Made by a program: the position numbers and the translations under genes. The notes below the pieces were generated by a model. It did not search any database, had not been told where the DNA came from, and was given only the letters and a program-made list of their open reading frames with translations. This document shows positions 1 through 64,000 of a stretch of DNA of 64,000 bases, piece by piece. This stretch comes from a virus: IMG/VR virus record IMGVR_UViG_3300031707_000008, positions 1 to 64,000 of that record; one strand, given 5' to 3'. The first letter of the stretch is position 1. Every line of letters begins with the position of its first letter.

Positions 1-174
1 TCTCGCGATTGCTATCGCATCCCCGATAGACACTTCCGCCTTCCACGTGAATTCCATATAACCTGCTACCGTGCCGTCGTTGTAGATATGCATACCGAGT
101 TCGACTTCAAACGTCTTCCCCCCCGGTGTGACCTCTCGGATTTCCACCACTTTCTTCAACTTCACCTCTCTCAC
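1..174 (-). CDS. Hypothetical protein, 3' end beyond window
   Basis: An open leftward frame runs off the left edge with no stop. It reads VREVKLKKVVEIREV, then continues through MHIYNDGTVAGYMEF to AIAIAR. The start is uncertain: GTG at 174 is used here, but a TTG at 159 follows the purine-rich AGAGAGGTGAAG equally well. It lies about 46 bp downstream of the next leftward gene and probably belongs to the same operon. I recognise no family; the visible part looks like a small soluble beta-rich protein. Confidence 0.5.
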   Translation of the reverse strand, partial: MREVKLKKVVEIREVTPGGKTFEVELGMHIYNDGTVAGYMEFTWKAEVSIGDAIAIAR

Positions 175-220
175 CCCCTCTCTATCTGGATATTGTGTGT
201 TCAGAAACTCTTTCACTTAC

Positions 221-541
221 TCAAGAGATCTTATCGAAGTCCTCTTGAGTAAGATACGCCGTGCCGTCCTTGATTGGCACTGTTACCCATGTAGAAAACA
301 TTCTGCTGTGAACCACATAGGCGCACATTATGCGTTCCTTTGGTGTATCCGGTGGAAGATCGATCGTCACGAGATCCCCTCCGCTGACGTCTACCCAAAG
401 TGAGTCGTCTCCTTCAGGTCCGCAACAATGTACATCACAGAACGACCCCCAATCTTCCCAGAATCTCTCGACCATTAACTTGATGTCCGGATCATCTGGG
501 AGTGCTTTCTTAAAGGTGTAGTATGCTTTTGGTTCGCTCAT
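221..541 (-). CDS. Hypothetical acidic protein, 106 aa
   Basis: The start ATG at 541 follows a good ribosome site (GAGGAGGTGAAGAAACT). The protein is acidic and Trp/Asp rich near the N-terminus (DDPDIKLMVERFWEDWG), with a CDVHCCGPEGDDS stretch and a C-terminus ending DGTAYLTQEDFDKIS. It is the middle gene of a three-gene leftward operon read from the promoter near 970. No family is recognised and no function is proposed; the operon's position opposite the rightward genes suggests an early accessory role. Confidence 0.7.
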   Translation of the reverse strand: MSEPKAYYTFKKALPDDPDIKLMVERFWEDWGSFCDVHCCGPEGDDSLWVDVSGGDLVTIDLPPDTPKERIMCAYVVHSRMFSTWVTVPIKDGTAYLTQEDFDKIS

Positions 542-576
542 AGTTTCTTCACCTCCTCTCTTCTTCTCTCACCTTT

Positions 577-888
577 TCATAGTGCATTCAAAACCTCAAA
601 TAATTTAGCCGTCCTTTGCTTGTCGAGTGTTATCCTTGTGGTGTTGTCCTTTCTCGGTGGATCCGGTGGTCTGAATTGGTGAATCCGATGGATGTGAACT
701 TGCACGCCTTTTGCCAGATACTCATCAACGATTGCATGCAAGTATCTGCTGGTCTGCTGTATGGTTGGCATTGTTGCCATGTAGTATGAAGCTATCACTC
801 TTGCTACTTCCTCTGCAAACTCTGCGGTCGCAACTTCATACTCTGTCAGCTTCAGTCCTTCTCTCTGCTCTTTCTTCTCCTCTTTCAT
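577..888 (-). CDS. Hypothetical protein, 103 aa
   Basis: The frame is open to 933, but the ribosome site GGGAGGTGAGAGAG sits directly before the internal ATG at 888, so the shorter form (MKEEKKEQREGLKL...) is chosen. The protein is charged, probably mostly helical at its start, with a central AEFAEEVARVIASYYMATMP segment and a basic C-terminal part (RKDNTTRITLDKQRTAKLFEVLNAL). It is the first gene of the leftward operon, about 70 nt from a good promoter. Function unknown. Confidence 0.7.
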   Translation of the reverse strand: MKEEKKEQREGLKLTEYEVATAEFAEEVARVIASYYMATMPTIQQTSRYLHAIVDEYLAKGVQVHIHRIHQFRPPDPPRKDNTTRITLDKQRTAKLFEVLNAL

Positions 889-956
889 CTCTCTCACCTC
901 CCTTCTTCTCCTCTTTACCTGCAAAAGCCACATTCTACATTTTTCCTATTTTTAAT

Positions 957-985
957 ATTATAATTGGTGACCCTTGAAAAATCTA
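957..985 (-). promoter_or_regulatory. Sigma-70-type promoter of the left operon
   Basis: On the minus strand, TAGATT (rc of 980-985) is separated by 17 nt from a perfect TATAAT (rc of 957-962). The same layout with a nearly identical -35 and following T-run occurs at 3599, 5009 (minus) and 56812. It lies about 70 nt before the ATG at 888. Confidence 0.6.
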
Positions 986-1022
986 GGGATAATTTCTTGT
1001 CTTTCCTGCCCTGCTTATCGTG

Positions 1023-1320
1023 GTTAACTTGTTTATTTTCAACCACTTACAATCCACTTCTCAATCTCCAATAAAAAAACTTTATCTGCTAATTTCTCTG
1101 CTATCACTTAAAGTGTTATTTTTCAACCATTTATCCAGGTTTTGCTGTTCCCTTCATCTAGTGATCTAACTTATTTATTTACAACCATTTATAAGGTACC
1201 TTCTAACTTATTTTATCTCAACCACTTACACCAACTCGCTAACTTATTTTATCTCAACCACTTATAGGTTTTCTTTTTTTCACGCTAACTTATTTTATCT
1301 CAACCATTTAACTCTGGGGT
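1023..1320. repeat. 27-28 bp repeat family, block 1
   Basis: At least five copies of a repeat with consensus TAACTTRTTTATTTTC + AAYCACTTA lie here in one orientation, starting near 1023, 1167, 1203, 1236 and 1284. The last three carry TTATTTTATCTC in the middle. The ends TAACTT and CACTTA are the best conserved parts. The same family fills 3010-3740 and 5051-5622. Confidence 0.85.
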
Positions 1321-1559
1321 GACTGAAAGGGGATTGAATTTCTCTTGTCCCATTCAAGTCTCTATATATCTGCAATCTCTTTTTCCTCTCCATATTTCCT
1401 ATATAGAGGACTGGCTGGTATATGGTTAGCATGTCAGCTTAGAGAGTACATGAAGCTCAATCAGGTGACATGAGATTGATGCTTACTTTAGAGAGAATTT
1501 CCGCAGAGAATTTCTACAAGTGATTGCGATACATTGTCGGGAAATAGTTTTTGGCGTTG

Positions 1560-2640
1560 GGTGGTGACGCAATAATGCGAGACTTTTGTGGAATGTTGTC
1601 AGGAGGTTGGGGGGTCTTGATAAAAAGCCCTACCGGGCCCCCCCAACAAGGAACACCATTGCGTGCATGCTGCGGGAGTCGGGGGGCAGAACCGCAAAAG
1701 CTAAAATGATACCGGAAACGTTGTACCTGCAGTGGACTCACTTAAGAATACACACCTTAACAAGTGCCTCAAGCGTCAAACTGTATACTTTCCACCAGGG
1801 TAACCCCAGGGGTAGACCGCCCACTCCCCGCATAAGGTGTCCAAAAACCTGGTAGGCGTAGAGTAATGTGTATCACGTACCATGTTAACCCCCCACTGGG
1901 AAGGCCATCGATAGGCGTGGAGGAACTCCCGGCGACTTCTCAAGAGTACACAAAGCACGATCAGGTGGCCACTTTATACGCCTACGTGGGGGGTTACGTT
2001 CAAGTAGAGGTTTTGCGGCGTGCAAGCTGCAAACGTTATACGCCTACGTGGGGGTCTCCCAATGTTACGCAAAAGCTATAAAGTGTCCCGTGGCGTTGTA
2101 CCAGGGGGGGCCCAGGTAACCTTTCACACTTGTTTCATCTCTCCTTAGCATTTCTCTGGGGGGAAAGACAGGGTTTAGTGACTCTTTAACTCCATAAGTG
2201 ATAGATCCCCCTAGGTTTCCCTATATATAAGGACCGACCGATAGAGCACAACATATACCGGTTAACTTATTATGACTCCTCCCAACAATATTCCCCCCTC
2301 GATTGCCTTATTGTGATGAAGTATGTTTATAAGAGTGTATTGCATATGGTGGGGTGGACACTCTTGAGAATTTTCGTGGTGTCAGAACTGAGTAGAAGCA
2401 ACGTTACATTGAAGCAGAGAAGTTATACAAGTTTGTTGAGTCTTGGAATCCAGTGGAGGGCAAACGAAACGCTTGACATTGTTCGCTGGGGGGAAAGCTA
2501 AAATTTCCTACTCTTGTTTGTGTCCAGGGCAACCCTCAAACTAAAAAACTCACCGTGGCGGCGAAAGGCTATATACCTGGCCGTGGCGTTGTGTCCGGGG
2601 GCCCCCGTTGCGTGGGGCACCAAGGAATTCTGGTTTTTTG
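1560..2640. ncRNA. Candidate large structured RNA (strand unknown)
   Basis: This G-rich stretch differs sharply from the AT-rich repeats around it and has many nested inverted repeats. Examples are a 9-bp stem (1606-1614 with 1639-1647) enclosing two small hairpins; a long-range 9-bp pairing CACTTTATA (about 1968) with TATAAAGTG (about 2075) around two copies of TTATACGCCTACGTGGGGG; and AAGAGTGT (about 2330) with ACACTCTT (about 2358). A motif like GCAAAAGCTATAAA..CCGTGGCGTTGTACC recurs, degenerate, near 1695, 2069 and 2563. Phages are known to encode large ornate RNAs (GOLLD, ROOL); membership in those classes is not shown. It could instead be a structured DNA region such as an origin. Confidence 0.35.
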
Positions 2641-2847
2641 TTGTTTTTTGACATGTTACATTACAATAAAAATGTGTCATACCATTTTCGTTGGAAATTT
2701 TTCCATACCAATACGTTGCCGCCAATGCGATCACAGGGTAAAAACGAAATTTACCCGTGGTATAAACGGTTTATTTCATGTGTTTCGCGAACTATTGGAA
2801 TGGCACGTCATTTATGCACAATAGGTTTCCACCTTCTCCCGCCGGTT

Positions 2848-2992
2848 TCGGATATATCCGATTTTATCACTTACCTAAAGTGATACTATACCCGCGGGTT
2901 TCGGATATATCCGAATTATGTACGCAACCTTTCGGATATATCTGAAATATGTACGCAAATCGCCCACTCCCGCCCCGATCGGATATATCCGA
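2848..2992. promoter_or_regulatory. Cluster of palindromic operator-like sites
   Basis: The perfect 14-bp palindrome TCGGATATATCCGA occurs at 2848-2861, 2901-2914 and 2979-2992, with a one-mismatch copy at 2932-2945. Another perfect copy is at 5693-5706, with half-sites near 3947, 4001-4020 and 4033. Several copies sit beside a conserved CACTCCCGCC-like block, giving a composite element. This is the pattern expected of a dimeric DNA-binding protein's operator array. Confidence 0.7.
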
Positions 2993-3009
2993 TTTTATCA
3001 TCTAAATTG

Positions 3010-3740
3010 AAGTTATAAGTGATTGAATTTAAACAAGTTAGCGGTTTTTTATTTTTGGTGTAAAGTGACACTATAAGTGGTTGAAAATAAACAAGTTAGA
3101 CAGGGTACTATTTAAGTGGTTGAAAATAAACAAGTTAACTGGACTAAATTGAGTCACCATTTTACCGGCTAACTTGTTTATTTTCAACATGTTATTGGGT
3201 TTTTGCGTTAACTTGTTTATTTTCAATCATTTATAAGGACTTTTTTTGAAAATCGTTAACTTGTTTATTTTCAACCACTTACAAGAATTTCCCTCATACA
3301 CTTTAACCTGTTTAAAATCAATAACTTAAACCCTGCGGGTATAAGTGTGTGTAAAATAACAAGTTACCGAATCACTTTAAGTGCATGTTATTAAACAAGT
3401 TATATCGTCACATGTAACTGGTTGAAAATAAACAAGTTAAGTCCCCACTTTTTTATGCACTTATAAAAATCGTTAACTTATTTATTTTCAAGCACTTATA
3501 TGGTTATTTAAGAATGATTTTGTGCAAACAATAATTGTTGTGCATAAAGATTTTTGCTAAGTGGTTGAAAATAAACAAGTTAACATGGATTTTTTTACTT
3601 GATTTTTGATCGGGAATATACTATAATATATATGTGATTGAAAATAAACAAGATAGAGAGGAGGTGAGAGTATTGCAGATAAAATCGGATATAGTTTTCA
3701 ATCACTATAAAGTGTTGGAAAATAACAAGTTAGAGGTTTT
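3010..3740. repeat. 27-28 bp repeat family, block 2
   Basis: About 14 copies are present. Those with TAACTTG at the left end lie near 3168, 3206, 3254, 3300 and 3470. Those reading the opposite way (AAGTGGTTGAAAATAAAC then AAGTTA) lie near 3012, 3066, 3110, 3340, 3376, 3412, 3556 and 3629. Degenerate copies continue into the leader of the small gene downstream (3690-3736). Orientation switches repeatedly and spacing is irregular, unlike simple tandem repeats. Confidence 0.85.
3599..3627 (+). promoter_or_regulatory. Sigma-70-type promoter
   Basis: TTGATT at 3599-3604, exactly 17 nt, then TATAAT at 3622-3627. The flanking TTTACTTGATTTTTG is shared with the promoter at 56812. Transcription would begin near 3634 and cover the small gene at 3763 and its terminator at 3963. 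Confidence 0.75.
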
Positions 3741-3762
3741 TAAGGGTTTGGAAGGAGAAAAC

Positions 3763-3933
3763 GTGGATATCCAAAAGATTTTGGGGGATGAAGAATTTTT
3801 AGTGTGGTTGAAGAAAAACTTCTTCTATTTCATGAAAAAGGAGGTTTTAATTGAAAAGTATCTTCGATATCTTAGTAAAGACGAGATATCGATAAATAAA
3901 TTGTATTCTGTCTATAAAGACAGCAATACCTGA
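3763..3933 (+). CDS. Small protein, paralogue of the 4447-4614 product
   Basis: A 56-residue protein (GTG start, AAGGAGAAAAC before it) whose whole length aligns with the 55-residue product of the leftward gene at 4447-4614. Shared blocks are WLKKNFFYFMKKE, LIEKY and KLY(S/A)VYKD. It is rich in Lys and aromatics and predicted helical. The frame stays open upstream to a TTG at 3673 that has an even stronger ribosome site (GAGAGGAGGTGAGAGTA), giving a possible 86-residue form, but the paralogy begins exactly at the GTG. It has its own promoter and terminator and sits inside the repeat array, which suggests a DNA-binding or regulatory role (inference). No family recognised. Confidence 0.7.
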   Translation: MDIQKILGDEEFLVWLKKNFFYFMKKEVLIEKYLRYLSKDEISINKLYSVYKDSNT

Positions 3934-3962
3934 ATTTCATAAATAATATCCGATTTTATCAG

Positions 3963-3995
3963 ATAAAGGCGATATCAGATATCGCCTTTATTTTT
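3963..3995 (+). terminator. Rho-independent terminator
   Basis: A perfect 13-bp stem (3963-3975 with 3979-3991) closes a 3-nt CAG loop and runs into TTTTT. It ends the single-gene transcript starting at 3634. The stem contains GATATC, related to the nearby operator-like palindromes. Confidence 0.8.
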
Positions 3996-4391
3996 GGTTA
4001 TATCCGATTCGGAGATGTCCGAAAAAACCGCAGATATCCGAAACCGGCGGGAGTGGGTAGGGGACCACATCAACACACGGAGTGTTGATGCAAAACGATC
4101 TGGTGTTAAAATGACTATAAACGTTGGAGAGATTGTGTTGCGTTTAGTGATTTTATACGTCGGACGTTTTGATGGGAATACGGATCGCTCCTTTCGTAAA
4201 AACAGGATAATCGTTTACACCCTGTCGGGAATTTCGTTTTAAAGTAGGGTTCACCAACATGTCCCGGGATAACGTTCGACGTGAAAAACATCAATGCGAT
4301 TTACGTGTTGACCAACGTTTATAGTCATTTTAACACCAGGTTCTTGACTCACATGCACTCCGTGTGTTGATACAGAATTCCCGCAATAAGA
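3996..4391. other. Intergenic region between convergent small genes
   Basis: No convincing gene lies between the terminator at 3963 and the terminator-like hairpin at 4392. The stretch holds operator half-sites with the conserved GGCGGGAGTGGGTAG block (about 4000-4060) and the 303-bp inverted repeat. An open frame from 3994 to 4242 lacks a ribosome site and lies across the repeat arm. Confidence 0.6.
4069..4371. repeat. Long inverted repeat, 303 bp
   Basis: The left arm (4069-4127) and right arm (4312-4371) are inverted copies. Each has a perfect 16-bp block (ATCAACACACGGAGTG at 4069; its complement at 4356-4371) and a perfect 27-bp block (4101-4127 with 4312-4338), separated by 16-17 unmatched bases. 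The 184-bp centre has no gene. The left arm also starts a local palindrome (4068-4090), and a related palindrome lies at 5846-5868. The shape resembles a small non-autonomous mobile element or a replication cruciform; no target duplication could be established. Confidence 0.7.
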
Positions 4392-4421
4392 AGAGAGCGG
4401 TCCGGCAGTGGATCGCTCTCT
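4392..4421 (-). terminator. Terminator-like hairpin for the leftward small genes
   Basis: On the minus strand, AGAGAGCGATCC pairs with GGACCGCTCTCT (one A-C mismatch) around a 6-nt loop, followed by TCTTATT. It lies about 25 nt past the stop of the gene at 4447-4614. The T-tract is imperfect. Confidence 0.55.
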
Positions 4422-4446
4422 GTGAGGTCGATCGGTTTACGTTGCT

Positions 4447-4614
4447 CTACTGGTTGTCCTTGTAGACAGCGTAGAGCTTCCCGAGACTTTCGAGGTCCTT
4501 CCCGAGGTACTTCATGTACTTTTCGATGAGGATCTCCTTCTTCATGAAATAGAAGAAGTTTTTCTTCAGCCAGGTCGTGAAGTCTTCGTCCTTGAGAATC
4601 GTGTTGATGTCCAT
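4447..4614 (-). CDS. Small protein, paralogue of the 3763-3933 product
   Basis: A 55-residue protein beginning MDINTILKDEDF and ending KLYAVYKDNQ. ATG at 4614 follows GGAGGTTAAGCAC. It aligns without gaps over nearly its full length to the product of 3763-3933, so the two genes are a diverged, convergently arranged duplicate pair. A second strong ribosome site lies about 100 nt upstream (AAGGAGGTGATAGAC, followed by the five-codon frame MRKDW), mirroring the double-start layout of its paralogue. It is probably co-transcribed with the 73-residue gene upstream. Function unknown. Confidence 0.75.
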   Translation of the reverse strand: MDINTILKDEDFTTWLKKNFFYFMKKEILIEKYMKYLGKDLESLGKLYAVYKDNQ

Positions 4615-4765
4615 GTGCTTAACCTCCAAACCAAAACCGTTCTTGTTTGTTACTGGTCGCTTAATCACCTGCCGACCGACCTCCAGGACTACCAGTCCTT
4701 CCTCATGTCTATCACCTCCTTGCTGGGTTGTGGATATCCGTGCGGGCATTGCGTGCTTCCTTTCG

Positions 4766-4987
4766 TTAGGCGTTAGTCGTTACTGGGAACCATTCGCCTT
4801 TCTTGTAGAGATGGCATATCTCGGTTTCGTGGCGTTCGGAATCGAGAACGTATTCGCAAACTACGAAAGCGTCATCGTCGTCGAGAGGGTCTGGATGCAC
4901 GTCAATAAAGATGGCGCTAACGTTGGCACTCTGGATGAGTGTCGCGGCTTTTTCGATAGCGATTTTCTTGAGTTCTTCTCTTGTCAT
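4766..4987 (-). CDS. Small acidic hypothetical protein, 73 aa
   Basis: ATG at 4987 has a consensus ribosome site (AAGGAGGACAAAGA) and lies close behind a strong promoter. The product starts with a helix (MTREELKKIAIEKAATLIQ), followed by an acidic strand-rich part (FIDVHPDPLDDDDAFVVCEYVLDSE) and ends KKGEWFPVTTNA. No family is recognised. It heads the two-gene leftward operon that also includes the 55-residue protein, and probably acts early. Confidence 0.75.
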   Translation of the reverse strand: MTREELKKIAIEKAATLIQSANVSAIFIDVHPDPLDDDDAFVVCEYVLDSERHETEICHLYKKGEWFPVTTNA

Positions 4988-5008
4988 TCTTTGTCCTCCT
5001 TCATATTA

Positions 5009-5037
5009 ATTATATGATAGTACGGGAAGACAATCAA
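5009..5037 (-). promoter_or_regulatory. Sigma-70-type promoter
   Basis: On the minus strand, TTGATT (rc of 5032-5037), 17 nt, then TATAAT (rc of 5009-5014), followed within about 20 nt by the gene at 4987. Identical hexamers and spacing to the promoter at 3599. Confidence 0.75.
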
Positions 5038-5050
5038 GAAAAAAAATCCA

Positions 5051-5622
5051 TGTTAACTTATTTAGAATCAATCACTTACAAAAAACTTTTTGTTCAGAAT
5101 CATTATAAGTTCAGACTTATTGTGCTTTTTCAAGATAAGTGTTTGGATAATAAACGTTTAACGAATCTTTCCCTGCAGGAAAAAAGTGGCCATCTAACTT
5201 ATTTATTTTCAATCACTTACATGTGGTGAGCTATCTTATTTATTTCTATACACTTACAGCGATACGATAAACGTTTATTTAACACGCAGTTACAACGCCC
5301 TCTATAAGTGTTTGATTTTAAAAGTGTTAACGATACATGTGCAAGACTTGCTAACTTGTTTAGAATCAATCACTTATTCGATTTCAAAATATTCCTTGAT
5401 AAGTGTTTGATAATAAACCAATTAACGTATTCTCGTATAACTGATTGATTCTAAATAAGTTAACGCATAATCGTCTTTTCGAAATTATCCAGGTTAACTT
5501 ATTTATTAACAACAAGTTAGATATCATACATGCTAACTTATTATTATACAAACACTTACAACGTCACATTCCATTACAAATAAAAAATGGCTAACTTGTT
5601 TAAAATCAATTACTTATAGTTG
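5051..5622. repeat. 27-28 bp repeat family, block 3
   Basis: About 11 more copies in both orientations: near 5051, 5192, 5228, 5350, 5492, 5530 and 5589 in one direction, and near 5134, 5291, 5396 and 5434 in the other. The centre varies more than in block 2 (TTTAGAATCAATC, TTTAAAATCAATT), while TAACTT and CACTTA at the ends persist. AAACGTTT palindromes occur between copies. Confidence 0.8.
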
Positions 5623-5900
5623 CTTAATAGATGAATAAATCAACTTCACCCGAATTCCGCGGGTAAGGTATCACTTTGGGTAAGTGATAAAATCGGATAT
5701 ATCCGAATCGGGCGGGAGTAGGTGTAAATATCGTTTGTCCGAAGGGATCATACACCTTTCTTGTTTATCCTTTCGAATGTTTCCTTTCATATGATAAACG
5801 TTTCATACATCCATCTAATTCCTTTTATACGTCAGGATCGTTCTGCATTAACACACCTTGTGTTGATGAACAATACTTTTTAATAAAGGGTGTGTCACTT

Positions 5901-6198
5901 CATTCTCGTCCGAATTTATCGTCCGGAATGAAGTTGCGTAATCATTCTCGTCCGAATTTATCGTCCGAGATTGAAGTTGCGTAATCATTCTCGTCCGAAT
6001 TTATCGTCCGAGATTGAAGTTGCGTAATCATTCTCGTCCGAATTTATCGTCCGAGATTGAAGTTGCGTAATCATTCTCGTCCGAATTTATCGTCCGGAAT
6101 GAAGTTGCGTAATCATTCTCGTCCGAATTTATCGTCCGGAATGAAGTTGCGTAATCATTCTCGTCCGAATTTATCGTCCGAGATTGAAGTTGTGTACC
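5901..6198. repeat. Seven tandem 42/43 bp repeats
   Basis: Units start at 5901, 5943, 5986, 6029, 6072, 6114 and 6156. Each holds two direct copies of TCGTCCG spaced by AATTTA. The 42-bp type ends CCGGAATGAAG and the 43-bp type CCGAGATTGAAG; the order is 42, 43, 43, 43, 42, 42, 43. In both types the flanks can pair (CATTC with GAATG; TCATTCTC with GAGATTGA), so each unit could fold or bind a dimer. There are no spacers, so this is not a CRISPR array. It resembles a partition or origin repeat. Confidence 0.9.
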
Positions 6199-6960
6199 TT
6201 CTCAATCACATTGAGAAGGAATGATAGTCCTACATGATAGGACTGTCTGTGATGTTCTTAAATAGTTTATGTTTGGGAGGCTTCTTGGGGATGTGTACTT
6301 CCTTTCTGTTCTTCTCTTCTCCCTCTGCTTCACATACAACTTCTCAAATAACTCTTCTGCTCCTCCTATAGTAACCAAGGGTACCAACCCTGTACGCTTT
6401 GATAACGTTCGTATTCTTCTCTCCTATACATGTTAAGTATCATCACAACAACAACAACTTAACCCAAAGGTGTAGTGATTATAGAAGTCCTTTGTTGGTG
6501 AATGGTTCAAGAAGTATTGCAACGTAACAAGGAGACGAGTAACGTTTGAAACGTTCACTTCTTTCAAAACATGATACCGGTTCATACACTTGCTGGGTGC
6601 ATGGCATGCATGGTTGGGGTGAGTACTTCAACAATTCAAAACAGTTCCGGTACATGGGTTCGTTTTGATTGAGGTACACTTGATGGGTGGAGCATTACTT
6701 AATAATGTTTACATTCATATGAGTCCGATCGTGGGGTGGTGGTGGACTCCAATTAAATGTAACTTGTATTGCACTCAACAATAAATGTACAGGCCTGGGG
6801 TGTTGTCGGATGCAAAGAGAACGTCAACAACAACCCTGCGGGGGGTGAAACATTTCATGAGTATACGTAAAACAGCATGCGGGGTAGGGCCGCCAGTGGG
6901 CGCCCGGGTGAAAAATAATGGTGTATAATTTGGGAAATCGCGCCTGAATCTCGTATATTT
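6195..6960. ncRNA. Second candidate structured RNA region
   Basis: Multiple short inverted repeats follow one another: CCTTCTCAAT/ATTGAGAAGG with a CAC loop, AGTCCTA/TAGGACT, AGGGT/ACCCT around ACCA, GTTAAGT/ACTTAAC enclosing a CAACAACAACAA loop, CCAAAGG with CCTTTG, AACGTT/AACGTT, TGCATG/CATGCA, a distant TACCGG/CCGGTA pair, and GAGTCC/GGACTC. No reading frame is supported. The composition resembles the candidate at 1560-2640. Strand and class are unknown. Confidence 0.3.
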
Positions 6961-6980
6961 CTTTTGAGCGGATAGATTAC

Positions 6981-7000
6981 TTGGTTGTTTACACAACCAA
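6981..7000. promoter_or_regulatory. Palindromic operator-like site
   Basis: TTGGTTGT and ACAACCAA form an 8-bp inverted repeat with a TTAC centre just upstream of the gene at 7022. A TATAAT lies at 6921-6926 but has no clear -35 partner. Confidence 0.4.
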
Positions 7001-7021
7001 AAAATTATGAGAGGAGGTTTC

Positions 7022-7213
7022 GTGTCAAACGTAAAATTGGGTTGGGCGGTTAACGTTATTCTCCTTTTCGTGGCACTCTTTACGCAGGCGCATTCTTGCC
7101 CTATCGAGAACACGCCACTGGGAGAATACATCACTGCCTTCGCGGCTTTTGTGAACTTGGGAATTTTCGTTATCTTGTGGATGCGAAAAGGTTCCAGTTT
7201 CTGGAAGACGTAA
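7022..7213 (+). CDS. Small membrane protein, 63 aa
   Basis: The GTG at 7022 is preceded by GAGAGGAGG; an ATG at 7007 lies within that ribosome site and is less likely. Two hydrophobic segments are clear (VNVILLFVALFT, about residues 10-24, and ITAFAAFVNLGIFVILWM, about residues 38-55), joined by a short polar loop with one Cys (HSCPIENTPLGE), and a basic tail follows. It is the first rightward gene and may have a role at the host membrane in early infection. No family recognised. Confidence 0.6.
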   Translation: MSNVKLGWAVNVILLFVALFTQAHSCPIENTPLGEYITAFAAFVNLGIFVILWMRKGSSFWKT

Positions 7214-7224
7214 GGTCGTTATAA

Positions 7225-7265
7225 AGTAACGAGTGACGCAGATTTCGTTCGCGTCACTCGTTACT
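7225..7265. promoter_or_regulatory. 15-bp inverted repeat (hairpin or operator)
   Basis: AGTAACGAGTGACGC at 7225-7239 pairs perfectly with 7251-7265 around 11 nt. It follows the stop of the small membrane gene, so it may act as a terminator, but no T-run follows. It is succeeded 18 bp later by another perfect inverted repeat with the same 11-nt loop length. Confidence 0.7.
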
Positions 7266-7282
7266 CAACATCATTGATGATG

Positions 7283-7327
7283 GATACAAATAAGGTTGTG
7301 ATGAAATTTTACAACCTTATTTGTATC
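7283..7327. promoter_or_regulatory. 17-bp inverted repeat before HTH gene
   Basis: GATACAAATAAGGTTGT at 7283-7299 pairs perfectly with 7311-7327 around 11 nt. It ends 23 nt before the ATG of the helix-turn-helix gene, fitting an autoregulatory operator or a leader hairpin. Confidence 0.7.
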
Positions 7328-7350
7328 AAGATGGGACTTTGGAAAAGACC

Positions 7351-7650
7351 ATGTCAGACTTGAAAAAGGAATTTCTGGACGAAGTAATGGATAGTAAGGA
7401 AGTTGCCGAGTTCTTGAAGATGCATGTAAAGACGGTGTGTCGTCTCGCGAAAATGGGGTGCATTCCAGCGTGGAAGTTTCGTGGTGTATGGCGTTATAGT
7501 AGGACATGTCTTGTTGCTTTCTTGCAGGGTAAACCCCCCAACGCCATCGTCACATATCTGGACAGCACGGGGACAAAGCACCGTCAACACTTGACAGTTC
7601 CCGGCCCACCCAAAAACGACCCCGCTTTTACTCACACACAGGACCGATGA
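7351..7650 (+). CDS. Helix-turn-helix protein, excisionase/MerR-like
   Basis: The ATG at 7351 follows GGAAAAG; an upstream in-frame TTG at 7321 lies inside the inverted repeat and is less likely. Residues about 12-55 (DSKEVAEFLKMHVKTVCRLAKMG..AWKFRGVWRYSRTCLVAFLQ) match the HTH_17/excisionase DNA-binding domain: helix, turn, recognition helix, then a Trp-containing beta wing. The C-terminal 40 residues are polar and probably disordered. The gene is preceded by two long inverted repeats, so it may regulate itself. It overlaps the next small gene by ATGA. Confidence 0.75.
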   Translation: MSDLKKEFLDEVMDSKEVAEFLKMHVKTVCRLAKMGCIPAWKFRGVWRYSRTCLVAFLQGKPPNAIVTYLDSTGTKHRQHLTVPGPPKNDPAFTHTQDR

Positions 7651-7751
7651 ACATGACTAATAAGGTTCTCCCCTTCGTCTTCTACATTCTAGGAAGCGTA
7701 TGCTTCCCCGCGGGGTCAATATTATCGATCCTTCTAATGAAGAAAGGGTAA
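7647..7751 (+). CDS. Very small membrane protein, 34 aa
   Basis: The ATG at 7647 overlaps the previous stop (ATGA), suggesting translational coupling; a second in-frame ATG is at 7653. The product is almost one hydrophobic segment (FVFYILGSVCFPAGSILSILL) between a basic start and a KKG end. It would be a single- or hairpin-spanning inner-membrane peptide. No family can be assigned at this length. Confidence 0.45.
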   Translation: MNMTNKVLPFVFYILGSVCFPAGSILSILLMKKG

Positions 7752-7779
7752 TGAGCATTAACTAAAGTTGGTGCAAACC

Positions 7780-8160
7780 ATGATAGAAATCTTTGTATTC
7801 GGAAGCAATTTACGTGGAATCCATAGCGCAGGTGCAGCACTTACCGCACTCCAACAACATGGAGCAAAGTATGGCATAGGCGAAGGAAGAACGGGAAATT
7901 CATACGCCTTACCAACGATGGATCATTCTCTATATCCTTTGTCACTTACACGAATTGCATTCTACATCAATAGATTCAAGGATTACGCAAGAAATAATCC
8001 TGCGGAAACGTTCATGGTAACACGCATTGGGTGCGGGTACTGCGGGAAGACCAACGAGGAAATAGCACTTTTGTTCCGGAATTCTCCTGATAATTGTGAA
8101 TTCGATATCAAGTGGGAGCCCTTTCTAGAGCTTACCGCAAGATTTTGGGGGACGTACTGA
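7780..8160 (+). CDS. A1S_2505-like phage non-structural protein
   Basis: A 126-residue protein starting MIEIFVFGSNLRGIHSAGAA, followed by GRTGNSYALPT and FMVTRIGCGYCGKTNEEIA. These match the conserved blocks of the phage A1S_2505 family (FGSNL.G.HGAGAA, GNSYAIPT, VT.IGCG.AG). The fold has been likened to macro-type or nucleotide-binding proteins; the biochemical role is not established. ATG 7780 is used; GTG 7771 and TTG 7768 are in frame. The next gene overlaps its stop (TGATG). Confidence 0.75.
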   Translation: MIEIFVFGSNLRGIHSAGAALTALQQHGAKYGIGEGRTGNSYALPTMDHSLYPLSLTRIAFYINRFKDYARNNPAETFMVTRIGCGYCGKTNEEIALLFRNSPDNCEFDIKWEPFLELTARFWGTY

Positions 8161-8363
8161 TGACATACGCGATTATGTATAACGAAAAACACCCTGATTG
8201 TGGGTTGTTTAACTTGGTTCGAAAAGTTGACCTGCAAACTACGTGGTGGATTTGTCCTGAGTGTCATACGTTTTGCTTTCGTGATGGACAAACATGTGAT
8301 TGTTTAGTGTCGATATTTAATCTTGAGATGTTTGACACTAGAGAAACGTTAAGAGTATGTTAA
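8160..8363 (+). CDS. Small cysteine-rich protein, probable zinc ribbon
   Basis: A 67-residue protein whose ATG (8160) overlaps the stop of the gene before. WWICPECHTFCFRDGQTCDC supplies a CPEC knuckle and a second Cys pair, consistent with one bound zinc. The rest is short and partly hydrophobic. Coupled translation with its neighbour suggests a shared process, but the function is unknown. Confidence 0.55.
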   Translation: MTYAIMYNEKHPDCGLFNLVRKVDLQTTWWICPECHTFCFRDGQTCDCLVSIFNLEMFDTRETLRVC

Positions 8364-9229
8364 GTATTGTGATGGCACATTTCAAACGAGAAACTCTTCT
8401 TGATCGAACGTTATGGGCGTATCGGCATTATCATTCTCTAGATACGCTACGTGATGTTGAGTTTATCATAATTGATGATGATGGTGGAAAGAGTCAACAT
8501 TTTTGGAATGTGATTGCGGAACATGGAAAGGCACTCAATATTTTTGCTACCGGAATAGATGAAGGAACTTATTGTCCTTGTATTCCGTTGAACTTCGCAA
8601 TAAAGCAAGCGCGTGGGAATGTTGTCGTAATAACGAATCCTGAATGTTTGCCCTTCACGAAAGACTTGCTGGACCAAATTAAAAAAAGAATAACAAATAA
8701 TATGTACCTCTCGTGTGCGTGTTATTCTTTGCCCTACGATGTTACGCAAGCTATGTATATGGTTGATTGGAAAACTAAGAAATATGCACTTACGTTTTTA
8801 GAATCAATACCAATTTACGATAACATGGCAGATGGTGACGGTATACCCGGCTGGTATAACCATAGTGAATATCGTCCAGTAAATTTGCATTGGTGTACGG
8901 CAATTTCTAGAGAATTCCTTGTTGCTATGGGTGCGTTTGATGAAGATTTTGCAATGGGGTTTGCTTACGAAGATAATGATTTTGCACGACGCATTGCAAA
9001 TTCTGGTTTGCGGATCCAATTCGCGAATGACTTACGCGTTTTCCATCAACATCATTACTTGCCTACATATTATACGCCAGAGAGACATGCACATATTGAA
9101 AGAAATCGCGTGGTATGTGAAAATAAACGCTATGCGGGTTTCGTTCGAAATCTAGGCAAAAAGTGGGGAACGTTACACAATCTACCTAAGCGAGTAGAGC
9201 GTTGGGAAGATGGGAAATTATGTCAATAA
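8357..9229 (+). CDS. Family 2-like glycosyltransferase
   Basis: A 290-residue GT-A fold protein. The N-terminal strand SIVMAHFKRETLLDRTL and the acidic FIIIDDDGG motif (about residues 35-43) match nucleotide-sugar binding regions of GT2 enzymes, as does NPECLPF near residue 95 in the usual DxD neighbourhood. GAFDEDFAMGFAYEDNDFARRI, about residues 195-215, is the typical acceptor-site ED motif. It opens a sugar/methyl modification cluster (8357-14536). Acceptor unknown; phage DNA, virion proteins or host surface glycans are all possible. Confidence 0.85.
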   Translation: MLSIVMAHFKRETLLDRTLWAYRHYHSLDTLRDVEFIIIDDDGGKSQHFWNVIAEHGKALNIFATGIDEGTYCPCIPLNFAIKQARGNVVVITNPECLPFTKDLLDQIKKRITNNMYLSCACYSLPYDVTQAMYMVDWKTKKYALTFLESIPIYDNMADGDGIPGWYNHSEYRPVNLHWCTAISREFLVAMGAFDEDFAMGFAYEDNDFARRIANSGLRIQFANDLRVFHQHHYLPTYYTPERHAHIERNRVVCENKRYAGFVRNLGKKWGTLHNLPKRVERWEDGKLCQ

Positions 9230-10497
9230 AAGTTCTTGTTGCAAATCCACCGTGGCATTCTCCTGGGAAATGGGGTTTACGTGCTGGTGGACGTTGGTCG
9301 TATATGGCACCTTATCCTTGTATGACCAATCCACCGTTCTTCATGCTTTTCGCATTAACGTATGCGAGGAGACACTTCAGGAAAGACGAGGTTGAATTTT
9401 TCTTTCATGACTCTATTCCGAGTCGCGAGAGTTATGAAGCATTCTATGAGTACATGTTTGAGTTTAATCCTGACGTGTTGATAATTGAGCCCGCGACGGC
9501 GTCGTTCTATCACGACATGGAAGTGTGTCGTGAATTGCATAAACGACTTCCAAAAATGAAGATTATCCTTACAGGGGCACACGTGAGTGCTTTGGCCAGT
9601 GAAATCATGAACGAGTATGGAGATAAATCTCCGTATGACATATGGGCGATCTTCAAAGGTGAGTACGAACACACTTTAGTTAACTTCTTGCGAAAAGAGT
9701 TGGTGGTGGGGGAAAAGTCAATGGGGGTATGGGAATACGATCTCATGCCGCCTGAAGAAGTCTTAAACTCCCCCTTCGCCTGGAGAGGAATACCATCTGG
9801 CGATATTGCAAGGTATTGCGACTATCCCATTGAACCTCAACGTACTTACACGTTGTGGGGATCTCGTGGTTGCCCGTATCGTTGCATTTTTTGCCAATGG
9901 CCGGCGGTCATGTATAACACCAAGTATAGACCGCGTTCTCCTGCTAACATTCTTGCGGATATTGATGATGCCTTTCGATTGTGGCCACAATTGAATAGTG
10001 TGTACTTCGATGACGACACATTCAATATTGGAGAAGGTCGTTTGTATGAGATATCCGAAGGATTGATGAAGAGAAACATTCGTTGGGGGGCAATGTGTCG
10101 ACCCGATACGTGTTCAATAGATACGTGGCGTTTCATGGTGAAGTGTGGACTGACGAAAGTCAAGTTAGGAATTGAATCCGGCAGTCCGGAAATGATTAAG
10201 TGTTGCAAGAAACGACTTGACCTTGGGGTTGCTCGCGAAACAATTCGTGTTTTGAAGAGTTGTGGGGTTAAAGTCCACTTGACGTTTACTGAAGGTCTTC
10301 CTGGAGAGAAGGCAGAAGACTTAACCCTGTCGCATCAATTCCTTGAAGAGACGCGACCCGATACTTGGCAATGGAGTTATTGCGTCCCATTCCCAGGGAC
10401 ACCATTTTGGAAGCAGTATCGTGAACAATTGAAGGGGATTGATTTTGCATTATACGATGGGACGCGTTTCAAAATCGCGGATATGGTAAAGTTATGA
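9220..10497 (+). CDS. B12-binding-like radical SAM protein
   Basis: A 425-residue protein. The N-terminus (LVANPPW..., then DVLIIEPATASFYHDMEV and IILTGAHVSAL) resembles a cobalamin-binding Rossmann domain. The central SRGCPYRCIFCQWP gives the CxxxCxxC radical SAM cluster motif (about residue 215). YFDDDTFNI, KLGIESGSPEM and HLTFTEGLPGE follow the usual TIM-barrel order. Enzymes of this class methylate or rearrange unactivated carbons. Its place between glycosyltransferase and methyltransferase-like genes suggests modification of a sugar or base. Confidence 0.85.
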   Translation: MSIKVLVANPPWHSPGKWGLRAGGRWSYMAPYPCMTNPPFFMLFALTYARRHFRKDEVEFFFHDSIPSRESYEAFYEYMFEFNPDVLIIEPATASFYHDMEVCRELHKRLPKMKIILTGAHVSALASEIMNEYGDKSPYDIWAIFKGEYEHTLVNFLRKELVVGEKSMGVWEYDLMPPEEVLNSPFAWRGIPSGDIARYCDYPIEPQRTYTLWGSRGCPYRCIFCQWPAVMYNTKYRPRSPANILADIDDAFRLWPQLNSVYFDDDTFNIGEGRLYEISEGLMKRNIRWGAMCRPDTCSIDTWRFMVKCGLTKVKLGIESGSPEMIKCCKKRLDLGVARETIRVLKSCGVKVHLTFTEGLPGEKAEDLTLSHQFLEETRPDTWQWSYCVPFPGTPFWKQYREQLKGIDFALYDGTRFKIADMVKL

Positions 10498-10859
10498 GAG
10501 CGATCATTGCGGGAAGTCGTAACATAAAGGACTTAAAAGTTGTAGAGGAAGCCATACGTGAATCTAGATTCGTCATTGATGAAGTTGTTTCCGGTGGGGC
10601 TTCGGGTGTTGATAGATTAGGCGAGCAATGGGCGACTCGCTACTCAAAACCCATAATAAGATTTCTTGCTAATTGGAACAAATTTGGTCGAGGTGCAGGT
10701 TTCGTTCGAAATGCGGAGATGGCAAGATATGGGGATGTGTTAATCGCCATTTGGGATGGCAAAAGTCCCGGAACGAAAAATATGATTAAAGTTATGCAGA
10801 AATATGGCAAGCCCGTACATGTAAAGGACTTGTCGGAAGTGTTATCTCACAAAGGTTGA
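10494..10859 (+). CDS. YspA/DUF2493-type SLOG-fold protein
   Basis: A 121-residue protein. MRAIIAGSRNIKD, EVVSGGASGVDRLGEQWA, ANWNKFGRGAGFVRNAEMA and DVLIAIWDGKSPGTKNMI are the successive signature blocks of the DUF2493/YspA branch of the SLOG superfamily, which binds nucleotides or their derivatives. It is one of three proteins of related nucleotide-binding fold in the window (also 14658 and 48110). It overlaps the upstream radical SAM gene by four bases. Confidence 0.85.
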   Translation: MRAIIAGSRNIKDLKVVEEAIRESRFVIDEVVSGGASGVDRLGEQWATRYSKPIIRFLANWNKFGRGAGFVRNAEMARYGDVLIAIWDGKSPGTKNMIKVMQKYGKPVHVKDLSEVLSHKG

Positions 10860-10863
10860 AATT

Positions 10864-11457
10864 ATGAAACAACATACGTATCGTGAAGTCTTAACGATGT
10901 TCCCGCAACTTGTTGTGGAGGAACAACATGGTTCTTTCTTCGTTTCTATAGTGTCTGAATGGTTAATGCGTCTTCGCCCAAGACTTGTTTTTGATGTGGG
11001 GATTGGTGTAGAAGGTTTTTGGGGGAGTTATATGCGAAAGTTGGGAATTCCTTGTGTGGGTATAGAGATTTGGGATAAGTACTTGACGCAACCCGCAATG
11101 CATGATTTTTACGATGGGATTATTGTTGGGGATATAGTCAATTTAGCTTCATCACTTTATGGTGATGTCATTATATTGGGGAACGTTCTTGAACATCTGA
11201 CGCAGGAAACAGCGTTGTCTGTGACGCGTTTATTGGCGGGGCATTGTAGGTGGTTAATTATTATGTCACCTTTAGGATTTCACGAACAAGCAGAGACAGA
11301 TGATTGTCCATACTCAAAGCATGTGTGTGGGTTTAGTCCAGAACATTTTGATTTCCTTTCGATTGTTGAATTGATACTTTTGAAGGAACCAGATGTTGTA
11401 GGTAGCGAATGCACTAAACCTTCGTGGTTCGCATTGCTTGCGAAGGGGAGCATGTGA
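10864..11457 (+). CDS. Class I SAM methyltransferase-like protein
   Basis: A 197-residue protein with a Rossmann-like core: RLVFDVGIGVEGFWGSYMRKLGIPCVGIEIW resembles motif I and the acidic end of strand 2, and GDVIILGNVLEHLTQETAL resembles motif IV with the common EHL. It lacks a long substrate domain. It could be an active small-molecule or sugar methyltransferase. The next gene starts inside its stop (ATGTGATG). Confidence 0.65.
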   Translation: MKQHTYREVLTMFPQLVVEEQHGSFFVSIVSEWLMRLRPRLVFDVGIGVEGFWGSYMRKLGIPCVGIEIWDKYLTQPAMHDFYDGIIVGDIVNLASSLYGDVIILGNVLEHLTQETALSVTRLLAGHCRWLIIMSPLGFHEQAETDDCPYSKHVCGFSPEHFDFLSIVELILLKEPDVVGSECTKPSWFALLAKGSM

Positions 11458-12239
11458 TGCCCTTTACGAATGAAGTTAATATACTTCTTAAGCAATTCGA
11501 GTTTGATTGGTCTGGAAGTTATAAACACATTCGAGACGCTATTTATTTAATAACAAGATTGGTTGAAGCGCGAACGTATTTGGAGGTTGGTGCACCGAAA
11601 GACACATACTCGATACAATGTTTTAACGCACTTCCTGTGAAGATGAAGTTAACTATTGACAGGGACTTGAATGGAAGTGAAAATATTAACCCCACACAAA
11701 AATTGCAAATATCGAGTGACGACTTCTTTGGTTTACATGCTTTGAAGTATTTTCCTGAAGGTATAGATGTTGTTTTTATTGATGGGGATCATTCTTATAT
11801 TCAGTCGCGCCAAGATATAATAAACGCGTTGCAGTTTCTCACATCCCCCGGCGTGATACTCGTTCATGATTGTTTGCCGTCGAGTGAATATGCAACTGGG
11901 AAACAAACGTTTGAGGAACACCTTCAGTATTGTTCTTCACTTGAGGAATACACTCAAGCGGTTGCGATTTGGGTAGGTGAAGTATGGAAATCGATTGTGT
12001 ATTTTAGAAGTTTTCGTTCTGACGTGTATACGCGTGTCTTGAATTTTCCATTTATGGGGTTGGGTGTACTTTTCCCTACAAACATGTTTCAGAATACACA
12101 GTTGAATCTTGACTTGGCAACTATTGAAAACTTGCAATGGAAAGACGTTGAAAAAGATTTGAAGAAGTTCATTGGTTTAACGGAAATGCCTTACTTCACA
12201 AGAGTTTTGAGTAACATAACTCAGAGGCGGGTTTCATGA
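11457..12239 (+). CDS. Class I SAM-dependent methyltransferase (type 24-like)
   Basis: A 260-residue protein. TYLEVGAPKDTYSIQCF corresponds to motif I, DVVFIDGDHSYIQSRQDIINAL to the FIDGDHxY motif of the Methyltransf_24 group, and GVILVHDCLPSS to the following strand. The group often methylates sugars in surface-polysaccharide or nucleoside pathways. It fits the neighbouring glycosyltransferases and epimerase. ATG 11457 is chosen for its GGGGAG site and coupling with the preceding stop. Confidence 0.8.
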   Translation: MPFTNEVNILLKQFEFDWSGSYKHIRDAIYLITRLVEARTYLEVGAPKDTYSIQCFNALPVKMKLTIDRDLNGSENINPTQKLQISSDDFFGLHALKYFPEGIDVVFIDGDHSYIQSRQDIINALQFLTSPGVILVHDCLPSSEYATGKQTFEEHLQYCSSLEEYTQAVAIWVGEVWKSIVYFRSFRSDVYTRVLNFPFMGLGVLFPTNMFQNTQLNLDLATIENLQWKDVEKDLKKFIGLTEMPYFTRVLSNITQRRVS

Positions 12240-12484
12240 CACCATCTTGCGGCATTAAAGTGAAGAGAATATTTCATCACGATGCGTGGGTTTTTGTAAA
12301 AGAAGAACTTGAGGGGAGAAGTTGGGATTTTTGTCTTTGCGCAATTTGCGCAAATTTGACACCAGAAGATGTTTTACACAATTGCCAAATCGCAAATGCA
12401 TTATATAGATTTTGCGTTGAGAACAACCTTGTTGCACCAATCTTTGAATGTCCTGTTTTTAGGGAGAAGGTCGAGAAGAAATGA
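12236..12484 (+). CDS. Small cysteine-containing hypothetical protein
   Basis: An 82-residue protein (ATGA overlap with the methyltransferase stop). FCLCAICANLTPEDVLHNCQIANALYRFC contains four Cys in a short stretch, which could bind metal. The C-terminus is basic. The gene is wedged between a methyltransferase and a glycosyltransferase with overlaps at both ends, so it probably belongs to that pathway. No family recognised. Confidence 0.65.
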   Translation: MTPSCGIKVKRIFHHDAWVFVKEELEGRSWDFCLCAICANLTPEDVLHNCQIANALYRFCVENNLVAPIFECPVFREKVEKK

Positions 12485-13455
12485 CGACGATTTGTGCAGA
12501 AATTCAAGTCAAGGACGCCGACTGGATTCTTGGGGAGTGTTTAAGACATTTAAGTGACTTCGTCGATGAAGTCGTTGCCTTTGACGATGGATCTTCCGAC
12601 TTAACTCTTCCTTTATTACTATCATGGCCGTGCGTGAAGAAAATCTTCCGCAAACCCACTTCCGGTGTTTGGACCGAAAGTGAGAATCGTGCATTGCTTT
12701 TAGATATGGCAAAGACTTCTGGAAAGGAGTGGATTCTTTTCATTGACAGTGACGAAATTCTTGAGGCACGCGCTGCGAGAGGAATTAAGACGTTTTTACA
12801 AGAACGCCCGGAGATTTCAACTTGGAAGTGTGGAGAAATTAACTTGTGGAATAGTACGCATACGTATAGATGTGACGATTGGTTTGGTTTTGGGAAAGAC
12901 AACTTTCCACAGTTCGTGCGTTTTTTCCGAAATGATCCCGACTTGGTGTATCGACATACAGAAGGTTTGCATGGGAATCTTGTTCCAGTTAACGTAAAGT
13001 ACCCTGTCTTGAATAGTGGCTTCAATATTTTGCATTTTGCCTTTTTTGATCCAATTCGTCGCCAACGCAAAGCTGCATATTATCGTGAACGTGACGTTTC
13101 GTTGAGAAACGCCTCGGAAGATGATCCTTTACTGATTATGAATGTGAAGAGGTTGGTGTCAACTCCAAAACTCCCTCTCGTTGAAGTTGATACGTCTTGG
13201 TGGACACACGGGCAAGTTGAACTTCCATTGTTGGATTGTGACGCTCCAGTTGGACCATTCATTCAACACGATAGCGATACACGAAATCGTGTATGGGGGA
13301 AGGCCTTGTGGGGTAACTGGGATAAGAGTGGGAAAGTTTGGTTTGGAACACCTACGTGTGAGTCTAGAGAAGTTACGCGTCACGAACTTGTGTTACTTTA
13401 TTTCGAGGCGAAAAGAAGCGGAAAAGATATTTGTGAACTTTTCCAAAGGAGTTGA
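12481..13455 (+). CDS. Family 2-like glycosyltransferase
   Basis: A 324-residue GT-A protein. Residues 1-100 give the GT2 pattern: ICAEIQVKDADWILGECLRHL, VDEVVAFDDGSSDLT (D-D-G-S) and WILFIDSDEIL (DSD for metal and sugar nucleotide). The rest (WNSTHTYRCDDWFGFGK..., HTEGLHGNL) resembles the middle domain of the 800-residue glycosyltransferase at 22821, suggesting a common origin. The acceptor is unknown. Confidence 0.85.
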   Translation: MTTICAEIQVKDADWILGECLRHLSDFVDEVVAFDDGSSDLTLPLLLSWPCVKKIFRKPTSGVWTESENRALLLDMAKTSGKEWILFIDSDEILEARAARGIKTFLQERPEISTWKCGEINLWNSTHTYRCDDWFGFGKDNFPQFVRFFRNDPDLVYRHTEGLHGNLVPVNVKYPVLNSGFNILHFAFFDPIRRQRKAAYYRERDVSLRNASEDDPLLIMNVKRLVSTPKLPLVEVDTSWWTHGQVELPLLDCDAPVGPFIQHDSDTRNRVWGKALWGNWDKSGKVWFGTPTCESREVTRHELVLLYFEAKRSGKDICELFQRS

Positions 13456-13456
13456 C

Positions 13457-14536
13457 ATGCCGTCTCCAAAATTGAGAATTCTCGTCACAGGTGATACCGG
13501 AACAATTGGTTGGTATCTTGTTCGTGAATTAAGACGCCGCGGGCATGAAGTTTTTGGTTGTTCGCGAAGACACGTTCCCGATGAGAAACATCTTCGTGCC
13601 GATGTGCGAGATTACCGTCAACTTGAACGGGTTTTTAGACAAGTTGAACCTACTGTGGTGTATCATCTCGCGGCTGAGTTTGGGCGTCATAATGGTGACA
13701 TGTTTTACGAACAATGTTGGGATACAAACGTGATTGGTGTTGAGAATGTTGCACTTCTATGCGCCGAATTTGGTGCGACTTTGATTTTTGCTTCTTCTAG
13801 TGAGGCGTATGGTGAAATAGATTTAGGTGACGACTTTATTCGTGAAGAGTATTTAAGTACACAACCTATTCACCACCTCAATAGTTACGCGATGTCGAAA
13901 TGGTGTGGTGAACACATTATTTTGAATGCTCAACGCAAATTCGATCTTCAGGCAGTTCGTTTGCGTTTCTTCAACGTTTACGGTCCGGGTGAGTTCTATC
14001 ATCCTTATCGCTCTGTTGTGTGTTTATTTTGTTATCGCGCTTTACATGGATTGCCTTACGAAGTGTATGACGGTTACCATAGAGTGTTTCAATTTGTTGG
14101 TGACTTCATTCCTACGGTAGCAAACGTTTGTGAATGTATTGATCCTCCAACAAGTCTCGCAATCAATATCGGCGGAGAAGAATACTGCTCCGTTGATTCA
14201 ATGTCTGCCAAAGTGCTTTCACTCGTGGGGGTGACTGAAGGGGACTTGCATATTCGCCATATAGCAAAAGACGAACATAACGTTGTCAATAAACGTCCCG
14301 ACAACACTTTAGCAAAAGGACTTTTGTCTCACAATCCTTCAACCCCCCTGTCTATCGGGTTAAAGGCCACGCTCGCTTGGATGACGAATATCTACGCGAA
14401 CACAATTGTACATCCACCGGCATTCTTGAAAGAGTGTACTTGCGAAGGTGAATATCAGTTACCCGTTCTTCAAGAAACAGTTGCGAAGAATACAAACTCC
14501 GAAACGAAGGAGACAGTAGACAATGTCGGTTTTTGA
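13457..14536 (+). CDS. NAD-dependent epimerase/dehydratase
   Basis: A 359-residue extended SDR protein. RILVTGDTGTIGWYLV carries the glycine-rich NAD(P) motif, VYHLAAEFG follows, then FASSSEAYGE, and SYAMSKWCGE is the catalytic YxxxK. LRFFNVYGPGE is typical of UDP-sugar 4-epimerases and dehydratases. The start ATG at 13457 follows AAAGGAGTTGAC; earlier in-frame sequence lies within the glycosyltransferase gene. It probably supplies a modified nucleotide sugar for the phage's glycosyltransferases. Confidence 0.9.
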   Translation: MPSPKLRILVTGDTGTIGWYLVRELRRRGHEVFGCSRRHVPDEKHLRADVRDYRQLERVFRQVEPTVVYHLAAEFGRHNGDMFYEQCWDTNVIGVENVALLCAEFGATLIFASSSEAYGEIDLGDDFIREEYLSTQPIHHLNSYAMSKWCGEHIILNAQRKFDLQAVRLRFFNVYGPGEFYHPYRSVVCLFCYRALHGLPYEVYDGYHRVFQFVGDFIPTVANVCECIDPPTSLAINIGGEEYCSVDSMSAKVLSLVGVTEGDLHIRHIAKDEHNVVNKRPDNTLAKGLLSHNPSTPLSIGLKATLAWMTNIYANTIVHPPAFLKECTCEGEYQLPVLQETVAKNTNSETKETVDNVGF

Positions 14537-14648
14537 GATGGCGTACGCTCATCCATGGACAACTGCTTTACTTGCTTTGTGTTGTTGCTTCTTTGTCGTG
14601 GCGTTGGGGGCAATGGTAATAGAGGTTATTCGTGTGAGTAGGCATTGA
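14523..14648 (+). CDS. Small membrane protein, 41 aa
   Basis: The ATG follows GAAGGAGACAGTAGACA and overlaps the end of the epimerase. The peptide has one hydrophobic span (TTALLALCCCFFVVALGAMVIEVI) with three consecutive Cys, and a basic RVSRH tail. It would sit in the inner membrane with its basic end in the cytoplasm. No family recognised. Confidence 0.55.
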   Translation: MSVFEMAYAHPWTTALLALCCCFFVVALGAMVIEVIRVSRH

Positions 14649-14657
14649 GGGGATGCG

Positions 14658-15002
14658 ATGAAAATATTCATTGTTTGTCCGGTTCGTAAAATATCGGATT
14701 TGCTGAAATCAACAATCGAGGCAAAAATATTAGAATTAGAAAACGCAGGATATCTTGTTTATTACCCCGCTAGAGATACTGAACAGAATGATCCGACTGG
14801 ATATTCCATTTGTGCAACGAATAGAGAGGCAATTCGTGATGCGGATGAAATTCTGATCGCGTGGGATGGAAGTTCGGAGGGTGTTTTATTTGATATTGGG
14901 ATGGCATTTATGATGGGGAAGGCAATTAAGATTATAGAACCATTTCCTCCAAAAACCGAGGGTAAATCCTTCGCTTCAATGATACGGGAATGGGCAAGAT
15001 GA
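14658..15002 (+). CDS. Nucleoside 2-deoxyribosyltransferase-like protein
   Basis: A 114-residue protein. MKIFIVCPVRK, YLVYYPARDTEQNDPTGYSICATNREAI, DADEILIAWDGSSEGVLFDIGMAFMMGK follow the family order: N-terminal strand, RDTxQ block, and the C-terminal SxGxxFDxGMAF with the expected acidic residue. Family members cleave or exchange the N-glycosidic bond of deoxynucleosides or sense nucleotides. In a phage with modified bases it may recycle or hydrolyse nucleotides. Its substrate cannot be read from sequence. Confidence 0.8.
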   Translation: MKIFIVCPVRKISDLLKSTIEAKILELENAGYLVYYPARDTEQNDPTGYSICATNREAIRDADEILIAWDGSSEGVLFDIGMAFMMGKAIKIIEPFPPKTEGKSFASMIREWAR

Positions 15003-15003
15003 A

Positions 15004-15095
15004 TCTCGGCTCGCGGCGGCGTGATAGCGTCGGGGATGCGATGTAGAGCACTTATTAGCGGAGCCGGTTGTAGGAGCCCGGCCCGCGAGCCGAGA
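15004..15095 (+). ncRNA. Structured 5' leader element, copy A
   Basis: TCTCGGCTCGCGG (15004-15016) pairs perfectly over 13 bp with 15083-15095. The enclosed 66 nt can form GGCG/CGTC around TGATAG and GCCGG/CCGGC near the 3' side. The ribosome site AAAAGGAGG begins immediately after, and the start codon follows. Copy B at 63634-63711 has the same closing stem with two C-to-T changes that keep G-U pairs. It is therefore probably a cis-acting RNA controlling translation or stability of the zinc-ribbon gene. Confidence 0.75.
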
Positions 15096-15109
15096 GAAAA
15101 GGAGGCGTG

Positions 15110-15286
15110 ATGGAGGAGTTGAAGAAGTGTGCTCATTGTGGAGGTGTTGCCATTTGGCGCGTTTATGATGTATTCACAGGATGGGCACAATGCACAGAAT
15201 GCGGTATATCCACCCAAACAAGCACGCGAGAAATCGTGACAGAGATATGGAACCGCCGCGTGGAGGTGAAAGATGAGCAAGACTGA
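15110..15286 (+). CDS. Lar-like zinc-ribbon protein, 58 aa
   Basis: ATG at 15110 follows GGAGGCGTG. The product starts MEELKKCAHCGG, continues to CTECGISTQTST and ends WNRRVEVKDEQD. Two CxxC knuckles and the terminal WNRR are the hallmark of the Lar (restriction alleviation) family, whose founder modulates host type I restriction. Many phage members are only known as zinc ribbons, so an anti-restriction role is inference. It is preceded by a structured RNA leader and overlaps the next gene. Confidence 0.75.
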   Translation: MEELKKCAHCGGVAIWRVYDVFTGWAQCTECGISTQTSTREIVTEIWNRRVEVKDEQD

Positions 15287-15857
15287 AAGAGAGGCATACG
15301 TATCTGGCTCTTTCGATGGGCAAGCAAGGAATTTAACGCCAAACGCAGCCGTTGAGATGGCGTTGGCATTATTCCCCAACAAGCCGTGCAAGAACGTAGA
15401 GGAAATAGTCGAACAATTTTTAGAGACACAAGAATGTGCGGGAACAGGATATCCTTCGGATATTTGCCCAAATTGTTTACGAGATAATCTACGAAGATTC
15501 TATGAATTCTTGAGAATAAACGAAGAAACGGAGGAAATATGTACTATTAATACGTGTCGGTTCTACGACGGAACGGTGGAGGAGCATTGTGCCGCAGAGG
15601 AACGATGCCCCAATCTGACAAAGAAGTCGTGCAAGGATGTACGGAAGATCGTCGATAAGTATTGCGCGGACGAAGACTATCAGGGCCTATTCAATGAAAG
15701 AAAACATTGCCAGTGTACGATTGGTATTAGTATCGAGGGAGAACCACCGTGGATGTGTTGTGAATGTGTCACAAGCGACTGTAAACCCGGCGTCTGGAGC
15801 GAGGGAAAGATTGTAGCGAAAGAAGGTGGTCAAGAACATGAATTTAGAGGAATTTAA
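15273..15857 (+). CDS. Cysteine-rich hypothetical protein, 194 aa
   Basis: ATG at 15273 follows GGAGGTGAAAG and overlaps the Lar-like stop. The N-terminal part is helical (AAVEMALALFP, VEEIVEQFLET) and the protein has many Cys pairs: CPNCL, CTINTC, CAAEERC, CQC, MCCEC and SDC. Several zinc sites or a modular metal-binding protein are likely. FYDGTVEEHCAAEERC resembles small Cys modules common in phage hypothetical proteins. Function unknown. Confidence 0.7.
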   Translation: MSKTEREAYVSGSFDGQARNLTPNAAVEMALALFPNKPCKNVEEIVEQFLETQECAGTGYPSDICPNCLRDNLRRFYEFLRINEETEEICTINTCRFYDGTVEEHCAAEERCPNLTKKSCKDVRKIVDKYCADEDYQGLFNERKHCQCTIGISIEGEPPWMCCECVTSDCKPGVWSEGKIVAKEGGQEHEFRGI

Positions 15858-16125
15858 GGCGTGGGTAGATAAAGAGCGTTACTATGCCGAAATAGAAACT
15901 AGTATGGAAGCCTTAAATGTATGGCGCAAGGTTGAGGAGAATGTAAAGACAATTCCAAGTGATTTTAATTTGCGTGAATGGCAAAGATGCCCCGTTTGCG
16001 AAGGACATGGGTTAGTTCCTTACCCGCCTGGCGTTGCTGTAAGCATGCCTTTTACGAGTAGTTCTATGGGTCCGTGGGTATGTCCGACGTGTAAAGGAAT
16101 AGGAAAAATTGAGAAACCGTTGTAA
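15838..16125 (+). CDS. Zinc-finger protein with DnaJ-like CxxCxGxG motifs
   Basis: ATG at 15838 follows AAGGTGGTCAAGAAC. The 95-residue product has a helical N-terminus and a C-terminal pair of knuckles, CPVCEGHG and CPTCKGIG, separated by about 25 residues, like half of a DnaJ central zinc domain. Such domains bind unfolded protein or nucleic acid; no J-domain is present. It ends a run of four small Cys-rich genes. Confidence 0.7.
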   Translation: MNLEEFKAWVDKERYYAEIETSMEALNVWRKVEENVKTIPSDFNLREWQRCPVCEGHGLVPYPPGVAVSMPFTSSSMGPWVCPTCKGIGKIEKPL

Positions 16126-16146
16126 ACCAGAGAAGGAGAATTCGCA

Positions 16147-17295
16147 ATGAAGAAATTGTGGAGACCAAAAATTTTTTGGGGTATATTTTTCATGGTCTTG
16201 TTTCTGGGAATGGGTTGCGACAATGATCCTGCTGTAATGTACCCACATCGAGCGGTAATCCATTGCGCAAGTCTTGCAGATTGGAGTGATGCAAAAATCA
16301 CGGAAGCGGCAAAGGGTTGGTTTATTGTTGTTCCAATGGATCGCATTTTCGCACCTGCAGAGAAAGTCGTTCTTGACAAAATTTACGCGGAAAATACATC
16401 TATGCAATTTCTCGGATATGTTACGGTATTGGGTGTGTATACATTGTGGCCGGATACTACGGGGTTTCGTGAGACTTTGCCTTTCAACTTGGACTATTAT
16501 TATGCGTGTCGGAGTGATTGGGTGTGGACGACAACTGGTGACACTGCAATGATTTGGCCGGGATTGGTCTTGTTGAATCCTATCAAAGATGGAATTGTAA
16601 ATAGAGCATTAATTTCACGAATTACGCGCTTGATCTATCATTACAAAATGCTTGGAACGTATCGCAACGACGGAATTTTTCATGATTACATAATGACTAG
16701 TGTTATAACTGGTTTGCCTACAATGTTTGGGAATGTTGATTTAGATGGTGATGGCGTGATTTTTCAGAATGATATTTCAGAAAAAGCACTTTTGTTGCAG
16801 TACCAAAGCGAATATTTAGACTCTTTACGAAGTGTCTTGGGTACGGATTACATCCAGATTGCGAATGGCAAGGCTGCTCAAGATGTCAACGAAATACGCA
16901 GACGATTAAATGGGATTAACTTCGAGAGTTTCCCCCGGCAACCGTGGCGCTTTACGGATCAAATGGGATTTCTTCGAATGTTAATAACGCAACGTCCGGG
17001 TTATTTATTGCCAGCGAAATCACGAACTTGGTCAATCGTGAACGATATTTCTGGTACGGGCAATTACCGTGTCTTCATTTGTAGTTTATTGGGAGGGACG
17101 TTCTACAATGAATTTTTCAATGGGGAGTCATTGTTCGATCATTGGAGTGTGAATGTTTCTACGGGGGCACCGATCGGATATTTGTCCGCGGTGAAATCCG
17201 GGAGTGACATCGTTATCACAAGGAAGTTTACCGGTGGAACTGCGACACTTTCGTTTGACTCAACAGGCACGATTAAGACGTGTATTTTTCAATAG
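16147..17295 (+). CDS. Lipoprotein, possible glycosidase-like TIM barrel
   Basis: A 382-residue protein. Positions 1-24 form a lipoprotein signal (basic MKKLWRPK, hydrophobic FWGIFFMVLFLGMG, then Cys24), although the -2 Met is unusual. The body has spaced motifs such as GYVTVLGVYTLWPD, NDGIFHDYIMTS and GNVDLDGDGVIFQND, recalling hypothetical glycoside hydrolase families (GHL15 type), with a calcium-loop-like DLDGDG. A membrane-anchored, phage-encoded envelope protein could alter the host surface or exclude later phages. Enzyme activity is unproven. Confidence 0.6.
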   Translation: MKKLWRPKIFWGIFFMVLFLGMGCDNDPAVMYPHRAVIHCASLADWSDAKITEAAKGWFIVVPMDRIFAPAEKVVLDKIYAENTSMQFLGYVTVLGVYTLWPDTTGFRETLPFNLDYYYACRSDWVWTTTGDTAMIWPGLVLLNPIKDGIVNRALISRITRLIYHYKMLGTYRNDGIFHDYIMTSVITGLPTMFGNVDLDGDGVIFQNDISEKALLLQYQSEYLDSLRSVLGTDYIQIANGKAAQDVNEIRRRLNGINFESFPRQPWRFTDQMGFLRMLITQRPGYLLPAKSRTWSIVNDISGTGNYRVFICSLLGGTFYNEFFNGESLFDHWSVNVSTGAPIGYLSAVKSGSDIVITRKFTGGTATLSFDSTGTIKTCIFQ

Positions 17296-17319
17296 TGTTT
17301 GTTAACTAGGAGGTGTATC

Positions 17320-18975
17320 ATGCCTTACCCCAACGAGCATGCGTGTAGGTTGCGGCAACCTGGGGCATTCTTGCGGAATACTTTCGCAAGAATGTCACGT
17401 AAATCGGCTGAGTTTCATAAGGTGTATTCTGTAATCTTAGCGAAACTCATTAAGGATGGTATTCGAGGACCCTTGACGGAGCAAGCCTATCGTTACAAAA
17501 AGTTAGTTTGGGCGGTTTCGCAAGCACGCTCGCATTGCAAGAGTCATAAAGGAATTTCTTTTGAACCCGCTAGTGAGTCGAAGTACTTCGTTGAATCCCG
17601 CATGAAGGAATCTGTGGATGGTTGTTGTGGTGGAGAGGAGCGATGCATGCAAGAACCTGACTTTTACTTTGCCCGCCCATCTATTACAGAACTTGCGGGG
17701 TCATTAATTTTCATCGATGAATTTCTTGAAGGCGAGTACGAGGCGTTGCATAATGGGATTGTGGCAATACGCAATCGGTTGGATGAGGATCTTCTTCTTG
17801 GGAATTTTCCGAATCCCATTTTAGAAGAGATGAAGGAGGCAGCTTCTGTTGGTAGATTGGAACCTGGGCAAGCTTCATTTATAGCGTCAGCGTCTTGTTT
17901 ATCTCGGGTAGGAGGAAAAAATACGTTTTCGGGCGTAGAGGGTGCACTCAAGTATTTCGTTGACACATTCCCAAATACGCGTATCCTTGCGGAGAAGATG
18001 ATAATGGGTGTTGGATGTCTTCTTATCAAGTCGCATGACAGTGTTCGAATTATATCTTCTCAAGGAAGAGATTTAACCAGTAAGTTGCCATCTTTGGTAC
18101 AAGCCGTACTTGCGTTGCCAGATAAGTATGTTACGTTGCATGGAATATTGGAGAAGTGGGAGGAAACTCAAACGGGATTGCGCCCAGCAAGCAAGTTGGA
18201 ATTGATGAATTACTTATTCTTCGCGCAAGACGTTGGAGATAAGACGATTGTTTGCAACGTTGTAGATGTTGTTTTTGCTATGGAGGATGTACACAACCTT
18301 CCTTTGACAGCACGCAAGACTTTACTTCGTAGTATCTTAATAACTTCTTCAGCGTGTCAAGAATTGAAGTATTCAGAAAAAGCGATTCCGACATTGACAA
18401 AGAAGTTAGTATTGTTGCCATACACAATTGAAATGTGTGCTGGATCGATCTCGCACGCGGTAGAGTTAAATGGAATCTTGCCGGGGTCGCTTGGGGTTAT
18501 ACTCAAATGCGCGAGTTCAACGTATCCACTTTCTGGAGTTTGTTCTGCTTGGGCAGAACTTCCTCGTGGGGAAACTTGCAATTGCGTAATTTGGCAGAAA
18601 GATGTTGTACCTGGCGGTTTATTCCAGTATCATTTGGGTTTAGGTTGTACTGAGGAAGAGTCCTATGAGGCGCTAAATGTAGTTTCTCTTCAAAAGGAGG
18701 ATGTTGTCAATATTGGTTTATCTTCTCCTGTGAGTTTTTCTTTTGGGGAGGGAGAGGTCGTTCGCGTTAGTTTTGAGAAGATGAACGTTTTTGCCTGCGA
18801 AGGGATTTACCGTATAATACTATCGAATGCTAAGATTTTAAGCCAATTCGATGGGGATATAGTGTCTACGGTTGCTGAAGTTCGAGAACAAGTTCGGGAG
18901 AAGAATTTGTTAATCGAAAGTGACTTTACGCAGAGGCATTTGGAACATCTTTTACGAGAAAGTGAAAGGCGGTGA
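17320..18975 (+). CDS. Head-region fusion with degenerate DNA ligase-like domain
   Basis: A 551-residue protein; ATG 17320 follows AGGAGGTGTATC. The start, MPYPNEHACRLRQPGAF, and then SQARSHCKSHKGISFEPAS match an N-terminal module seen in phage prohead-associated (XkdF-like) proteins. From about residue 220, RILAEKMIMGVG, SSQGRDLT, LHGILEKW and GVILKCASSTYPLSG align in order with ATP-dependent ligase motifs I, III, IIIa and V, but the nucleophilic Lys, the motif I Asp and Arg and the IIIa Asp-Gly-Glu residues are replaced. It therefore looks like a pseudoenzyme. It lies just before the prohead protease, so a capsid assembly role is inferred. Confidence 0.55.
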   Translation: MPYPNEHACRLRQPGAFLRNTFARMSRKSAEFHKVYSVILAKLIKDGIRGPLTEQAYRYKKLVWAVSQARSHCKSHKGISFEPASESKYFVESRMKESVDGCCGGEERCMQEPDFYFARPSITELAGSLIFIDEFLEGEYEALHNGIVAIRNRLDEDLLLGNFPNPILEEMKEAASVGRLEPGQASFIASASCLSRVGGKNTFSGVEGALKYFVDTFPNTRILAEKMIMGVGCLLIKSHDSVRIISSQGRDLTSKLPSLVQAVLALPDKYVTLHGILEKWEETQTGLRPASKLELMNYLFFAQDVGDKTIVCNVVDVVFAMEDVHNLPLTARKTLLRSILITSSACQELKYSEKAIPTLTKKLVLLPYTIEMCAGSISHAVELNGILPGSLGVILKCASSTYPLSGVCSAWAELPRGETCNCVIWQKDVVPGGLFQYHLGLGCTEEESYEALNVVSLQKEDVVNIGLSSPVSFSFGEGEVVRVSFEKMNVFACEGIYRIILSNAKILSQFDGDIVSTVAEVREQVREKNLLIESDFTQRHLEHLLRESERR

Positions 18976-18979
18976 CGCG

Positions 18980-20293
18980 TTGAAAGAAGAGGGTGTTTTT
19001 ATTATACAGACAGACGTCCCATTCGATTTTCTCATTAGTCCAACGAAAGTCGCTGCTGAGACGGATGCATCTACGGGAGAAGAGTTGTGGATTTTAGAGG
19101 CGTTGGCGTGTACGTCGGACGTCGATCTTGGGGATGATGTCATTCTCCCAATCGCAATTAAGAATTCCGAAAGCGATTTGCTCGAGTATAGTACCGTCCT
19201 CGAGAATCATGACACTGATAAGCGCGTGGGCAAGATAATTGACTCAAGGGCAATTGATGTTGGTTTGTGGGTCAAAATCATGATTTCGAAGACCGTTCCT
19301 GCTGTGTGGCAACAGGTTCAAGAAGGTGTTTTGAGTAAACTTTCTATTCGTGGAAGAATTCTTGAAGTTATTAAGCATTCCGTGAATGGAAAGCCAGTAC
19401 GTGGTATTCAAAAGATGAAACTTGTTGAGACTTCTCTTGTGAGTGTTCCTATGAATGTGAAGGCAAGAGCACTACGGTGGTACGTATCGAAAGCTCTCGA
19501 CTCCGTCATGTGGGATAAAATAACTCCTGAAGGAGGTGAAAATATGCAAAGGAATCCTCGAGATGAAACGACACCCCTCCCTGCGGAGATACTCAAGGAA
19601 GCGGTGGTAGTCGAGAATTTGATTGTTCTTCCTGCGGTTGAGCAAAAGTCACTACCTATCGCTGGTGAAAGAAACGTTGAGATTCCTCCTGAGGTGAATC
19701 TTGCTGCACGACCAGATGTAGAAACTCGTAGTGTATTGCACAAAGAGACACCGGATCCCAATGACGCACCCGCTGAGGAAGAGACACCGGAAGAGGTACT
19801 AATTGAGAAAGTGATAAAAGTGCCTCTTGTTGAAAGTGTAGTAGAAGTTACTCCTTCTGAGATAGTGAAGGAGAAAGTGCTTCCTGCGGCAGAAGAGTCG
19901 GCTAAAGCGATTGCTCAAACGATTAACGTTTTGAAGGATGCTTTACCACACGTGATTGACAAGACTTCTCTTCCAGGAGAAGGTCTTTCTGTGGAAATGG
20001 CGAAGATAGCGAAAGACGTCGTGGATTTGCAAAACATTCTTGTTGCGGTCCAACAGGGTTTGGCGTTGGCTGAAAGCGTTGAGACCTTGAAGCAAGAGAT
20101 TGTTGGCTTGCGCAATCGTGTTGAGCAAACTCCTCTTCGTAAGGGTATTGACACCAAGCAACTTCCGAATGCACTCCCCACCCGCGATGCAATTTTGAAG
20201 GAATTGCGTGCATCAGAAGAGTTTAAACTATCAACCGCTCCCGAGCAACTTCGCATGGTGTTGGAAGTAATTGCTGCGACCATTTCAGCGTAA
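18980..20293 (+). CDS. Prohead protease fused to scaffold domain
   Basis: A 437-residue protein starting at TTG 18980 (GGCGGTGACGCG before it). Residues about 20-185 match the HK97-type prohead protease: a substrate-clasp strand (EALACTSDVDLGDD), catalytic His in LENHDTDK and Ser in LSKLSIRGRI, then LVETSLVSVPMN. From about residue 189 the sequence is acidic, Pro/Glu-rich and then coiled-coil, typical of scaffold. The protease would cleave scaffold and itself during head maturation. A nested start at 19544 allows separate scaffold. Confidence 0.85.
   Translation: MKEEGVFIIQTDVPFDFLISPTKVAAETDASTGEELWILEALACTSDVDLGDDVILPIAIKNSESDLLEYSTVLENHDTDKRVGKIIDSRAIDVGLWVKIMISKTVPAVWQQVQEGVLSKLSIRGRILEVIKHSVNGKPVRGIQKMKLVETSLVSVPMNVKARALRWYVSKALDSVMWDKITPEGGENMQRNPRDETTPLPAEILKEAVVVENLIVLPAVEQKSLPIAGERNVEIPPEVNLAARPDVETRSVLHKETPDPNDAPAEEETPEEVLIEKVIKVPLVESVVEVTPSEIVKEKVLPAAEESAKAIAQTINVLKDALPHVIDKTSLPGEGLSVEMAKIAKDVVDLQNILVAVQQGLALAESVETLKQEIVGLRNRVEQTPLRKGIDTKQLPNALPTRDAILKELRASEEFKLSTAPEQLRMVLEVIAATISA
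19544..20293 (+). CDS. Nested scaffolding protein (internal in-frame start)
   Basis: Inside the protease gene, GAAGGAGGTGAAAAT precedes an in-frame ATG at 19544, one of the strongest ribosome sites of the region. The resulting 249-residue product is the acidic, coiled-coil-rich C-terminal part (LQNILVAVQQGLALAESVETLKQEI). This copies the known arrangement of phage lambda C/Nu3, where excess scaffold is made from within the protease gene. The internal start is inferred from sequence only. Confidence 0.7.
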   Translation: MQRNPRDETTPLPAEILKEAVVVENLIVLPAVEQKSLPIAGERNVEIPPEVNLAARPDVETRSVLHKETPDPNDAPAEEETPEEVLIEKVIKVPLVESVVEVTPSEIVKEKVLPAAEESAKAIAQTINVLKDALPHVIDKTSLPGEGLSVEMAKIAKDVVDLQNILVAVQQGLALAESVETLKQEIVGLRNRVEQTPLRKGIDTKQLPNALPTRDAILKELRASEEFKLSTAPEQLRMVLEVIAATISA

Positions 20294-20355
20294 GTTTCTT
20301 TCGTATAAAGAAGTCGCTTGTGTTTTTTTCTTTTTGAATTAAGGAGGTGAAAAAA

Positions 20356-21318
20356 ATGGAAAGACCCGACATTCTAAAGGCATTGTCTGGAGTCGTTGAG
20401 AAGGGAATTGCCGCGACTAATATCGCGTCAATTCTGGAGCAACCTGAGGTTGATGCCGTTGTAGCGCATCTGATTGATTATCAGAACCCGTTTCGGCAGA
20501 ATTTGCCGCGTAGGCCTGGTTCTGGTGCGGCTTACTTGTCAAACACTCGTACTGCGGGCAATACACCCGCGCAGTTTGTTGCTGACACGGATACGCTAAT
20601 GGAGGATACCGGAACGTATGGACGCATACCTTGGACGTACAAGACTATTGCGACGCGTGGAAAGATCACGCGTAAGGCGCAAAAGATTGGGATGTCTTTG
20701 TTGGACATCATGGCGGAAGAGTTAGAAGGGAAATCGGAAGACTTCCGCAACTACGAAGAGTGGGCCATTATCTATGGTAACTCCTCCACAGCGACACAAT
20801 TCGATGGACTCGACAAGATTTTCGTTGTGACGACTCCGGGAGCGCAATGCGTTGCAATGACGACAACGTCTGGCGGTCAAGCACTTTCGTTGACGAAGCT
20901 TGATCAGGCAATTGATAAGTGTGCACTACCTCCGAACATGCTTGTGATGTCTCGGAGGACGCGGAGGCAGTTGAGAACCCTTCTTCAGGCAAGTCAACGC
21001 TTTGTAAATACAGTAGAGGTGGTTGGTGGATTCAAGGTGTTGTCGTATGACGATATCCCGGTCTTTGTTTCGACGCAGATTTTGGATACGTATACGTTCA
21101 ACGGTACTGCCGATTCTGCATCTACAGGTGGAACTTGCACGAATCTTTACGCGTTGAATACCGCGGATTGCTTCATGTCGGTTTTAACGGATGTGACCGT
21201 GGAGCCGTTGGCGAAGGATTCTTCGCAATACCAACAGTTTGACATTTACGAGGATGTAGCTCTCGTAATGAAGAACATAAAGAAGCATGTGTGCTTAATC
21301 GGTATCAAGGATTCGTAA
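20356..21318 (+). CDS. Major capsid protein (HK97 fold)
   Basis: A 320-residue protein; ATG 20356 has the site AAGGAGGTGAAAAA. It follows the protease/scaffold gene directly. AQFVADTDTLMEDTGTYGRIPWTYKTIATRGKITRKAQKIGMSLLDIMAEE corresponds to the E-loop/spine-helix region, and the C-terminal VVGGFKVLSYDDIPVFVSTQI to A-domain strands. The order and the strong terminator downstream support high-level expression. No long N-terminal delta domain is present because the scaffold is separate. Confidence 0.85.
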   Translation: MERPDILKALSGVVEKGIAATNIASILEQPEVDAVVAHLIDYQNPFRQNLPRRPGSGAAYLSNTRTAGNTPAQFVADTDTLMEDTGTYGRIPWTYKTIATRGKITRKAQKIGMSLLDIMAEELEGKSEDFRNYEEWAIIYGNSSTATQFDGLDKIFVVTTPGAQCVAMTTTSGGQALSLTKLDQAIDKCALPPNMLVMSRRTRRQLRTLLQASQRFVNTVEVVGGFKVLSYDDIPVFVSTQILDTYTFNGTADSASTGGTCTNLYALNTADCFMSVLTDVTVEPLAKDSSQYQQFDIYEDVALVMKNIKKHVCLIGIKDS

Positions 21319-21340
21319 GGTAGGGGTGAAACGTTGTGAA

Positions 21341-21379
21341 AATGGAGTTGAACTCATGTTCGAGTGCAACTCCGTTTTT
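21341..21379 (+). terminator. Rho-independent terminator after capsid gene
   Basis: GGAGTTG-a-ACTC (21344-21355) pairs with GAGT-g-CAACTCC (21362-21373) around a 6-nt loop and ends in a T-run at 21375-21379. It would dampen transcription into the connector genes so that capsid is made in excess. Confidence 0.8.
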
Positions 21380-21398
21380 CACCTAGGAGGAAAACTGC

Positions 21399-21611
21399 AT
21401 GTTCGTGTTGAAATACCAAACTCAACCGTGTCCAACTGAATGGAATGAGTTTCCACGTGACGAGACCATCAAGGTTGTAAATGGAATTGCTGTAATGGAG
21501 AAGGAAGTTTCTCGATTGCATTTGCTCTTTCGGGGGTTTGAAGATATTACGGAGACACCTGAGGGGATCGAAATTCGAAAAACGCATGGAGAACGTATTA
21601 GTAAAAAGTAG
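21399..21611 (+). CDS. Small hypothetical protein in head operon, 70 aa
   Basis: ATG 21399 has the site CTAGGAGGAAAACTGC. The product is polar with alternating strands (MFVLKYQTQPCPTEWNEF, VVNGIAVMEKEVSRLHLLFRGFEDITE). Located between capsid and connector genes, it may be a capsid accessory or head-completion protein, but no motif confirms this. Confidence 0.6.
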   Translation: MFVLKYQTQPCPTEWNEFPRDETIKVVNGIAVMEKEVSRLHLLFRGFEDITETPEGIEIRKTHGERISKK

Positions 21612-21620
21612 GAAACACGC

Positions 21621-22205
21621 GTGATTGGGAACTTGACTGACTTGAAAGTCTTTTGTGAGATTGTGGGAACAACGTATGATTCTCTTTTGAATATGTTGTT
21701 GGCACAAAAGAGTGCGTCTCTCGAGAGTGCGTGTAATCGTAGATTTGAATTGCATTCTAGGTGCGATCTTATAACGGTTAAACGCAATGTGTCACAAATT
21801 CACTTAGGGGATTATCCTGTCGTTAGCGTGGCAGCAATTACAATTGGTGACATAACGACAATTAACCCTTCAGAGTATTACGTTTCGAAGGCGCAAGGTA
21901 CTATTTACTTCTCTGACGGGGTTATTTTAGCAGGAACTACCGTGTGTGTTACGTATTCAGCGGGTTACACACCTTCTACATACATTCCGCAAGATATTGT
22001 TTTCGCTGTTTATTCTTGGGTTAATAGTCATTTTGTAACGAGGAAGTTACTTGGAATTCGTAGAGAACGTGTTGGGGATCGATCGATTGAGTTGGACACT
22101 TTAGGTTCAACAACGGATTTGCCGTCGTACGTTCGAGAAGTTGTCTACAATCGCAAACGCACTTTGACTCGCTATCATGATATTCTTGAGATAACAGGAG
22201 CGTAA
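21621..22205 (+). CDS. Head-tail connector (gp6/adaptor-like)
   Basis: A 194-residue protein (GTG start). The N-terminal helices (DLKVFCEIVGTTYDSLLNMLLAQKSASLESACNRRFE) followed by a beta stretch (YPVVSVAAITIGD, YYVSKAQGTIYF, GTTVCVTYSAGY) and then helices (IPQDIVFAVYSWVNSHF) are the usual layout of gp6-like adaptors that bind below the portal. Position directly after the capsid gene agrees. Confidence 0.75.
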   Translation: MIGNLTDLKVFCEIVGTTYDSLLNMLLAQKSASLESACNRRFELHSRCDLITVKRNVSQIHLGDYPVVSVAAITIGDITTINPSEYYVSKAQGTIYFSDGVILAGTTVCVTYSAGYTPSTYIPQDIVFAVYSWVNSHFVTRKLLGIRRERVGDRSIELDTLGSTTDLPSYVREVVYNRKRTLTRYHDILEITGA

Positions 22206-22212
22206 TGTTAAC

Positions 22213-22821
22213 GTGGCAGGAAATTTATTTTTCAACCAAGTTTTTAGTTTGTTGCGCTTTTCTGAAGTGGCGTATACACATGCTTTAGATTCTATGGTGT
22301 TGAACGTTCCCACTCTCACTTTTGAAAGGACTCCCTTCAAGATTTGGGTGGAACTTTCTGGAAGTGTAGCGGGAAATACATTTGATCTTGGTATCGTTGG
22401 ATTTGATGTCAATGCTGGGGTGACGTATGCTACTTTGGAGTTTACGGCGATTGGATTTCAATTGACACCTTGCGAATTCGGTACGTTAACTGCAGTGGCA
22501 ACCGGAGTGGTAGAACCCGCAGTTACAGTTACTTTATCGGGTTCGAATGATATGCACGAACGAATTCGCGTAAAAACTACGCAGTCAATTCTGGGGTATA
22601 TAGCGGAGAGAGGAGGTTTTTTTAGCAACCAACCTTATGGCAGTATTGTCCAAGGGGATGCTGCACTTTACGTGGAGTCTTTGAATGTCATCCAGGTTGG
22701 TGATATTATACTTTTTGGCGCGAAACAGTACTTGATTGAAGACGTTGTTGAAAAGTCAAGTTTGACTGGACAACTGAATTATGTTGTTGGCACGCTTCGC
22801 CATCAAGAAGGGAAACCATAA
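22213..22821 (+). CDS. Virion structural protein, probable head-tail joining
   Basis: A 202-residue protein with a GTG start at 22213 (AGGAGCGTAATG some 10 nt upstream). It is beta-rich (LNVPTLTFERTPFKIWVELSGSVAGNTFDLGIVGFDV), ending VVGTLRHQEGKP. It occupies the place of the head-closure or neck protein between the adaptor and tail-completion genes. No specific family match is visible. Its stop overlaps the start of the large glycosyltransferase gene. Confidence 0.6.
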   Translation: MAGNLFFNQVFSLLRFSEVAYTHALDSMVLNVPTLTFERTPFKIWVELSGSVAGNTFDLGIVGFDVNAGVTYATLEFTAIGFQLTPCEFGTLTAVATGVVEPAVTVTLSGSNDMHERIRVKTTQSILGYIAERGGFFSNQPYGSIVQGDAALYVESLNVIQVGDIILFGAKQYLIEDVVEKSSLTGQLNYVVGTLRHQEGKP

Positions 22822-25223
22822 TGCGAGAGAAAGTCTCTATCGTAACGGTGTTGTTCAACGAAGTTGAACACACAATTCGTTTCGTTGAATCGTTGCGCAA
22901 GTACACGAGAGAATATGAGTTGATCGTAATTGACAATTGCAGTACAGATGGGACATGTGGTTTTTTAACAGAACTTGCAAGCAAAGGTGAAATTCCTATT
23001 CGAGTTTATCATAATGACACCAACTTGGGATATGTGAAGGGGATAAATCAAGGAATTAGGTTGGCGGAATTTTCTCTTATTTGCATAGTTAATAATGATA
23101 TTGTTTTCTCTCCAGGTTGGTTGGATAAGTTGCGTTGGGGATTGCTTACTGGGGTGAAGAAAGTGAAAACCCTGACGGGGCCTGTTGGTGCTGTCGGACC
23201 TACTGCTGACAATGTATCTGGAATGCAGGTTGTTCAGTTAAATCCTATACCGCGTGAATGGAACGATACTACAATGCGTTCCGTGAATGCGGAAGTCAGA
23301 AAGGGCAATCTCATAGAAACTGGATTCCTTGTTGGTTTTTGCATGTTGATAAGGCGTGAAGTTTTCGATTCGATTGGTTTGTTTGATGAAGAGAATTTTT
23401 CCAATGGTGGTTTTGACGATAACGATTTTTGCTTGCGTATGTTGCATGCTGGGTGGAAGATGTTGATAGTAGGAAATTGCTTTTTGCATCATGTGGGCGG
23501 GGCAACGATACGACATTTTCCTGAATTGAAGCGTGGTACGTCTAGTCGTTTTCAATTTTACAAGAAGTGGCATAATCCCAATCCTACGCGTGTGATTGCA
23601 GCATACCGGGTTAAAGATGGTGGGGAATTGTTCGCGAAGAGTTTGGCAAACGTGAGTGAGTTTGTTGATGGAATCGTCGTGTTTGATGATAACTCAACTG
23701 ATAACACTAGTGCAGTAGCACGAGCGTGTCCTAAAGTTCTTGAAGTTAAACGCACAAGTCGTACGACTTTTGATGAGAGAATGGATCGCAATGACGCACT
23801 CGAATTGGCACGAATGCATGGTGCGGAATGGATCCTTGCAATTGATTCCGACGAGCTTTTTGGACCGGAAATGACTTACGCGCGTATGCAGAATTTGACA
23901 CATCCAGTCAATCCGCAATACTTGAGTTTTGGTTTTTACTGGTACAATTTCTGGAATTCGTTGACGCATTACCGTACTGATGGCATTTGGGGACAAATGC
24001 GTGGAAGTCGTTTGTTTAAGGTGCTACCCAATCAACGAATTGTTCTTGGATCTACTCAAGGATTGCATTGTGGAAATATTCCTTACTTCGCCCCAACGAA
24101 TGTGATGCAAACTTGTATTCGTATCAAACATTACGGATATGTTTCTCCGCAACAGCGTTTGGATAAGTATAAATTTTACAGCAACGTAGATCAAGACTTG
24201 CGTCCAGAATTGGTGGGTGCGGAAAATTACAATCATCTTATTCATGACTCGGATATGCACATAAGACGTTGGCTCGACACGAATGGCATTTCTCTTGCCA
24301 TTATGGGGAAGAATGAAGCAGATGATTTGACTGCCGTTCTTGAGTTTATGCGATATCTCGTGGATGAAGTGATATACCTTGACACGGGGAGTTCTGATGC
24401 ATCACTGGATGTGGCGCGTGCATTGGGCGCACGCGTATTCGAAAAAGAATGGGTTGATGACTTTTCCGAGATGCGCAACTATTTGATTTCGCAGTCGACT
24501 CAACGCTGGATTTTTCATATGGATCCAGACGAGAGAATGTCCCCCGTTGACGCATTCAAGTTGCGTCACGTCATTGATGATACCGACACGGTTGCGTTTT
24601 TTGTGCCATTAATCAATCACCACCCGGATGGACGTCAAACGATGAACGAGAACGTGAGAATCTTCAGAAATTTGCCTATTATGAAGTATACTGGAAGAGT
24701 GCATGAAACATTCGATTTGGCATTGCGCCAGTTGCGAAATCAGGCCCCAATGCGTATGGCGCCTTTTGCAATCAACCATTTTGGATACATGAAACCGAAA
24801 CCGCGTGTGCAAGAAAAGTTGGACTTGTACGAACGCTTGAATATGGCACAATACAAAGAGTCTCCTGGGGATCCTCGCCCGTGTTTAAATCTTGCATTGC
24901 AACGATTAAACGATGGGAATATCGAGGAAGGTTCTGCATTACTTTGGGAAGCGTTGAAGCGTGATCCTAACTACTATCAGGCAGCGAAAGAATTGGCTTG
25001 CGTCAACGTCGAACAAGCAAAGGGTTTGTTGCGTTTGACAGTTAGCAAGCTGCCACCCAACTTCCCTTTGAGAGTTTGGGCGGAGAAATCTCTTGCCGCG
25101 ATGGATGAACACTTCCCGAATAGAGTTTATGCTGGTGAACCGAAGAAGTATAAAAAGCGTAGCAAGAATACGTTTGCAGGAAAATCTGAAGAACTGAAGA
25201 AGTTGGTGGAAGAAGTTGCCTGA
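22821..25223 (+). CDS. Three-domain family 2 glycosyltransferase, 800 aa
   Basis: Three GT-A units in one chain. Unit 1 (about 1-250): VSIVTVLFNEVEHTIRFVESL, IVIDNCSTDGT, IVNNDIVFSPGW (NND). Unit 2 (about 250-485): VIAAYRVKDGGELFAKSL, GIVVFDDNSTDNT, WILAIDSDELF. Unit 3 (about 490-690): ISLAIMGKNEADDL, YLDTGSSDAS, WIFHMDPDERMS. A TPR-like helical tail (PGDPRPCLNLALQRLNDGNIEEGSALLWEALKRDPNYYQAAKEL) and a Lys-rich end follow. It lies between head-tail joining genes, overlapping both, so glycosylation of virion proteins is a plausible role. Confidence 0.85.
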   Translation: MREKVSIVTVLFNEVEHTIRFVESLRKYTREYELIVIDNCSTDGTCGFLTELASKGEIPIRVYHNDTNLGYVKGINQGIRLAEFSLICIVNNDIVFSPGWLDKLRWGLLTGVKKVKTLTGPVGAVGPTADNVSGMQVVQLNPIPREWNDTTMRSVNAEVRKGNLIETGFLVGFCMLIRREVFDSIGLFDEENFSNGGFDDNDFCLRMLHAGWKMLIVGNCFLHHVGGATIRHFPELKRGTSSRFQFYKKWHNPNPTRVIAAYRVKDGGELFAKSLANVSEFVDGIVVFDDNSTDNTSAVARACPKVLEVKRTSRTTFDERMDRNDALELARMHGAEWILAIDSDELFGPEMTYARMQNLTHPVNPQYLSFGFYWYNFWNSLTHYRTDGIWGQMRGSRLFKVLPNQRIVLGSTQGLHCGNIPYFAPTNVMQTCIRIKHYGYVSPQQRLDKYKFYSNVDQDLRPELVGAENYNHLIHDSDMHIRRWLDTNGISLAIMGKNEADDLTAVLEFMRYLVDEVIYLDTGSSDASLDVARALGARVFEKEWVDDFSEMRNYLISQSTQRWIFHMDPDERMSPVDAFKLRHVIDDTDTVAFFVPLINHHPDGRQTMNENVRIFRNLPIMKYTGRVHETFDLALRQLRNQAPMRMAPFAINHFGYMKPKPRVQEKLDLYERLNMAQYKESPGDPRPCLNLALQRLNDGNIEEGSALLWEALKRDPNYYQAAKELACVNVEQAKGLLRLTVSKLPPNFPLRVWAEKSLAAMDEHFPNRVYAGEPKKYKKRSKNTFAGKSEELKKLVEEVA

Positions 25224-25692
25224 TTATGACGTTCGCATTCTAGGAAAGGAAAAAGTACTCGCGAAGATTGCTCATAAGAAGATGCAAATTACTTCGGGAA
25301 TTCATCTTGGTGTGGTTAAAGCAACACGCTCGTTGAAACAAGGTGTTGTTGCGAACGCTTCTCGAACGGACTATTCTTTAAATGAGTTGGAAGACATGGG
25401 GTACCCTTATGCACGTCGTGATCCTCATCCGCCGTTAGAACCACCTTGGCTGGTGCATACACGTTCTGGGAAGTTGGTTTCAGCAATTATGTCATTCACA
25501 CATAAAGAATCTTGGGGGTCTCTCGGGAGGGTATATATAGATGCAACCATTGCCCCCCACGCTCCAGCGGTACTATTCGGGACCACGCGCATGATTGGAA
25601 GAGATTTTTTAAGAGAAACGCGCATTATTATGTCAGCGCAAATCCGGAAAACCATCGTAGATACCTTGCGTTTGGAGGTTCGTGGTGGTTGA
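25216..25692 (+). CDS. Tail completion protein (HK97 gp10-like)
   Basis: A 158-residue protein with a TTG start at 25216 overlapping the glycosyltransferase stop. VRILGKEKVLAKIAHKKMQITSGIHLGVVKATRSLKQGV resembles the N-terminal helix of gp10-like neck proteins, followed by PPWLVHTRSGKLVSAI and PHAPAVLFGTTRMIGRDFL. Order between connectors and tail terminator supports this. Confidence 0.7.
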   Translation: MPDYDVRILGKEKVLAKIAHKKMQITSGIHLGVVKATRSLKQGVVANASRTDYSLNELEDMGYPYARRDPHPPLEPPWLVHTRSGKLVSAIMSFTHKESWGSLGRVYIDATIAPHAPAVLFGTTRMIGRDFLRETRIIMSAQIRKTIVDTLRLEVRGG

Positions 25693-26131
25693 TACATACT
25701 TTGACTTTGAATCTGTTGTTTCTCGGGTTTTGACAACCGTTTTAATCGGGAATACGGACGTTTCGACCGAGGTACGGGATAAAGTATACCACGCCGAACT
25801 CGCTGAGGTGAACAATCCTGTGTTTCCGTGTGTTTGTTTCAAGATGTGGGGAAATCCTCCACTCTTCCGTGGTTTGCAAGGAGCCGAATATACGTTACGC
25901 ATTTGGTCTTGGGCGCAATCGCAAGTAGGTGCCTCATTGTTGTTGGCGAAAGTTTCTGCCGCGTTGGAGCCACGCCGCTTTACGGACGCCGACAAAACTT
26001 TTGCGATTGTATTTGAACCATCCGTGGGGGGAGGAGTTTACGTCGACACTACCGGAAACGTATTTGGTTCGGTTGAGACTTACCGCGTGAGGGCAATTGC
26101 TAGAAAATCTACAGAAAGACCCTTCCATTGA
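25682..26131 (+). CDS. Tail terminator-like protein (DUF3168 type)
   Basis: A 149-residue protein starting at tandem GTG codons (25682/25685). VVSRVLTTVLIGNTDVSTEVRDKVYHAELAEVNNPVFPCVCFKMW and AEYTLRIWSWAQSQVGASLLLAKVSAAL resemble small tail-terminator proteins that cap the tail tube and join the head. Neighbouring tail-completion and tail-tube genes agree. Overlaps the upstream stop. Confidence 0.7.
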   Translation: MVVDTYFDFESVVSRVLTTVLIGNTDVSTEVRDKVYHAELAEVNNPVFPCVCFKMWGNPPLFRGLQGAEYTLRIWSWAQSQVGASLLLAKVSAALEPRRFTDADKTFAIVFEPSVGGGVYVDTTGNVFGSVETYRVRAIARKSTERPFH

Positions 26132-26145
26132 AGGATGGTGATAAC

Positions 26146-26388
26146 GTGCAAGAAGAACAAAATGCTCTACGGAAAACTGGAAAACGTGTAAGTGATGACA
26201 GTAGGTGGGCTTGTGAAGGTTGTCATGCAACTTTGGGTTATGTTGATAAAACTGGGAAAATTCTACGTGTAAAGTACAGAGATTTGTACATTACCGTAGA
26301 AGGTGGAACTACCACTGTAGTGTGTCGCGTTTGTGGGCGTCATGCCCGACTCGAATACATCGAGGATGGCGAGACGAAACAAACGTAA
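26146..26388 (+). CDS. Small zinc-ribbon protein
   Basis: An 80-residue protein, GTG at 26146 (GGTGATAAC before it; an in-frame TTG at 26128 is also possible). WACEGCHATLG and VVCRVCGRHARLEY supply two CxxC knuckles about 40 residues apart, like Com-type translational regulators and phage zinc ribbons. Its location inside the tail operon is unusual for a regulator, so a minor structural or assembly role is also possible. Confidence 0.6.
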   Translation: MQEEQNALRKTGKRVSDDSRWACEGCHATLGYVDKTGKILRVKYRDLYITVEGGTTTVVCRVCGRHARLEYIEDGETKQT

Positions 26389-26425
26389 ATTTTCTTCTTT
26401 AACTCTTCGAAGGAGGTGAAATATT

Positions 26426-26968
26426 GTGGGTTATAACATTCCTTCTTATTCCGTTGACAATATCACTTTCGGACCAGGTATTTTGTACCTTGGCACTTCC
26501 GGTGCTACACCGACAGTTGATATTGGTGCCGTGACGTCTGCGAAGCTTACGATGACGCGTGCCAAACTCGAGATCAAACAAGGTTCGCCAAAACAACTTG
26601 TCAAGCGTTACGCTTCGGAAGAGACCGTACAGTTCTCAATCACTGGTATCGAGTGGAAGCCAAATAACATCGCACGTGCTTTGGGTGCGGGTGTTACATC
26701 AGGATCGGCGACGACTGACATCCTTGAGTACGGTGGAGATATGAACTTTACTTCAGTAGCATTGAAGTTCGTTCATGTTATGCCATCGGGTGATACCATC
26801 AACTTATTCATTTGGTCAGCGCATGGTTCTGGTGATATGGAAATCACGTTCGGTGATGACGTTCATGAGATACCGTTGGCGTTTGACGCATTACGTTCCT
26901 CGACCGACTGGGCGGGTGCAACACTTGCGTCAAACAAACAGTTTTTCAAACTTCTTAAGGAGATATAG
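26426..26968 (+). CDS. Major tail tube protein
   Basis: A 180-residue protein with GTG at 26426 and the strong site GAAGGAGGTGAAATATT. ILYLGTSGATPTVDIGAVTSAKLTMTRAKLEIKQGSPKQLVKRYASEETVQFSITGIEW is typical of siphophage tail tube subunits (early beta strands with an interaction loop). It lies just before the frameshifted chaperone pair and tape measure, the universal order of siphophage tail genes. Confidence 0.85.
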   Translation: MGYNIPSYSVDNITFGPGILYLGTSGATPTVDIGAVTSAKLTMTRAKLEIKQGSPKQLVKRYASEETVQFSITGIEWKPNNIARALGAGVTSGSATTDILEYGGDMNFTSVALKFVHVMPSGDTINLFIWSAHGSGDMEITFGDDVHEIPLAFDALRSSTDWAGATLASNKQFFKLLKEI

Positions 26969-26970
26969 GC

Positions 26971-27402
26971 ATGGTTGATCAAACCGCCAAGGAACTTGAC
27001 TTGTTCGCCCCCGGTGGAACAAAAGTGAAGACTATAGCAGGAGAAGAGTGCACTGTAGGTGCGGTCACTTGGGGCAAAGAGATCCAGATCATGAAATCGG
27101 TCAAACTTGTACTGGCGAATTTACGTGAAGTCGTTCCAGACATGACGAACGCAAGCGGAAGTACTATCTTGAAGATTATAGAGGTAGCCCTAGAAGTGGC
27201 TCCCGAGCAAATGACGAAGATTTGCGCAACTCTCCTTGACAAAGACCCACAATGGATTTCAGACAATCTTGATGGGGATGCAGTATATGGTTTGGTGGTG
27301 CCTTTTTTCAAGTGGAAGAAGCAGTCACTTCTAGGACTCCTCGCAAAGACTGGGTTGAAACTGCCTCCGGCAGTATCATCGCGCATGTCGTTGCATACTT
27401 AG
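26971..27402 (+). CDS. Tail assembly chaperone (gpG-like)
   Basis: A 143-residue protein beginning three bases after the tail tube stop. It is mostly helical (MKSVKLVLANLREVVPDM, LKIIEVALEVAPEQMTKICATLL). A slippery T TTT TTC heptamer in the zero frame at 27303-27309 precedes the overlapping -1 frame (to 27611), so a fraction of ribosomes should make a longer G-T product, as for lambda gpG/gpGT and most siphophages. The chaperones coat the tape measure during tail assembly. Confidence 0.85.
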   Translation: MVDQTAKELDLFAPGGTKVKTIAGEECTVGAVTWGKEIQIMKSVKLVLANLREVVPDMTNASGSTILKIIEVALEVAPEQMTKICATLLDKDPQWISDNLDGDAVYGLVVPFFKWKKQSLLGLLAKTGLKLPPAVSSRMSLHT

Positions 27403-27611
27403 GTAGATTCTGTAGTTGTTCGCCGGAGGATGTTTTCAAATTGACGCGTGCGCAAGTAGAAGCTTTGTATATGGAGGCGATAGATTTACGCGAACGTGAC
27501 TACGAGGTACTAGCAACAATGTTGGGGGCGAAAGTAGAGAAACGTACGCGAAAAAGTGTACCAATTGAAGATGCACTGAACAAAGGGAATCTTCCGGTTG
27601 AGGTTGCGTAG
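27304..27611 (+). CDS. Tail assembly chaperone, -1 frameshift extension (gpT-like)
   Basis: This is the C-terminal part made by -1 slippage at 27303-27309 from the upstream chaperone. After the slip the frame reads FFQVEEAVTSRTPRKDW and runs on without a stop to 27611. A GTG at 27312 has no ribosome site, arguing against independent initiation. The region contains FSPEDVFKLTRAQVEALY-like sequence (CSPEDVFKLTRAQVEALY), common in such chaperones. Fusion product about 213 residues. Confidence 0.8.
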
Positions 27612-27613
27612 CG

Positions 27614-30600
27614 ATGGCATTTACCGAATCACTTGGATCACTCGTAGTTGATATTCAAGGACGAGTAACTGGTTTGGCAAACGCCTTGAATGAAGCTGGC
27701 TCGAAGATTGAGACTTTTTCCAGTCGCGCAACTACTAATCTTGATAGAACTTCAAAACGTTTTAGACGTGCAGCCTTTGGCATGGCTATTGAATTTACCG
27801 TCATGGCGATGGCCATGAAGAGTTTTCTTAAGATGGGTGTGGAGTGGGAAGATCAACTTGCTTTGATTTCGACTGTGTTAACTGAGGACATGTCGAAAGG
27901 TCTTCATGAAGTTTCGACATATCTAGTTGAATATGACAAACGTATGCAAGAATTGATGGTAACTTACGGACAGAGTGCGAAAACTGTAACGAAAGCTACA
28001 TATGATCTTTTAAGTTCAGAAGTTCCCGCTGCAGAAGCGATGGATATTTTGAATGGTGCGATGCGCGCATCCGTTGCCGGGTTCACAACAGTTGATATTG
28101 CAACTATGGCACTTATCAAGACGTTAAAGGGTTACGGAATGGCTACAAGTGAAGTCAATCACGTTAACGATGTGATGTTTGCTATGGTCAAGAAAGGTCT
28201 TGGATACTACGCAGATTTCGCTGGGGTGGTTGGTGATACGGCATCGTTGACACGCTTCGCGGGCATGCGTTTCGAAGAAGAAGCTGCTGCACTTGCGTTA
28301 CTTTCGTTGGTACTGGGTAGCGCAGAGAAGGCCTCAACTGCGTATAAAGCAATTTTAATAAAATTGCTTGTTCCGGAAAAGGCTGCTGTTGATGTTGGTA
28401 AAAAATACGGTTTGAACTTGAAAGAGAATGTCCTGCGTACACATGGTTTGATTGGCGTGGTTGAGAAGTTGCGTTACGCCAACGAAAAAGATATTGCAAC
28501 CATGTTCCGGCGAAGTCAGTCTATGGTTGGTATGATGACGTTGTTAACGAACCTTACGAAGTTTTACGACATGTACGACGCGATGTTGGGTTCTGTGGGA
28601 GAAACGGAAACTGCTTTTGCAAAACAATCTCAAGCTCCTGGGTTTGCTTTGAAGCAATTAGTAGCGACTTCACAAGTTCTTGCAATTCAGTTTGCCAGAA
28701 CGTTAAATCCCACATTGAAGGATACCGCACTTGCGTTAATGACGGTAGAGCGCGGACTTCTTTGGTTGCCTAAAGAGACAATGACGTTTTGGACGAAAAC
28801 GATAGGAGTTTTTGTATTATTTACTGGGGCAGTTCTTGTAGGATCCTTCGCAGTGTCAATGTTCTCGCGCGCGTTTGCAAGTTTGTTGGGCTCATTGAAA
28901 CCTATAGCGAACCTCATAACAGGAAAAGGTTTAACTGGAGCACTTCTTACGGGCAGGGGTGTCGTCTTAGGGTGGGTTTTTGTCATCTTTATTGCGATTT
29001 CAGCAATTTTGACCCTCAAGGGAAAATTGCAAGAGTTAGATGACACGTTACTAACCTCTGGTGCTGGATGGAGAGAATTTGGTCTTCAAATGATTGACAC
29101 TTGGAATTGGATGCATGGTGGAATGTCACTTGGTGCAGCAGCACTCGAACGCCGAATGGAACGCATGCGGTTGGGGATGAACCGTACTGCAGAAGATACG
29201 AAGAAGGGTGCGGCCGAAGCGAAGGCACGTTTGGTAGAACTCCTTCGTGCATATGGATATTCAGAAGAACAAATTCAGCATATGTTAGAGATGGGAGAAG
29301 ACCTTGGGGCTAGTGACACAAAACACATTCAAGAAGTTCAAAAATTCGTTGAGAATTTGACGATAGAACTTGCTGGGGATTACGACAAACTCCGACTTAT
29401 ACGCGACCGTGATCTAAAAGAGTATGGCGATAATGCGGAAGCGGTTAAGTTAATTAATCAACGTTACGCAAAAGACGTTGGTGAATTGATGCAAAAGGAG
29501 TTGGAGACTTTCAACGAACAAGTTGAAGGATATGAAGACGCCTTGGTGGGGTACTATCGGAAAACGCAAATGTCAACTCACGAGATGGATCTGACGTATT
29601 ACGCAAAACGTTTGGATGCTTTGCGGTCAAATGGGAAGGAATACACTGCAGAATTCGTGCGTTTCCAAACAGAATTTTTGGGTGTTGTAGAGGAGTGGGA
29701 TTCAAGTTGGATTGAAAATCATAAGAAAGCACTCAAACAAATTTTGCAGTTGACGGAAGAGGCATATAGAGAATTGTTGAAAAAGGTGAAGGAAAATGAG
29801 GAGAAAAAAGCCGAGAGTGCGAAGACATCTATGTATACGGGAACACCTATGTCACCCTTTTTCGCCTTGGAACCTATGATTCCTGAGGCATACGCCGCTG
29901 AGCGCGCACTTGATGCGGTTGGTGATTCCTTACGCGACTTGGGTATTGCTGGTATTTTCGCTACGGATGCCTTGCAACCCATCACGAGAGCTTTACGAAA
30001 CTTCATGTCCTCCGGTGATTGGATGAGTGAAACTATCCTTAAGGGTGGAAAGGCACTTACCTCTGGAATGAATATGTTTATAACTGGGTTTATTGGTGGA
30101 GTTGCCGGCGTAATGGTTGACTCCTTAATGAAAACTTTTGGTGTTGGAAATGAAGCTTGGTCGAAAGCGATAGAACGTCAAACGCAGGCCTTGGAAGCCC
30201 TGAAGCAATCATTGGATGCCGCCCGTAATGCTATTGAAAGTATGACGATGACTGAACTTACGGGTAGTGCCAAATCTTTGCAGAAGTACGTAGACGAAAT
30301 GTCGGCTGCTAAAGAATCCGGACGAACGATTGTTTATGGCAAACGTTACAACAAAGAGACTGGCAAATGGGAAGAGCCAAACGTCCTTGGAGTTCCTATC
30401 AAGATGGAGAATTTGGAGTCTTTAAAAGAGTTGTTGAAATGGCTTAATGAAGCTATCGTGGGTTATGGCTCGTTAGATGTAATGAACGTGTCCGAACAGT
30501 TGAGTGCGTTGCAACAACAATTTGACCTTTTCGACATTCACGATCCCGCAACACAACTGGCGAAGATTGTAGAACACTTCAAGAAGATGTTGGGAATTGA

Positions 30601-31111
30601 ACTCCCGCAAAACATTGACGATCTTCAACAGTATATAGAAGACTTGTATAATGCTTTGCGCGGCGGGACACTTTTGACTGATCCACGTTGGGCAGCATGG
30701 CAAGCAATGTCTCCTGATGAGATTCTTACTTCACTTGTGGAATTGAAGAAGTTACTTGATGCGATTCGCGAACAGAATGGCACGTATAACGAAAACGCTA
30801 TTGAGTCACAAGGTTTCACGATTTCGCGAATGATCACAGAAGCACAAGGAAATGCTGTTATTGATTGGTTGTCTACGATTGCCTTCCACACACGTGGAGT
30901 CTTTGACATTCTCCGAGGCAATTACGAAGGTGTTCCAGGTTGGGCAGCTGGGGGTTCAAGGGGGGTAAATGTAACCATTGGAGACATCATCGTTGCTGTT
31001 AATGTAGACAGCGTAGCTACCAAGGAGGCAGCCACGGATGCCGCAACGACAATAGGTCAATCGATCAAGGATCAACTTCGTAGTTCGGGGGTTTCAATAT
31101 ATGCAAGCTAA
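27614..31111 (+). CDS. Tape measure protein, 1165 aa
   Basis: The longest gene of the window, right after the tail chaperones. The N-terminus SLVVDIQGRVTGLANALNEAGSKIETF is a common tape-measure opening, followed by long helical stretches and two hydrophobic parts (TKTIGVFVLFTGAVLVGSFAVSMFS and GVVLGWVFVIFIAISAIL, about residues 395-460) that could enter the membrane during DNA delivery. By the usual 1.5 angstrom per residue, a tail near 170 nm is expected (inference). Confidence 0.9.
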   Translation: MAFTESLGSLVVDIQGRVTGLANALNEAGSKIETFSSRATTNLDRTSKRFRRAAFGMAIEFTVMAMAMKSFLKMGVEWEDQLALISTVLTEDMSKGLHEVSTYLVEYDKRMQELMVTYGQSAKTVTKATYDLLSSEVPAAEAMDILNGAMRASVAGFTTVDIATMALIKTLKGYGMATSEVNHVNDVMFAMVKKGLGYYADFAGVVGDTASLTRFAGMRFEEEAAALALLSLVLGSAEKASTAYKAILIKLLVPEKAAVDVGKKYGLNLKENVLRTHGLIGVVEKLRYANEKDIATMFRRSQSMVGMMTLLTNLTKFYDMYDAMLGSVGETETAFAKQSQAPGFALKQLVATSQVLAIQFARTLNPTLKDTALALMTVERGLLWLPKETMTFWTKTIGVFVLFTGAVLVGSFAVSMFSRAFASLLGSLKPIANLITGKGLTGALLTGRGVVLGWVFVIFIAISAILTLKGKLQELDDTLLTSGAGWREFGLQMIDTWNWMHGGMSLGAAALERRMERMRLGMNRTAEDTKKGAAEAKARLVELLRAYGYSEEQIQHMLEMGEDLGASDTKHIQEVQKFVENLTIELAGDYDKLRLIRDRDLKEYGDNAEAVKLINQRYAKDVGELMQKELETFNEQVEGYEDALVGYYRKTQMSTHEMDLTYYAKRLDALRSNGKEYTAEFVRFQTEFLGVVEEWDSSWIENHKKALKQILQLTEEAYRELLKKVKENEEKKAESAKTSMYTGTPMSPFFALEPMIPEAYAAERALDAVGDSLRDLGIAGIFATDALQPITRALRNFMSSGDWMSETILKGGKALTSGMNMFITGFIGGVAGVMVDSLMKTFGVGNEAWSKAIERQTQALEALKQSLDAARNAIESMTMTELTGSAKSLQKYVDEMSAAKESGRTIVYGKRYNKETGKWEEPNVLGVPIKMENLESLKELLKWLNEAIVGYGSLDVMNVSEQLSALQQQFDLFDIHDPATQLAKIVEHFKKMLGIELPQNIDDLQQYIEDLYNALRGGTLLTDPRWAAWQAMSPDEILTSLVELKKLLDAIREQNGTYNENAIESQGFTISRMITEAQGNAVIDWLSTIAFHTRGVFDILRGNYEGVPGWAAGGSRGVNVTIGDIIVAVNVDSVATKEAATDAATTIGQSIKDQLRSSGVSIYAS

Positions 31112-33332
31112 TATCATTTACAAAGGAATCGATCTCGAAGTCGATTTGGGTATGGAAATTTTAACTGAACCTCCTGATGGAAGAGGTTATCCCCTCGCGA
31201 AAACTTTTACGTCAGAAGTCGCAACTGTGGCCGGACAACTTCTGCATAAGATTCAACATGGAATACGTTTAATTGAAATCCGCGGAATGATTGTGGGAAC
31301 TTCGAATTCTGACTTGATGGTGAAGTTGGATTCTATTAAACAAACGTTGGATAATGTTACGTCTAACACTCCTGGGAAGTTGACAATAACTTCGGGGCGT
31401 TACTACAAAGCTTTATTTACAGAGTTGATATTTGGTGAAATGGGGCCCTGGCGTGAAACTTTTCACGCGGAATTCACGTTACGTTTCACGTGTACAGATC
31501 CGTTTGAGTATGCCGATCCAACTGTAGTATGTAAAGCTACTGCAGCGAATGAAGTAATTCGTCTTGATGGGGGGAACGTTGATACTCGCCCCGATATTCT
31601 TGTTCAAGGAAAGACAACCTCGGGTGTGAAAGTGATTTCTAGTCGTCAACAGTGTGTTGGGAACTTTGACAAAAATGTTGAACTCTTACTTAATTCCGGC
31701 GGACATGCTGACGGTATATTGTTTTGTCCTTTCAACTATTTAACCGATGGTGATATGGAATTGGATGGTGTCACCAATTGGTCTGCAGGCGTAAATGCGA
31801 CTGTCGTTAAGTCTAGTGATTACGTACGCCATGGCAGTCAGTCATTAAAGGTTACGACAACTGCCGCCAATGGTTATGCCGCGCAAGCATTTAATGGTGG
31901 GAGTATGTGGTACGGGTCGTGGGAAGTTTGGATTTTTGATCCACTTGCGGCGGGTTTAGCCGTAGAAGTAATTATTTACGATACTGGTGGAGCAGGAACC
32001 GAACTAGATAAGATTTCGTTTAGTACGAATGGTAAGTGGCAGTGCGCTTCCGGAACTTTTACTTATCTCACAAATGCGTATCAAGTGCGCATCAAAATTG
32101 GTCCAACTGCTTCGACTGTGTACGTGAGTGAAGCGTGGGTAACTGATAATGTGGTGGTAAATCCTGGATTTGAACATGCAACACCTTTGTATGGTTGGAC
32201 GCAGGGTGGAGGAGCTGGAACGTGTGGAGTATCTGCTGGGAGTAAACACTCTGGAAGTCAAGGTGCGTATATTTATCCGACAACACCTACTGATCGCTAT
32301 TTGTATCAAACTATAACGGGATTGACCAATGGGCAATACTACTTGTTGCGTTTGTTTGCTTCTGCTCCTGTCATTGGGAGTGGGGGTTCGGTTTCTTCTT
32401 ACTACGTGAATACCGAACCACCTAGAGCATTATATACGGCAACGTCTGGGATGACGCTAACCGAACACGTTATAAAAATGAGTGGAACGTCTATAACAAT
32501 TTATTTGCGCGCTGGCACGAATACTACAATTGGATTATTTGATGACGTATCATTGATTCCGTTGTATCTTACGGATTTGCCACGTTATAGACAATCGCGT
32601 CATCACTCAGGCGTTGTAGTACGTTCGGGGGAGGTATTAGCATTTTCTCCGTTGAATGATCAAGTAGAGTTTTCATTGCACGTTCGTGCAAAATTGTTGT
32701 GGAGTGCCGTAGGACCTTGGTATGAGACGTTACATCGTGAAGTTATAACTTTATGTAGATTATTCGTAGGTAACTTGCGTGATTGCGCAATTGAGTTCGA
32801 TTGTAAAACTTCTAAATGGCGTGCACACTTGTTCTCTAATGTTGGCGAAACTCAACTTGCGGGTACGCCTGCTAGTTCGCATACTGAGAATGATGTAGTG
32901 GACATTGTTGTTGTTGTCAACAGCATTGGTTTGTACTTGTACGTTAATGGTGTGTTGTTGGGGACGGGGACGACACGCGCTATCGAAAATCCCTTAACAT
33001 TCTTGGCATTCAATGGTGATATTGTGGTGGAAGCTTGCCAAGTATTTTTTGTTGCACTAACTTCAAGAGAAGTTAAAATACTTTGCAAAGAAGAGACCTT
33101 TTCGTATAAGGGAACACTTTTGAACACTACAGCGAATTTGGCGGAAAATGATACGTTGCAATTAAAGTGTGATCAAACTGCATGGTTTTACGATCAAAGT
33201 GCCGAAACGTTAACGAATATTGATGGATCTTTCACGGGTGATTTTCCTATAGTGTATGCCTCGCGTGGGGCTTTGGTATTCGTGCGAGATTTGAGATATG
33301 TTGAGATTGCATACCAGAAGCGGTGGTTATAA
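31101..33332 (+). CDS. Distal tail protein with carbohydrate-binding modules
   Basis: A 743-residue protein overlapping the tape measure stop. Residues 1-150 resemble a Dit-like hub domain (TFTSEVATVAGQLLHKIQHGIRLIEIRGMIVG, then PFEYADP). Two CBM-like jelly rolls follow (DGDMELDGVTNWSAG; VVNPGFEHATPLYGWTQG, with GLFDDVSL at its end) and then a concanavalin/LamG-like domain (VEFSLHVRAKLLW, LYLYVNGVLLGTG). Extra sugar-binding modules on the hub probably help recognise host surface glycans. Confidence 0.75.
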   Translation: MQANIIYKGIDLEVDLGMEILTEPPDGRGYPLAKTFTSEVATVAGQLLHKIQHGIRLIEIRGMIVGTSNSDLMVKLDSIKQTLDNVTSNTPGKLTITSGRYYKALFTELIFGEMGPWRETFHAEFTLRFTCTDPFEYADPTVVCKATAANEVIRLDGGNVDTRPDILVQGKTTSGVKVISSRQQCVGNFDKNVELLLNSGGHADGILFCPFNYLTDGDMELDGVTNWSAGVNATVVKSSDYVRHGSQSLKVTTTAANGYAAQAFNGGSMWYGSWEVWIFDPLAAGLAVEVIIYDTGGAGTELDKISFSTNGKWQCASGTFTYLTNAYQVRIKIGPTASTVYVSEAWVTDNVVVNPGFEHATPLYGWTQGGGAGTCGVSAGSKHSGSQGAYIYPTTPTDRYLYQTITGLTNGQYYLLRLFASAPVIGSGGSVSSYYVNTEPPRALYTATSGMTLTEHVIKMSGTSITIYLRAGTNTTIGLFDDVSLIPLYLTDLPRYRQSRHHSGVVVRSGEVLAFSPLNDQVEFSLHVRAKLLWSAVGPWYETLHREVITLCRLFVGNLRDCAIEFDCKTSKWRAHLFSNVGETQLAGTPASSHTENDVVDIVVVVNSIGLYLYVNGVLLGTGTTRAIENPLTFLAFNGDIVVEACQVFFVALTSREVKILCKEETFSYKGTLLNTTANLAENDTLQLKCDQTAWFYDQSAETLTNIDGSFTGDFPIVYASRGALVFVRDLRYVEIAYQKRWL

Positions 33333-33379
33333 ATACACCCATCTTAAACTGTTACGTGTATTTAAAGAAGGATGAAATA

Positions 33380-34828
33380 ATGTCTATCAGAAAATGGTAT
33401 GTGGGTGACCCACCTATAAATGATGACGATTGGAATGCTGCTACTGACGAAATTAATGGTATGGATACTGCTTTCGAAGCGAAGAACGCGAACATTCAAG
33501 CACACATTGGGTCACCGCATGCACCTTCCAATGCACAGAAGAACTCGGATATCGCGAAGGTAGAGATTGAGGCGAAACTAACTGGTGACATATCCTCACA
33601 CGGACATCCAACATACATTACTCAAGCCGATGCCGTAATTCCAAATGCGGCTATCACAGCGGCAACTAAAACCAAAATAACCTATGATGCCAAAGGTTTG
33701 GTGACTACCGGCGCGAATGCTACTACGGTTGATATCGCCGATTCAGCCGATAAACGGTATTGCACGGATGCTCAAAAGACAATTATCGGAAATACTTCAG
33801 GGGCAAACACCGGAGACCAAACAGCCATTCCAAACTCCAATCTAGCGACGATGCCCACGAAAACCTATAAGGGTAGGACTGCAGGGACAACAGGGGCACC
33901 GGAGGATGTGGTTGTGGCAACCTTGAAAACGGATTTGGTTTTGGTGAAGGGAGATGTGGGGCTGGGTAATGTAGATAATACAACTGATGTTGGTAAACCC
34001 GTTTCTTCCGCAACTCAAACGGCTCTTGATGGCAAGGCGGCAACTGCTCATGACCAAGCTGCCACCACGATAACTACGGGAACATTGGATGGCGATAGAT
34101 TACCTGCGATATCTACTACCAAAAAAGGTGGAGTGCCATTAACAGGAACGCCAACTGGAAAATACTTGAAAGATGATGGTACTTGGGCGACTGTTGCAGG
34201 TGGAAGTAATACCCTTTTAGACGGTTCATTTCATACCGATACAATCGTGGGGACTGTGGCTCGTGGGGATGTTATTACTGGTCAAGGAGCGACACCTAAA
34301 TGGACGCGACTTGCTAAAGGAATAGCAGACCAAGTTTTAGCAATGGATGCGACAGCTACTGATGTGATATGGAAAACTCCTGCTGGAGGTGGCGAAAGTG
34401 AAAATATAGTTGTGGCTACGTCAGACACGCAGAATGCTACGGTGAATTTAGTTAATGCTGAAGGGTTAACTTTTTCTGCTCTTGCTAATAGCACTTATAT
34501 TATTGAAGTTTTTTTGCTTTGGGATTCATCTGCGACATCGGTCGGTATCAAAGTGAGTGCCACAGCAAGCGGAACCCCAACAATCACAGCAGGACGTTTT
34601 GCTAGTGATTCCGCCAATGGAACACCCGATAGTTCATCTTATAATGCTAATGACGTTACAGTTACTACTAGTGCTTCACCTTTTACTACATATTCTCTTG
34701 GTATGTTGTATGCAGTTTTAAAAACTGCAGCTAGCGCCAGCACGTGGCAATTAAGATTTGCGGCAGAAACGACGGGGACAATAACCATTAAGATAGGTTC
34801 AATCTTGAGGTACAGGAAAGTAGCTTAA
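33380..34828 (+). CDS. Tail fibre or tip protein
   Basis: A 482-residue protein; ATG 33380 follows AAGGATGAAATA. It has an N-terminal attachment-like region (SIRKWYVGDPPINDDDWNAA), low-complexity Thr/Ala/Gly repeats typical of trimeric fibres (LGNVDNTTDVGKPVSSATQTALDGKA, a motif common in phage fibres), and a beta-rich C-terminal domain resembling collagen- or TNF-like tips. Probably a side fibre that contacts the host. Confidence 0.75.
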   Translation: MSIRKWYVGDPPINDDDWNAATDEINGMDTAFEAKNANIQAHIGSPHAPSNAQKNSDIAKVEIEAKLTGDISSHGHPTYITQADAVIPNAAITAATKTKITYDAKGLVTTGANATTVDIADSADKRYCTDAQKTIIGNTSGANTGDQTAIPNSNLATMPTKTYKGRTAGTTGAPEDVVVATLKTDLVLVKGDVGLGNVDNTTDVGKPVSSATQTALDGKAATAHDQAATTITTGTLDGDRLPAISTTKKGGVPLTGTPTGKYLKDDGTWATVAGGSNTLLDGSFHTDTIVGTVARGDVITGQGATPKWTRLAKGIADQVLAMDATATDVIWKTPAGGGESENIVVATSDTQNATVNLVNAEGLTFSALANSTYIIEVFLLWDSSATSVGIKVSATASGTPTITAGRFASDSANGTPDSSSYNANDVTVTTSASPFTTYSLGMLYAVLKTAASASTWQLRFAAETTGTITIKIGSILRYRKVA

Positions 34829-34895
34829 GAGGACAAAAATGAATGGGGTAAGGAGCACGCAGGTTTAGAAATACGTGAAAGAAAGATAACATGAT

Positions 34896-36896
34896 ATGTT
34901 TATATTATTTGATCCAATTGTTTTTGACGTGGAAGTTTTTACTCTTGCATTTGGTGGAGGTGACTTACCCGAAATGATAGATGGTGTAATAGAAATTTAT
35001 TCACCGAGTCTTGTTAAATTAACGCAGTTCGAAGAGAACGAGTTAGTCTCTTGCGTTAGAACCACTGCATTGGATCAGGAACAGAGTCTTGTCTTTGGTG
35101 TACCTCAAGAAAGTATTACTAAGGCGGATTCGTTGATTTGTCGAAACGTTGTGGGGATAACAACAGCAACTTACACAGATCTTTATCGTATAGTACGGGT
35201 TGATTCCCCAACTTCTTCTTCGGGTGAGGGTATTTTTAAAGTCACGTGTGATCCTCTTCTTAATGATTTGTCTTCACAAATTGCTACTTTTGAAAGCAAG
35301 AAGTGGTTTACGTTGAAGCAGACTTCCCCGGATGCAATTTTGTATCAACTATTGCTTAATACGGGTTTTTATTATGGCAGTTGTCCATTGACACCTGTTG
35401 TGGATATCGAAATGCACTACCGTTCTGTGGTAGACACACTCCGTGAGATTGCCGAGAAGTGTGAAAAAGACTTGTATACAACGGTTGTTGGTATGAGTGT
35501 ATTCGTTCATATAGGTACACGAGGAGAGACACGTTTAATTACTCTGCGTGAAGAACGTGACGGGCTTGAGGTTAACAAACTTATTCAATCGGATGAATTC
35601 GCGAATAAGTTGTTTGTTTATGGTTCTGCACTAAATGATGCTATGCCTAGTTCTATTCAACACGCTTACATTCCAGTAATAAACAAGTTGGGCACCTTAA
35701 TATACTTGCCAATTAATACTTTTGCTTTCGAAGATGACATGATTGGGATGAAGGGTTGTGTCGTAAAACGCTTACCCGCTTATATGATACATGGTGTCCC
35801 CGGGGACATTTTTACAATTACGGATACTACCCGGAGTGCCACAGCAGATGTTATGATAATTAACGACAGCACTAAGTTGTGGCCTGGGGATCAATTCGTC
35901 TTTCTTGATAGTGTACTTCAGTTTTTGGATTACGTAGAGAGTTCTGTTTCTCAAGCGGTTTATGGTGTGGCAGAAGGCACGTATGAAGATGGAAATGTCG
36001 CAATTGGATACAATTTCATTCAAACTCCCGCCTTGGATGGAATTTATACGGGTGGACTTTGCGAAAATTGGCTAGACTCTTCAGGGGTGGGTCCTTCGCA
36101 TCCACATACCTTTAGTGAATGTTCGGACTATACATTTATTCGTGCTGGAACGCGTTCGCAAAAAATTGAAACTTGTGCCTCTGGCGACGGGGTTTGGCAA
36201 GTACGATATTATACTTCGAACATGACGAGTTACTACGACACATTTGACGTGGGTGATTACGCGTCATGTTTTGTTGATTTGTATGTTGCGGCAGGAACAA
36301 TTGAAGTTATGCCGTATGGTGTTGACGCCTTGGGGGTTAACGCAATAACGTTAGGAACTGGTTGGAGACGAATCTCGATTGAAGGTATGCGTGTGAATTC
36401 GCCATGGTGGATTGGTTTACGTCTAGCGCAATTTGGTGCTGCAGCTTGTTGCTTTTATCTTGATTTCGCTCAATTTGAAAAGGGGGCTTATTGTACGCAA
36501 GAACCTCTTATGGGGATGGAAGCGGTTAATTTAAGAAGTGTTGCTATACAAAAATTGCGTGAAATGGCTGAACCCAAAGTAATTTATGATGTGAGTGGAA
36601 AGGGTGAGGCATACGGAATATTGTCTGCCGGAGACGTAATTCGAGTAGAGGTTGATGATGCAATTGTAAGTACGCGTATTCAACAAGTTTCACAAGACTT
36701 GTTAATGGCACAAGAGACGTCATTCTCGGCTACCAATACTGATAAACGCATTCAAGAGATTATTACACGTTTGTATGTTGAAGTACAAGATTTGAAGGTG
36801 CGGAATAGTGTGGGTGAAGAGAAGTTGCGTTCGCATACCGTGGGAAAGGTTGTTCGTGTAACTGAGTCGGATTTTTCTAGTATTAAACAATTGTAG
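34896..36896 (+). CDS. Tail-associated baseplate hub protein (Tal/gp27-like)
   Basis: A 666-residue protein in the place of the tail-associated hub. Residues 1-280 (YRIVRVDSPTSSSGEGIFKVTCDPLLNDLSS, DTLREIAEKCEKDLYTTV, KLFVYGSA) resemble the gp27-like fold; the C-terminal part (VIYDVSGKGEAYGILSAGDVIRVEVDD..RIQQVSQDL) closes it. Between them sits an inserted jelly-roll-like module (about residues 370-540, WRRISIEGMRVNSPWWIGLRLAQFG). No clear peptidase motif is visible, so it may be structural only. Confidence 0.65.
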   Translation: MFILFDPIVFDVEVFTLAFGGGDLPEMIDGVIEIYSPSLVKLTQFEENELVSCVRTTALDQEQSLVFGVPQESITKADSLICRNVVGITTATYTDLYRIVRVDSPTSSSGEGIFKVTCDPLLNDLSSQIATFESKKWFTLKQTSPDAILYQLLLNTGFYYGSCPLTPVVDIEMHYRSVVDTLREIAEKCEKDLYTTVVGMSVFVHIGTRGETRLITLREERDGLEVNKLIQSDEFANKLFVYGSALNDAMPSSIQHAYIPVINKLGTLIYLPINTFAFEDDMIGMKGCVVKRLPAYMIHGVPGDIFTITDTTRSATADVMIINDSTKLWPGDQFVFLDSVLQFLDYVESSVSQAVYGVAEGTYEDGNVAIGYNFIQTPALDGIYTGGLCENWLDSSGVGPSHPHTFSECSDYTFIRAGTRSQKIETCASGDGVWQVRYYTSNMTSYYDTFDVGDYASCFVDLYVAAGTIEVMPYGVDALGVNAITLGTGWRRISIEGMRVNSPWWIGLRLAQFGAAACCFYLDFAQFEKGAYCTQEPLMGMEAVNLRSVAIQKLREMAEPKVIYDVSGKGEAYGILSAGDVIRVEVDDAIVSTRIQQVSQDLLMAQETSFSATNTDKRIQEIITRLYVEVQDLKVRNSVGEEKLRSHTVGKVVRVTESDFSSIKQL

Positions 36897-36925
36897 GTGT
36901 TCGAAGTAGAAAGGTTTGTGACGAA

Positions 36926-37267
36926 ATGGAAATAAAACCTGTCACTTTAAAAAATGGTGGCGTGTTTACTTTTTTGCAAGTGACGTTACTTTTACTTGCG
37001 ATTGGGAGTATACTCTTCAATATTGGATTTAGTTACGCAAGGCAAGTTACACGAAGTGACTTAGATATTTTGAAGGAACGCGTGTACGCAAATGAATCCA
37101 AAAGTGTTGAAGTAATAACGCGTTTGGGCACGCAAGAACAATGTGTACTTGAGATCAAGAAGTCTATAGATGTGATTTTGCAACGTCAACTTGAAAACAT
37201 GCGCGCCCTTGAGGAATTGAAAGGAATGCAACGTAAAAACTACTTACAAGAAACGAAGGGAGGTTGA
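36926..37267 (+). CDS. Membrane protein with coiled coil (lysis region)
   Basis: A 113-residue protein with one N-terminal transmembrane segment (FTFLQVTLLLLAIGSILFNIGFSYA, about residues 13-37) and a long predicted coiled coil (SDLDILKERVYANESKSVEVITRL...). It precedes the holin candidate by a four-base overlap. It resembles phage hemolysin XhlA-like or tail-end membrane proteins. Role in lysis is inferred from position. Confidence 0.6.
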   Translation: MEIKPVTLKNGGVFTFLQVTLLLLAIGSILFNIGFSYARQVTRSDLDILKERVYANESKSVEVITRLGTQEQCVLEIKKSIDVILQRQLENMRALEELKGMQRKNYLQETKGG

Positions 37268-37272
37268 ATACT

Positions 37273-37500
37273 ATGTGGAAGGGTTTTGACTTTTTTGGCG
37301 GTAGAAAGTCGTTTTTTGCTTTAGTCATTATCGTTCTCACGTACATAATGGTGTGGACGAAGACTCCGTTGACAGAGCAACATGTCGAGATTCTTAAGAC
37401 CGTCATACAATGGTTCTTCATTGGTAATGCGGGAATAGGAATTGCTTCCGGTATTGCGACTGCAATGGGGAAGAATGGGCAGGTGGCGAATGGTAAGTAA
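37273..37500 (+). CDS. Holin candidate, 75 aa
   Basis: ATG at 37273 has the site GGGAGGTTGAATACT. Two hydrophobic segments, SFFALVIIVLTYIMVW and VIQWFFIGNAGIGIASGIATAM, are separated by a polar turn with TPLTEQHVEILK, fitting a class II holin. It lies between a membrane coiled-coil protein and the spanin-like pair, and the endolysin is two genes further on. Confidence 0.65.
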   Translation: MWKGFDFFGGRKSFFALVIIVLTYIMVWTKTPLTEQHVEILKTVIQWFFIGNAGIGIASGIATAMGKNGQVANGK

Positions 37501-37762
37501 ATTCAAGTTTATTTTTTGGTCGGTAGTTCTCGTTGGACTCTTGGTGTTGGTTTTCTTCTTGCGAAGTAAGTTTCGTCAAACTGAATCGCGTGCAACAGTA
37601 GAGGATTTGTTGAACAGAATTGAATCACACCGTCAACGCGAGAGTAAAATCGATGAAGTTGCGGCGGGAAAAAAGGAAACCGCCGAGAAGGAACGCAATG
37701 ATGCGAAGAAATCTTCTATTGCTAATCGCATTCATGATTTGTTGGACTCTAACAAGTCGTGA
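37490..37762 (+). CDS. Inner-membrane spanin-like protein
   Basis: ATG 37490 follows GGCAGGTGGCGA and overlaps the holin stop. The 90-residue product has an N-terminal membrane anchor (FIFWSVVLVGLLVLVFFL) and a charged coiled-coil periplasmic part (ATVEDLLNRIESHRQRESKIDEVAAGKKETAEKERNDAKK). The layout matches i-spanins (Rz). The following gene starts within it, as Rz1 genes often do. Confidence 0.55.
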   Translation: MVSKFKFIFWSVVLVGLLVLVFFLRSKFRQTESRATVEDLLNRIESHRQRESKIDEVAAGKKETAEKERNDAKKSSIANRIHDLLDSNKS

Positions 37763-38093
37763 GGTAACGCCTGCGGCACGTGGTGAAATTCGAACATTGT
37801 CCCCCGGGGAAACTTTGTGTGTTAACACATCGGGGACGTTTCTTGATTCGTTAACACTCGATTCCTTATTGACAACCGCAGAAGAATTTCGTTACAAATT
37901 TCGTGTTTGCTCAATAGATCTTGAGCGACAACGTGAATTGTGTGACGAAAGTATTGCCTTCCGGGATACTTTGTGGCAAATGCGTTTAGATGCTGTGGTT
38001 GAGCAACACCCTTGGTTTTCGAATGCGTATTTCGTTTACATGTGGGGAGTTGTGTCTACAATCGGAATCTTTTTTGTTGCTTCACGTTTTTGA
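37698..38093 (+). CDS. Envelope protein overlapping the i-spanin-like gene
   Basis: Tandem ATGs at 37698/37701 follow GAGAAGGAACGC inside the preceding gene. The 131-residue product has an N-terminal hydrophobic stretch (LLLLIAFMICWTL) and a C-terminal transmembrane segment (FVYMWGVVSTIGIFFVAS). It would be the o-spanin partner by position, but the lipobox is poor (FMIC) and the C-terminal span is not typical of Rz1, so the assignment is tentative. Confidence 0.5.
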   Translation: MMRRNLLLLIAFMICWTLTSREVTPAARGEIRTLSPGETLCVNTSGTFLDSLTLDSLLTTAEEFRYKFRVCSIDLERQRELCDESIAFRDTLWQMRLDAVVEQHPWFSNAYFVYMWGVVSTIGIFFVASRF

Positions 38094-38165
38094 TGTGTGA
38101 AGACACGGGACCATTCCGTATAATTTTTTGAAGGATTGAAGTTCTTTTCTTTATGGAGGTGATTC

Positions 38166-38615
38166 GTGCCTACTTTTGAATATGTTGTTGAAGGTTCTTT
38201 CGATGCGGCACATTCTTTACCAAATTATGATGGTCCTTGTAAGTTCTTGCATGGTCATACATGGAAGGTGAGGATTCTTGTATCAGTTTTCGTGATGGAG
38301 CAGTTATTTCGAGAATTAGAAGGATTGTTGATTGATTTCAAGTTGATAAAGAGTTGTTTCCGCAAATATGACCATACACATCTTAATGCTTCCTTCCCGT
38401 TTCCCTTTCGCCCAACTGCAGAAACACTTGCGTGTACAATTTGGAGTGATTGTTATAACGCGATTACGCGTGTTGATCCGACACTAACAATTCAACGTTT
38501 GTGTGTTGAATTGTGGGAGTCTGTTGATTCTTGCGTAACTATTCGTGCGGGTGCAGAATGTGCTTGTTGTGTTGATACGATGAAGCGCTATGTGGAAGGT
38601 TGTATAACTCCATGA
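38166..38615 (+). CDS. queD: QueD, 6-carboxytetrahydropterin synthase
   Basis: A 149-residue protein; GTG 38166 follows ATGGAGGTGATTC. SFDAAHSL, then CKFLHGHTW, supplies the three zinc histidines and catalytic Cys of the PTPS/QueD family, and the C-terminal part has the expected Glu region (RAGAECACC). QueD converts dihydroneopterin triphosphate to 6-carboxytetrahydropterin, step two of preQ0 synthesis. FolE, QueE, Gat-QueC and a DpdA-like transferase elsewhere in the window complete the route. Confidence 0.9.
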   Translation: MPTFEYVVEGSFDAAHSLPNYDGPCKFLHGHTWKVRILVSVFVMEQLFRELEGLLIDFKLIKSCFRKYDHTHLNASFPFPFRPTAETLACTIWSDCYNAITRVDPTLTIQRLCVELWESVDSCVTIRAGAECACCVDTMKRYVEGCITP

Positions 38616-39271
38616 TAAAGGAATGTCTTGAGTCCTTGCAAATAACATTGCGTTCCTTGGGTTTACCCATTGGCAAAATTGATGGGATTTGTGGCCCAAG
38701 GACAGAGTTTTGTACAACGTTTGCAATGCATGAACTATGCAAGACGGGTATAATTGAAGAAGTGTTGCATTCACCCTTGGATAATAACTTGAGTAAGGCA
38801 CTTGTGTCACTCTTGCAAAGTTATATGCAAACATATTACGGCGTAGGGTGTCGTTTGAATTGGTGGATTACGTTGTTGCATCGTCAAGTAGGAAAACCTT
38901 ACAATTTTGGCATTGAAATTTCCGCGACGGATCCCAATCCGTCAGCATTCGATTGTAGTGAATTGATTGAGTGGTCTTTAAAGCAGTTCGACATTGATAT
39001 CCCGGATGGGGCGAACAATCAATTTGAGTTTTGTGTGAAAAACGGTAGAGTTATTCCGAAGGAACGTTTGTTGGATACAAAAGGTGCGTTTGGTTTTATT
39101 CATGGTAAACGTGACCACTTTGTGGGGAAGATTCACGTGGGTGTTGCCGATGGGGTAGGAAATATGATTGAAGCTCGTGGCAAAGCTTATGGTGTAATCG
39201 TTTCCCCTGTCGATTTGTCGCGATGGACGCACGCGTGTGTGTTACCCTTTTTGCAAGAAGGAGTGGTGTAG
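38612..39271 (+). CDS. Endolysin, NlpC/P60-type
   Basis: A 219-residue protein; ATG 38612 overlaps the QueD stop. The N-terminal 75 residues (LQITLRSLGLPIGKIDGICGPRTEFC) resemble a peptidoglycan-binding domain. The C-terminal part has the NlpC/P60 layout: FDCSELIEWSL (catalytic Cys), KIHVGVADGVGNMIEARG (catalytic His). It would cleave peptide cross-links in the cell wall at lysis. Its placement between DNA-modification genes is odd, but the lysis genes lie just upstream. Confidence 0.8.
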   Translation: MIKECLESLQITLRSLGLPIGKIDGICGPRTEFCTTFAMHELCKTGIIEEVLHSPLDNNLSKALVSLLQSYMQTYYGVGCRLNWWITLLHRQVGKPYNFGIEISATDPNPSAFDCSELIEWSLKQFDIDIPDGANNQFEFCVKNGRVIPKERLLDTKGAFGFIHGKRDHFVGKIHVGVADGVGNMIEARGKAYGVIVSPVDLSRWTHACVLPFLQEGVV

Positions 39272-39903
39272 TGGAAGAAAAAGATGATGTAGAGTGTTGC
39301 GAAGCAGAAGAAGAACTTTTTGCAAGATTGTACTGGAAGCGGTTACTACCAATTGCTGTACGAAAGATGCTTGATGATTTCGGTTTGGTAGGGCAGCACT
39401 TTGTTGAAACACCAGAGCGTGTGACGAAAGCTTTCGCGGAATTACTTGAGTTTACACATGACGATGTAAGATTGGCGGAATTACATGAATTATTTACGAG
39501 ACGTTTCTCGACTAACTCGTCGGGTATGGTTATATACCGTGATTTACAGGCGAGTTCTGTGTGTCCGCATCACCTTCTTCCGGTTTTGTATGAGGTAGTG
39601 ATAGGGTATATTCCGCGGGAGTTTGTCCTAGGTGCATCGAAATTCGCGCGAGCTGTTCGCGTTATTGCTGCCCAACCTGTCACACAAGAAGCCTTTACGG
39701 ACCAGGTTGCAGACGAATTCTTTAAAGCTTTAGACGCACGTGGGGTTATTGTTATGGTTCAGGGCACGCATACATGTATGTGTTCACGCGGGGCGAAGAC
39801 AAATTCGAAGATGTTGACTTCTTCAGTTCGTGGTATTTTTGCTGCAGAAGATACCGCGAAACAAGAATTCTTTAATGTGTTGCGAACCATGCCGGGAAAT
39901 TGA
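39271..39903 (+). CDS. folE: GTP cyclohydrolase I (FolE)
   Basis: A 210-residue protein; GTG 39271 overlaps the endolysin stop (TAGTG) and follows AAGGAGTGGT. ETPERVTKAFAELL, SSVCPHHLLPV (zinc Cys and His, catalytic His), GASKFARAV, and HTCMCSRGAKTNS are family signatures. It converts GTP to dihydroneopterin triphosphate, the first step towards preQ0 and hence 7-deazaguanine DNA bases. Queuosine genes on both sides make a DNA-modification role much likelier than folate synthesis. Confidence 0.92.
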   Translation: MEEKDDVECCEAEEELFARLYWKRLLPIAVRKMLDDFGLVGQHFVETPERVTKAFAELLEFTHDDVRLAELHELFTRRFSTNSSGMVIYRDLQASSVCPHHLLPVLYEVVIGYIPREFVLGASKFARAVRVIAAQPVTQEAFTDQVADEFFKALDARGVIVMVQGTHTCMCSRGAKTNSKMLTSSVRGIFAAEDTAKQEFFNVLRTMPGN

Positions 39904-39916
39904 GGAGGTTAACTAA

Positions 39917-41602
39917 ATGTGTTCGGTTGGAGGTTTTATTGTACACGAATTTAATCTTGCGAATGCTTCAAGAATTCAGCGGATTTTGTCTAGATTCGAT
40001 TCTTTGATTTTAGAAGGGACTGAACGCGGAAGAGATGCATGGGGGAGTGTCTTGTTGTGGAAGGACGGGGAAGCATTCCATAAGTTGGTGTCAAAGGGAA
40101 TTGGTTGTGCGACTTCTGAAGAACTTGAAAACAAAATGTGGAAGGGCATTCGGGAATTTTTAACTACATCGCCTAAAGCAAAACTTGTTGCAGGCATTTT
40201 TAATAATCGTGCAGAACCCACAACAGAATGGATCAAAGAGAAAACTCTTGAAACGGTACAACCGTTTTCGTTTGGTGATATTGATCTTGCGCATAATGGT
40301 ACGATCGCGAACGATAAGGATTTGTACGCAACGTTGGGTTTACCTGTCGGTAGTGTGGATTCTCAAGTTCTCCCCCGAGTATTGCAATCGAATTGGTCAC
40401 CGAATGCGCATAGACACTTGGGTGAGTTGTGGAATTTATTCACGAATACTGTAAAGGGGAGTTTTGCAATTACTTTCTTGCATAAGGCAGATCCTGAGGC
40501 ACTTTACGTTGGTACAAACTATAAACCGTTGTTTTTGATTCGCGATCGACAACTTGATACGACGTTTGTCACTTCGATCCCGCATACATACTCAATTTTT
40601 AGCGAACGTTCTGCAGCAGAACAAGTTTCTCCATATTCGTGGATGCGCTTAACTGCTAAAAGAGAAGTTGAATCATGTGATTTGTGGACGGAAGAATCTT
40701 TGTTACCTTGCACACAAGAAGATTTGATGTCTCTTAAACCTCGCCCTGTCGTTGTCATTTGCAGTGGAGGTTTGGACTCAGTAACAGCCGCCACTTTATA
40801 TGTAAAGGATTCACGAAGAATCTTTAACGTACACTTGTTTCATGCATTATACAAATGTAATGCAGAAACAAGTGAAATTTCTGCTATAGAACGTGTTGCC
40901 AACACTTTAGGAGTTCCTTATGTGACCGCGTGTGTTCCTTTCTTCAAGGAATGGGGGCATTCTCCGATCTTAGATGACAACGTCACCGATTACTCGCATC
41001 GTAATGCTGGCGAGAGTGGAGCGGAATTTGCCTTCGAATGGGTCCCTGCACGAAATCTTGTATTGTACGCGATGGGGTTGGCTTACTTGGAAACGTTAGG
41101 TGGTGGAGAGTTAATTTCCGGAATCAATTTGGAGGAAGCGGGTGCGTATCCCGATAACGAACAAGCTTTTATACGAGCTTTACGCAAAGTTGTTCCCTTT
41201 GCAGTGCGTGCTTACATCAACATTCGATTGCAATTACCGGTTGCAAATTTGATGAAGCACGAGATCGTGAAGTTGGGAATTGGTCTTGATGCGCCTCTTC
41301 AACATACATGGAGTTGTTACAATAGTGCAAAACAACATTGTGGATCGTGTGGTCCTTGTTACATGAGACAAAGAGCTTTTGCGATGAATCACGCGATCGA
41401 CCCCGTTGATTACAAGTTTGTTCCTGAAGGTTTGTGGAAAGATTGTGAAACTTGGGTTGTTGCCCAAAAACGAATTGTTGTCAGCAAAGACTTTCAAGAA
41501 TTGTTAGCAATGGTGAGGTTGCAATGTCAGATGCAATCCTATCCGTTGGAAGTATTTGGACGCGCGTTGACGCAGTCAATCCCAACGGTTCAGCAAGAAT
41601 AA
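39917..41602 (+). CDS. Gat-QueC fusion, archaeosine-type synthase
   Basis: A 561-residue protein. Cys2 (MCSVGGFI) begins a class II glutamine amidotransferase domain (about residues 1-270; ERGRDAWGS, DLAHNGTI). From about residue 275 a QueC domain follows: VVICSGGLDSVTAATL (PP-loop), WVPARNLVLYAMGLAYLE, AYPDN and the zinc cluster C-x8-CGSCGPC. In archaea and in phages such as 9g, Gat-QueC proteins make the 7-amidino group of archaeosine. It predicts 2'-deoxyarchaeosine in this phage's DNA, possibly with preQ0 as intermediate. Confidence 0.92.
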   Translation: MCSVGGFIVHEFNLANASRIQRILSRFDSLILEGTERGRDAWGSVLLWKDGEAFHKLVSKGIGCATSEELENKMWKGIREFLTTSPKAKLVAGIFNNRAEPTTEWIKEKTLETVQPFSFGDIDLAHNGTIANDKDLYATLGLPVGSVDSQVLPRVLQSNWSPNAHRHLGELWNLFTNTVKGSFAITFLHKADPEALYVGTNYKPLFLIRDRQLDTTFVTSIPHTYSIFSERSAAEQVSPYSWMRLTAKREVESCDLWTEESLLPCTQEDLMSLKPRPVVVICSGGLDSVTAATLYVKDSRRIFNVHLFHALYKCNAETSEISAIERVANTLGVPYVTACVPFFKEWGHSPILDDNVTDYSHRNAGESGAEFAFEWVPARNLVLYAMGLAYLETLGGGELISGINLEEAGAYPDNEQAFIRALRKVVPFAVRAYINIRLQLPVANLMKHEIVKLGIGLDAPLQHTWSCYNSAKQHCGSCGPCYMRQRAFAMNHAIDPVDYKFVPEGLWKDCETWVVAQKRIVVSKDFQELLAMVRLQCQMQSYPLEVFGRALTQSIPTVQQE

Positions 41603-42942
41603 TTGAATTGGTAGATGAAGCATCTTCCTTTCTGGTAGAGGGGCATTGGTATGCCGAAGTTTATCGTATGCGTTTATGGGATGGGAAGAAACATCTTTAC
41701 CACAAGGGTTTCAAACGGTTCCCCGCTGGATTAACTTCTCGTGTAAAAGTGCATTTGGAAGCGAATGGTTTCTCGGTTGCAATCACATCGGAAATACGTC
41801 GCCCGCGTTTAAGTCCTTTCTCGCGAGAAGCGTTACGACTTCGTGGAATTGAATTGCGCCCTTATCAGATTGAAGCTATTACGAATTGTATAAACCAACA
41901 ACGGGGTTTTGTAGAATCTCCACCGGGTTCCGGAAAGACTGAAATTATTTGTGCAATTTCTAAGATTCTAAACCAATATGGTTTGCGTGTACTCGTTTTA
42001 ACACATGCTCAAGAAATTTTTGAACAATTAATCGAGCGATTCGATATGCGGAATGACGTGCGTGTAGGCAAAATTCAATCAAAGAATTTTTGTGACCCCA
42101 CACAATTCCCTGTTGTAGTGGGTATGATTCCAACAATGGGTTTGCGTGCACGTGGTAGTATTACGACTGCCTTGTCGCAATACTTGAGTTTTTTTCATTG
42201 TTGCGTTTCAGATGAATGTCATCATGAAGCTGCGGATTCTTGGTATCGCGTGGTGATGCATTGTCCGGCTACGTGGAGATTTGGTTTTTCGGCAACTCCC
42301 ACGAAACGCGGTGACGGTCGTGACATAATGTTAGTTGGTGCAACAGGGGAGTGTCTTTTTCGGATTTCTGCAAAGGAACTTGTTGAATTGGGTTTTGTCG
42401 TTCCACCCACGTGCGTTTTCTTTAACGTAAAACGAAATCACGCTTCCGATATGTCTTTTGCGGAAATTGAAGATCAATTTATTGTTCACAATGATATAAG
42501 AAATCGTCAGATTTTGAACGTTACTAGAAAGGCGGTTGAAGCTGGGGAGCAAGTTTTGATTCGTGTGCGAAGAATCGAACACGGCGTTACTCTAAGTGCA
42601 ATGAGTGAATTTCCCTTTGTCTCAGGGCAAAGTGATAGTAACGATCGACGGGAGACTTTACGTGATTTTCGTGAAGGAAGAACGCGCGCGATTATATCCA
42701 CAGTTTTGGGTGAAGGAGTGGATATTCCTGCAATTGATGTTGTGATTAATGCCGCTGGTGGGGAGTCTCGAATTCAGACCGAACAACTGCTTGGTCGGGG
42801 GATGCGCTTGAGGGAAGGGAAGACATACTTCAAGTATTTTGATTTTAATGATCAAACACGTTTGTTACAAAAGCAAGCCAACCACCGGAAGCACGCGATA
42901 GAGGAATTGGGATTTCAAGTACATTTGGAGGAAGTGAAATGA
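41524..42942 (+). CDS. SF2 DNA helicase, UvsW-like
   Basis: A 472-residue protein; ATG 41524 follows GGTGAGGTTGC inside the end of Gat-QueC. Motifs are complete: SPPGSGKTE (Walker A), SDECHH (DExH), GFSATPT (III), ISTVLGEGVDIPAID (V) and EQLLGRGMRLREGK (VI). An N-terminal domain of about 100 residues (YRMRLWDGKKHLY) resembles the DNA-binding start of T4 UvsW. It probably unwinds recombination and origin intermediates. Confidence 0.88.
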   Translation: MSDAILSVGSIWTRVDAVNPNGSARIIELVDEASSFLVEGHWYAEVYRMRLWDGKKHLYHKGFKRFPAGLTSRVKVHLEANGFSVAITSEIRRPRLSPFSREALRLRGIELRPYQIEAITNCINQQRGFVESPPGSGKTEIICAISKILNQYGLRVLVLTHAQEIFEQLIERFDMRNDVRVGKIQSKNFCDPTQFPVVVGMIPTMGLRARGSITTALSQYLSFFHCCVSDECHHEAADSWYRVVMHCPATWRFGFSATPTKRGDGRDIMLVGATGECLFRISAKELVELGFVVPPTCVFFNVKRNHASDMSFAEIEDQFIVHNDIRNRQILNVTRKAVEAGEQVLIRVRRIEHGVTLSAMSEFPFVSGQSDSNDRRETLRDFREGRTRAIISTVLGEGVDIPAIDVVINAAGGESRIQTEQLLGRGMRLREGKTYFKYFDFNDQTRLLQKQANHRKHAIEELGFQVHLEEVK

Positions 42943-43205
42943 TTGCACGCGCTTTCGGGTTGCTCCCACAGCAAATTGGCATACAACGTAATTGGTTGGA
43001 ACCGGGTCAGTATAACGTATTTGATTGGATTATCCGACGAAGGTTTTTTTATTGTGAAATTTGTGGAACACGAAAAGGTTTCCCGGATACACTTACGAAA
43101 GAAATTGCGCAAAAATGTGGTTGGGGGTGTGGTGGGGTTGCTACGCGTGAATGTTTTGTTACGAAACATGTAAAGCGTTACCCCCGAAGGAGGATACCTC
43201 GATGA
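42939..43205 (+). CDS. Small zinc-binding-like hypothetical protein
   Basis: An 88-residue protein; ATG 42939 follows GGAGGAAGTGAA and overlaps the helicase stop. FYCEICGTRKGFPD and CGWGCGG give two Cys pairs; the end is very basic (KHVKRYPRRRIPR). A zinc-bound nucleic-acid-binding role is possible. No family recognised. Confidence 0.65.
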   Translation: MIARAFGLLPQQIGIQRNWLEPGQYNVFDWIIRRRFFYCEICGTRKGFPDTLTKEIAQKCGWGCGGVATRECFVTKHVKRYPRRRIPR

Positions 43206-43996
43206 GAAGGAATTGTTTGATGTTGTTTACGTTATTGTGGGGTTTGCTTGCATTTTTGGGGTGCGGTATTTTGAAACAAAACCTGCCTGTCGCAATTGCA
43301 CTTGAGGATACCATAACGGCAATTTTTACACCGGATACTTCGTTGGCAATTGCTTTTGAAGACTTCTTGTACGATCCAGAAGCGTTTGCTAAACGCGTCC
43401 CCGCTGCAGTTTTGGCACAAGTCGATACCGTAGATGCACATCTTGTTTTCTTTGGTTCAGTTAGTGGATTAACTAAAACGTTTCTTTATTCAGCTCTCCA
43501 ACCCGACACACTAAAGATGAACGTTATTGGAGTGGTTGATAGTTGTCTCCCTTCGAAACGTTATACCTATCCTGTAAAATTATTGAATGGGAGAAGACAC
43601 TATTATGCAGCGAAGGCTGAGTGGGTTCCCGCACACGGATCTCAATCACCATTTTCATCACTTGTAAGTATCATGACGGTTAATTTTACACAAGGTGCAA
43701 CTCAACCTGCTTTAATTGAACGTGTAGATTCTGTTACGATTCCTCACGTGAAATACACGCAATTGTGGGTGTGGACAACAAATCCGTATTGGGAAATTTC
43801 GTGGACACTGTCACCTACACGCGAGAAAGTTTTGGGATCGTGCTCGCACTACGATGTGTACAAACCGTTGTGTTTTTTAAACCTTTCCGACTTGGTTTTT
43901 CTCGCTAGAAAGCCTTACACGCTAACAGATTTGGTGTGGTTCGCGGGATCTTATCAAAAACCAACTTGTGATACACTCGAAATGATTAACCCGTAG
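43202..43996 (+). CDS. Lipoprotein of unknown function, 264 aa
   Basis: ATG 43202 follows CGAAGGAGGATACCTCG. The signal is classical: MRRN, hydrophobic CLMLFTLLWGLLAFLG, lipobox Leu-Gly-Cys at about residue 21. The mature part is beta-rich with aromatic residues (YTQLWVWTTNPYWEISWTLSP). It is the second phage lipoprotein of the window (the other is at 16147). Membrane-anchored phage lipoproteins often block superinfection, which is a hypothesis here. Confidence 0.7.
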   Translation: MRRNCLMLFTLLWGLLAFLGCGILKQNLPVAIALEDTITAIFTPDTSLAIAFEDFLYDPEAFAKRVPAAVLAQVDTVDAHLVFFGSVSGLTKTFLYSALQPDTLKMNVIGVVDSCLPSKRYTYPVKLLNGRRHYYAAKAEWVPAHGSQSPFSSLVSIMTVNFTQGATQPALIERVDSVTIPHVKYTQLWVWTTNPYWEISWTLSPTREKVLGSCSHYDVYKPLCFLNLSDLVFLARKPYTLTDLVWFAGSYQKPTCDTLEMINP

Positions 43997-44020
43997 TAAG
44001 TTTGAAGGGAGAATTCTGTT

Positions 44021-44287
44021 GTGTTTTTAAAGTTGATGTACTTCATGGGTCCCGGGTGCAATGCTTGTAGAATTTCTTTGCCAATTATACAACGTGTCGC
44101 AACGGAATTGTCACTGCCTTTGGAAGTTGTTGATGTGTTTTTGCACCCGGAAATATCGCATAAGTTTGGTGTGAGGAGTTTACCCACAACATTGATATTA
44201 TGCGATGACGAACCCGTTGATTTTTGGATAGGTTGTTTAGAGGAAGCCAATATGTTAAAGAGGTTGTTGGTGCATGTTGCGAAATGA
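44021..44287 (+). CDS. Thioredoxin/glutaredoxin-like protein
   Basis: An 88-residue protein (GTG start, GGGAGAATTC upstream). MYFMGPGCNACRISLPI carries the redox CxxC (CNAC), VRSLPTTLILCDDEPV the conserved cis-Pro, and DFWIGCLEEANMLKRLL the last helix. It probably supplies electrons to a phage or host reductase; no ribonucleotide reductase gene is in the window. Confidence 0.8.
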   Translation: MFLKLMYFMGPGCNACRISLPIIQRVATELSLPLEVVDVFLHPEISHKFGVRSLPTTLILCDDEPVDFWIGCLEEANMLKRLLVHVAK

Positions 44288-44855
44288 AAATTTACGCACA
44301 ATCGACTTTATGCGCGCGTATCAAGAAGTGCGCCATGCGTTTGGAGACGATTCGTATTATTGCATGCGTGATCCACTTCAGCATCCGCGTTTTGAAATAT
44401 TCGAAAAAGCTCGTCAAAATGCTGATGTGGTGGGGGCAAACTACCGAAGTTTTGTGATGGCTTCTTTTCATGTGTTTAAAAAAATTGTCTTCCCGGAAAT
44501 GTTGATTGGCAGAGTTGCACAACAAATTTACTTGAATGCGCGTTTTTCCTTCAACAAATCCGTAGAGAATATATCTCGCGCACGCGAGATGACTGTAAAT
44601 GAAGCCTTAATAGAACAACTTCATGTATTTGACGATGTTGTAGACGTACGTGCATTCGTGTGCGATGAGAGCAATTGGGACAAGTTTCTTAACGATGCGG
44701 TTTTAGTTACGTTGATGCGTGTACTTTGTGTAGAACCCGAAAGTGAATTGAAATTATCTTCAGAGGCCTTCTTGCAAGATTGTTCTCCCGAGTGGTTGTG
44801 TGGTTTGCGGTTGTTGAAGGATAAATTTATTAATACATACGCGAGATTTGTTTGA
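44274..44855 (+). CDS. Hypothetical helical protein, 193 aa
   Basis: ATG 44274 overlaps the redoxin gene. The protein is mostly helical (VMASFHVFKKIVFPEMLIGRVAQQIYLNARF, SREMTVNEALIEQL-like stretches) with several Cys and ends LKDKFINTYARFV. No motif is recognised. It sits in a run of small genes before the recombination genes and shares their orientation. Confidence 0.65.
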   Translation: MLRNENLRTIDFMRAYQEVRHAFGDDSYYCMRDPLQHPRFEIFEKARQNADVVGANYRSFVMASFHVFKKIVFPEMLIGRVAQQIYLNARFSFNKSVENISRAREMTVNEALIEQLHVFDDVVDVRAFVCDESNWDKFLNDAVLVTLMRVLCVEPESELKLSSEAFLQDCSPEWLCGLRLLKDKFINTYARFV

Positions 44856-44889
44856 ACAAAACGTATATTATTAGTATAGGAGGTTGTTT

Positions 44890-45132
44890 GTGTGGGAGTT
44901 TGAAAAAGATTCATTTGCGTTGAAGGATGACAAGTTGTCGCATATGGGTATGTGTTTTCTTTTTATGCATATACTTTATAGATTAGATGTTATTTATTTT
45001 CCTGCGGGGGTACTCGTCTTTGGATGTGGAATCTTTGTAGAGATTTATCAAGTATACGTAAAAGTTGCGAAAGTTTCGTTGCACGATATTGCGTACAACT
45101 TCTTCGGGATTATATTGGCTGGGTGGTTTTGA
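44890..45132 (+). CDS. Small membrane protein, VanZ/YfiM-like
   Basis: An 80-residue protein; GTG 44890 follows AGGAGGTTGTTT. DKLSHMGMCFLFMHILYRL, AGVLVFGCGIFVEIYQVY and SLHDIAYNFFGIILAGWF give three short membrane helices with the DK.xH, GxxxEIxQ and DxxxNxxG positions seen in VanZ-like and YfiM-like proteins. Function in phage is unknown. Confidence 0.6.
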   Translation: MWEFEKDSFALKDDKLSHMGMCFLFMHILYRLDVIYFPAGVLVFGCGIFVEIYQVYVKVAKVSLHDIAYNFFGIILAGWF

Positions 45133-45242
45133 TTCCAAAGGATTTTTTTCTTGAGTTTTTTTGTGGGTGACGTTGGTTTCTACCGTCCCACGACGTAAAC
45201 CTTAATCCTATGGGATTTAGGTAGGCTTTGGGAGGTCTGCGA

Positions 45243-45422
45243 TTGGATGAGGTAACTGTAAGTTTGTTGATGCGGGAAAGGACAAACTATCTTGAAATTT
45301 GGACATTTTCACTTGCGACAGGGAAGGTAATAATAAAACGTGTTCTCACGCGTGTTATTCGGAAGAAGTCTGATGAATGGATACTCGTTCACGAAGGAGC
45401 GATTCTTGATGCAAAATCGTAA
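45243..45422 (+). CDS. Small basic hypothetical protein, 59 aa
   Basis: A TTG start at 45243 follows TGGGAGGTCTGCGA; the frame is open earlier but lacks a site. The product reads LDEVTVSLLMRERTNYLEIW and then a basic KVIIKRVLTRVIRKKSDEW. It overlaps the next gene by 14 bp. Upstream, 45133-45242 has a small hairpin (CCTTAATCC/GGGATTTAGG) but no other gene. No family recognised. Confidence 0.5.
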   Translation: MDEVTVSLLMRERTNYLEIWTFSLATGKVIIKRVLTRVIRKKSDEWILVHEGAILDAKS

Positions 45423-45732
45423 CTGGGAAGGATTGCGTCGTCGAATGTTGTTGGCGGAGAATCAATCCTTTACAGGGAAAGATATTTTACGAATGATGGT
45501 GGAACTCGATCAAAAGTTAAGTGAGACTCCCGGAGAGTTGTTAAAACATGTTGGTGTTGGGGAGCGTTTACAATTGTTGACTGCCTTGATTGATTCTTTG
45601 TTGAAAGAGACTCGTGAACTTTCGCGTGACGAATTGAGTTGTTATGTCGAACATATCGAAAGTGTCCGCGAAAGTCTGCGACGAGTGCATGAAGGCAAAT
45701 CAATTGACAATTCTTCAGAAAGTAATTCCTGA
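45409..45732 (+). CDS. Helical hypothetical protein, 107 aa
   Basis: ATG 45409 follows CGAAGGAGCGATTCTTG. The protein is charged and almost all helical (RRRMLLAENQSFTGKDILRMMVELDQKLSETPGELLKHV), with coiled-coil character near the C-terminus (SCYVEHIESVRESLRRVHEG). No family recognised. Possibly a small assembly or nucleic-acid-binding factor. Confidence 0.65.
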   Translation: MQNRNWEGLRRRMLLAENQSFTGKDILRMMVELDQKLSETPGELLKHVGVGERLQLLTALIDSLLKETRELSRDELSCYVEHIESVRESLRRVHEGKSIDNSSESNS

Positions 45733-45749
45733 ACGTCAAGGATGTGTGA

Positions 45750-45947
45750 ATGCAAACACCCCAAAATGAGTTCATGTTGTTTATGATGTCGAATATGGTG
45801 GTGTCGATTTTTATGTGTGTTGCTTTGAGAATTTTTATGCTTTCTGCAGGATTTCTTGAAGTGACGTTTTTGAAGGTTTGCGTTGGTGTATTTGCTTGGA
45901 TTTTTTTACAGTTGTTGTGGGTGATTGTGAGGGCAAAATGTCAATAA
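45750..45947 (+). CDS. Small membrane protein, 65 aa
   Basis: ATG 45750 follows AAGGATGTGTGA. Two adjoining hydrophobic segments (MLFMMSNMVVSIFMCVALRIFML and LKVCVGVFAWIFLQLLWVIV) fill the protein, with a basic end. It overlaps the next gene by ten bases. No family recognised. Confidence 0.6.
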   Translation: MQTPQNEFMLFMMSNMVVSIFMCVALRIFMLSAGFLEVTFLKVCVGVFAWIFLQLLWVIVRAKCQ

Positions 45948-46171
45948 AGTGCAATTGTAATTTTTGTCGTTTGCAAGATCTCCGACGAGAGGCAAAGCGC
46001 GAAGGAAAAAAACTATCCGTTTTTAGCGATGTGTGTTGGGGTGCGTATGTTTATATACATCCGAAGAATGTCATTATAGATAAGTCAATGATTGCTACAT
46101 CTGTAGTTGAAAAATATTTAGTTATGTGGCAACCAGCGTTGTCTAATCATTGTGTTGGAGGTGTTCAATGA
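45938..46171 (+). CDS. Small Cys-rich hypothetical protein, 77 aa
   Basis: ATG 45938 follows GAGGGCAAA within the preceding gene. The N-terminus SIKCNCNFCRLQDLRREAKREGKKL carries CxC and CxxxxC-like spacing, followed by WGAYVYIHPKNVII. A metal site is possible. It overlaps the nuclease gene that follows, suggesting coupled translation. Confidence 0.6.
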   Translation: MSIKCNCNFCRLQDLRREAKREGKKLSVFSDVCWGAYVYIHPKNVIIDKSMIATSVVEKYLVMWQPALSNHCVGGVQ

Positions 46172-47499
46172 ACAACTCGTGGAAGGTCTTGCACCTTTCC
46201 GACCTTCATTTTTCGCGGCGTAATTACGATGAACTTTACAAAATCATAGATGAACAGGTTCGTCCGCGTGTAGAGGAAAGTGATGTCATTGTATTTGCGG
46301 GTGATTTGTGGGAACATCTCGTGCCTAATAACGAACTCCCATTCGAAGGCGTTATGGAGTTGTTGACGTCTTTGTTCTTTAACAAACGTCTTGTTGTGTT
46401 ATATGGCACCCCCAACCACGACGTCGCAGGATCATTGGGTTTTCTCAGAAGTTTACCACAAGCAATAATTGTTGACTACCCCACGATGGTCAACTTTGGT
46501 GATCCTTCAAATCCTTCACGTGGAGAAATTTATTTCGCTTGCTGCCCAGGCAATACACCTTACGCTGAAGCAATTGAGTTTTTCGACAAGGTTAAACATA
46601 AAGCACGTACAATCGCTGTTGCACATCACCATCTCTGGGGGGCAAATTTATCGGCGGGGATCTTGCCCCCCACGACCGAGGTATTACTTCCTGAACACTT
46701 TAAGGATTTCGCTGCCGCTATGCTAGGTCACATTCATAAACCTCAAGTACATGCCATTTCTCGAAAAACACTTCGATTGGAAAATCTAGAGAGTCATTCT
46801 GAATCTCCCACATCCCCGTGTGTCTATACGCCACCGTTGCAAATAATTCCGATTGCCTATTCGGGCTCGCTAATTCAGCTAACATCAGGGGAGTTAGAAG
46901 AGAAAACATTCTTTCTTTGGGAGTTTTGCACGGAACTCGATCCTCATATAGGGACGCCTGCTTGTGATGTGACATCAGTGCAGTCACAAATAATTGCTGA
47001 ATCGGGGGGTTTATTCGCGAGACGCATCACCGCGTATCCAACTTTCGCCGTCCCAATTTTGAAAGAAGAATTTGATCTTACGACATGCTCTTTAGAACAA
47101 TGTTTTGAACGCGTTCGTCCTTTTATCAAAGGCGCACGCTTTTTTGTTACCGTAATTTCATCACCAAGTTGTTGGGGGAAAACCGAATCACAAACGCTTC
47201 GATTAAGGGCATTAGAGTTGGGGGCGGTAGAGGTTCAATTGACACTGGTGTACTCCCAACACATTGCTACACGCATGAGAGAGATTGCACTTGTCCCGGA
47301 AGATGAGAAATTCCGTATGTATTTTGCTTCTACGCAACGTGAATTGACTCCACATGTTTTGGAATTGTTACAAGCGTTGCAAGGTGAAAACCTTCTTGCG
47401 TGTGAGATTGCTTCTATGGAAAAACAACTAGTGCCCGGGAGTGTTTGTGAAAAACTTTTTGGTGAAGCTGTAATTCGAAAGAAAGTTAAACGCGATTGA
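46168..47499 (+). CDS. Mre11/SbcD-like nuclease (T4 gp47-like)
   Basis: A 443-residue protein; ATG 46168 follows GGAGGTGTTCA. Metallophosphoesterase motifs appear in order: LSDLHFS (D, H), FAGDLWEHL (D), GTPNHD (N, H), VAHHHLWG (H) and LGHIHKPQ (H, H). With the Rad50-like ATPase at 48471 it forms the recombination nuclease complex that processes DNA ends (gp46/gp47 in T4). Two small nucleotide-metabolism genes separate the two subunits. Confidence 0.88.
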   Translation: MNNSWKVLHLSDLHFSRRNYDELYKIIDEQVRPRVEESDVIVFAGDLWEHLVPNNELPFEGVMELLTSLFFNKRLVVLYGTPNHDVAGSLGFLRSLPQAIIVDYPTMVNFGDPSNPSRGEIYFACCPGNTPYAEAIEFFDKVKHKARTIAVAHHHLWGANLSAGILPPTTEVLLPEHFKDFAAAMLGHIHKPQVHAISRKTLRLENLESHSESPTSPCVYTPPLQIIPIAYSGSLIQLTSGELEEKTFFLWEFCTELDPHIGTPACDVTSVQSQIIAESGGLFARRITAYPTFAVPILKEEFDLTTCSLEQCFERVRPFIKGARFFVTVISSPSCWGKTESQTLRLRALELGAVEVQLTLVYSQHIATRMREIALVPEDEKFRMYFASTQRELTPHVLELLQALQGENLLACEIASMEKQLVPGSVCEKLFGEAVIRKKVKRD

Positions 47500-47546
47500 A
47501 AAAAGCTAAAATATTTTGAGAAGTGTTGTTGCAGGAGGGATGTCCG

Positions 47547-48077
47547 TTGACAGAACGAAGTGAGAGAGAGGCATTGAATAATTGCGAACCCGTCTTAACC
47601 CATGCGCAAATTCGTAAAGCAATTTTTCGGATTGCACGCGAAATTGATTCTCGGCATAATGGTCAAGAGGTTGAGTTCGTGGTAGTATTGAAGGGTGCGT
47701 TACCATTCTTTGCGTTCTTGTTAGTAGAATTGGTGGATTGTGGAGTTGGGTACAATTACCACTTTGTTCGAGAATTGCGTGGTGGAAGGGATGAATGTTT
47801 TCTTTTTTCACCCGCAACCGTGTTGGAAGGGAAGATTGTGATCATTGTGGAGGATATTGTAGACGAAGGACTCACATTGAAGCATTTGTTAAAAAGTATT
47901 TGTGGAGTTTGCAAACCTGCTTCAATTGAGATTGCTGCGCTGGTTTCTAGGCAAGATAACCACGATTTAAAGTTAGATTACACCGGGTTTACATTGCCAG
48001 CGGGATACTTATATGGCTTTGGTTTAGACATTAATGAACGTTTTCGTGATTTGTGCAACATTTATGTGTCGAAATGA
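47547..48077 (+). CDS. Phosphoribosyltransferase
   Basis: A 176-residue protein; TTG 47547 follows CAGGAGGGATGTCCG. FVVVLKGALPFFAFLLVEL and IVIIVEDIVDEGLTLKHLL (the PRPP-binding acidic pair then loop) and GYLYGFGLDINERFRDLCNIY match hypoxanthine phosphoribosyltransferases. It may salvage purines, or act on deazapurine precursors; substrate is not readable. Confidence 0.8.
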   Translation: MTERSEREALNNCEPVLTHAQIRKAIFRIAREIDSRHNGQEVEFVVVLKGALPFFAFLLVELVDCGVGYNYHFVRELRGGRDECFLFSPATVLEGKIVIIVEDIVDEGLTLKHLLKSICGVCKPASIEIAALVSRQDNHDLKLDYTGFTLPAGYLYGFGLDINERFRDLCNIYVSK

Positions 48078-48109
48078 GAGAAAATACATTTTTGCGGAGG
48101 AAATATCCT

Positions 48110-48484
48110 ATGTTGTGTGTATATGTTGCAGGAAAATATTCTGCTAATAGCGTTCTCGGGGTGTTTGAAAATATGCGTTTGGGGATGCAAATGTCCGCGA
48201 AACTTTTGCATTTAGGGTATGCTGTGTATTCTCCTTGGATGGACTATCATTTTAATTTGATGTCTCCTGAAGGGGAGATGTGTACTTTAGAGATGCTATA
48301 CGAAAACGGCTTGGCGTGGTTGGAAGTCTCTGACATTCTTTTCGTAATGCTCGATAGTAAAGATTCCGTTGGCGTTCAACAAGAAATAGCATTCGCAAAC
48401 GCCCACGGCATTCCTGTCGTTTTATATGACGTGTTCGAATTGCTTAAACGTTTTCCCCCGGAGGGACCAGATGCGACTCCGTAA
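48110..48484 (+). CDS. DUF4406-like nucleotide-binding protein
   Basis: A 124-residue protein; ATG 48110 follows GCGGAGGAAATATCCT. MLCVYVAGKYSAN, HLGYAVYSPWMDYH, DILFVMLDSKDSVGVQQEIAFANAHGIPVVLYD are the blocks of DUF4406, a relative of nucleoside deoxyribosyltransferases. Together with 14658 and 10494 it gives three nucleotide-sensing or -hydrolysing folds in one phage. It overlaps the Rad50-like gene. Confidence 0.75.
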   Translation: MLCVYVAGKYSANSVLGVFENMRLGMQMSAKLLHLGYAVYSPWMDYHFNLMSPEGEMCTLEMLYENGLAWLEVSDILFVMLDSKDSVGVQQEIAFANAHGIPVVLYDVFELLKRFPPEGPDATP

Positions 48485-50480
48485 GTTGTATTTGAGTGGT
48501 TTTAAGGGCCTCAAATACGGTTTGATGAACGTTAACGAATTGAAGATTAACTTTGACGAAATCCCTGAAGGGTTGTGTGCAATTGTGGGTGAAAATGGTT
48601 GTGGAAAAACAACCATCATGGACAATTGTCAACCATACGTGACGTTACCTTCGCGGGTTGGGAAATTGTCAGAACACGTAATAGGTGAAGGTGTACGCGA
48701 TTTGGAGTTTACGGTTGGTGCAAAAACTTATCGCTCGATTATACGTGTTTCGGAAAAAGGAAAACATGATGTAGAATTGTCGTGTGATGGTGAATCGTTA
48801 ACAAAATCATATCGAGAGTATGAGGAGAGACTCGAGAAACTTCTTGGGCCCCTTGAAGTGTTTCTCGCAGGAGTTTTTTGCGCGCAAAAGCGTGTACTTT
48901 TTGGGCAGATGGAACGTGGAACGCGCAAGGAGTTATTCTTTCATCTTTATGATTTACGCAAGTATTTGAAGTGGTTCGAAGACTTGGGGAATTTACAAGG
49001 GTTGTTGACAACGTACATTTCGTTGCTGGATGGAGCGATTGCAAGTACACGTGATCGTTTAAGCAACAAAATCGCACAATTGCCAACGTATAACGTTCAC
49101 CCAGCAAAGAGTGCAACTTCTCGCGTGTTTTTAGATACGGCGGATGCGTTACACAAACGCCAAAGTGTAGTGAACAACCTAGAGAAGAATTCTACATTAC
49201 TTGAAGAATTACAACGTAGTTTGAGTGAGACGATTGCAGAAAAGATTTCTATAGATACGCGAGTAAATTACTACAGAGAAACTTTATTGAGTTTGTCGAA
49301 CGAAGAGAACGTCTTGCTTTCGCAGATACTTAGTGTTGGGGAACTTGAACTTTGGACGGAAGATGCTCTTCGTGGAGTGCGTGTTTCTTTGGATGAATTG
49401 TCGCGATTACAAACGTTACAAGCACAATTGCGCGACCGTTTAGCGAATGCTGCGATTGCAGAGAGTGTACCATGTGTTCGGACGACGTATGCAGATGCTT
49501 GTCCGTTGTTGGAGAAGTTTCTTGTAGAAGGTTCGAAGGCTTCCTTGGAAGAAACATGGAAGGAAACGACAGAGAAGATTGATGCCTTACTAAAAGAACG
49601 CGACCGCTGGAATACTTATTTGACAACGGTCTCACTTTTAAAATCAACTCAGGACAAGCAAGCGCGTTTGACGCAAGTGCGGGAACGCATATCGTCTGGC
49701 CAAAAGTTTTTTGAAGAGGCACAATCTAAGCAATGTGAACTTATACTTAAGTTGACGACTTTGAACGAACGCGTTGAGTCCTTGCGTGAGGACTTCACAG
49801 TTCTGTCTAGTGCGCGAATGGAATTGTCCGAAACCTCACAAATTTTCACGAGATTACGTAAAGAACTTGATTTGTTTTTCGATGGTACTTTGGAAATTGA
49901 ACGTTTGAACCAAGAAGTACGCGATTTCAACAAGGCGTTGATATTGGCACACGCGCGACTTTTGGATGTTTTGTCTTTGAAGGACGCTTGTGGGAAAAAC
50001 GGTATTCCGGCACTTGAATTGGATGCGGCGGGGGAAGAATTTGCCTCGATTGCGAATACGTTGCTAGAAGAGTTTGGTTATCGTTTATGGTTGACTACAC
50101 TGAAAAGGAATCGTGATGGTTCTCTTGCGGAAGATTTTTCTGTGCAAGTTTCCCATGGGGATGGGGTCGTAACACCCTTACAATGGCTTTCTGGAGGAGA
50201 AGCGGTTTGGGTTGAAGCGGCTATCGCTGTAGCTGTACAAATTGTGCATTGTCGCCGGGCAGTTGCGCCGTTCGCTACTGCGTTTATCGATGAATTTGAC
50301 GGGAGTCTTTCCCACGAGAATCGCGTAAAATATTATAGATTGTTGCGTCTTGCTCATGATTTAACAAATCGCCGTCATACGTTCGTGATAACGCAAGACA
50401 GAACTTTAGCATCTATGCTTGGCAACGCGTTAATTTGTGAACCCGGTGGCGTGCGAATTTCAACTTTACCCGTGAGGTAA
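48471..50480 (+). CDS. Rad50/SbcC-like ATPase (T4 gp46-like)
   Basis: A 669-residue SMC-type ATPase. ATG 48471 follows CCGGAGGGACCAG. IVGENGCGKTTIMD is Walker A, a long coiled coil follows, and QWLSGGEAVWVEAAIAVAVQIV (signature) and FIDEFDGSLSH (Walker B) close the head. The middle has CVRTTYADACP instead of a clear CxxC zinc hook. Partner of the Mre11-like nuclease. Confidence 0.88.
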   Translation: MRLRKLYLSGFKGLKYGLMNVNELKINFDEIPEGLCAIVGENGCGKTTIMDNCQPYVTLPSRVGKLSEHVIGEGVRDLEFTVGAKTYRSIIRVSEKGKHDVELSCDGESLTKSYREYEERLEKLLGPLEVFLAGVFCAQKRVLFGQMERGTRKELFFHLYDLRKYLKWFEDLGNLQGLLTTYISLLDGAIASTRDRLSNKIAQLPTYNVHPAKSATSRVFLDTADALHKRQSVVNNLEKNSTLLEELQRSLSETIAEKISIDTRVNYYRETLLSLSNEENVLLSQILSVGELELWTEDALRGVRVSLDELSRLQTLQAQLRDRLANAAIAESVPCVRTTYADACPLLEKFLVEGSKASLEETWKETTEKIDALLKERDRWNTYLTTVSLLKSTQDKQARLTQVRERISSGQKFFEEAQSKQCELILKLTTLNERVESLREDFTVLSSARMELSETSQIFTRLRKELDLFFDGTLEIERLNQEVRDFNKALILAHARLLDVLSLKDACGKNGIPALELDAAGEEFASIANTLLEEFGYRLWLTTLKRNRDGSLAEDFSVQVSHGDGVVTPLQWLSGGEAVWVEAAIAVAVQIVHCRRAVAPFATAFIDEFDGSLSHENRVKYYRLLRLAHDLTNRRHTFVITQDRTLASMLGNALICEPGGVRISTLPVR

Positions 50481-50484
50481 ATAA

Positions 50485-51744
50485 GTGAGAAAACGTGGAG
50501 GAATTCCTTCGAATGTTGATGCACGTGAACGACTTTTAACGAAGGCGGTTGAGTTCGTAAGAACTTGTAGAGGTGCCGCATTCAAGATAAATCAAGAACG
50601 GTTTGAACGGTTCGCTACAACGGACAGAAATACCATCAGGAAGCACTTTACCTCTTTCGCGGGGATGATAGTGGAAGCCTTGATGGAGAATCAGGATGCG
50701 ATTGAGGCAATATCTGGGGAGAATCGCTTTTATTCATCTGTGTTGAAACAATTGTTGAAAGAACGTGGGTCGGCGAATCGTTTGATTGCTGCAGTTGAAG
50801 AACGTTTATGCGCGGCGAAGTTTGCGACAGTAGATCCGCCACATCCTCGGGCAGTTCGTGCGGGATCGGAGTTGGTGTTTTTTCTGTTGATGTCTGATCA
50901 TCATATAGGAAGTTTCGTGTCTTCACCGGATACGGCGGGTTTGGAAGTATATAACTTTGGTGTATATCAAAAGCGTTTGGATACACTACTCGATCGTGTT
51001 TTGCTTTTCAAATCCCTTCACAGTTCTCATTCGGTTGTGAGAAAGATTATTCTTCCGGTATTGGGTGACGTTGTGGAAGGTGCCAATATTTACGCGACGC
51101 AAGCTTACGAAGTGGATCGTGTGGTTGTCGATCAAGTATTTTCAGGACTTGAATTGTGGCATCAGTTTTTGTTGAAACTTTGTGCGGAGTTCGAGGTGGT
51201 AGAGTTGTTTTGTGTTTGGGGCAATCATGGAAGACTTGGTAAAGAACACCCAACACGCGTGAATTGGGATTATGTTTTTTATCGTTTCTTGCAAAACTTG
51301 TTTAGGGAGAAGCAATCTAATTTGAGAATTTACGTTTCGGAAACGCCCTTTATGATCTTTCGCGAAGGAGAGAAGCATTTTTACTTGCATCACGGAGATA
51401 ATGTACAACGGTATGTTTCTTTGCCCTTTTACGGACTGGATAGAATGGCTCGGCGTTTAAGTGGACTTTTTCGTGTATTTTTGGATTACGTAATGATTGG
51501 GCACTTTCACCAACCCGCGACATTACCTTTCACTTATGGTAAAATGTTTATAAATGGTAGTATGCGGGGGACGTCTCAGTTTGCGATTGAACGTTTGACT
51601 GAAGGAGGAATCCCTTCGCAAACATTGTTGACTTTTCATGCGCAACAAGGTGTAACAGGAATACACGAGTTAGTTCTAAGCACTCAACCGAAGTTGCGTG
51701 CGAATGCTCGGGGAATTTTTACAAAAACTTCACGTGGGAGTTGA
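50485..51744 (+). CDS. HTH-fused metallophosphoesterase
   Basis: A 419-residue protein (GTG start after GAGGTAAATAA). The first 60 residues (RERLLTKAVEFVRTC..TTDRNTIRKHF) resemble a helix-turn-helix. From about residue 130 calcineurin-like motifs follow: LMSDHHIGS, GDVVEGANI, WGNHGRLG, HHGDNVQRY and GHFHQPATL. Such phage enzymes lie among replication genes; their substrate, DNA or nucleotide, is unknown. Confidence 0.8.
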   Translation: MRKRGGIPSNVDARERLLTKAVEFVRTCRGAAFKINQERFERFATTDRNTIRKHFTSFAGMIVEALMENQDAIEAISGENRFYSSVLKQLLKERGSANRLIAAVEERLCAAKFATVDPPHPRAVRAGSELVFFLLMSDHHIGSFVSSPDTAGLEVYNFGVYQKRLDTLLDRVLLFKSLHSSHSVVRKIILPVLGDVVEGANIYATQAYEVDRVVVDQVFSGLELWHQFLLKLCAEFEVVELFCVWGNHGRLGKEHPTRVNWDYVFYRFLQNLFREKQSNLRIYVSETPFMIFREGEKHFYLHHGDNVQRYVSLPFYGLDRMARRLSGLFRVFLDYVMIGHFHQPATLPFTYGKMFINGSMRGTSQFAIERLTEGGIPSQTLLTFHAQQGVTGIHELVLSTQPKLRANARGIFTKTSRGS

Positions 51745-51746
51745 TT

Positions 51747-52127
51747 ATGAGTAAGTTACCGCGAGATGAAACGACTTGTAAGCAGTTTATAGCGCGTGGA
51801 AATTCTGTCGATTATGCAGAGAAGAAGGCACTGGGGGAATTGTTGGCAATTGTCGAGTTAATGAGGAAAACGTTCAACAAGTTAAATTCGCTTTCACTTG
51901 CGAAGGAATTAGTTTTGCGCGAAGGGGATTTTGGATTATGTTTGTACACTCATTGTGCACCGGGGTGTTACGCGGATGTGATTTTTTCGCCTTCTTCCAA
52001 AGAAGTTCAAGTGGATGTATTCGTTGCAGAAACTCGTGAAAAAATTGCCTCGAACACATTTCTTCCTCAGGTGACGGAAGCAGAAATTTTACACTTTATT
52101 GATAAGGTTTTTTGGACGAATACGTGA
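51747..52127 (+). CDS. Hypothetical protein, 126 aa
   Basis: ATG 51747 follows GGGAGTTGATT. The protein has a helical first half (DYAEKKALGELLAIVELMRKTFNKLNSLSLAKELV) and a strand-rich second half (YADVIFSPSSKEVQVDVFVAET). It sits between a phosphoesterase and the replicative helicase and may take part in replication; no family recognised. Confidence 0.65.
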   Translation: MSKLPRDETTCKQFIARGNSVDYAEKKALGELLAIVELMRKTFNKLNSLSLAKELVLREGDFGLCLYTHCAPGCYADVIFSPSSKEVQVDVFVAETREKIASNTFLPQVTEAEILHFIDKVFWTNT

Positions 52128-52134
52128 GGTGTGT

Positions 52135-53397
52135 GTGGAATTTACACTGGATTTTCAACGCAAAATTTTAGCGTGTCTTTATCGTCTTCCTGTATTTATG
52201 CAACAAAATTGTACTTTGGTGTCAGAAGGGATGTTTGACGCGGCAACGTATTCACTTTTGTCTACAGTGTTGACGACTTTTTGGAATGAGCATACTGTTC
52301 TTCCCTCGAAGACGTCAATCTTGCAAGTGTTAACCAATGCGGGGCAGGCTTCTGGAACTATTGAGGGTATAAGTTCTTTGTTGGACGAATTGGATAAAGA
52401 GAATTTGGAAGATATTGTCTTTGTCGAACAACAAATCTCGATATTTGCTCGCGTTCAAGCGATTGTTAGAGCTATTGAGGAGAATAATCGTTTGTTAACT
52501 GTAGGCGAAGTAGAAGACTTTCAGAGTATTCTACAAAAAGCCTTTCTAGTAGGAACCCACCGCGAATTTGGGATTGATTTCTTTGATCATGAACCTGAGT
52601 TTGAAGAAGATATTGTTAATGCCGTCCCGACACTGATTCCTCCATTGGATGCGAGAATTGGTTGGGGTTTGTTGCCGGGCGAATTGGGTGTGTGGTTAGG
52701 TGATACTGGGATGGGGAAAACTCATGCATTGATTCACTGCGCGAAGGCGGGAGTGTATTTTCGCAAGAACGTTGTGATGTACACGTTCGAAATGTCGCAT
52801 GAGCAATTGGTGGTGCGTTTATCTTCAAGTTTTATTGGTGTTCCCCCGCAACAGTTGCGTTTTTCTCGTGCGAAGTTGAGAGCATTCCGGAATCATATGC
52901 GTCTTTGCGCGGGCAAATTGTTAATAAAAGAGTTTCCTATGGGTGGCGCCACTGTGGCACAATTGAAAGAACATTTGTATAGTTTGGATTTTGTTCCGGG
53001 GTTGGTCGTAGTCGATTACGCAGACGTAATGAAACCTACGAAGGATTACGACGATTTGTACCGCACGATTGGTGCGGTATATGAGCAATTGAAAGGTCTC
53101 GCTCAAGAGTTTCATGTTCCTGTTTGGACGGCTTCACAAGCTTCTCGAGAAAGCCGAAAAGTGGAGCAAGTAGATTTAATTCATATCGCGGATTCTTACG
53201 AGAAGGCGCGAAAAGCGGATGTTATCGTTGGAATGTCGCAGAACGAACAGGAGAGACAAGATCACATTATGCGTTTAACTTTAAACAAAAGCCGAAAGTC
53301 CGCTGGTGGAATGACCTTTGAGATTCGACAGGACTACAATCGCATGTTATTTTACAAAATTGATGTGAATACCGCGTCTTTTGCGAATAGGGGATAG
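52135..53397 (+). CDS. DnaB-like replicative helicase
   Basis: A 420-residue RecA-fold protein; GTG 52135 follows GTGAGGTGTGT. GVWLGDTGMGKTH is Walker A, VVMYTFEMSHEQLVVRL the H1a region, PGLVVVDYADVMK Walker B, and WTASQASRESRK the sensor region; LNKSRKSAGG matches the arginine-finger area. The N-terminal 150 residues are helical. The primase follows directly, the normal pairing in phages. Confidence 0.88.
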   Translation: MEFTLDFQRKILACLYRLPVFMQQNCTLVSEGMFDAATYSLLSTVLTTFWNEHTVLPSKTSILQVLTNAGQASGTIEGISSLLDELDKENLEDIVFVEQQISIFARVQAIVRAIEENNRLLTVGEVEDFQSILQKAFLVGTHREFGIDFFDHEPEFEEDIVNAVPTLIPPLDARIGWGLLPGELGVWLGDTGMGKTHALIHCAKAGVYFRKNVVMYTFEMSHEQLVVRLSSSFIGVPPQQLRFSRAKLRAFRNHMRLCAGKLLIKEFPMGGATVAQLKEHLYSLDFVPGLVVVDYADVMKPTKDYDDLYRTIGAVYEQLKGLAQEFHVPVWTASQASRESRKVEQVDLIHIADSYEKARKADVIVGMSQNEQERQDHIMRLTLNKSRKSAGGMTFEIRQDYNRMLFYKIDVNTASFANRG

Positions 53398-53401
53398 TTT
53401 G

Positions 53402-54382
53402 ATGTCAAACTTTTCGCGTGGGGCGGCTAGGACGATGCATGAGTATTTAGAAACTCTCCCAGGATTTCATACGCAAACTGGTGAAGAAGTTTCTATAAAT
53501 TGCTTGAAGCGTAATTGTGGTGACGTACGTTCTCACTTATGGTTTAACACACAGATAGGTTTGGGGTATTGTTATAAGTGCCGTAGTCGGTGGAGTATGA
53601 CTACAGTTATTCAAGTTATCGAAGGTCTCCCTCGCCCACCCGCGTTGATGCGGGCGAAGCAGTTGGGATTTGTTGAAAATCCTTTGTTGCGCCCGCGTCT
53701 CGAGGAGACGGACTTGGATAAATTTACTTTACCTCAAAGTGTTGATCTTGAAAAGTTGGGTTTTATGAAAGCCGCTTGGAATGAGATAGCACGAACGTAC
53801 TTGCACAATCGTGGTGTATCTTATCAGCAAATGTGGGAGTTTAATATTCAATTTGGGATTAATGGCAAGTATCGCGGACGGATTGGTTTCCCGATTGAAA
53901 TGTTTGGGAGGTGTCGGGGTTTCGTTAGTCGTGATTTAGCACCAAAGGGTTCTTGGCGAATAATGTCTGGACTCTCACGCGATAGTGTGATTTATAACTT
54001 TGATGTTTGTCGGAATTCTTTGCATATAGTTTTAGTTGAAGGACCCTTCGATGTGATTCATATGCCGTTTGTTGCTGGTGGTTTGCTTTCTAATAACATT
54101 TCTGACAAACAAATCGCGTTATTGCGTTGTAGCAAAGTCGAAACTGTTTACGTCATGCTCGATAGCGATGCCGGACCAGAGGCAGCTGGTGTTTGTCGGA
54201 AATTGTTACCTTATTTTCACGTAATGTTGTGCCCTATTAAGGGTGATCCGACAGATGTGCCTCAAGAACGCTTGCGAACTCTTTTGCGTTGTGCGAAACC
54301 TTATGATATAAAAGAGTCGTTTAATTTCGTAGCAACTTCGCTGCGAGAAAGGGTGTTTGGCCATGCCGCTGTTCATAAATGA
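53402..54382 (+). CDS. DNA primase with TOPRIM domain
   Basis: A 326-residue protein; ATG 53402 follows GGGATAGTTTG. A zinc finger (CLKRNCG ... CYKC) lies at about residues 30-65. The TOPRIM domain follows: IVLVEGPFDVIHM (catalytic Glu) and VYVMLDSDAGPEAAG (DxD). It makes RNA primers for phage replication with the helicase encoded upstream. Its 3' end overlaps QueE. Confidence 0.85.
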   Translation: MSNFSRGAARTMHEYLETLPGFHTQTGEEVSINCLKRNCGDVRSHLWFNTQIGLGYCYKCRSRWSMTTVIQVIEGLPRPPALMRAKQLGFVENPLLRPRLEETDLDKFTLPQSVDLEKLGFMKAAWNEIARTYLHNRGVSYQQMWEFNIQFGINGKYRGRIGFPIEMFGRCRGFVSRDLAPKGSWRIMSGLSRDSVIYNFDVCRNSLHIVLVEGPFDVIHMPFVAGGLLSNNISDKQIALLRCSKVETVYVMLDSDAGPEAAGVCRKLLPYFHVMLCPIKGDPTDVPQERLRTLLRCAKPYDIKESFNFVATSLRERVFGHAAVHK

Positions 54383-55076
54383 AATTTTCGATAGCTTCCA
54401 GGGTGAGGGAATTCATGCTGGTAGATTTTGTACGTTCGTGAGATTCGAAGGATGCTCCGTGGGTTGCCCCTGGTGTGACACAAAATATGCCGCACGATAT
54501 CATACGGGTTGCGTTACCCCCCCGGAAGACATCGAGAAAGGATGTTTGCCTTTTGTAGTACTAACTGGTGGTGAACCACTTGAGCAAGATTTAAAGTCAC
54601 TTGACTACTTGTGTGGAGTCTTGTTGAATACGGGGCATCAAGTTTGTATTGAAACAGCGGGACACATTTTATTTCCCCACGCAACTTGCAACTTACGCGC
54701 AGTTGATGGTATTGGTGTTTCTCCTAAAGTAGGTTTTTGGTTGGACATGAAAGTTAAACAAGCCATCCTTCGTTGGAACAACTATCATGTCTTGTACGAT
54801 ATTCCCGTGTGGTTTAAGTTCGTGGTTGACTCTCTGGAGGATGTTTATCACGTAATTGAAGTGTTAAAACCTCTACAGAAAATTATGTGTACTGGAAAGT
54901 GCCCTTTTATTTTGCAACCTCAAGGTTTGCGTAGCATCCCGGAAATAAAACGCTTGCAGTTGCAGATAGTGCGTGACTTGCGTGTGAAGAGTTTCGTGAA
55001 ACAAAGTGGATTCGATATACGTTTGTTGCCACAACAACACAGATTATTGTGGGGTCGCGGAAAAAGGGGTGTTTAA
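54363..55076 (+). CDS. queE: QueE, 7-carboxy-7-deazaguanine synthase
   Basis: A 237-residue radical SAM protein; ATG 54363 (AGGGTG upstream; TTG 54357 in frame). NEIFDSFQGEGIHAGRFCTFVRFEGCSVGCPWCDTKY carries the QueE start and the Cys cluster, and VVLTGGEPL the SAM-binding GGE. It turns 6-carboxytetrahydropterin into 7-carboxy-7-deazaguanine, between QueD and QueC. It lies 13 kb from the other queuosine genes, inside the replication block. Confidence 0.9.
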   Translation: MPLFINEIFDSFQGEGIHAGRFCTFVRFEGCSVGCPWCDTKYAARYHTGCVTPPEDIEKGCLPFVVLTGGEPLEQDLKSLDYLCGVLLNTGHQVCIETAGHILFPHATCNLRAVDGIGVSPKVGFWLDMKVKQAILRWNNYHVLYDIPVWFKFVVDSLEDVYHVIEVLKPLQKIMCTGKCPFILQPQGLRSIPEIKRLQLQIVRDLRVKSFVKQSGFDIRLLPQQHRLLWGRGKRGV

Positions 55077-55570
55077 TGCAAGAAGTGCAAACACCGAATA
55101 ACTTTACGTCAGTTGCGTTACGTTTTTGGGACAAACCTAAAATTTTACGTATTTTCTTTATAGCTTGGCATGTCCATACTCACACCAACGAAGAAATACA
55201 CGAACTGGATGTTATCCTCAAAGTTGCCGTAGAGAGAGTTTTCGAAAAAGTTCGTGATCGTTGTATTGCACCCGTAAAACGTTGGAGCGAAATGCAACAC
55301 AAGGAAGATAACTTCTCTTATTTCATGTTTGATGCAGATTCCTTGAATTGTACTCACTTGTTTGAGAATATGCTTTTTCGTGCAGCGTTACGGAAGAAGA
55401 GTGCATTATTAGATTTTCACAACTTCCGCGATATAGGTTTCGAGATTCGTGAAGCAGTCTCCGCAACAACACATGTCCCGGTAGATTATACGGTTCGCGT
55501 GCGACTTGTACGTTTTATGCCTCCCGTTGTTTTTTCTCGTGAAGATGTGAAGAGATGGCAAAATGGGTAG
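55076..55570 (+). CDS. Hypothetical protein, 164 aa
   Basis: ATG 55076 overlaps the QueE stop (TAATG) and follows AAGGGGTGTTTA. The middle has FFIAWHVHTHTNEEIHELDVILKVAVERVFEKV, with spaced His that could bind metal, and the C-terminus is strand-rich (VPVDYTVRVRLVRFMPPVVF). The tight coupling with QueE may indicate a partner role. No family recognised. Confidence 0.65.
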   Translation: MQEVQTPNNFTSVALRFWDKPKILRIFFIAWHVHTHTNEEIHELDVILKVAVERVFEKVRDRCIAPVKRWSEMQHKEDNFSYFMFDADSLNCTHLFENMLFRAALRKKSALLDFHNFRDIGFEIREAVSATTHVPVDYTVRVRLVRFMPPVVFSREDVKRWQNG

Positions 55571-56123
55571 AGGAAGAACACGTATTTGTGGGAATTGTGC
55601 TGCATGGGAACGTTTGGGTGAAGGATGTATATGGGGAAGGTGTATTAACGATAACGTTCTTGCACACGTGTTAGATAGGCGAGTATTTTATCATGAACAG
55701 ATGCTCCGATGTGCTTTCTTCAAGAACGCTAGTGATCGCGAAGCGATTGCGACGTCTCACCTCAAAAAGCATTTTGCGAGTGAGGATTTGATTTCTTTGC
55801 GTGAACTTCAGCAAGTATCTCATACGCATGCATTGGTGAAGCATTTTTGGGAAGACTCGCTTGATACGATTCCTACTAAGTTGGCATTAATTCATTCTGA
55901 AGTCTCGGAAGCGCTTGAAGAATTTCGTTGTGGGGGGGAATTGAGGGGTTTTACCCTTGGAATCGATGGTAAACCAGAAGGGTTTTCAATAGAGTTAGCT
56001 GATATCATAATTCGTGTTGCTGATTTAGCAGAACACTTCGGGATTGATTTGACGGATGCAGTTCGCGTGAAAACTACTTTTAACTTTACTCGTCCCACAC
56101 GTCACGGGGGCAAGAAACTATGA
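55563..56123 (+). CDS. MazG-like NTP pyrophosphohydrolase
   Basis: A 186-residue protein. Residues 1-60 hold Cys pairs (ICGNCAAWERLGEGCIWGRC), a small zinc-like module. From about residue 90, KLALIHSEVSEALEEFR, SIELADIIIRVADLAEHFGIDL and TFNFTRPTRHGGKK match the MazG metal-binding EExxD-type helices. It may hydrolyse unwanted nucleotides or ppGpp-like signals, and fits the nucleotide-modification lifestyle. Confidence 0.8.
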   Translation: MGRGRTRICGNCAAWERLGEGCIWGRCINDNVLAHVLDRRVFYHEQMLRCAFFKNASDREAIATSHLKKHFASEDLISLRELQQVSHTHALVKHFWEDSLDTIPTKLALIHSEVSEALEEFRCGGELRGFTLGIDGKPEGFSIELADIIIRVADLAEHFGIDLTDAVRVKTTFNFTRPTRHGGKKL

Positions 56124-56716
56124 AAAAAAAAGCGTTGCGTGTAGTTACCTCCAAGAAGAAACGTCTGCTGAATAAGAATCCTGTGGAAGACTTGTTGAAA
56201 CGACACATCCTTTTTGTCCCAGATGACATTTCCGCGAGTTCGTGTGCACAACTCTTGAAAGAATTGATAGCAATAGCTACCTCGCGTTGTAGGCGGGATG
56301 TACATTTATTTGTGTGTAGTTCTGGCGGGCAGGTTGATATTTCTCGCGCTCTTGTTGAGGTCTTACTCGCAATGCCGCAGAAAGTTGTGACTTATGGAAT
56401 TGGAACAGTTTGTTCTGCAGCGTTGACGATCTTTCTCGCGGGCAAGGAACGTATTACACTTCCCAGTACGATTTTCTTGTTGCACCAATTTTCTTGGGGG
56501 GAGGCTCACGTGAAATATCACGAGTTGGTGGGTCGTCGCGAAATTGAGGATACTGTTTACAAGTTGACGGAAGAGTATTACTATGCTCGTACTCGTAGTG
56601 ATCTTGTTCGGGTTTTGTGTAGGGAAAAGACAGATAAATGGTTTACAGGGAAGCAGGCTTTTACGTGGAATATCGCAACGAAGTTGGTTGATCACTTAAC
56701 GATTCCTCAAGTGTAA
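56120..56716 (+). CDS. ClpP-like serine protease
   Basis: A 198-residue protein with an ATGA overlap. VHLFVCSSGGQVDISRALVEVL corresponds to the ClpP oxyanion loop, GIGTVCSAALTIFLAGKERI to the catalytic Ser region (SAALTIFL), and STIFLLHQFSW to the catalytic His (HQ). The basic N-terminal 25 residues are extra. It could be a prohead or regulatory protease, but head genes already have their own; function in this block is open. Confidence 0.8.
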   Translation: MKKKALRVVTSKKKRLLNKNPVEDLLKRHILFVPDDISASSCAQLLKELIAIATSRCRRDVHLFVCSSGGQVDISRALVEVLLAMPQKVVTYGIGTVCSAALTIFLAGKERITLPSTIFLLHQFSWGEAHVKYHELVGRREIEDTVYKLTEEYYYARTRSDLVRVLCREKTDKWFTGKQAFTWNIATKLVDHLTIPQV

Positions 56717-56811
56717 GTTGTTAGAAAGGAATGAAGCAATTCTATTGCAACACTGAAGAATAGGGTTGCTACTACCTCACAGATGAAAAGGTATTTCGAT
56801 AAAAAATTTAC

Positions 56812-56840
56812 TTGATTTTTGGATTGGCATATCGTATATT
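56812..56840 (+). promoter_or_regulatory. Sigma-70-type promoter before sigma-like gene
   Basis: TTGATT at 56812-56817, 17 nt, TATATT at 56835-56840. The stretch TTTACTTGATTTTTG is shared with the promoter at 3599. It gives the sigma-like gene its own transcript. A short frame (MKEHVNLRGDCETE) starts near 56860 and overlaps the ribosome site of that gene, so it may be a leader peptide. Confidence 0.7.
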
Positions 56841-56890
56841 ATTATTGAAGGCAAGCGAAATGAAAGAACACGTAAATCTGCGAGGTGATT

Positions 56891-57460
56891 GTGAAACAGA
56901 ATGAAGTTTCTGAGAAGAAGTTCGAAGAGGCTTTGAAGGAATTGCAAGGTTTGATAGTGTGGCAGGCAAAGAGATTTCAACCAAGTTTGTACAGTTTAGG
57001 TGCAGAACTTGATGATCTTATTCAAGTTGGCAAGATTGTATTACTTCGTGCCATGAGAACTTACTCTGAGGGGCATAAGGCGTCTTTTCGAACGTGGTTT
57101 ACGCAATGTCTCGAAAATGAATTTCGCGAAATGGCGGATTCGGCAAAAGTTCGACAACGCGTTGCTTTTTACGAAGATATTTCGCCTTTGTGTATGGGGA
57201 TGACTTCACAACCCGTTGGGGATGAACATCTTTACGTCGAAGAGATATCGGCACGATTAAGTCAGAAGGCGCGTTCAATTTTTATGTGTCTTGTTAGACC
57301 GTCTATGGAGTTTATGGAGTTTGTACTTGAACGTAAGGCGGGAAGAAGTCTGGTAACGGTAAATCAAATCGACATTGCTGAGTTTCTTCACTTGTCTGAC
57401 GTTTGTGTGGGCGACTACATGAAAGAAGTTCGTAAAGTTTCTTTGGAGATTTTAACATGA
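56891..57460 (+). CDS. Sigma-70-like RNA polymerase factor
   Basis: A 189-residue protein; GTG 56891 follows GCGAGGTGATT. LIVWQAKRFQPSLYSLGAELDDLIQVGKIVLLRAMRTYSEGHKASFRTWFTQCLENEFRE corresponds to sigma region 2 (core binding, -10 contact helix). The C-terminal part (VNQIDIAEFLHLSDVCVGDYMKEVRK) resembles region 4 HTH. It may redirect host polymerase to late promoters; it has its own promoter. Region 3 is missing, as in many compact phage or ECF-type factors. Confidence 0.75.
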   Translation: MKQNEVSEKKFEEALKELQGLIVWQAKRFQPSLYSLGAELDDLIQVGKIVLLRAMRTYSEGHKASFRTWFTQCLENEFREMADSAKVRQRVAFYEDISPLCMGMTSQPVGDEHLYVEEISARLSQKARSIFMCLVRPSMEFMEFVLERKAGRSLVTVNQIDIAEFLHLSDVCVGDYMKEVRKVSLEILT

Positions 57461-57526
57461 GGGTGTTCCGAGTGGCAACCATCTCGCAGTGGTTGACGCA
57501 TGCCGGACACCCTCACCCTTCGGGGT
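57459..57526 (+). ncRNA. Structured leader between sigma-like and following gene
   Basis: GAGGGTGT (57459-57466) pairs with ACACCCTC (57507-57514), enclosing CAACCA/TGGTTG (57476-57481 with 57490-57495). A second hairpin, ACCC-TTCG-GGGT (57515-57526), with a UUCG tetraloop, ends just before TTTAAGGAGG, the ribosome site of the next gene. No T-run follows, so it is a leader rather than a terminator. Sequence differs from the 15004/63634 elements, but location is equivalent. Confidence 0.6.
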
Positions 57527-57544
57527 TTAAGGAGGTGTGTTCGC

Positions 57545-58042
57545 TTGGTGGATAATGTTTCGGGTGGTGAAGATTGTTTTGGGAAGTATTTCGATTCTAC
57601 TTGTGAAGATTGTATGAGGTGTTCCGCAAAGGATGCATGTTCGAAAGGAACCGCTGCATTCGTTACGAATGTGTCCGATTCACTTGTAACAAAACAGAAG
57701 GAGGTGCCAAATATTATGGTAGAGGAAACCAAGACTGCCGCGAGTGCCACAACGGAAGTAGTTGACGAGAAGGATCCTATCGCTGTAAAGGCGTTAGAGA
57801 TTTGCAAGAAGACGGGTATTCGTTACAACACGATCGGTGGTGGAGTAATTCGCTGGCTTATTCAGGGAGAGGGACAACTAACGGTAGATGAAATCATCGC
57901 CAAGTTGGCCGAGGCTCACCCTGGCAAGGAAGCCAAGAATATCCGTACTCGCTTCTACGAGACTGTAGCCAAGGTACGTGAGACGCTTGGTGCAGACGCC
58001 GTCGTTCGCGAGGACAAGAAGTGGTTTATGAAGCTTGCCTAG
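57545..58042 (+). CDS. Hypothetical protein with nested second start
   Basis: TTG 57545 follows AAGGAGGTGTGTTCGC and gives 165 residues: a Cys-rich head (GEDCFGKYFDSTCEDCMRCSAKDAC, about residues 7-32) and a soluble body (KALEICKKTGIRYNTIGGGVIRWLIQGEGQLTVDEIIAKLAEAHPG). A second in-frame ATG at 57716 has an equally strong site (AAGGAGGTGCCAAATATT), giving a 108-residue form without the Cys head. The body contains a possible winged-helix (ends DAVVREDKKWFMKLA). Function unknown. Confidence 0.7.
   Translation: MVDNVSGGEDCFGKYFDSTCEDCMRCSAKDACSKGTAAFVTNVSDSLVTKQKEVPNIMVEETKTAASATTEVVDEKDPIAVKALEICKKTGIRYNTIGGGVIRWLIQGEGQLTVDEIIAKLAEAHPGKEAKNIRTRFYETVAKVRETLGADAVVREDKKWFMKLA
57716..58042 (+). 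CDS. Shorter nested product of the same gene
   Basis: ATG 57716, in frame, preceded by AAGGAGGTGCCAAATATT. It would yield a 108-residue protein lacking the Cys-rich N-terminus: acidic start MVEETKTAASATTEVVDEKDP, then the conserved-looking helical/winged body. The strength of the internal ribosome site makes it likely that this is the main product. Confidence 0.55.
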   Translation: MVEETKTAASATTEVVDEKDPIAVKALEICKKTGIRYNTIGGGVIRWLIQGEGQLTVDEIIAKLAEAHPGKEAKNIRTRFYETVAKVRETLGADAVVREDKKWFMKLA

Positions 58043-58075
58043 ACAGCAAACTCTTTGATTACTTCTTGAGTTGAT

Positions 58076-58115
58076 GATGGGGTGAGCCATCGTGGGTCCC
58101 ACCCCATCTTTTTTT
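58076..58115 (+). terminator. Rho-independent terminator
   Basis: GATGGGGTG (58076-58084) pairs perfectly with CACCCCATC (58100-58108); seven T follow (58109-58115). It ends the transcript that starts at 56835, so the sigma-like gene and its neighbour form one unit. Confidence 0.85.
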
Positions 58116-58128
58116 CTTGGAGGAGGTT

Positions 58129-58770
58129 ATGGAAACGACGAAGGAAGCTTTAACGAATTTTTCACACCGAATAAAAAAGCGTGTTGTTAGTTTGTCAGGT
58201 TTAATGCGCACGCGACCCGTTTGCTTGAGTTATACTGTAGGTGTTTATACATTTGGTGGGGTAGCTGATGTGTTGTTGAGGGCTAGAGAGAATTTCTTTC
58301 CTGATCGTGGATTGACTTTACTTGAATCGGAAGATTCTTTGCAAACATGTGGGAGTTTATTTCTTTTGGCTGCAAGTATTGAGGCTTGGTTGAAAGACGC
58401 GGAAACGTTGCTGCCCCAAGAGATTGACGATCCCTTTCAGTTACCACTTGAAGCGTATGCCTTGACGGCTACACGTGTTGGAATACTTTTCCCCCCCATT
58501 CAATGTGCTCAAGATTTGGTTATTGCACGATATGAGACGCATGGTGAAACCTATCTTGAGGCGGGCAAAACTCATTTAATTTCGACGATTTGTGACAAGA
58601 TCGATAGATTTCGACATGTTGTGAATTCTATGCAGGGAGACGCTCGGAAAATGCGTGAACCTTGGGTTCAACATGGATTGCACGATCCAAGTATTGACAT
58701 TGTTGGATATTGCATTCTCTTACTTGATTGCTGCTTGTACCGAGGAGAAAACGTGGGCAATGGGTTTTAA
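58129..58770 (+). CDS. Helical protein, possible nucleotide-modification-associated domain
   Basis: A 213-residue protein; ATG 58129 follows TTGGAGGAGGTT. The C-terminal half (HLISTICDKIDRFRHVVNS ... HDPSIDIVGYCILLLDCCL) has the K-x-x-R and D-x-x-GY pattern of DUF1599/Nmad1-type proteins that accompany modified-base genes. The N-terminal half is unrecognised. The assignment is tentative but fits a phage with modified guanine. Confidence 0.5.
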   Translation: METTKEALTNFSHRIKKRVVSLSGLMRTRPVCLSYTVGVYTFGGVADVLLRARENFFPDRGLTLLESEDSLQTCGSLFLLAASIEAWLKDAETLLPQEIDDPFQLPLEAYALTATRVGILFPPIQCAQDLVIARYETHGETYLEAGKTHLISTICDKIDRFRHVVNSMQGDARKMREPWVQHGLHDPSIDIVGYCILLLDCCLYRGENVGNGF

Positions 58771-59287
58771 GAAAGTGGTTTTTGATCTGGAAATTTCCGT
58801 CAGTCCGGATGACGTTGGTGGGTGGAAGCATGATTTGTTGCCGGTTTCAGTTGCTGTGGTATCTGCTCTTGATGATACAAGGTATTTGGTATTTTTGGAA
58901 CATCAAATGCCTGCATTGATTGATTTACTTTCGCGTGTAGAAGTAATTGGTTTTAACACGGAGGCTTTCGATTTTAACGTTTTAAGAAAATATGGGTTTG
59001 TTTCCCCCGGTGGATCGATTGATATGCTTGCTTACTTGATGAAGAATCTTACGCGTCGTGTTTCTCTTGCGCACTTATTGGAAGTGAACTTTTGTGATTG
59101 GCACAAGAAAGAAAAGGGGGAGGATGCCCCACGATTGTGGCAAGCCGGAGAAAAAACACGCGTAATTGAGTATTGTCGTGAAGATGTTCGTCAAACGAAA
59201 ATGTTGTACTTGTTGGGGAGAGAACGGGGTTGGTTGTATGCACGTTACGGCGGATGGGATATCAAAAAGGTTGTAGTTGATTGGTAA
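58760..59287 (+). CDS. DEDD 3'-5' exonuclease (RNase H fold)
   Basis: A 175-residue protein; ATG 58760 follows GGAGAAAACGTGGGC. KVVFDLEIS gives the first DxE, EVIGFNTEAFDFNVLRKYG the second Asp, and VIEYCREDVRQTKMLY the last YxxxD. It is a stand-alone proofreading-like nuclease; the polymerase downstream has its own, so this one may process ends or RNA primers. Confidence 0.82.
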   Translation: MGFKKVVFDLEISVSPDDVGGWKHDLLPVSVAVVSALDDTRYLVFLEHQMPALIDLLSRVEVIGFNTEAFDFNVLRKYGFVSPGGSIDMLAYLMKNLTRRVSLAHLLEVNFCDWHKKEKGEDAPRLWQAGEKTRVIEYCREDVRQTKMLYLLGRERGWLYARYGGWDIKKVVVDW

Positions 59288-59298
59288 GGAGGCGTGGG

Positions 59299-59487
59299 AT
59301 GAAGGTAACAACCAAATTCATGGACAAGTTCAAAAACGAGAGTTTTACTGGCGAGATTGCTGAATGTTGTGGAAAGACATTGTTTGACGAATGCGGAAAT
59401 GTAGATACGTTCGTCCTAAATGATTTTCTTGTACTACTCACAAAGGAATTAATAGAGATAAGGCGTGAAAGATACAAGGTGTTTTAA
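59299..59487 (+). CDS. Small hypothetical protein, 62 aa
   Basis: ATG 59299 follows AAGGAGGCGTGGG. The product (MKVTTKFMDKFKNESFTGEIAECCGK ... LVLLTKELIEIRRERYKVF) is charged and helical at the end, with a CC pair. The 97 bp after it has no gene. No family recognised. Confidence 0.6.
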   Translation: MKVTTKFMDKFKNESFTGEIAECCGKTLFDECGNVDTFVLNDFLVLLTKELIEIRRERYKVF

Positions 59488-59584
59488 GTTTCTTGATACG
59501 CGGGCGCGGAAGACATTGCTTAATAGATTTCAAATACGTACTCATCAAGGAAATCTTAACAAGACTTTTCGAAAGAGGTGAAAC

Positions 59585-60445
59585 GTGAAGTTGGCGTTTG
59601 AAGTGCCTTTAACTTGCTTGGAATTTTTTGAACCCTTAGAGGATTATGGTTTTGCTCTTTCGAAATATGTTTTGTCGGATGCGAATTACGCAGCGTTTTT
59701 TCGTAAAAGGTCCCCCACGATTCTTGATTGTATGACGTATGAGGAAGGGGATTCTGGATCGTTCGAGTCCATTCTACAGGCAATTGACTTAATTGATCCG
59801 AGTGCAATTATCATTCCGGATACGTTGTACGAATGTGATAAGACAATCGAGAAGGGTCGAAATTTTATTCAATTGTTAAAGAAGACGCAGTTGTGGAAAG
59901 GTCAATCATTGATTGGGGTGTTGCAAGGACGTACACCGGACGAATATATGAAGTGCTTGCACTTTTTTCGCTCGTACACGGACTTTTTCGCGTTACCTAC
60001 TTCTCCTCGTATTGGGGAAGAGGCTGCCGAAGGGGTTTCACTCAAGGAACGTTTGGAGTTGCGTTCGGCTTTTCGCGCAAGAATTCTTCAACAATTAAGA
60101 TTCGAGTCAGGAGAAAGTGTGCATTTGTTAGGAATAGACAACCCAATTGAGGTGAGTTTCTTCAAGGAATTTCCCTTTATTGTTTCTGCGGATACATCAA
60201 AACCGATCAAATATGGTTTTGCTGATATTATGTTTGAACCCCTACAAGGGTTACCTGAAGACGCATCATTAAATGTTCGTAAGGATATGCTAGTTGAAGA
60301 ATTGAATCGTGGGGCGCTATATCGTGCTGCTTATAACATTATCGTGATGCGTTATTGGTTGGGTGAGTCCTTTGATAGTGTGTTTGCAAAGTTATTGCGC
60401 TTGACTCGTGGGGCGTTTGTGTTTGGAAGGTCACCAGTCGCATGA
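59585..60445 (+). CDS. dpdA: DpdA-like DNA deazaguanine transferase (TGT relative)
   Basis: A 286-residue protein; GTG 59585 follows AGAGGTGAAAC. DPSAIIIPDTLYECDKTIEKG, LIGVLQGRTPDEYMKCLHFF, FALPTSPRIGEE, VHLLGIDNP and IVSADTSKPIKYG follow the order of TGT-fold motifs: active-site acid, GQG-like loop, and a final conserved D. Phage DpdA enzymes replace guanine in DNA with a 7-deazaguanine, so this is the likely final step after FolE, QueD, QueE and Gat-QueC. It lacks the zinc-cluster end of tRNA TGTs. Confidence 0.8.
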   Translation: MKLAFEVPLTCLEFFEPLEDYGFALSKYVLSDANYAAFFRKRSPTILDCMTYEEGDSGSFESILQAIDLIDPSAIIIPDTLYECDKTIEKGRNFIQLLKKTQLWKGQSLIGVLQGRTPDEYMKCLHFFRSYTDFFALPTSPRIGEEAAEGVSLKERLELRSAFRARILQQLRFESGESVHLLGIDNPIEVSFFKEFPFIVSADTSKPIKYGFADIMFEPLQGLPEDASLNVRKDMLVEELNRGALYRAAYNIIVMRYWLGESFDSVFAKLLRLTRGAFVFGRSPVA

Positions 60446-62949
60446 GTTTTTGTGGAAGATGCGAGTTATGTAAGGGTTTACCCCCACAATTTCGCCATCC
60501 TACTGAAGGTGTTGGAAATCCTCATGCTGAAATAATGTTCGTAGGAGAAGCACCAGGTTATAACGAAATGGTGCAAGGTCAACCCTTTGTGGGGAGAGCA
60601 GGGAAAGTCTTAGATAAAATGTTGTCTGTTATGGGGTTATGGCGCGCGGATGTTCGCCTTGAAAATGCAGTAAGATGCAAACCCCCCGACAATCGCGATC
60701 CGAACAAACATGAGATGGTGGCATGCAAACCCTATTTGGATGACACGATTGTGAAGTTAAAACCCAAGTTGATTGTTACTTTGGGGCACATTCCGTTGGA
60801 GACGCTTTTAGGTTTCAAGACAATTACTGCTGGTAGAGGTGTTCACAAACTCGAAGTTGAAAATCGTTCTGGTGAAAAACATGTTTGTTGGTGTTGCAGT
60901 ACTTACCACCCCGCAGCCGTTTCTCGTAATTGGGGTTTGCTTGAATCAGTTTTGTGTGATATCGAACGTTTTTTGACGTTTAAGGATCAACCAATTACTG
61001 CCTCCGTCCCGCCGTTCCAACCAATTTACCGAATTTTAACGGTGGAAGACATGGTGAAATTGGCTGCAACAACCACCGGAAGAATTTTTTCTCTCGATCT
61101 AGAAACGACAGGGTTTCATTGGAGACGCGATAAGATTTTATGCGCGGGTTTTTGTGATGTGGAGGTATCTTTGCAAGAAATGGTTTACATTCTTCCTTTG
61201 CACGGATATGCTACTACAAAACTTTGCACAGAGTATTGGACGCCTGAAGATAAGGCAATTGTACTCGCTGCCTTCAAGAAGTTCTTGAGCAATAACCGTT
61301 TCTTTGGGCACAACATCAAGTTTGATTTTCGGTTTTTGTTAGCGCAATTGGGTGTCGAATTGGATATTGAGTTTGACACCATGTTGGCACATCATACGTT
61401 AGATGAGAATTCACCCCACGATATTTATTATTGTGCTGCAACATATCTCGGAATCGATCGTTGGGACAATAACTTGAAGGCTTACTTGCCAAATAGCAAA
61501 GTACCTTATAGTCGCGTTCCTAATGTGGTTTTGTGGGAGTACTTGTCGAAGGATGTTGCGTCATGCAAGTTGTTGCGTGAGGTTTTCTTGCGTCGCTTGA
61601 AAAAGGAAAATTTGCTCGATTTTTATAAAGAGTTTGTTGTCCCAATGATCACGGCCTTGGTGCATGTAGAGTCACGAGGAATTTTGCTTGATTTGAGTTT
61701 GCTTGATGTTTTGAGTGAACAACTGACAAGTGATATTGAAGATAAAACCGAACAGTTATTTAAGTTGACGGGTAAATTCAATTACCGTTCGGTACAACAA
61801 TTGCGCACAATTTTGTTCGAGCAATTGCATTTTCCTACTATTAAGAAAACGCCTACAGGCGCACCTAGTACAGACAAGGAGATTTTGGAAAGATATCAGA
61901 ATTTAGACTTTTTCTGTAGTGGCGATAAGACGAGATTTCGTGAAGCAGCAAACGTTCCACGTTTGTTGCTTGAACTGAGAGGGCTCGAAAATGATTTGTC
62001 TCGCTTCAAGAGTGATGCTGGGTTGAAGGCAAGTGTTTGGGCGGATGGAAGAATTCACTCGAACTTTAACATTCATGGTACGCGTAATGGACGTTTGTCG
62101 AGTTCGGAACCCAACATTCATACATTACCTCGAGCGGGGGCTCTTGAGGGGATGGCAAGATTATTGTTTACTGCCCCCAAGGATTGGAAGATACTGGAGG
62201 CGGACTACTCCCAAGCCGAATTGAGAGTTGCTGCTTGGTTGTCACAGGATTACGCAATGTGTGAGAGTTTTAGAAACAAGAAAGATATTCATGTTCTCTC
62301 AGCGTCAGCGATGTACAACAAACCTCCTGAGGAAATCACTGACGACGAACGCTATCTTGCAAAGTTTATCAATTTCGGTTTGTTGTACGGACGAGGTTAT
62401 AAGTCACTTGCAGAACAATTTAAGGTGTCAGAACAACAAGCGCAAGAGTATATTGCACGCTACTTCAAATTGTATGAGGGTTTGAATCGGTGGATTGATG
62501 ATTTACATGAGCATGCGAAGGCGTTGGGGGAATTGCGGAATGTCTTTGGAAGAAGGAGAACATTTCCTGGACACATTAGTGATGAAGAGTGGGAGTTGTC
62601 GGAAATTGAGAGGCAGGCCGTAAACTTCCCATGTGCATCAACGGTCTCGGATTGCATCACACGTTCGACTATCATGTTAGACAAAGTTGGGAAACAACTT
62701 GGTTTGCGAGGCGGAATGACAATGAGTCTTCATGACTCAATTTTTATCGAGAGTCCGCCGGATGAAATCCGTATATTTCTTAAACTGATCCGTTGCTTTA
62801 TGTTGATACCTGTCAAAGGTGATTTTGCGATTCCCGTGGATGTGAAAATAGGTCCACGTTGGGGAGATGCGGAAGAGAAGCATTCGTTCTCGGAAGGAGA
62901 CTACATACCATGGTCGGTATTGAAGGAAGAACTCTTGCCGAGCAACTGA
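60442..62949 (+). CDS. Uracil-DNA glycosylase fused to DNA polymerase A
   Basis: An 835-residue fusion. About residues 1-195 are a family 4-like uracil-DNA glycosylase: Cys cluster CGRCELC, GEAPGYNEMVQG, PFVGRAGK, VRCKPPDN, TLGH and CSTYHPAAV. Residues 205-390 are a 3'-5' exonuclease (SLDLETTGFHW, GHNIKFDFRFL, YLSKDVASCK). The polymerase follows: LEADYSQAELR (motif A), KFINFGLLYGRGY (B) and MSLHDSIFIES (C), where Ser replaces the usual Glu after HD. This is the replicative polymerase. It overlaps DpdA by four bases. Confidence 0.9.
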   Translation: MSFCGRCELCKGLPPQFRHPTEGVGNPHAEIMFVGEAPGYNEMVQGQPFVGRAGKVLDKMLSVMGLWRADVRLENAVRCKPPDNRDPNKHEMVACKPYLDDTIVKLKPKLIVTLGHIPLETLLGFKTITAGRGVHKLEVENRSGEKHVCWCCSTYHPAAVSRNWGLLESVLCDIERFLTFKDQPITASVPPFQPIYRILTVEDMVKLAATTTGRIFSLDLETTGFHWRRDKILCAGFCDVEVSLQEMVYILPLHGYATTKLCTEYWTPEDKAIVLAAFKKFLSNNRFFGHNIKFDFRFLLAQLGVELDIEFDTMLAHHTLDENSPHDIYYCAATYLGIDRWDNNLKAYLPNSKVPYSRVPNVVLWEYLSKDVASCKLLREVFLRRLKKENLLDFYKEFVVPMITALVHVESRGILLDLSLLDVLSEQLTSDIEDKTEQLFKLTGKFNYRSVQQLRTILFEQLHFPTIKKTPTGAPSTDKEILERYQNLDFFCSGDKTRFREAANVPRLLLELRGLENDLSRFKSDAGLKASVWADGRIHSNFNIHGTRNGRLSSSEPNIHTLPRAGALEGMARLLFTAPKDWKILEADYSQAELRVAAWLSQDYAMCESFRNKKDIHVLSASAMYNKPPEEITDDERYLAKFINFGLLYGRGYKSLAEQFKVSEQQAQEYIARYFKLYEGLNRWIDDLHEHAKALGELRNVFGRRRTFPGHISDEEWELSEIERQAVNFPCASTVSDCITRSTIMLDKVGKQLGLRGGMTMSLHDSIFIESPPDEIRIFLKLIRCFMLIPVKGDFAIPVDVKIGPRWGDAEEKHSFSEGDYIPWSVLKEELLPSN

Positions 62950-63326
62950 ACGTACGTGCAGACGTAAAAATCTCGACGCGTGCGGAACTCGTTCACGAGT
63001 TAGCGGTTGTCCCAGCAGAATTTTATGCCGTGATTGGAGAATTGTCGGCTGCACGGCGCGCGTTGAATCAAGCTAAACGTGACTTGAGAATATACGAGGG
63101 AGAGTCCGACTTGAAATCTCGTCGGCAACTAACTATTGGGAATTGGGCACCTTCTGATAAACAGGTGGATCGCGCAATTCAGGCAACTGTGCGTTGGCGA
63201 GAGTTGGATGAGCGATTCTCTAGTGCTCAAGAGTATACGAAGAGTCTTGAAGATTTGCGTGAGTTGTTGTTAATCAAAAAAGAGATGTTGCAATCCATTG
63301 GTGGACAATTACGTGGTGATGAGTAG
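62910..63326 (+). CDS. Helical protein, possible UvsY-like mediator
   Basis: A 138-residue protein; ATG 62910 follows GGAAGGAGACTACATACC inside the polymerase gene. It is helical with coiled coil (FYAVIGELSAARRALNQAKRDLRIYEGESDLKSRRQ, then DKQVDRAIQATVRW and SLEDLRELLLIKKEMLQSIG). Length, fold pattern and position before the single-strand binding protein recall T4 UvsY, the recombination mediator, but no signature proves it. Confidence 0.6.
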   Translation: MVGIEGRTLAEQLNVRADVKISTRAELVHELAVVPAEFYAVIGELSAARRALNQAKRDLRIYEGESDLKSRRQLTIGNWAPSDKQVDRAIQATVRWRELDERFSSAQEYTKSLEDLRELLLIKKEMLQSIGGQLRGDE

Positions 63327-63350
63327 TTTTAACTTGTGAAGGAGGACGAG

Positions 63351-63617
63351 ATGGATAAGGCAACTAGGGCGACTCAGGTATCAGAGCAGGTGTGTGCGAA
63401 TAGTTCCGTTATTGGCACGATTGAGCAACAAACAACAGAACTTTTCAAGAGGTTGAAGCCATTAATACGTGATTGCCCTCCTCCACCCCCCTCCGGATCG
63501 GTGGACAAAGCGGAAGAAGTTTTAGTCGATCATGCCGCAACCCTAAAAGGAATGCACATGCGACTAACGCTTATTAGTGAAACGCTCGATTCTATTATTG
63601 ACCGGCTTGAATTTTAG
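63351..63617 (+). CDS. Small helical protein, 88 aa
   Basis: ATG 63351 follows GAAGGAGGACGAG, the same leader as the next gene. Product: MDKATRATQVSEQVCAN, then helices around a CPPPPPSG turn (about residue 45) and HAATLKGMHMRLTLISETLDSIIDRLEF. No family recognised. Its place between mediator and SSB suggests a role in recombination. Confidence 0.6.
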   Translation: MDKATRATQVSEQVCANSSVIGTIEQQTTELFKRLKPLIRDCPPPPPSGSVDKAEEVLVDHAATLKGMHMRLTLISETLDSIIDRLEF

Positions 63618-63633
63618 TAACGCAAGAAGGAAT

Positions 63634-63711
63634 TCTCGGCTTGTGGTGGTGCCACAGATGAAAACGGCATTACCTGATAGTGGCTTAACGGTAGCCGCCC
63701 GCGAGCCGAGA
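63634..63711 (+). ncRNA. Structured 5' leader element, copy B
   Basis: TCTCGGCTTGTGG (63634-63646) pairs over 13 positions with 63699-63711, the right arm being identical to copy A's (15083-15095) and two left-arm bases changed so that G-U pairs replace G-C. Inside, GGTGCC/GGCATTACC and GTGGCT/AGCCGC can form. The ribosome site GAAGGAGGACGAG follows within a few bases. T4 gene 32 mRNA has a leader that gp32 binds to repress itself; a similar role for this leader of a gp32-like gene is a hypothesis. Confidence 0.75.
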
Positions 63712-63726
63712 GAGAAGGAGGACGAG

Positions 63727-64000
63727 ATGGATCTCGAGAAGATTAAGAAGCGCTTCGGCGAATTGCAAACGGGGAGTTATTTCACTCCCAAGCCGGGGCA
63801 AAATCGCGTTCGTTTTTTGCCTCCCAAGGAACCGACGGATGTTTACTATCGTGAAGTATACGTCCATTGGAACGTTGGGCCTGCTAAACAAATGGTATTG
63901 TGTTTGGCAAAGAGTCGTGGTCAAAGGTGTTTCATTTGTGAGCAGATTGCTGCGTTACGCGCAGTAAATGATCCCGCACGCGCACCCCATTCGCAAGCAC
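63727..64000 (+). CDS. gp32-like single-stranded DNA-binding protein (partial)
   Basis: ATG 63727 follows GAAGGAGGACGAG; the frame is open to the window end. The visible 91 residues (DLEKIKKRFGELQTG, YFTPKPGQNRVRFLPPK, YREVYVHWNVGPAK, MVLCLAKSRGQRCFICEQIAALR) match the start of phage gp32-like SSBs: a short N-terminal LAST-like arm, then an OB fold with C-x-C...CxxC zinc positions. It coats replicating DNA and interacts with recombination mediators. The rest lies beyond the window. Confidence 0.8.
   Translation, partial: MDLEKIKKRFGELQTGSYFTPKPGQNRVRFLPPKEPTDVYYREVYVHWNVGPAKQMVLCLAKSRGQRCFICEQIAALRAVNDPARAPHSQA

Follow-up and report, generated by a model that had tools for sequence, protein, structure and literature searches.

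A gene lying directly upstream of the prohead protease gene of a virus encodes a protein (the window protein) that, to judge from profile searches and a predicted fold, descends with near certainty from DNA ligases. Its catalytic residues are replaced, and it is very probably devoid of canonical ligase activity. There is about an even chance that the window protein is a non-catalytic, prohead-resident, dead member of a family of LigD-like ligases encoded in viral head modules. The finding joins DNA end-joining enzymes with capsid maturation, two rarely linked things, and the dead copy is best understood beside its intact ligase-phosphoesterase relatives, which many uncultured viruses encode next to their portal and capsid genes. 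Pseudoenzymes and head-packaged multidomain proteins are both known kinds; searches of the open-licence literature found no description of a prohead module joined to a dead DNA ligase, nor of the intact ligase-phosphoesterase family in capsid gene clusters.

Gene neighborhood and N-terminal module

The window, i.e. the whole stretch of DNA that was analyzed (64,000 nucleotides), is part of a linear virus record of 74,567 bases. The pseudo-ligase reading frame is uninterrupted, from an ATG at 17320 to a TGA stop at 18973-18975 (Table 1). As the earlier note had it, the adjacent gene encodes a prohead protease, which matches Peptidase_S78 (E 2.2e-7) and head maturation protease PHROGs; its inferred TTG start is in frame and separated by 4 nt from the pseudo-ligase stop. 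The major capsid protein gene is next, followed by a head-tail adaptor and then by tail genes, so that the pseudo-ligase gene is placed immediately 5' of the protease and capsid genes. Terminase and portal are encoded at the far end of the record, at about 69.5-73.6 kb. No second ligase-family domain was found in the 74.6-kb record, no match to a LigD-type phosphoesterase in the window or the remainder of the record, and no close relatives of the virus in searches with the capsid protein and the terminase.

Table 1. Features of the pseudo-ligase gene and its neighbors, in window coordinates
Feature	Residues	Position	Strand	Basis and remarks
Ribosome-binding site AGGAGG, 6 nt 5' of ATG		17308..17313	+	Direct sequence reading
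Module + pseudo-ligase gene (P0001)	551 aa	17320..18975 incl. stop	+	ORF read
MPYPNEHACRL module	1-88	17320..17583	+	Relatives in prohead proteases and capsid proteins; AlphaFold pLDDT 89
Linker, ~104 aa	89-192	17584..17895	+	phmmer, no relatives
Degenerate nucleotidyltransferase (adenylation) domain	~193-417	17896..18570	+	Profile, NCBIfam, AlphaFold, fold comparison
Motif I remnant EKMIMG	225-230	17992..18009	+	Alignment; family KxDG: Lys to Met 227, Asp to Met 229
Motif IIIa remnant LHGILEKW	273-280	18136..18159	+	Alignment; Glu to Ile 276
Motif IV remnant SLGVILK	390-396	18487..18507	+	Alignment; Glu to Leu 391, Lys retained
Motif V remnant WAELP	411-415	18550..18564	+	Alignment; Lys to Glu 413
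OB-fold domain	~418-509	18571..18846	+	Profile, AlphaFold, fold comparison
C-terminal helices	~510-551	18847..18972	+	Profile, AlphaFold
Prohead protease (Peptidase_S78)		18980..20293	+	TTG start 18980 inferred
Major capsid protein (SU10_MCP / Phage_capsid)		20347..21318	+	Family match; next gene after protease

The protein begins with a module of the form MPYPNEHACRL...HCKSHKG..FEPA, which the earlier note had linked to head-maturation proteins; it does occur with them, in prohead proteases and capsid proteins. The 80 listed viral relatives (L001-L080) match the window protein only in or near this module, with up to 58% identity to the modules of prohead proteases. The partner domains in 42 longer module proteins, counted with overlap, were Peptidase_S78 (12), Clp (8), S49 (5), Mu-like (5) and XkdF (4), and a few of the 42 have capsid domains behind the module. 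Since the module is found on proteases of different catalytic families, it is independent of the kind of protease, and its partners are best read as pointing to a prohead-targeting or assembly domain. The AlphaFold model of the module matches a viral prohead protease in BFVD. The module prohead proteases and capsid proteins (including BFVD A0A6J5MVR2, 'Prohead protease') have the N-terminal module and the gene cluster in common with the window protein, whose C-terminal part, in contrast, is a dead ligase, the protease being the product of the next gene. No protease match was found behind its module, where the pseudo-ligase stands instead of a protease or capsid domain. Among 50 records with the MPYPNEHA module, a Pfam ligase was present in one, as an ordinary ligase distant from the module. 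The linker gave nothing significant beyond the protein itself in a phmmer search against the fetched ORFs.

No solved structural relative of the module was found at E <=0.001. The top VIA-align row was the BRX domain of RLD2 (6l0v), with the best Z of 4.5 over 52 residues; Pfam BRX matched three of 43 module proteins (best E 3.8e-6), and the only PDB sequence matches of the module from locus L073 were to RLD2 BRX (E 0.68). The resemblance to the plant BRX domain is suggestive only. Nothing relevant on BRX in phages was found in the open-licence literature, partly by narrow queries.

Ligase descent and altered active site

The order of ligase motifs described in the earlier note (AEKMIMGVG, SSQGRDLT, LHGILEKW, GVILK) was recovered, and profile searches with the C-terminal part did not favor a portal or head protein family. 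A 17-member ligase-OB profile of the family, built with the window protein left out, gave it 99.9 bits (E 2.7e-28, residues 222-539); the best of 2,000 shuffled sequences reached 4.6 bits. An ordinary phage ligase (L084) scored 21.7 bits against the same profile, which groups the window protein with the head-module ligases and not with ligases at large. The best curated sequence family was NCBIfam DNA ligase D (TIGR02776), matched by the single sequence at E 2e-5, with 23.6 bits against a cut-off of 373.2. The window protein has the nucleotidyltransferase and OB folds in common with bacterial DNA ligase D (LigD); it differs in having neither the catalytic residues nor the phosphoesterase and polymerase domains.

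Structure prediction likewise gave a ligase fold. The AlphaFold model of residues 190-551 has a pLDDT of 89.7 and a pTM of 0.84, aligns with archaeal, human and T4 DNA ligases across both domains with Z of about 20-23, and matches DNA ligases in Foldseek with E down to 5e-17. The nucleotidyltransferase domain limits were taken from a structural alignment to the Pyrococcus ligase. Because the input alignment of 43 family members included intact ligases, the model supports homology without being independent proof of it; the model plays no part in the profile and shuffle results or in the NCBIfam match. That the ligase resemblance is due to chance or that the fold is a different one is exceedingly improbable: the match to Pfam DNA_ligase_A_M is weak and under the cut-off (E 0.047, 13.8 bits against 26.2), but this reading is refuted by the profile, shuffle, NCBIfam and fold results. 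Close relatives of the ligase part were found neither in viral contigs, queried with the whole protein, nor in genome contigs, queried with the C-terminal part, and a motif search returned distant relatives only.

The amino acid comparison covered 42 aligned relatives, nearly all of them catalytically intact. The family-invariant catalytic positions are altered in the window protein, while structural residues are retained. Specifically, 16 of the 28 columns conserved at 80% or more in the family are kept, mostly Gly, Pro, Tyr, Leu, Ser and Arg. Motif I still has its Gly, motif III its Asp and motif IV its Lys. The loss of the nucleophilic Lys and of the motif I Asp, claimed in the earlier note, therefore holds at residues 227 and 229, but the Gly of the Asp-Gly pair is still present, and even the intact viral relatives do not conserve the Asp of the 'DGE' said to be lost. 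In a ligase, loss of the Lys nucleophile alone abolishes adenylation, and the Glu residues of motifs IIIa and IV together with the motif V Lys are required for adenylation and metal binding. The window protein has the nucleotidyltransferase and OB folds of a ligase enzyme; KxDG with its nucleophilic Lys, Glu in motifs IIIa and IV and Lys in motif V are absent from it.

Ligases of viral head modules

A BLAST search against phage records gave one informative match, the 'ATP-dependent DNA ligase' of the ANMV-1 virus of archaea (AJP62006), which matches the window protein at 26% (database E 0.008, pairwise 9e-9). The ANMV-1 ligase gene adjoins a portal gene; its product keeps KFDG and runs on into a LigD-phosphoesterase-like stretch, HxHGRGKSVHGDL. 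Aligned to ANMV-1 alone, the window protein gave too weak a query for searching, and no sufficiently conserved stretch was available in the full ligase alignment. A degenerate pattern of the phosphoesterase-like stretch, built from hand-written motif variants and used as a search pattern only, led to 69 further viral loci (L086-L154), with proteins of up to about 2,000 residues.

Several family members combine the ligase and LigD-like phosphoesterase with MBL-fold and Dam-methylase domains (for example L091 1360-6831, L110 5847-9641 and L115 6072-11738), and the L088 protein has two ligase domains. Upstream neighbors of the family ligases include Phage_portal (20) and Portal_Mu (6) proteins, other portals and terminases; downstream are Phage_capsid_4 (15), Phage_capsid (13), Mu gpT (5) and S78 protease (6) proteins, the counts being proteins per family with possible overlap. 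Named sources of the intact family include ANMV-1 of archaea, an Aenigmatarchaeota contig and a Planctomycetota contig.

These loci supplied homologues with intact KxDG. The motif I Lys is kept in 54 of the 56 ligase domains that cover it, among 61 different domains, in which motif IIIa Glu (56/57), motif IV Glu (56/57) and motif V Lys (55/55) are also kept. A sub-clade (L139, L143, L146, L147, L151 and L152) has KxNG for KxDG in motif I and retains the remaining catalytic residues. The window protein shares with the head-module ligases the ligase-OB family and the placement in a head gene cluster, whereas in these relatives KxDG and the remaining catalytic residues are present and a LigD-like phosphoesterase domain follows; no MPYPNEHACRL module was found in loci with intact ligases. 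In the window protein the C-terminal helices occupy the position at which the link to the phosphoesterase domain starts in intact relatives. Several queries, some of them narrow, on the ANMV-1 ligase and on ligases in capsid modules found nothing relevant in the open-licence literature.

Two further degenerate members were found. The L073 protein consists of the module and a ligase domain (85 bits to the family profile) whose nucleophile is missing together with Asp of motif I and Lys of motif V; the gene follows those for portal, MuF and Dam methylase and comes immediately before one for a head maturation protease. The third degenerate ligase (L130 9983-11287), which lacks the Lys and the motif IIIa and IV Glu, is encoded between portal and capsid genes, where its gene immediately follows one for an intact ligase-phosphoesterase. 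The tree separates the three, which have long branches (2.99 for the window protein, 2.58 and 1.79 for the other two) against a median of 0.61. A single clade of the two module-fused dead ligases is weakly disfavored (AU test p 0.034, with long branches). Repeated loss of catalysis appears likely, without the matter being settled against a single loss, and the long branch of the window protein would also fit relaxed constraint or decay.

Proposed role and alternatives

The likeliest of the explanations considered is an internal head protein or a binder of DNA ends. The module would carry the window protein into the prohead along with the protease and the capsid protein, and with ligase chemistry given up, the dead nucleotidyltransferase-OB pair would act there as a non-enzymatic internal head protein, be it a DNA binder, a DNA-end binder or a structural part. 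In working ligases this pair closes around duplex DNA. From the module and the gene order, head association is fairly probable; for a DNA-contacting or structural role the chances look evenly balanced, and a role of the dead ligase in capsid assembly is plausible.

Alternatively, the window protein may be injected cargo: its module would deliver it to the head, and after injection with the genome the dead ligase would protect DNA ends or block host end joining by binding either those ends or a partner from host repair. The ligase, phosphoesterase, MBL and Dam-methylase domains of the intact relatives would act on DNA. In PMC9503650, ART and Nudix domains on MuF, portal or head peptidase proteins are proposed to be packaged and injected. 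The head-packaged polyvalent proteins and the MuF-, portal- or peptidase-linked effectors (Iyer et al. 2017, cited there) likewise have an enzyme-type domain on a head module among head genes; the window protein, whose packaging is putative, differs from them in that its domain is a ligase, and a dead one. A dead enzyme is incapable of the ancestral chemistry, however, and a partner ligase or phosphoesterase was not found in the 74.6-kb record, which leaves cargo a somewhat unlikely function for the present protein. It fares better as the ancestral role. Domains for DNA-end processing occur on the intact relatives, whose genes occupy the same genomic position, so that for the ancestor packaged cargo acting on DNA is no worse a candidate than a part in assembly, and the comparison would suggest that DNA ends were once processed by a head-associated or injected protein.

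A decaying remnant of an active ligase, with no present function, is improbable. Both the joint change of all catalytic positions and the long branch would be expected of decay, but the 551-codon frame is open, has a strong ribosome-binding site and is coupled to the protease, the structural residues are retained, and the architecture of module plus dead ligase recurs in a very different virus, L073. Still less probable is a working nucleotidyltransferase with a non-canonical active site. Lys226, one residue before the lost Lys (EKMIMG), might then serve as nucleophile, a shift seen also in an otherwise intact relative (L105, QKVYDG), and motif III Asp and motif IV Lys remain; against this, motifs IIIa and IV have also lost their Glu and motif V its Lys.

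The non-catalytic head protein would also belong to a broader and more doubtful picture, in which many tailed uncultured viruses encode and package a LigD-like end-joining machine in the capsid cluster, while here and at least once more the ligase has died and become a module-tethered part of the capsid interior. If such proteins are packaged, some viruses carry a kit for genome-end repair or circularization inside the capsid. According to PMC7719229, citing Pitcher et al. 2006, infection by the mycobacteriophages Omega and Corndog uses Ku and host LigD; a counterpart encoded by the virus itself and linked to its head would be another kind of solution than this reliance on the host enzyme.

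Several other features of the record were observed. In about 8 kb at its start (1-8300) no ORF exceeds 146 aa; only short ORFs lie there, on both strands, and the GC skew changes. Coding is dense, and on the + strand, over the remainder of the window. Glycosyltransferase and epimerase genes (8357-14536) are located just 5' of the head genes, and the head-tail connector genes enclose a gene (22821-25223) whose 800-aa product reads as a multi-domain family 2 glycosyltransferase. The product of 39917-41602 is a GlmS-type aminotransferase (PHROG 10428, E 1.5e-107); a QueC-like queuosine biosynthesis profile matches it as well, and the gene is possibly one of DNA modification. Outside the window, at about 66025-67080 of the record (L085 2126-3181), a secreted-type protein has a C-terminus that by eye resembles a type IX secretion sorting domain; such a domain would suggest that the host belongs to a Bacteroidota-related group.
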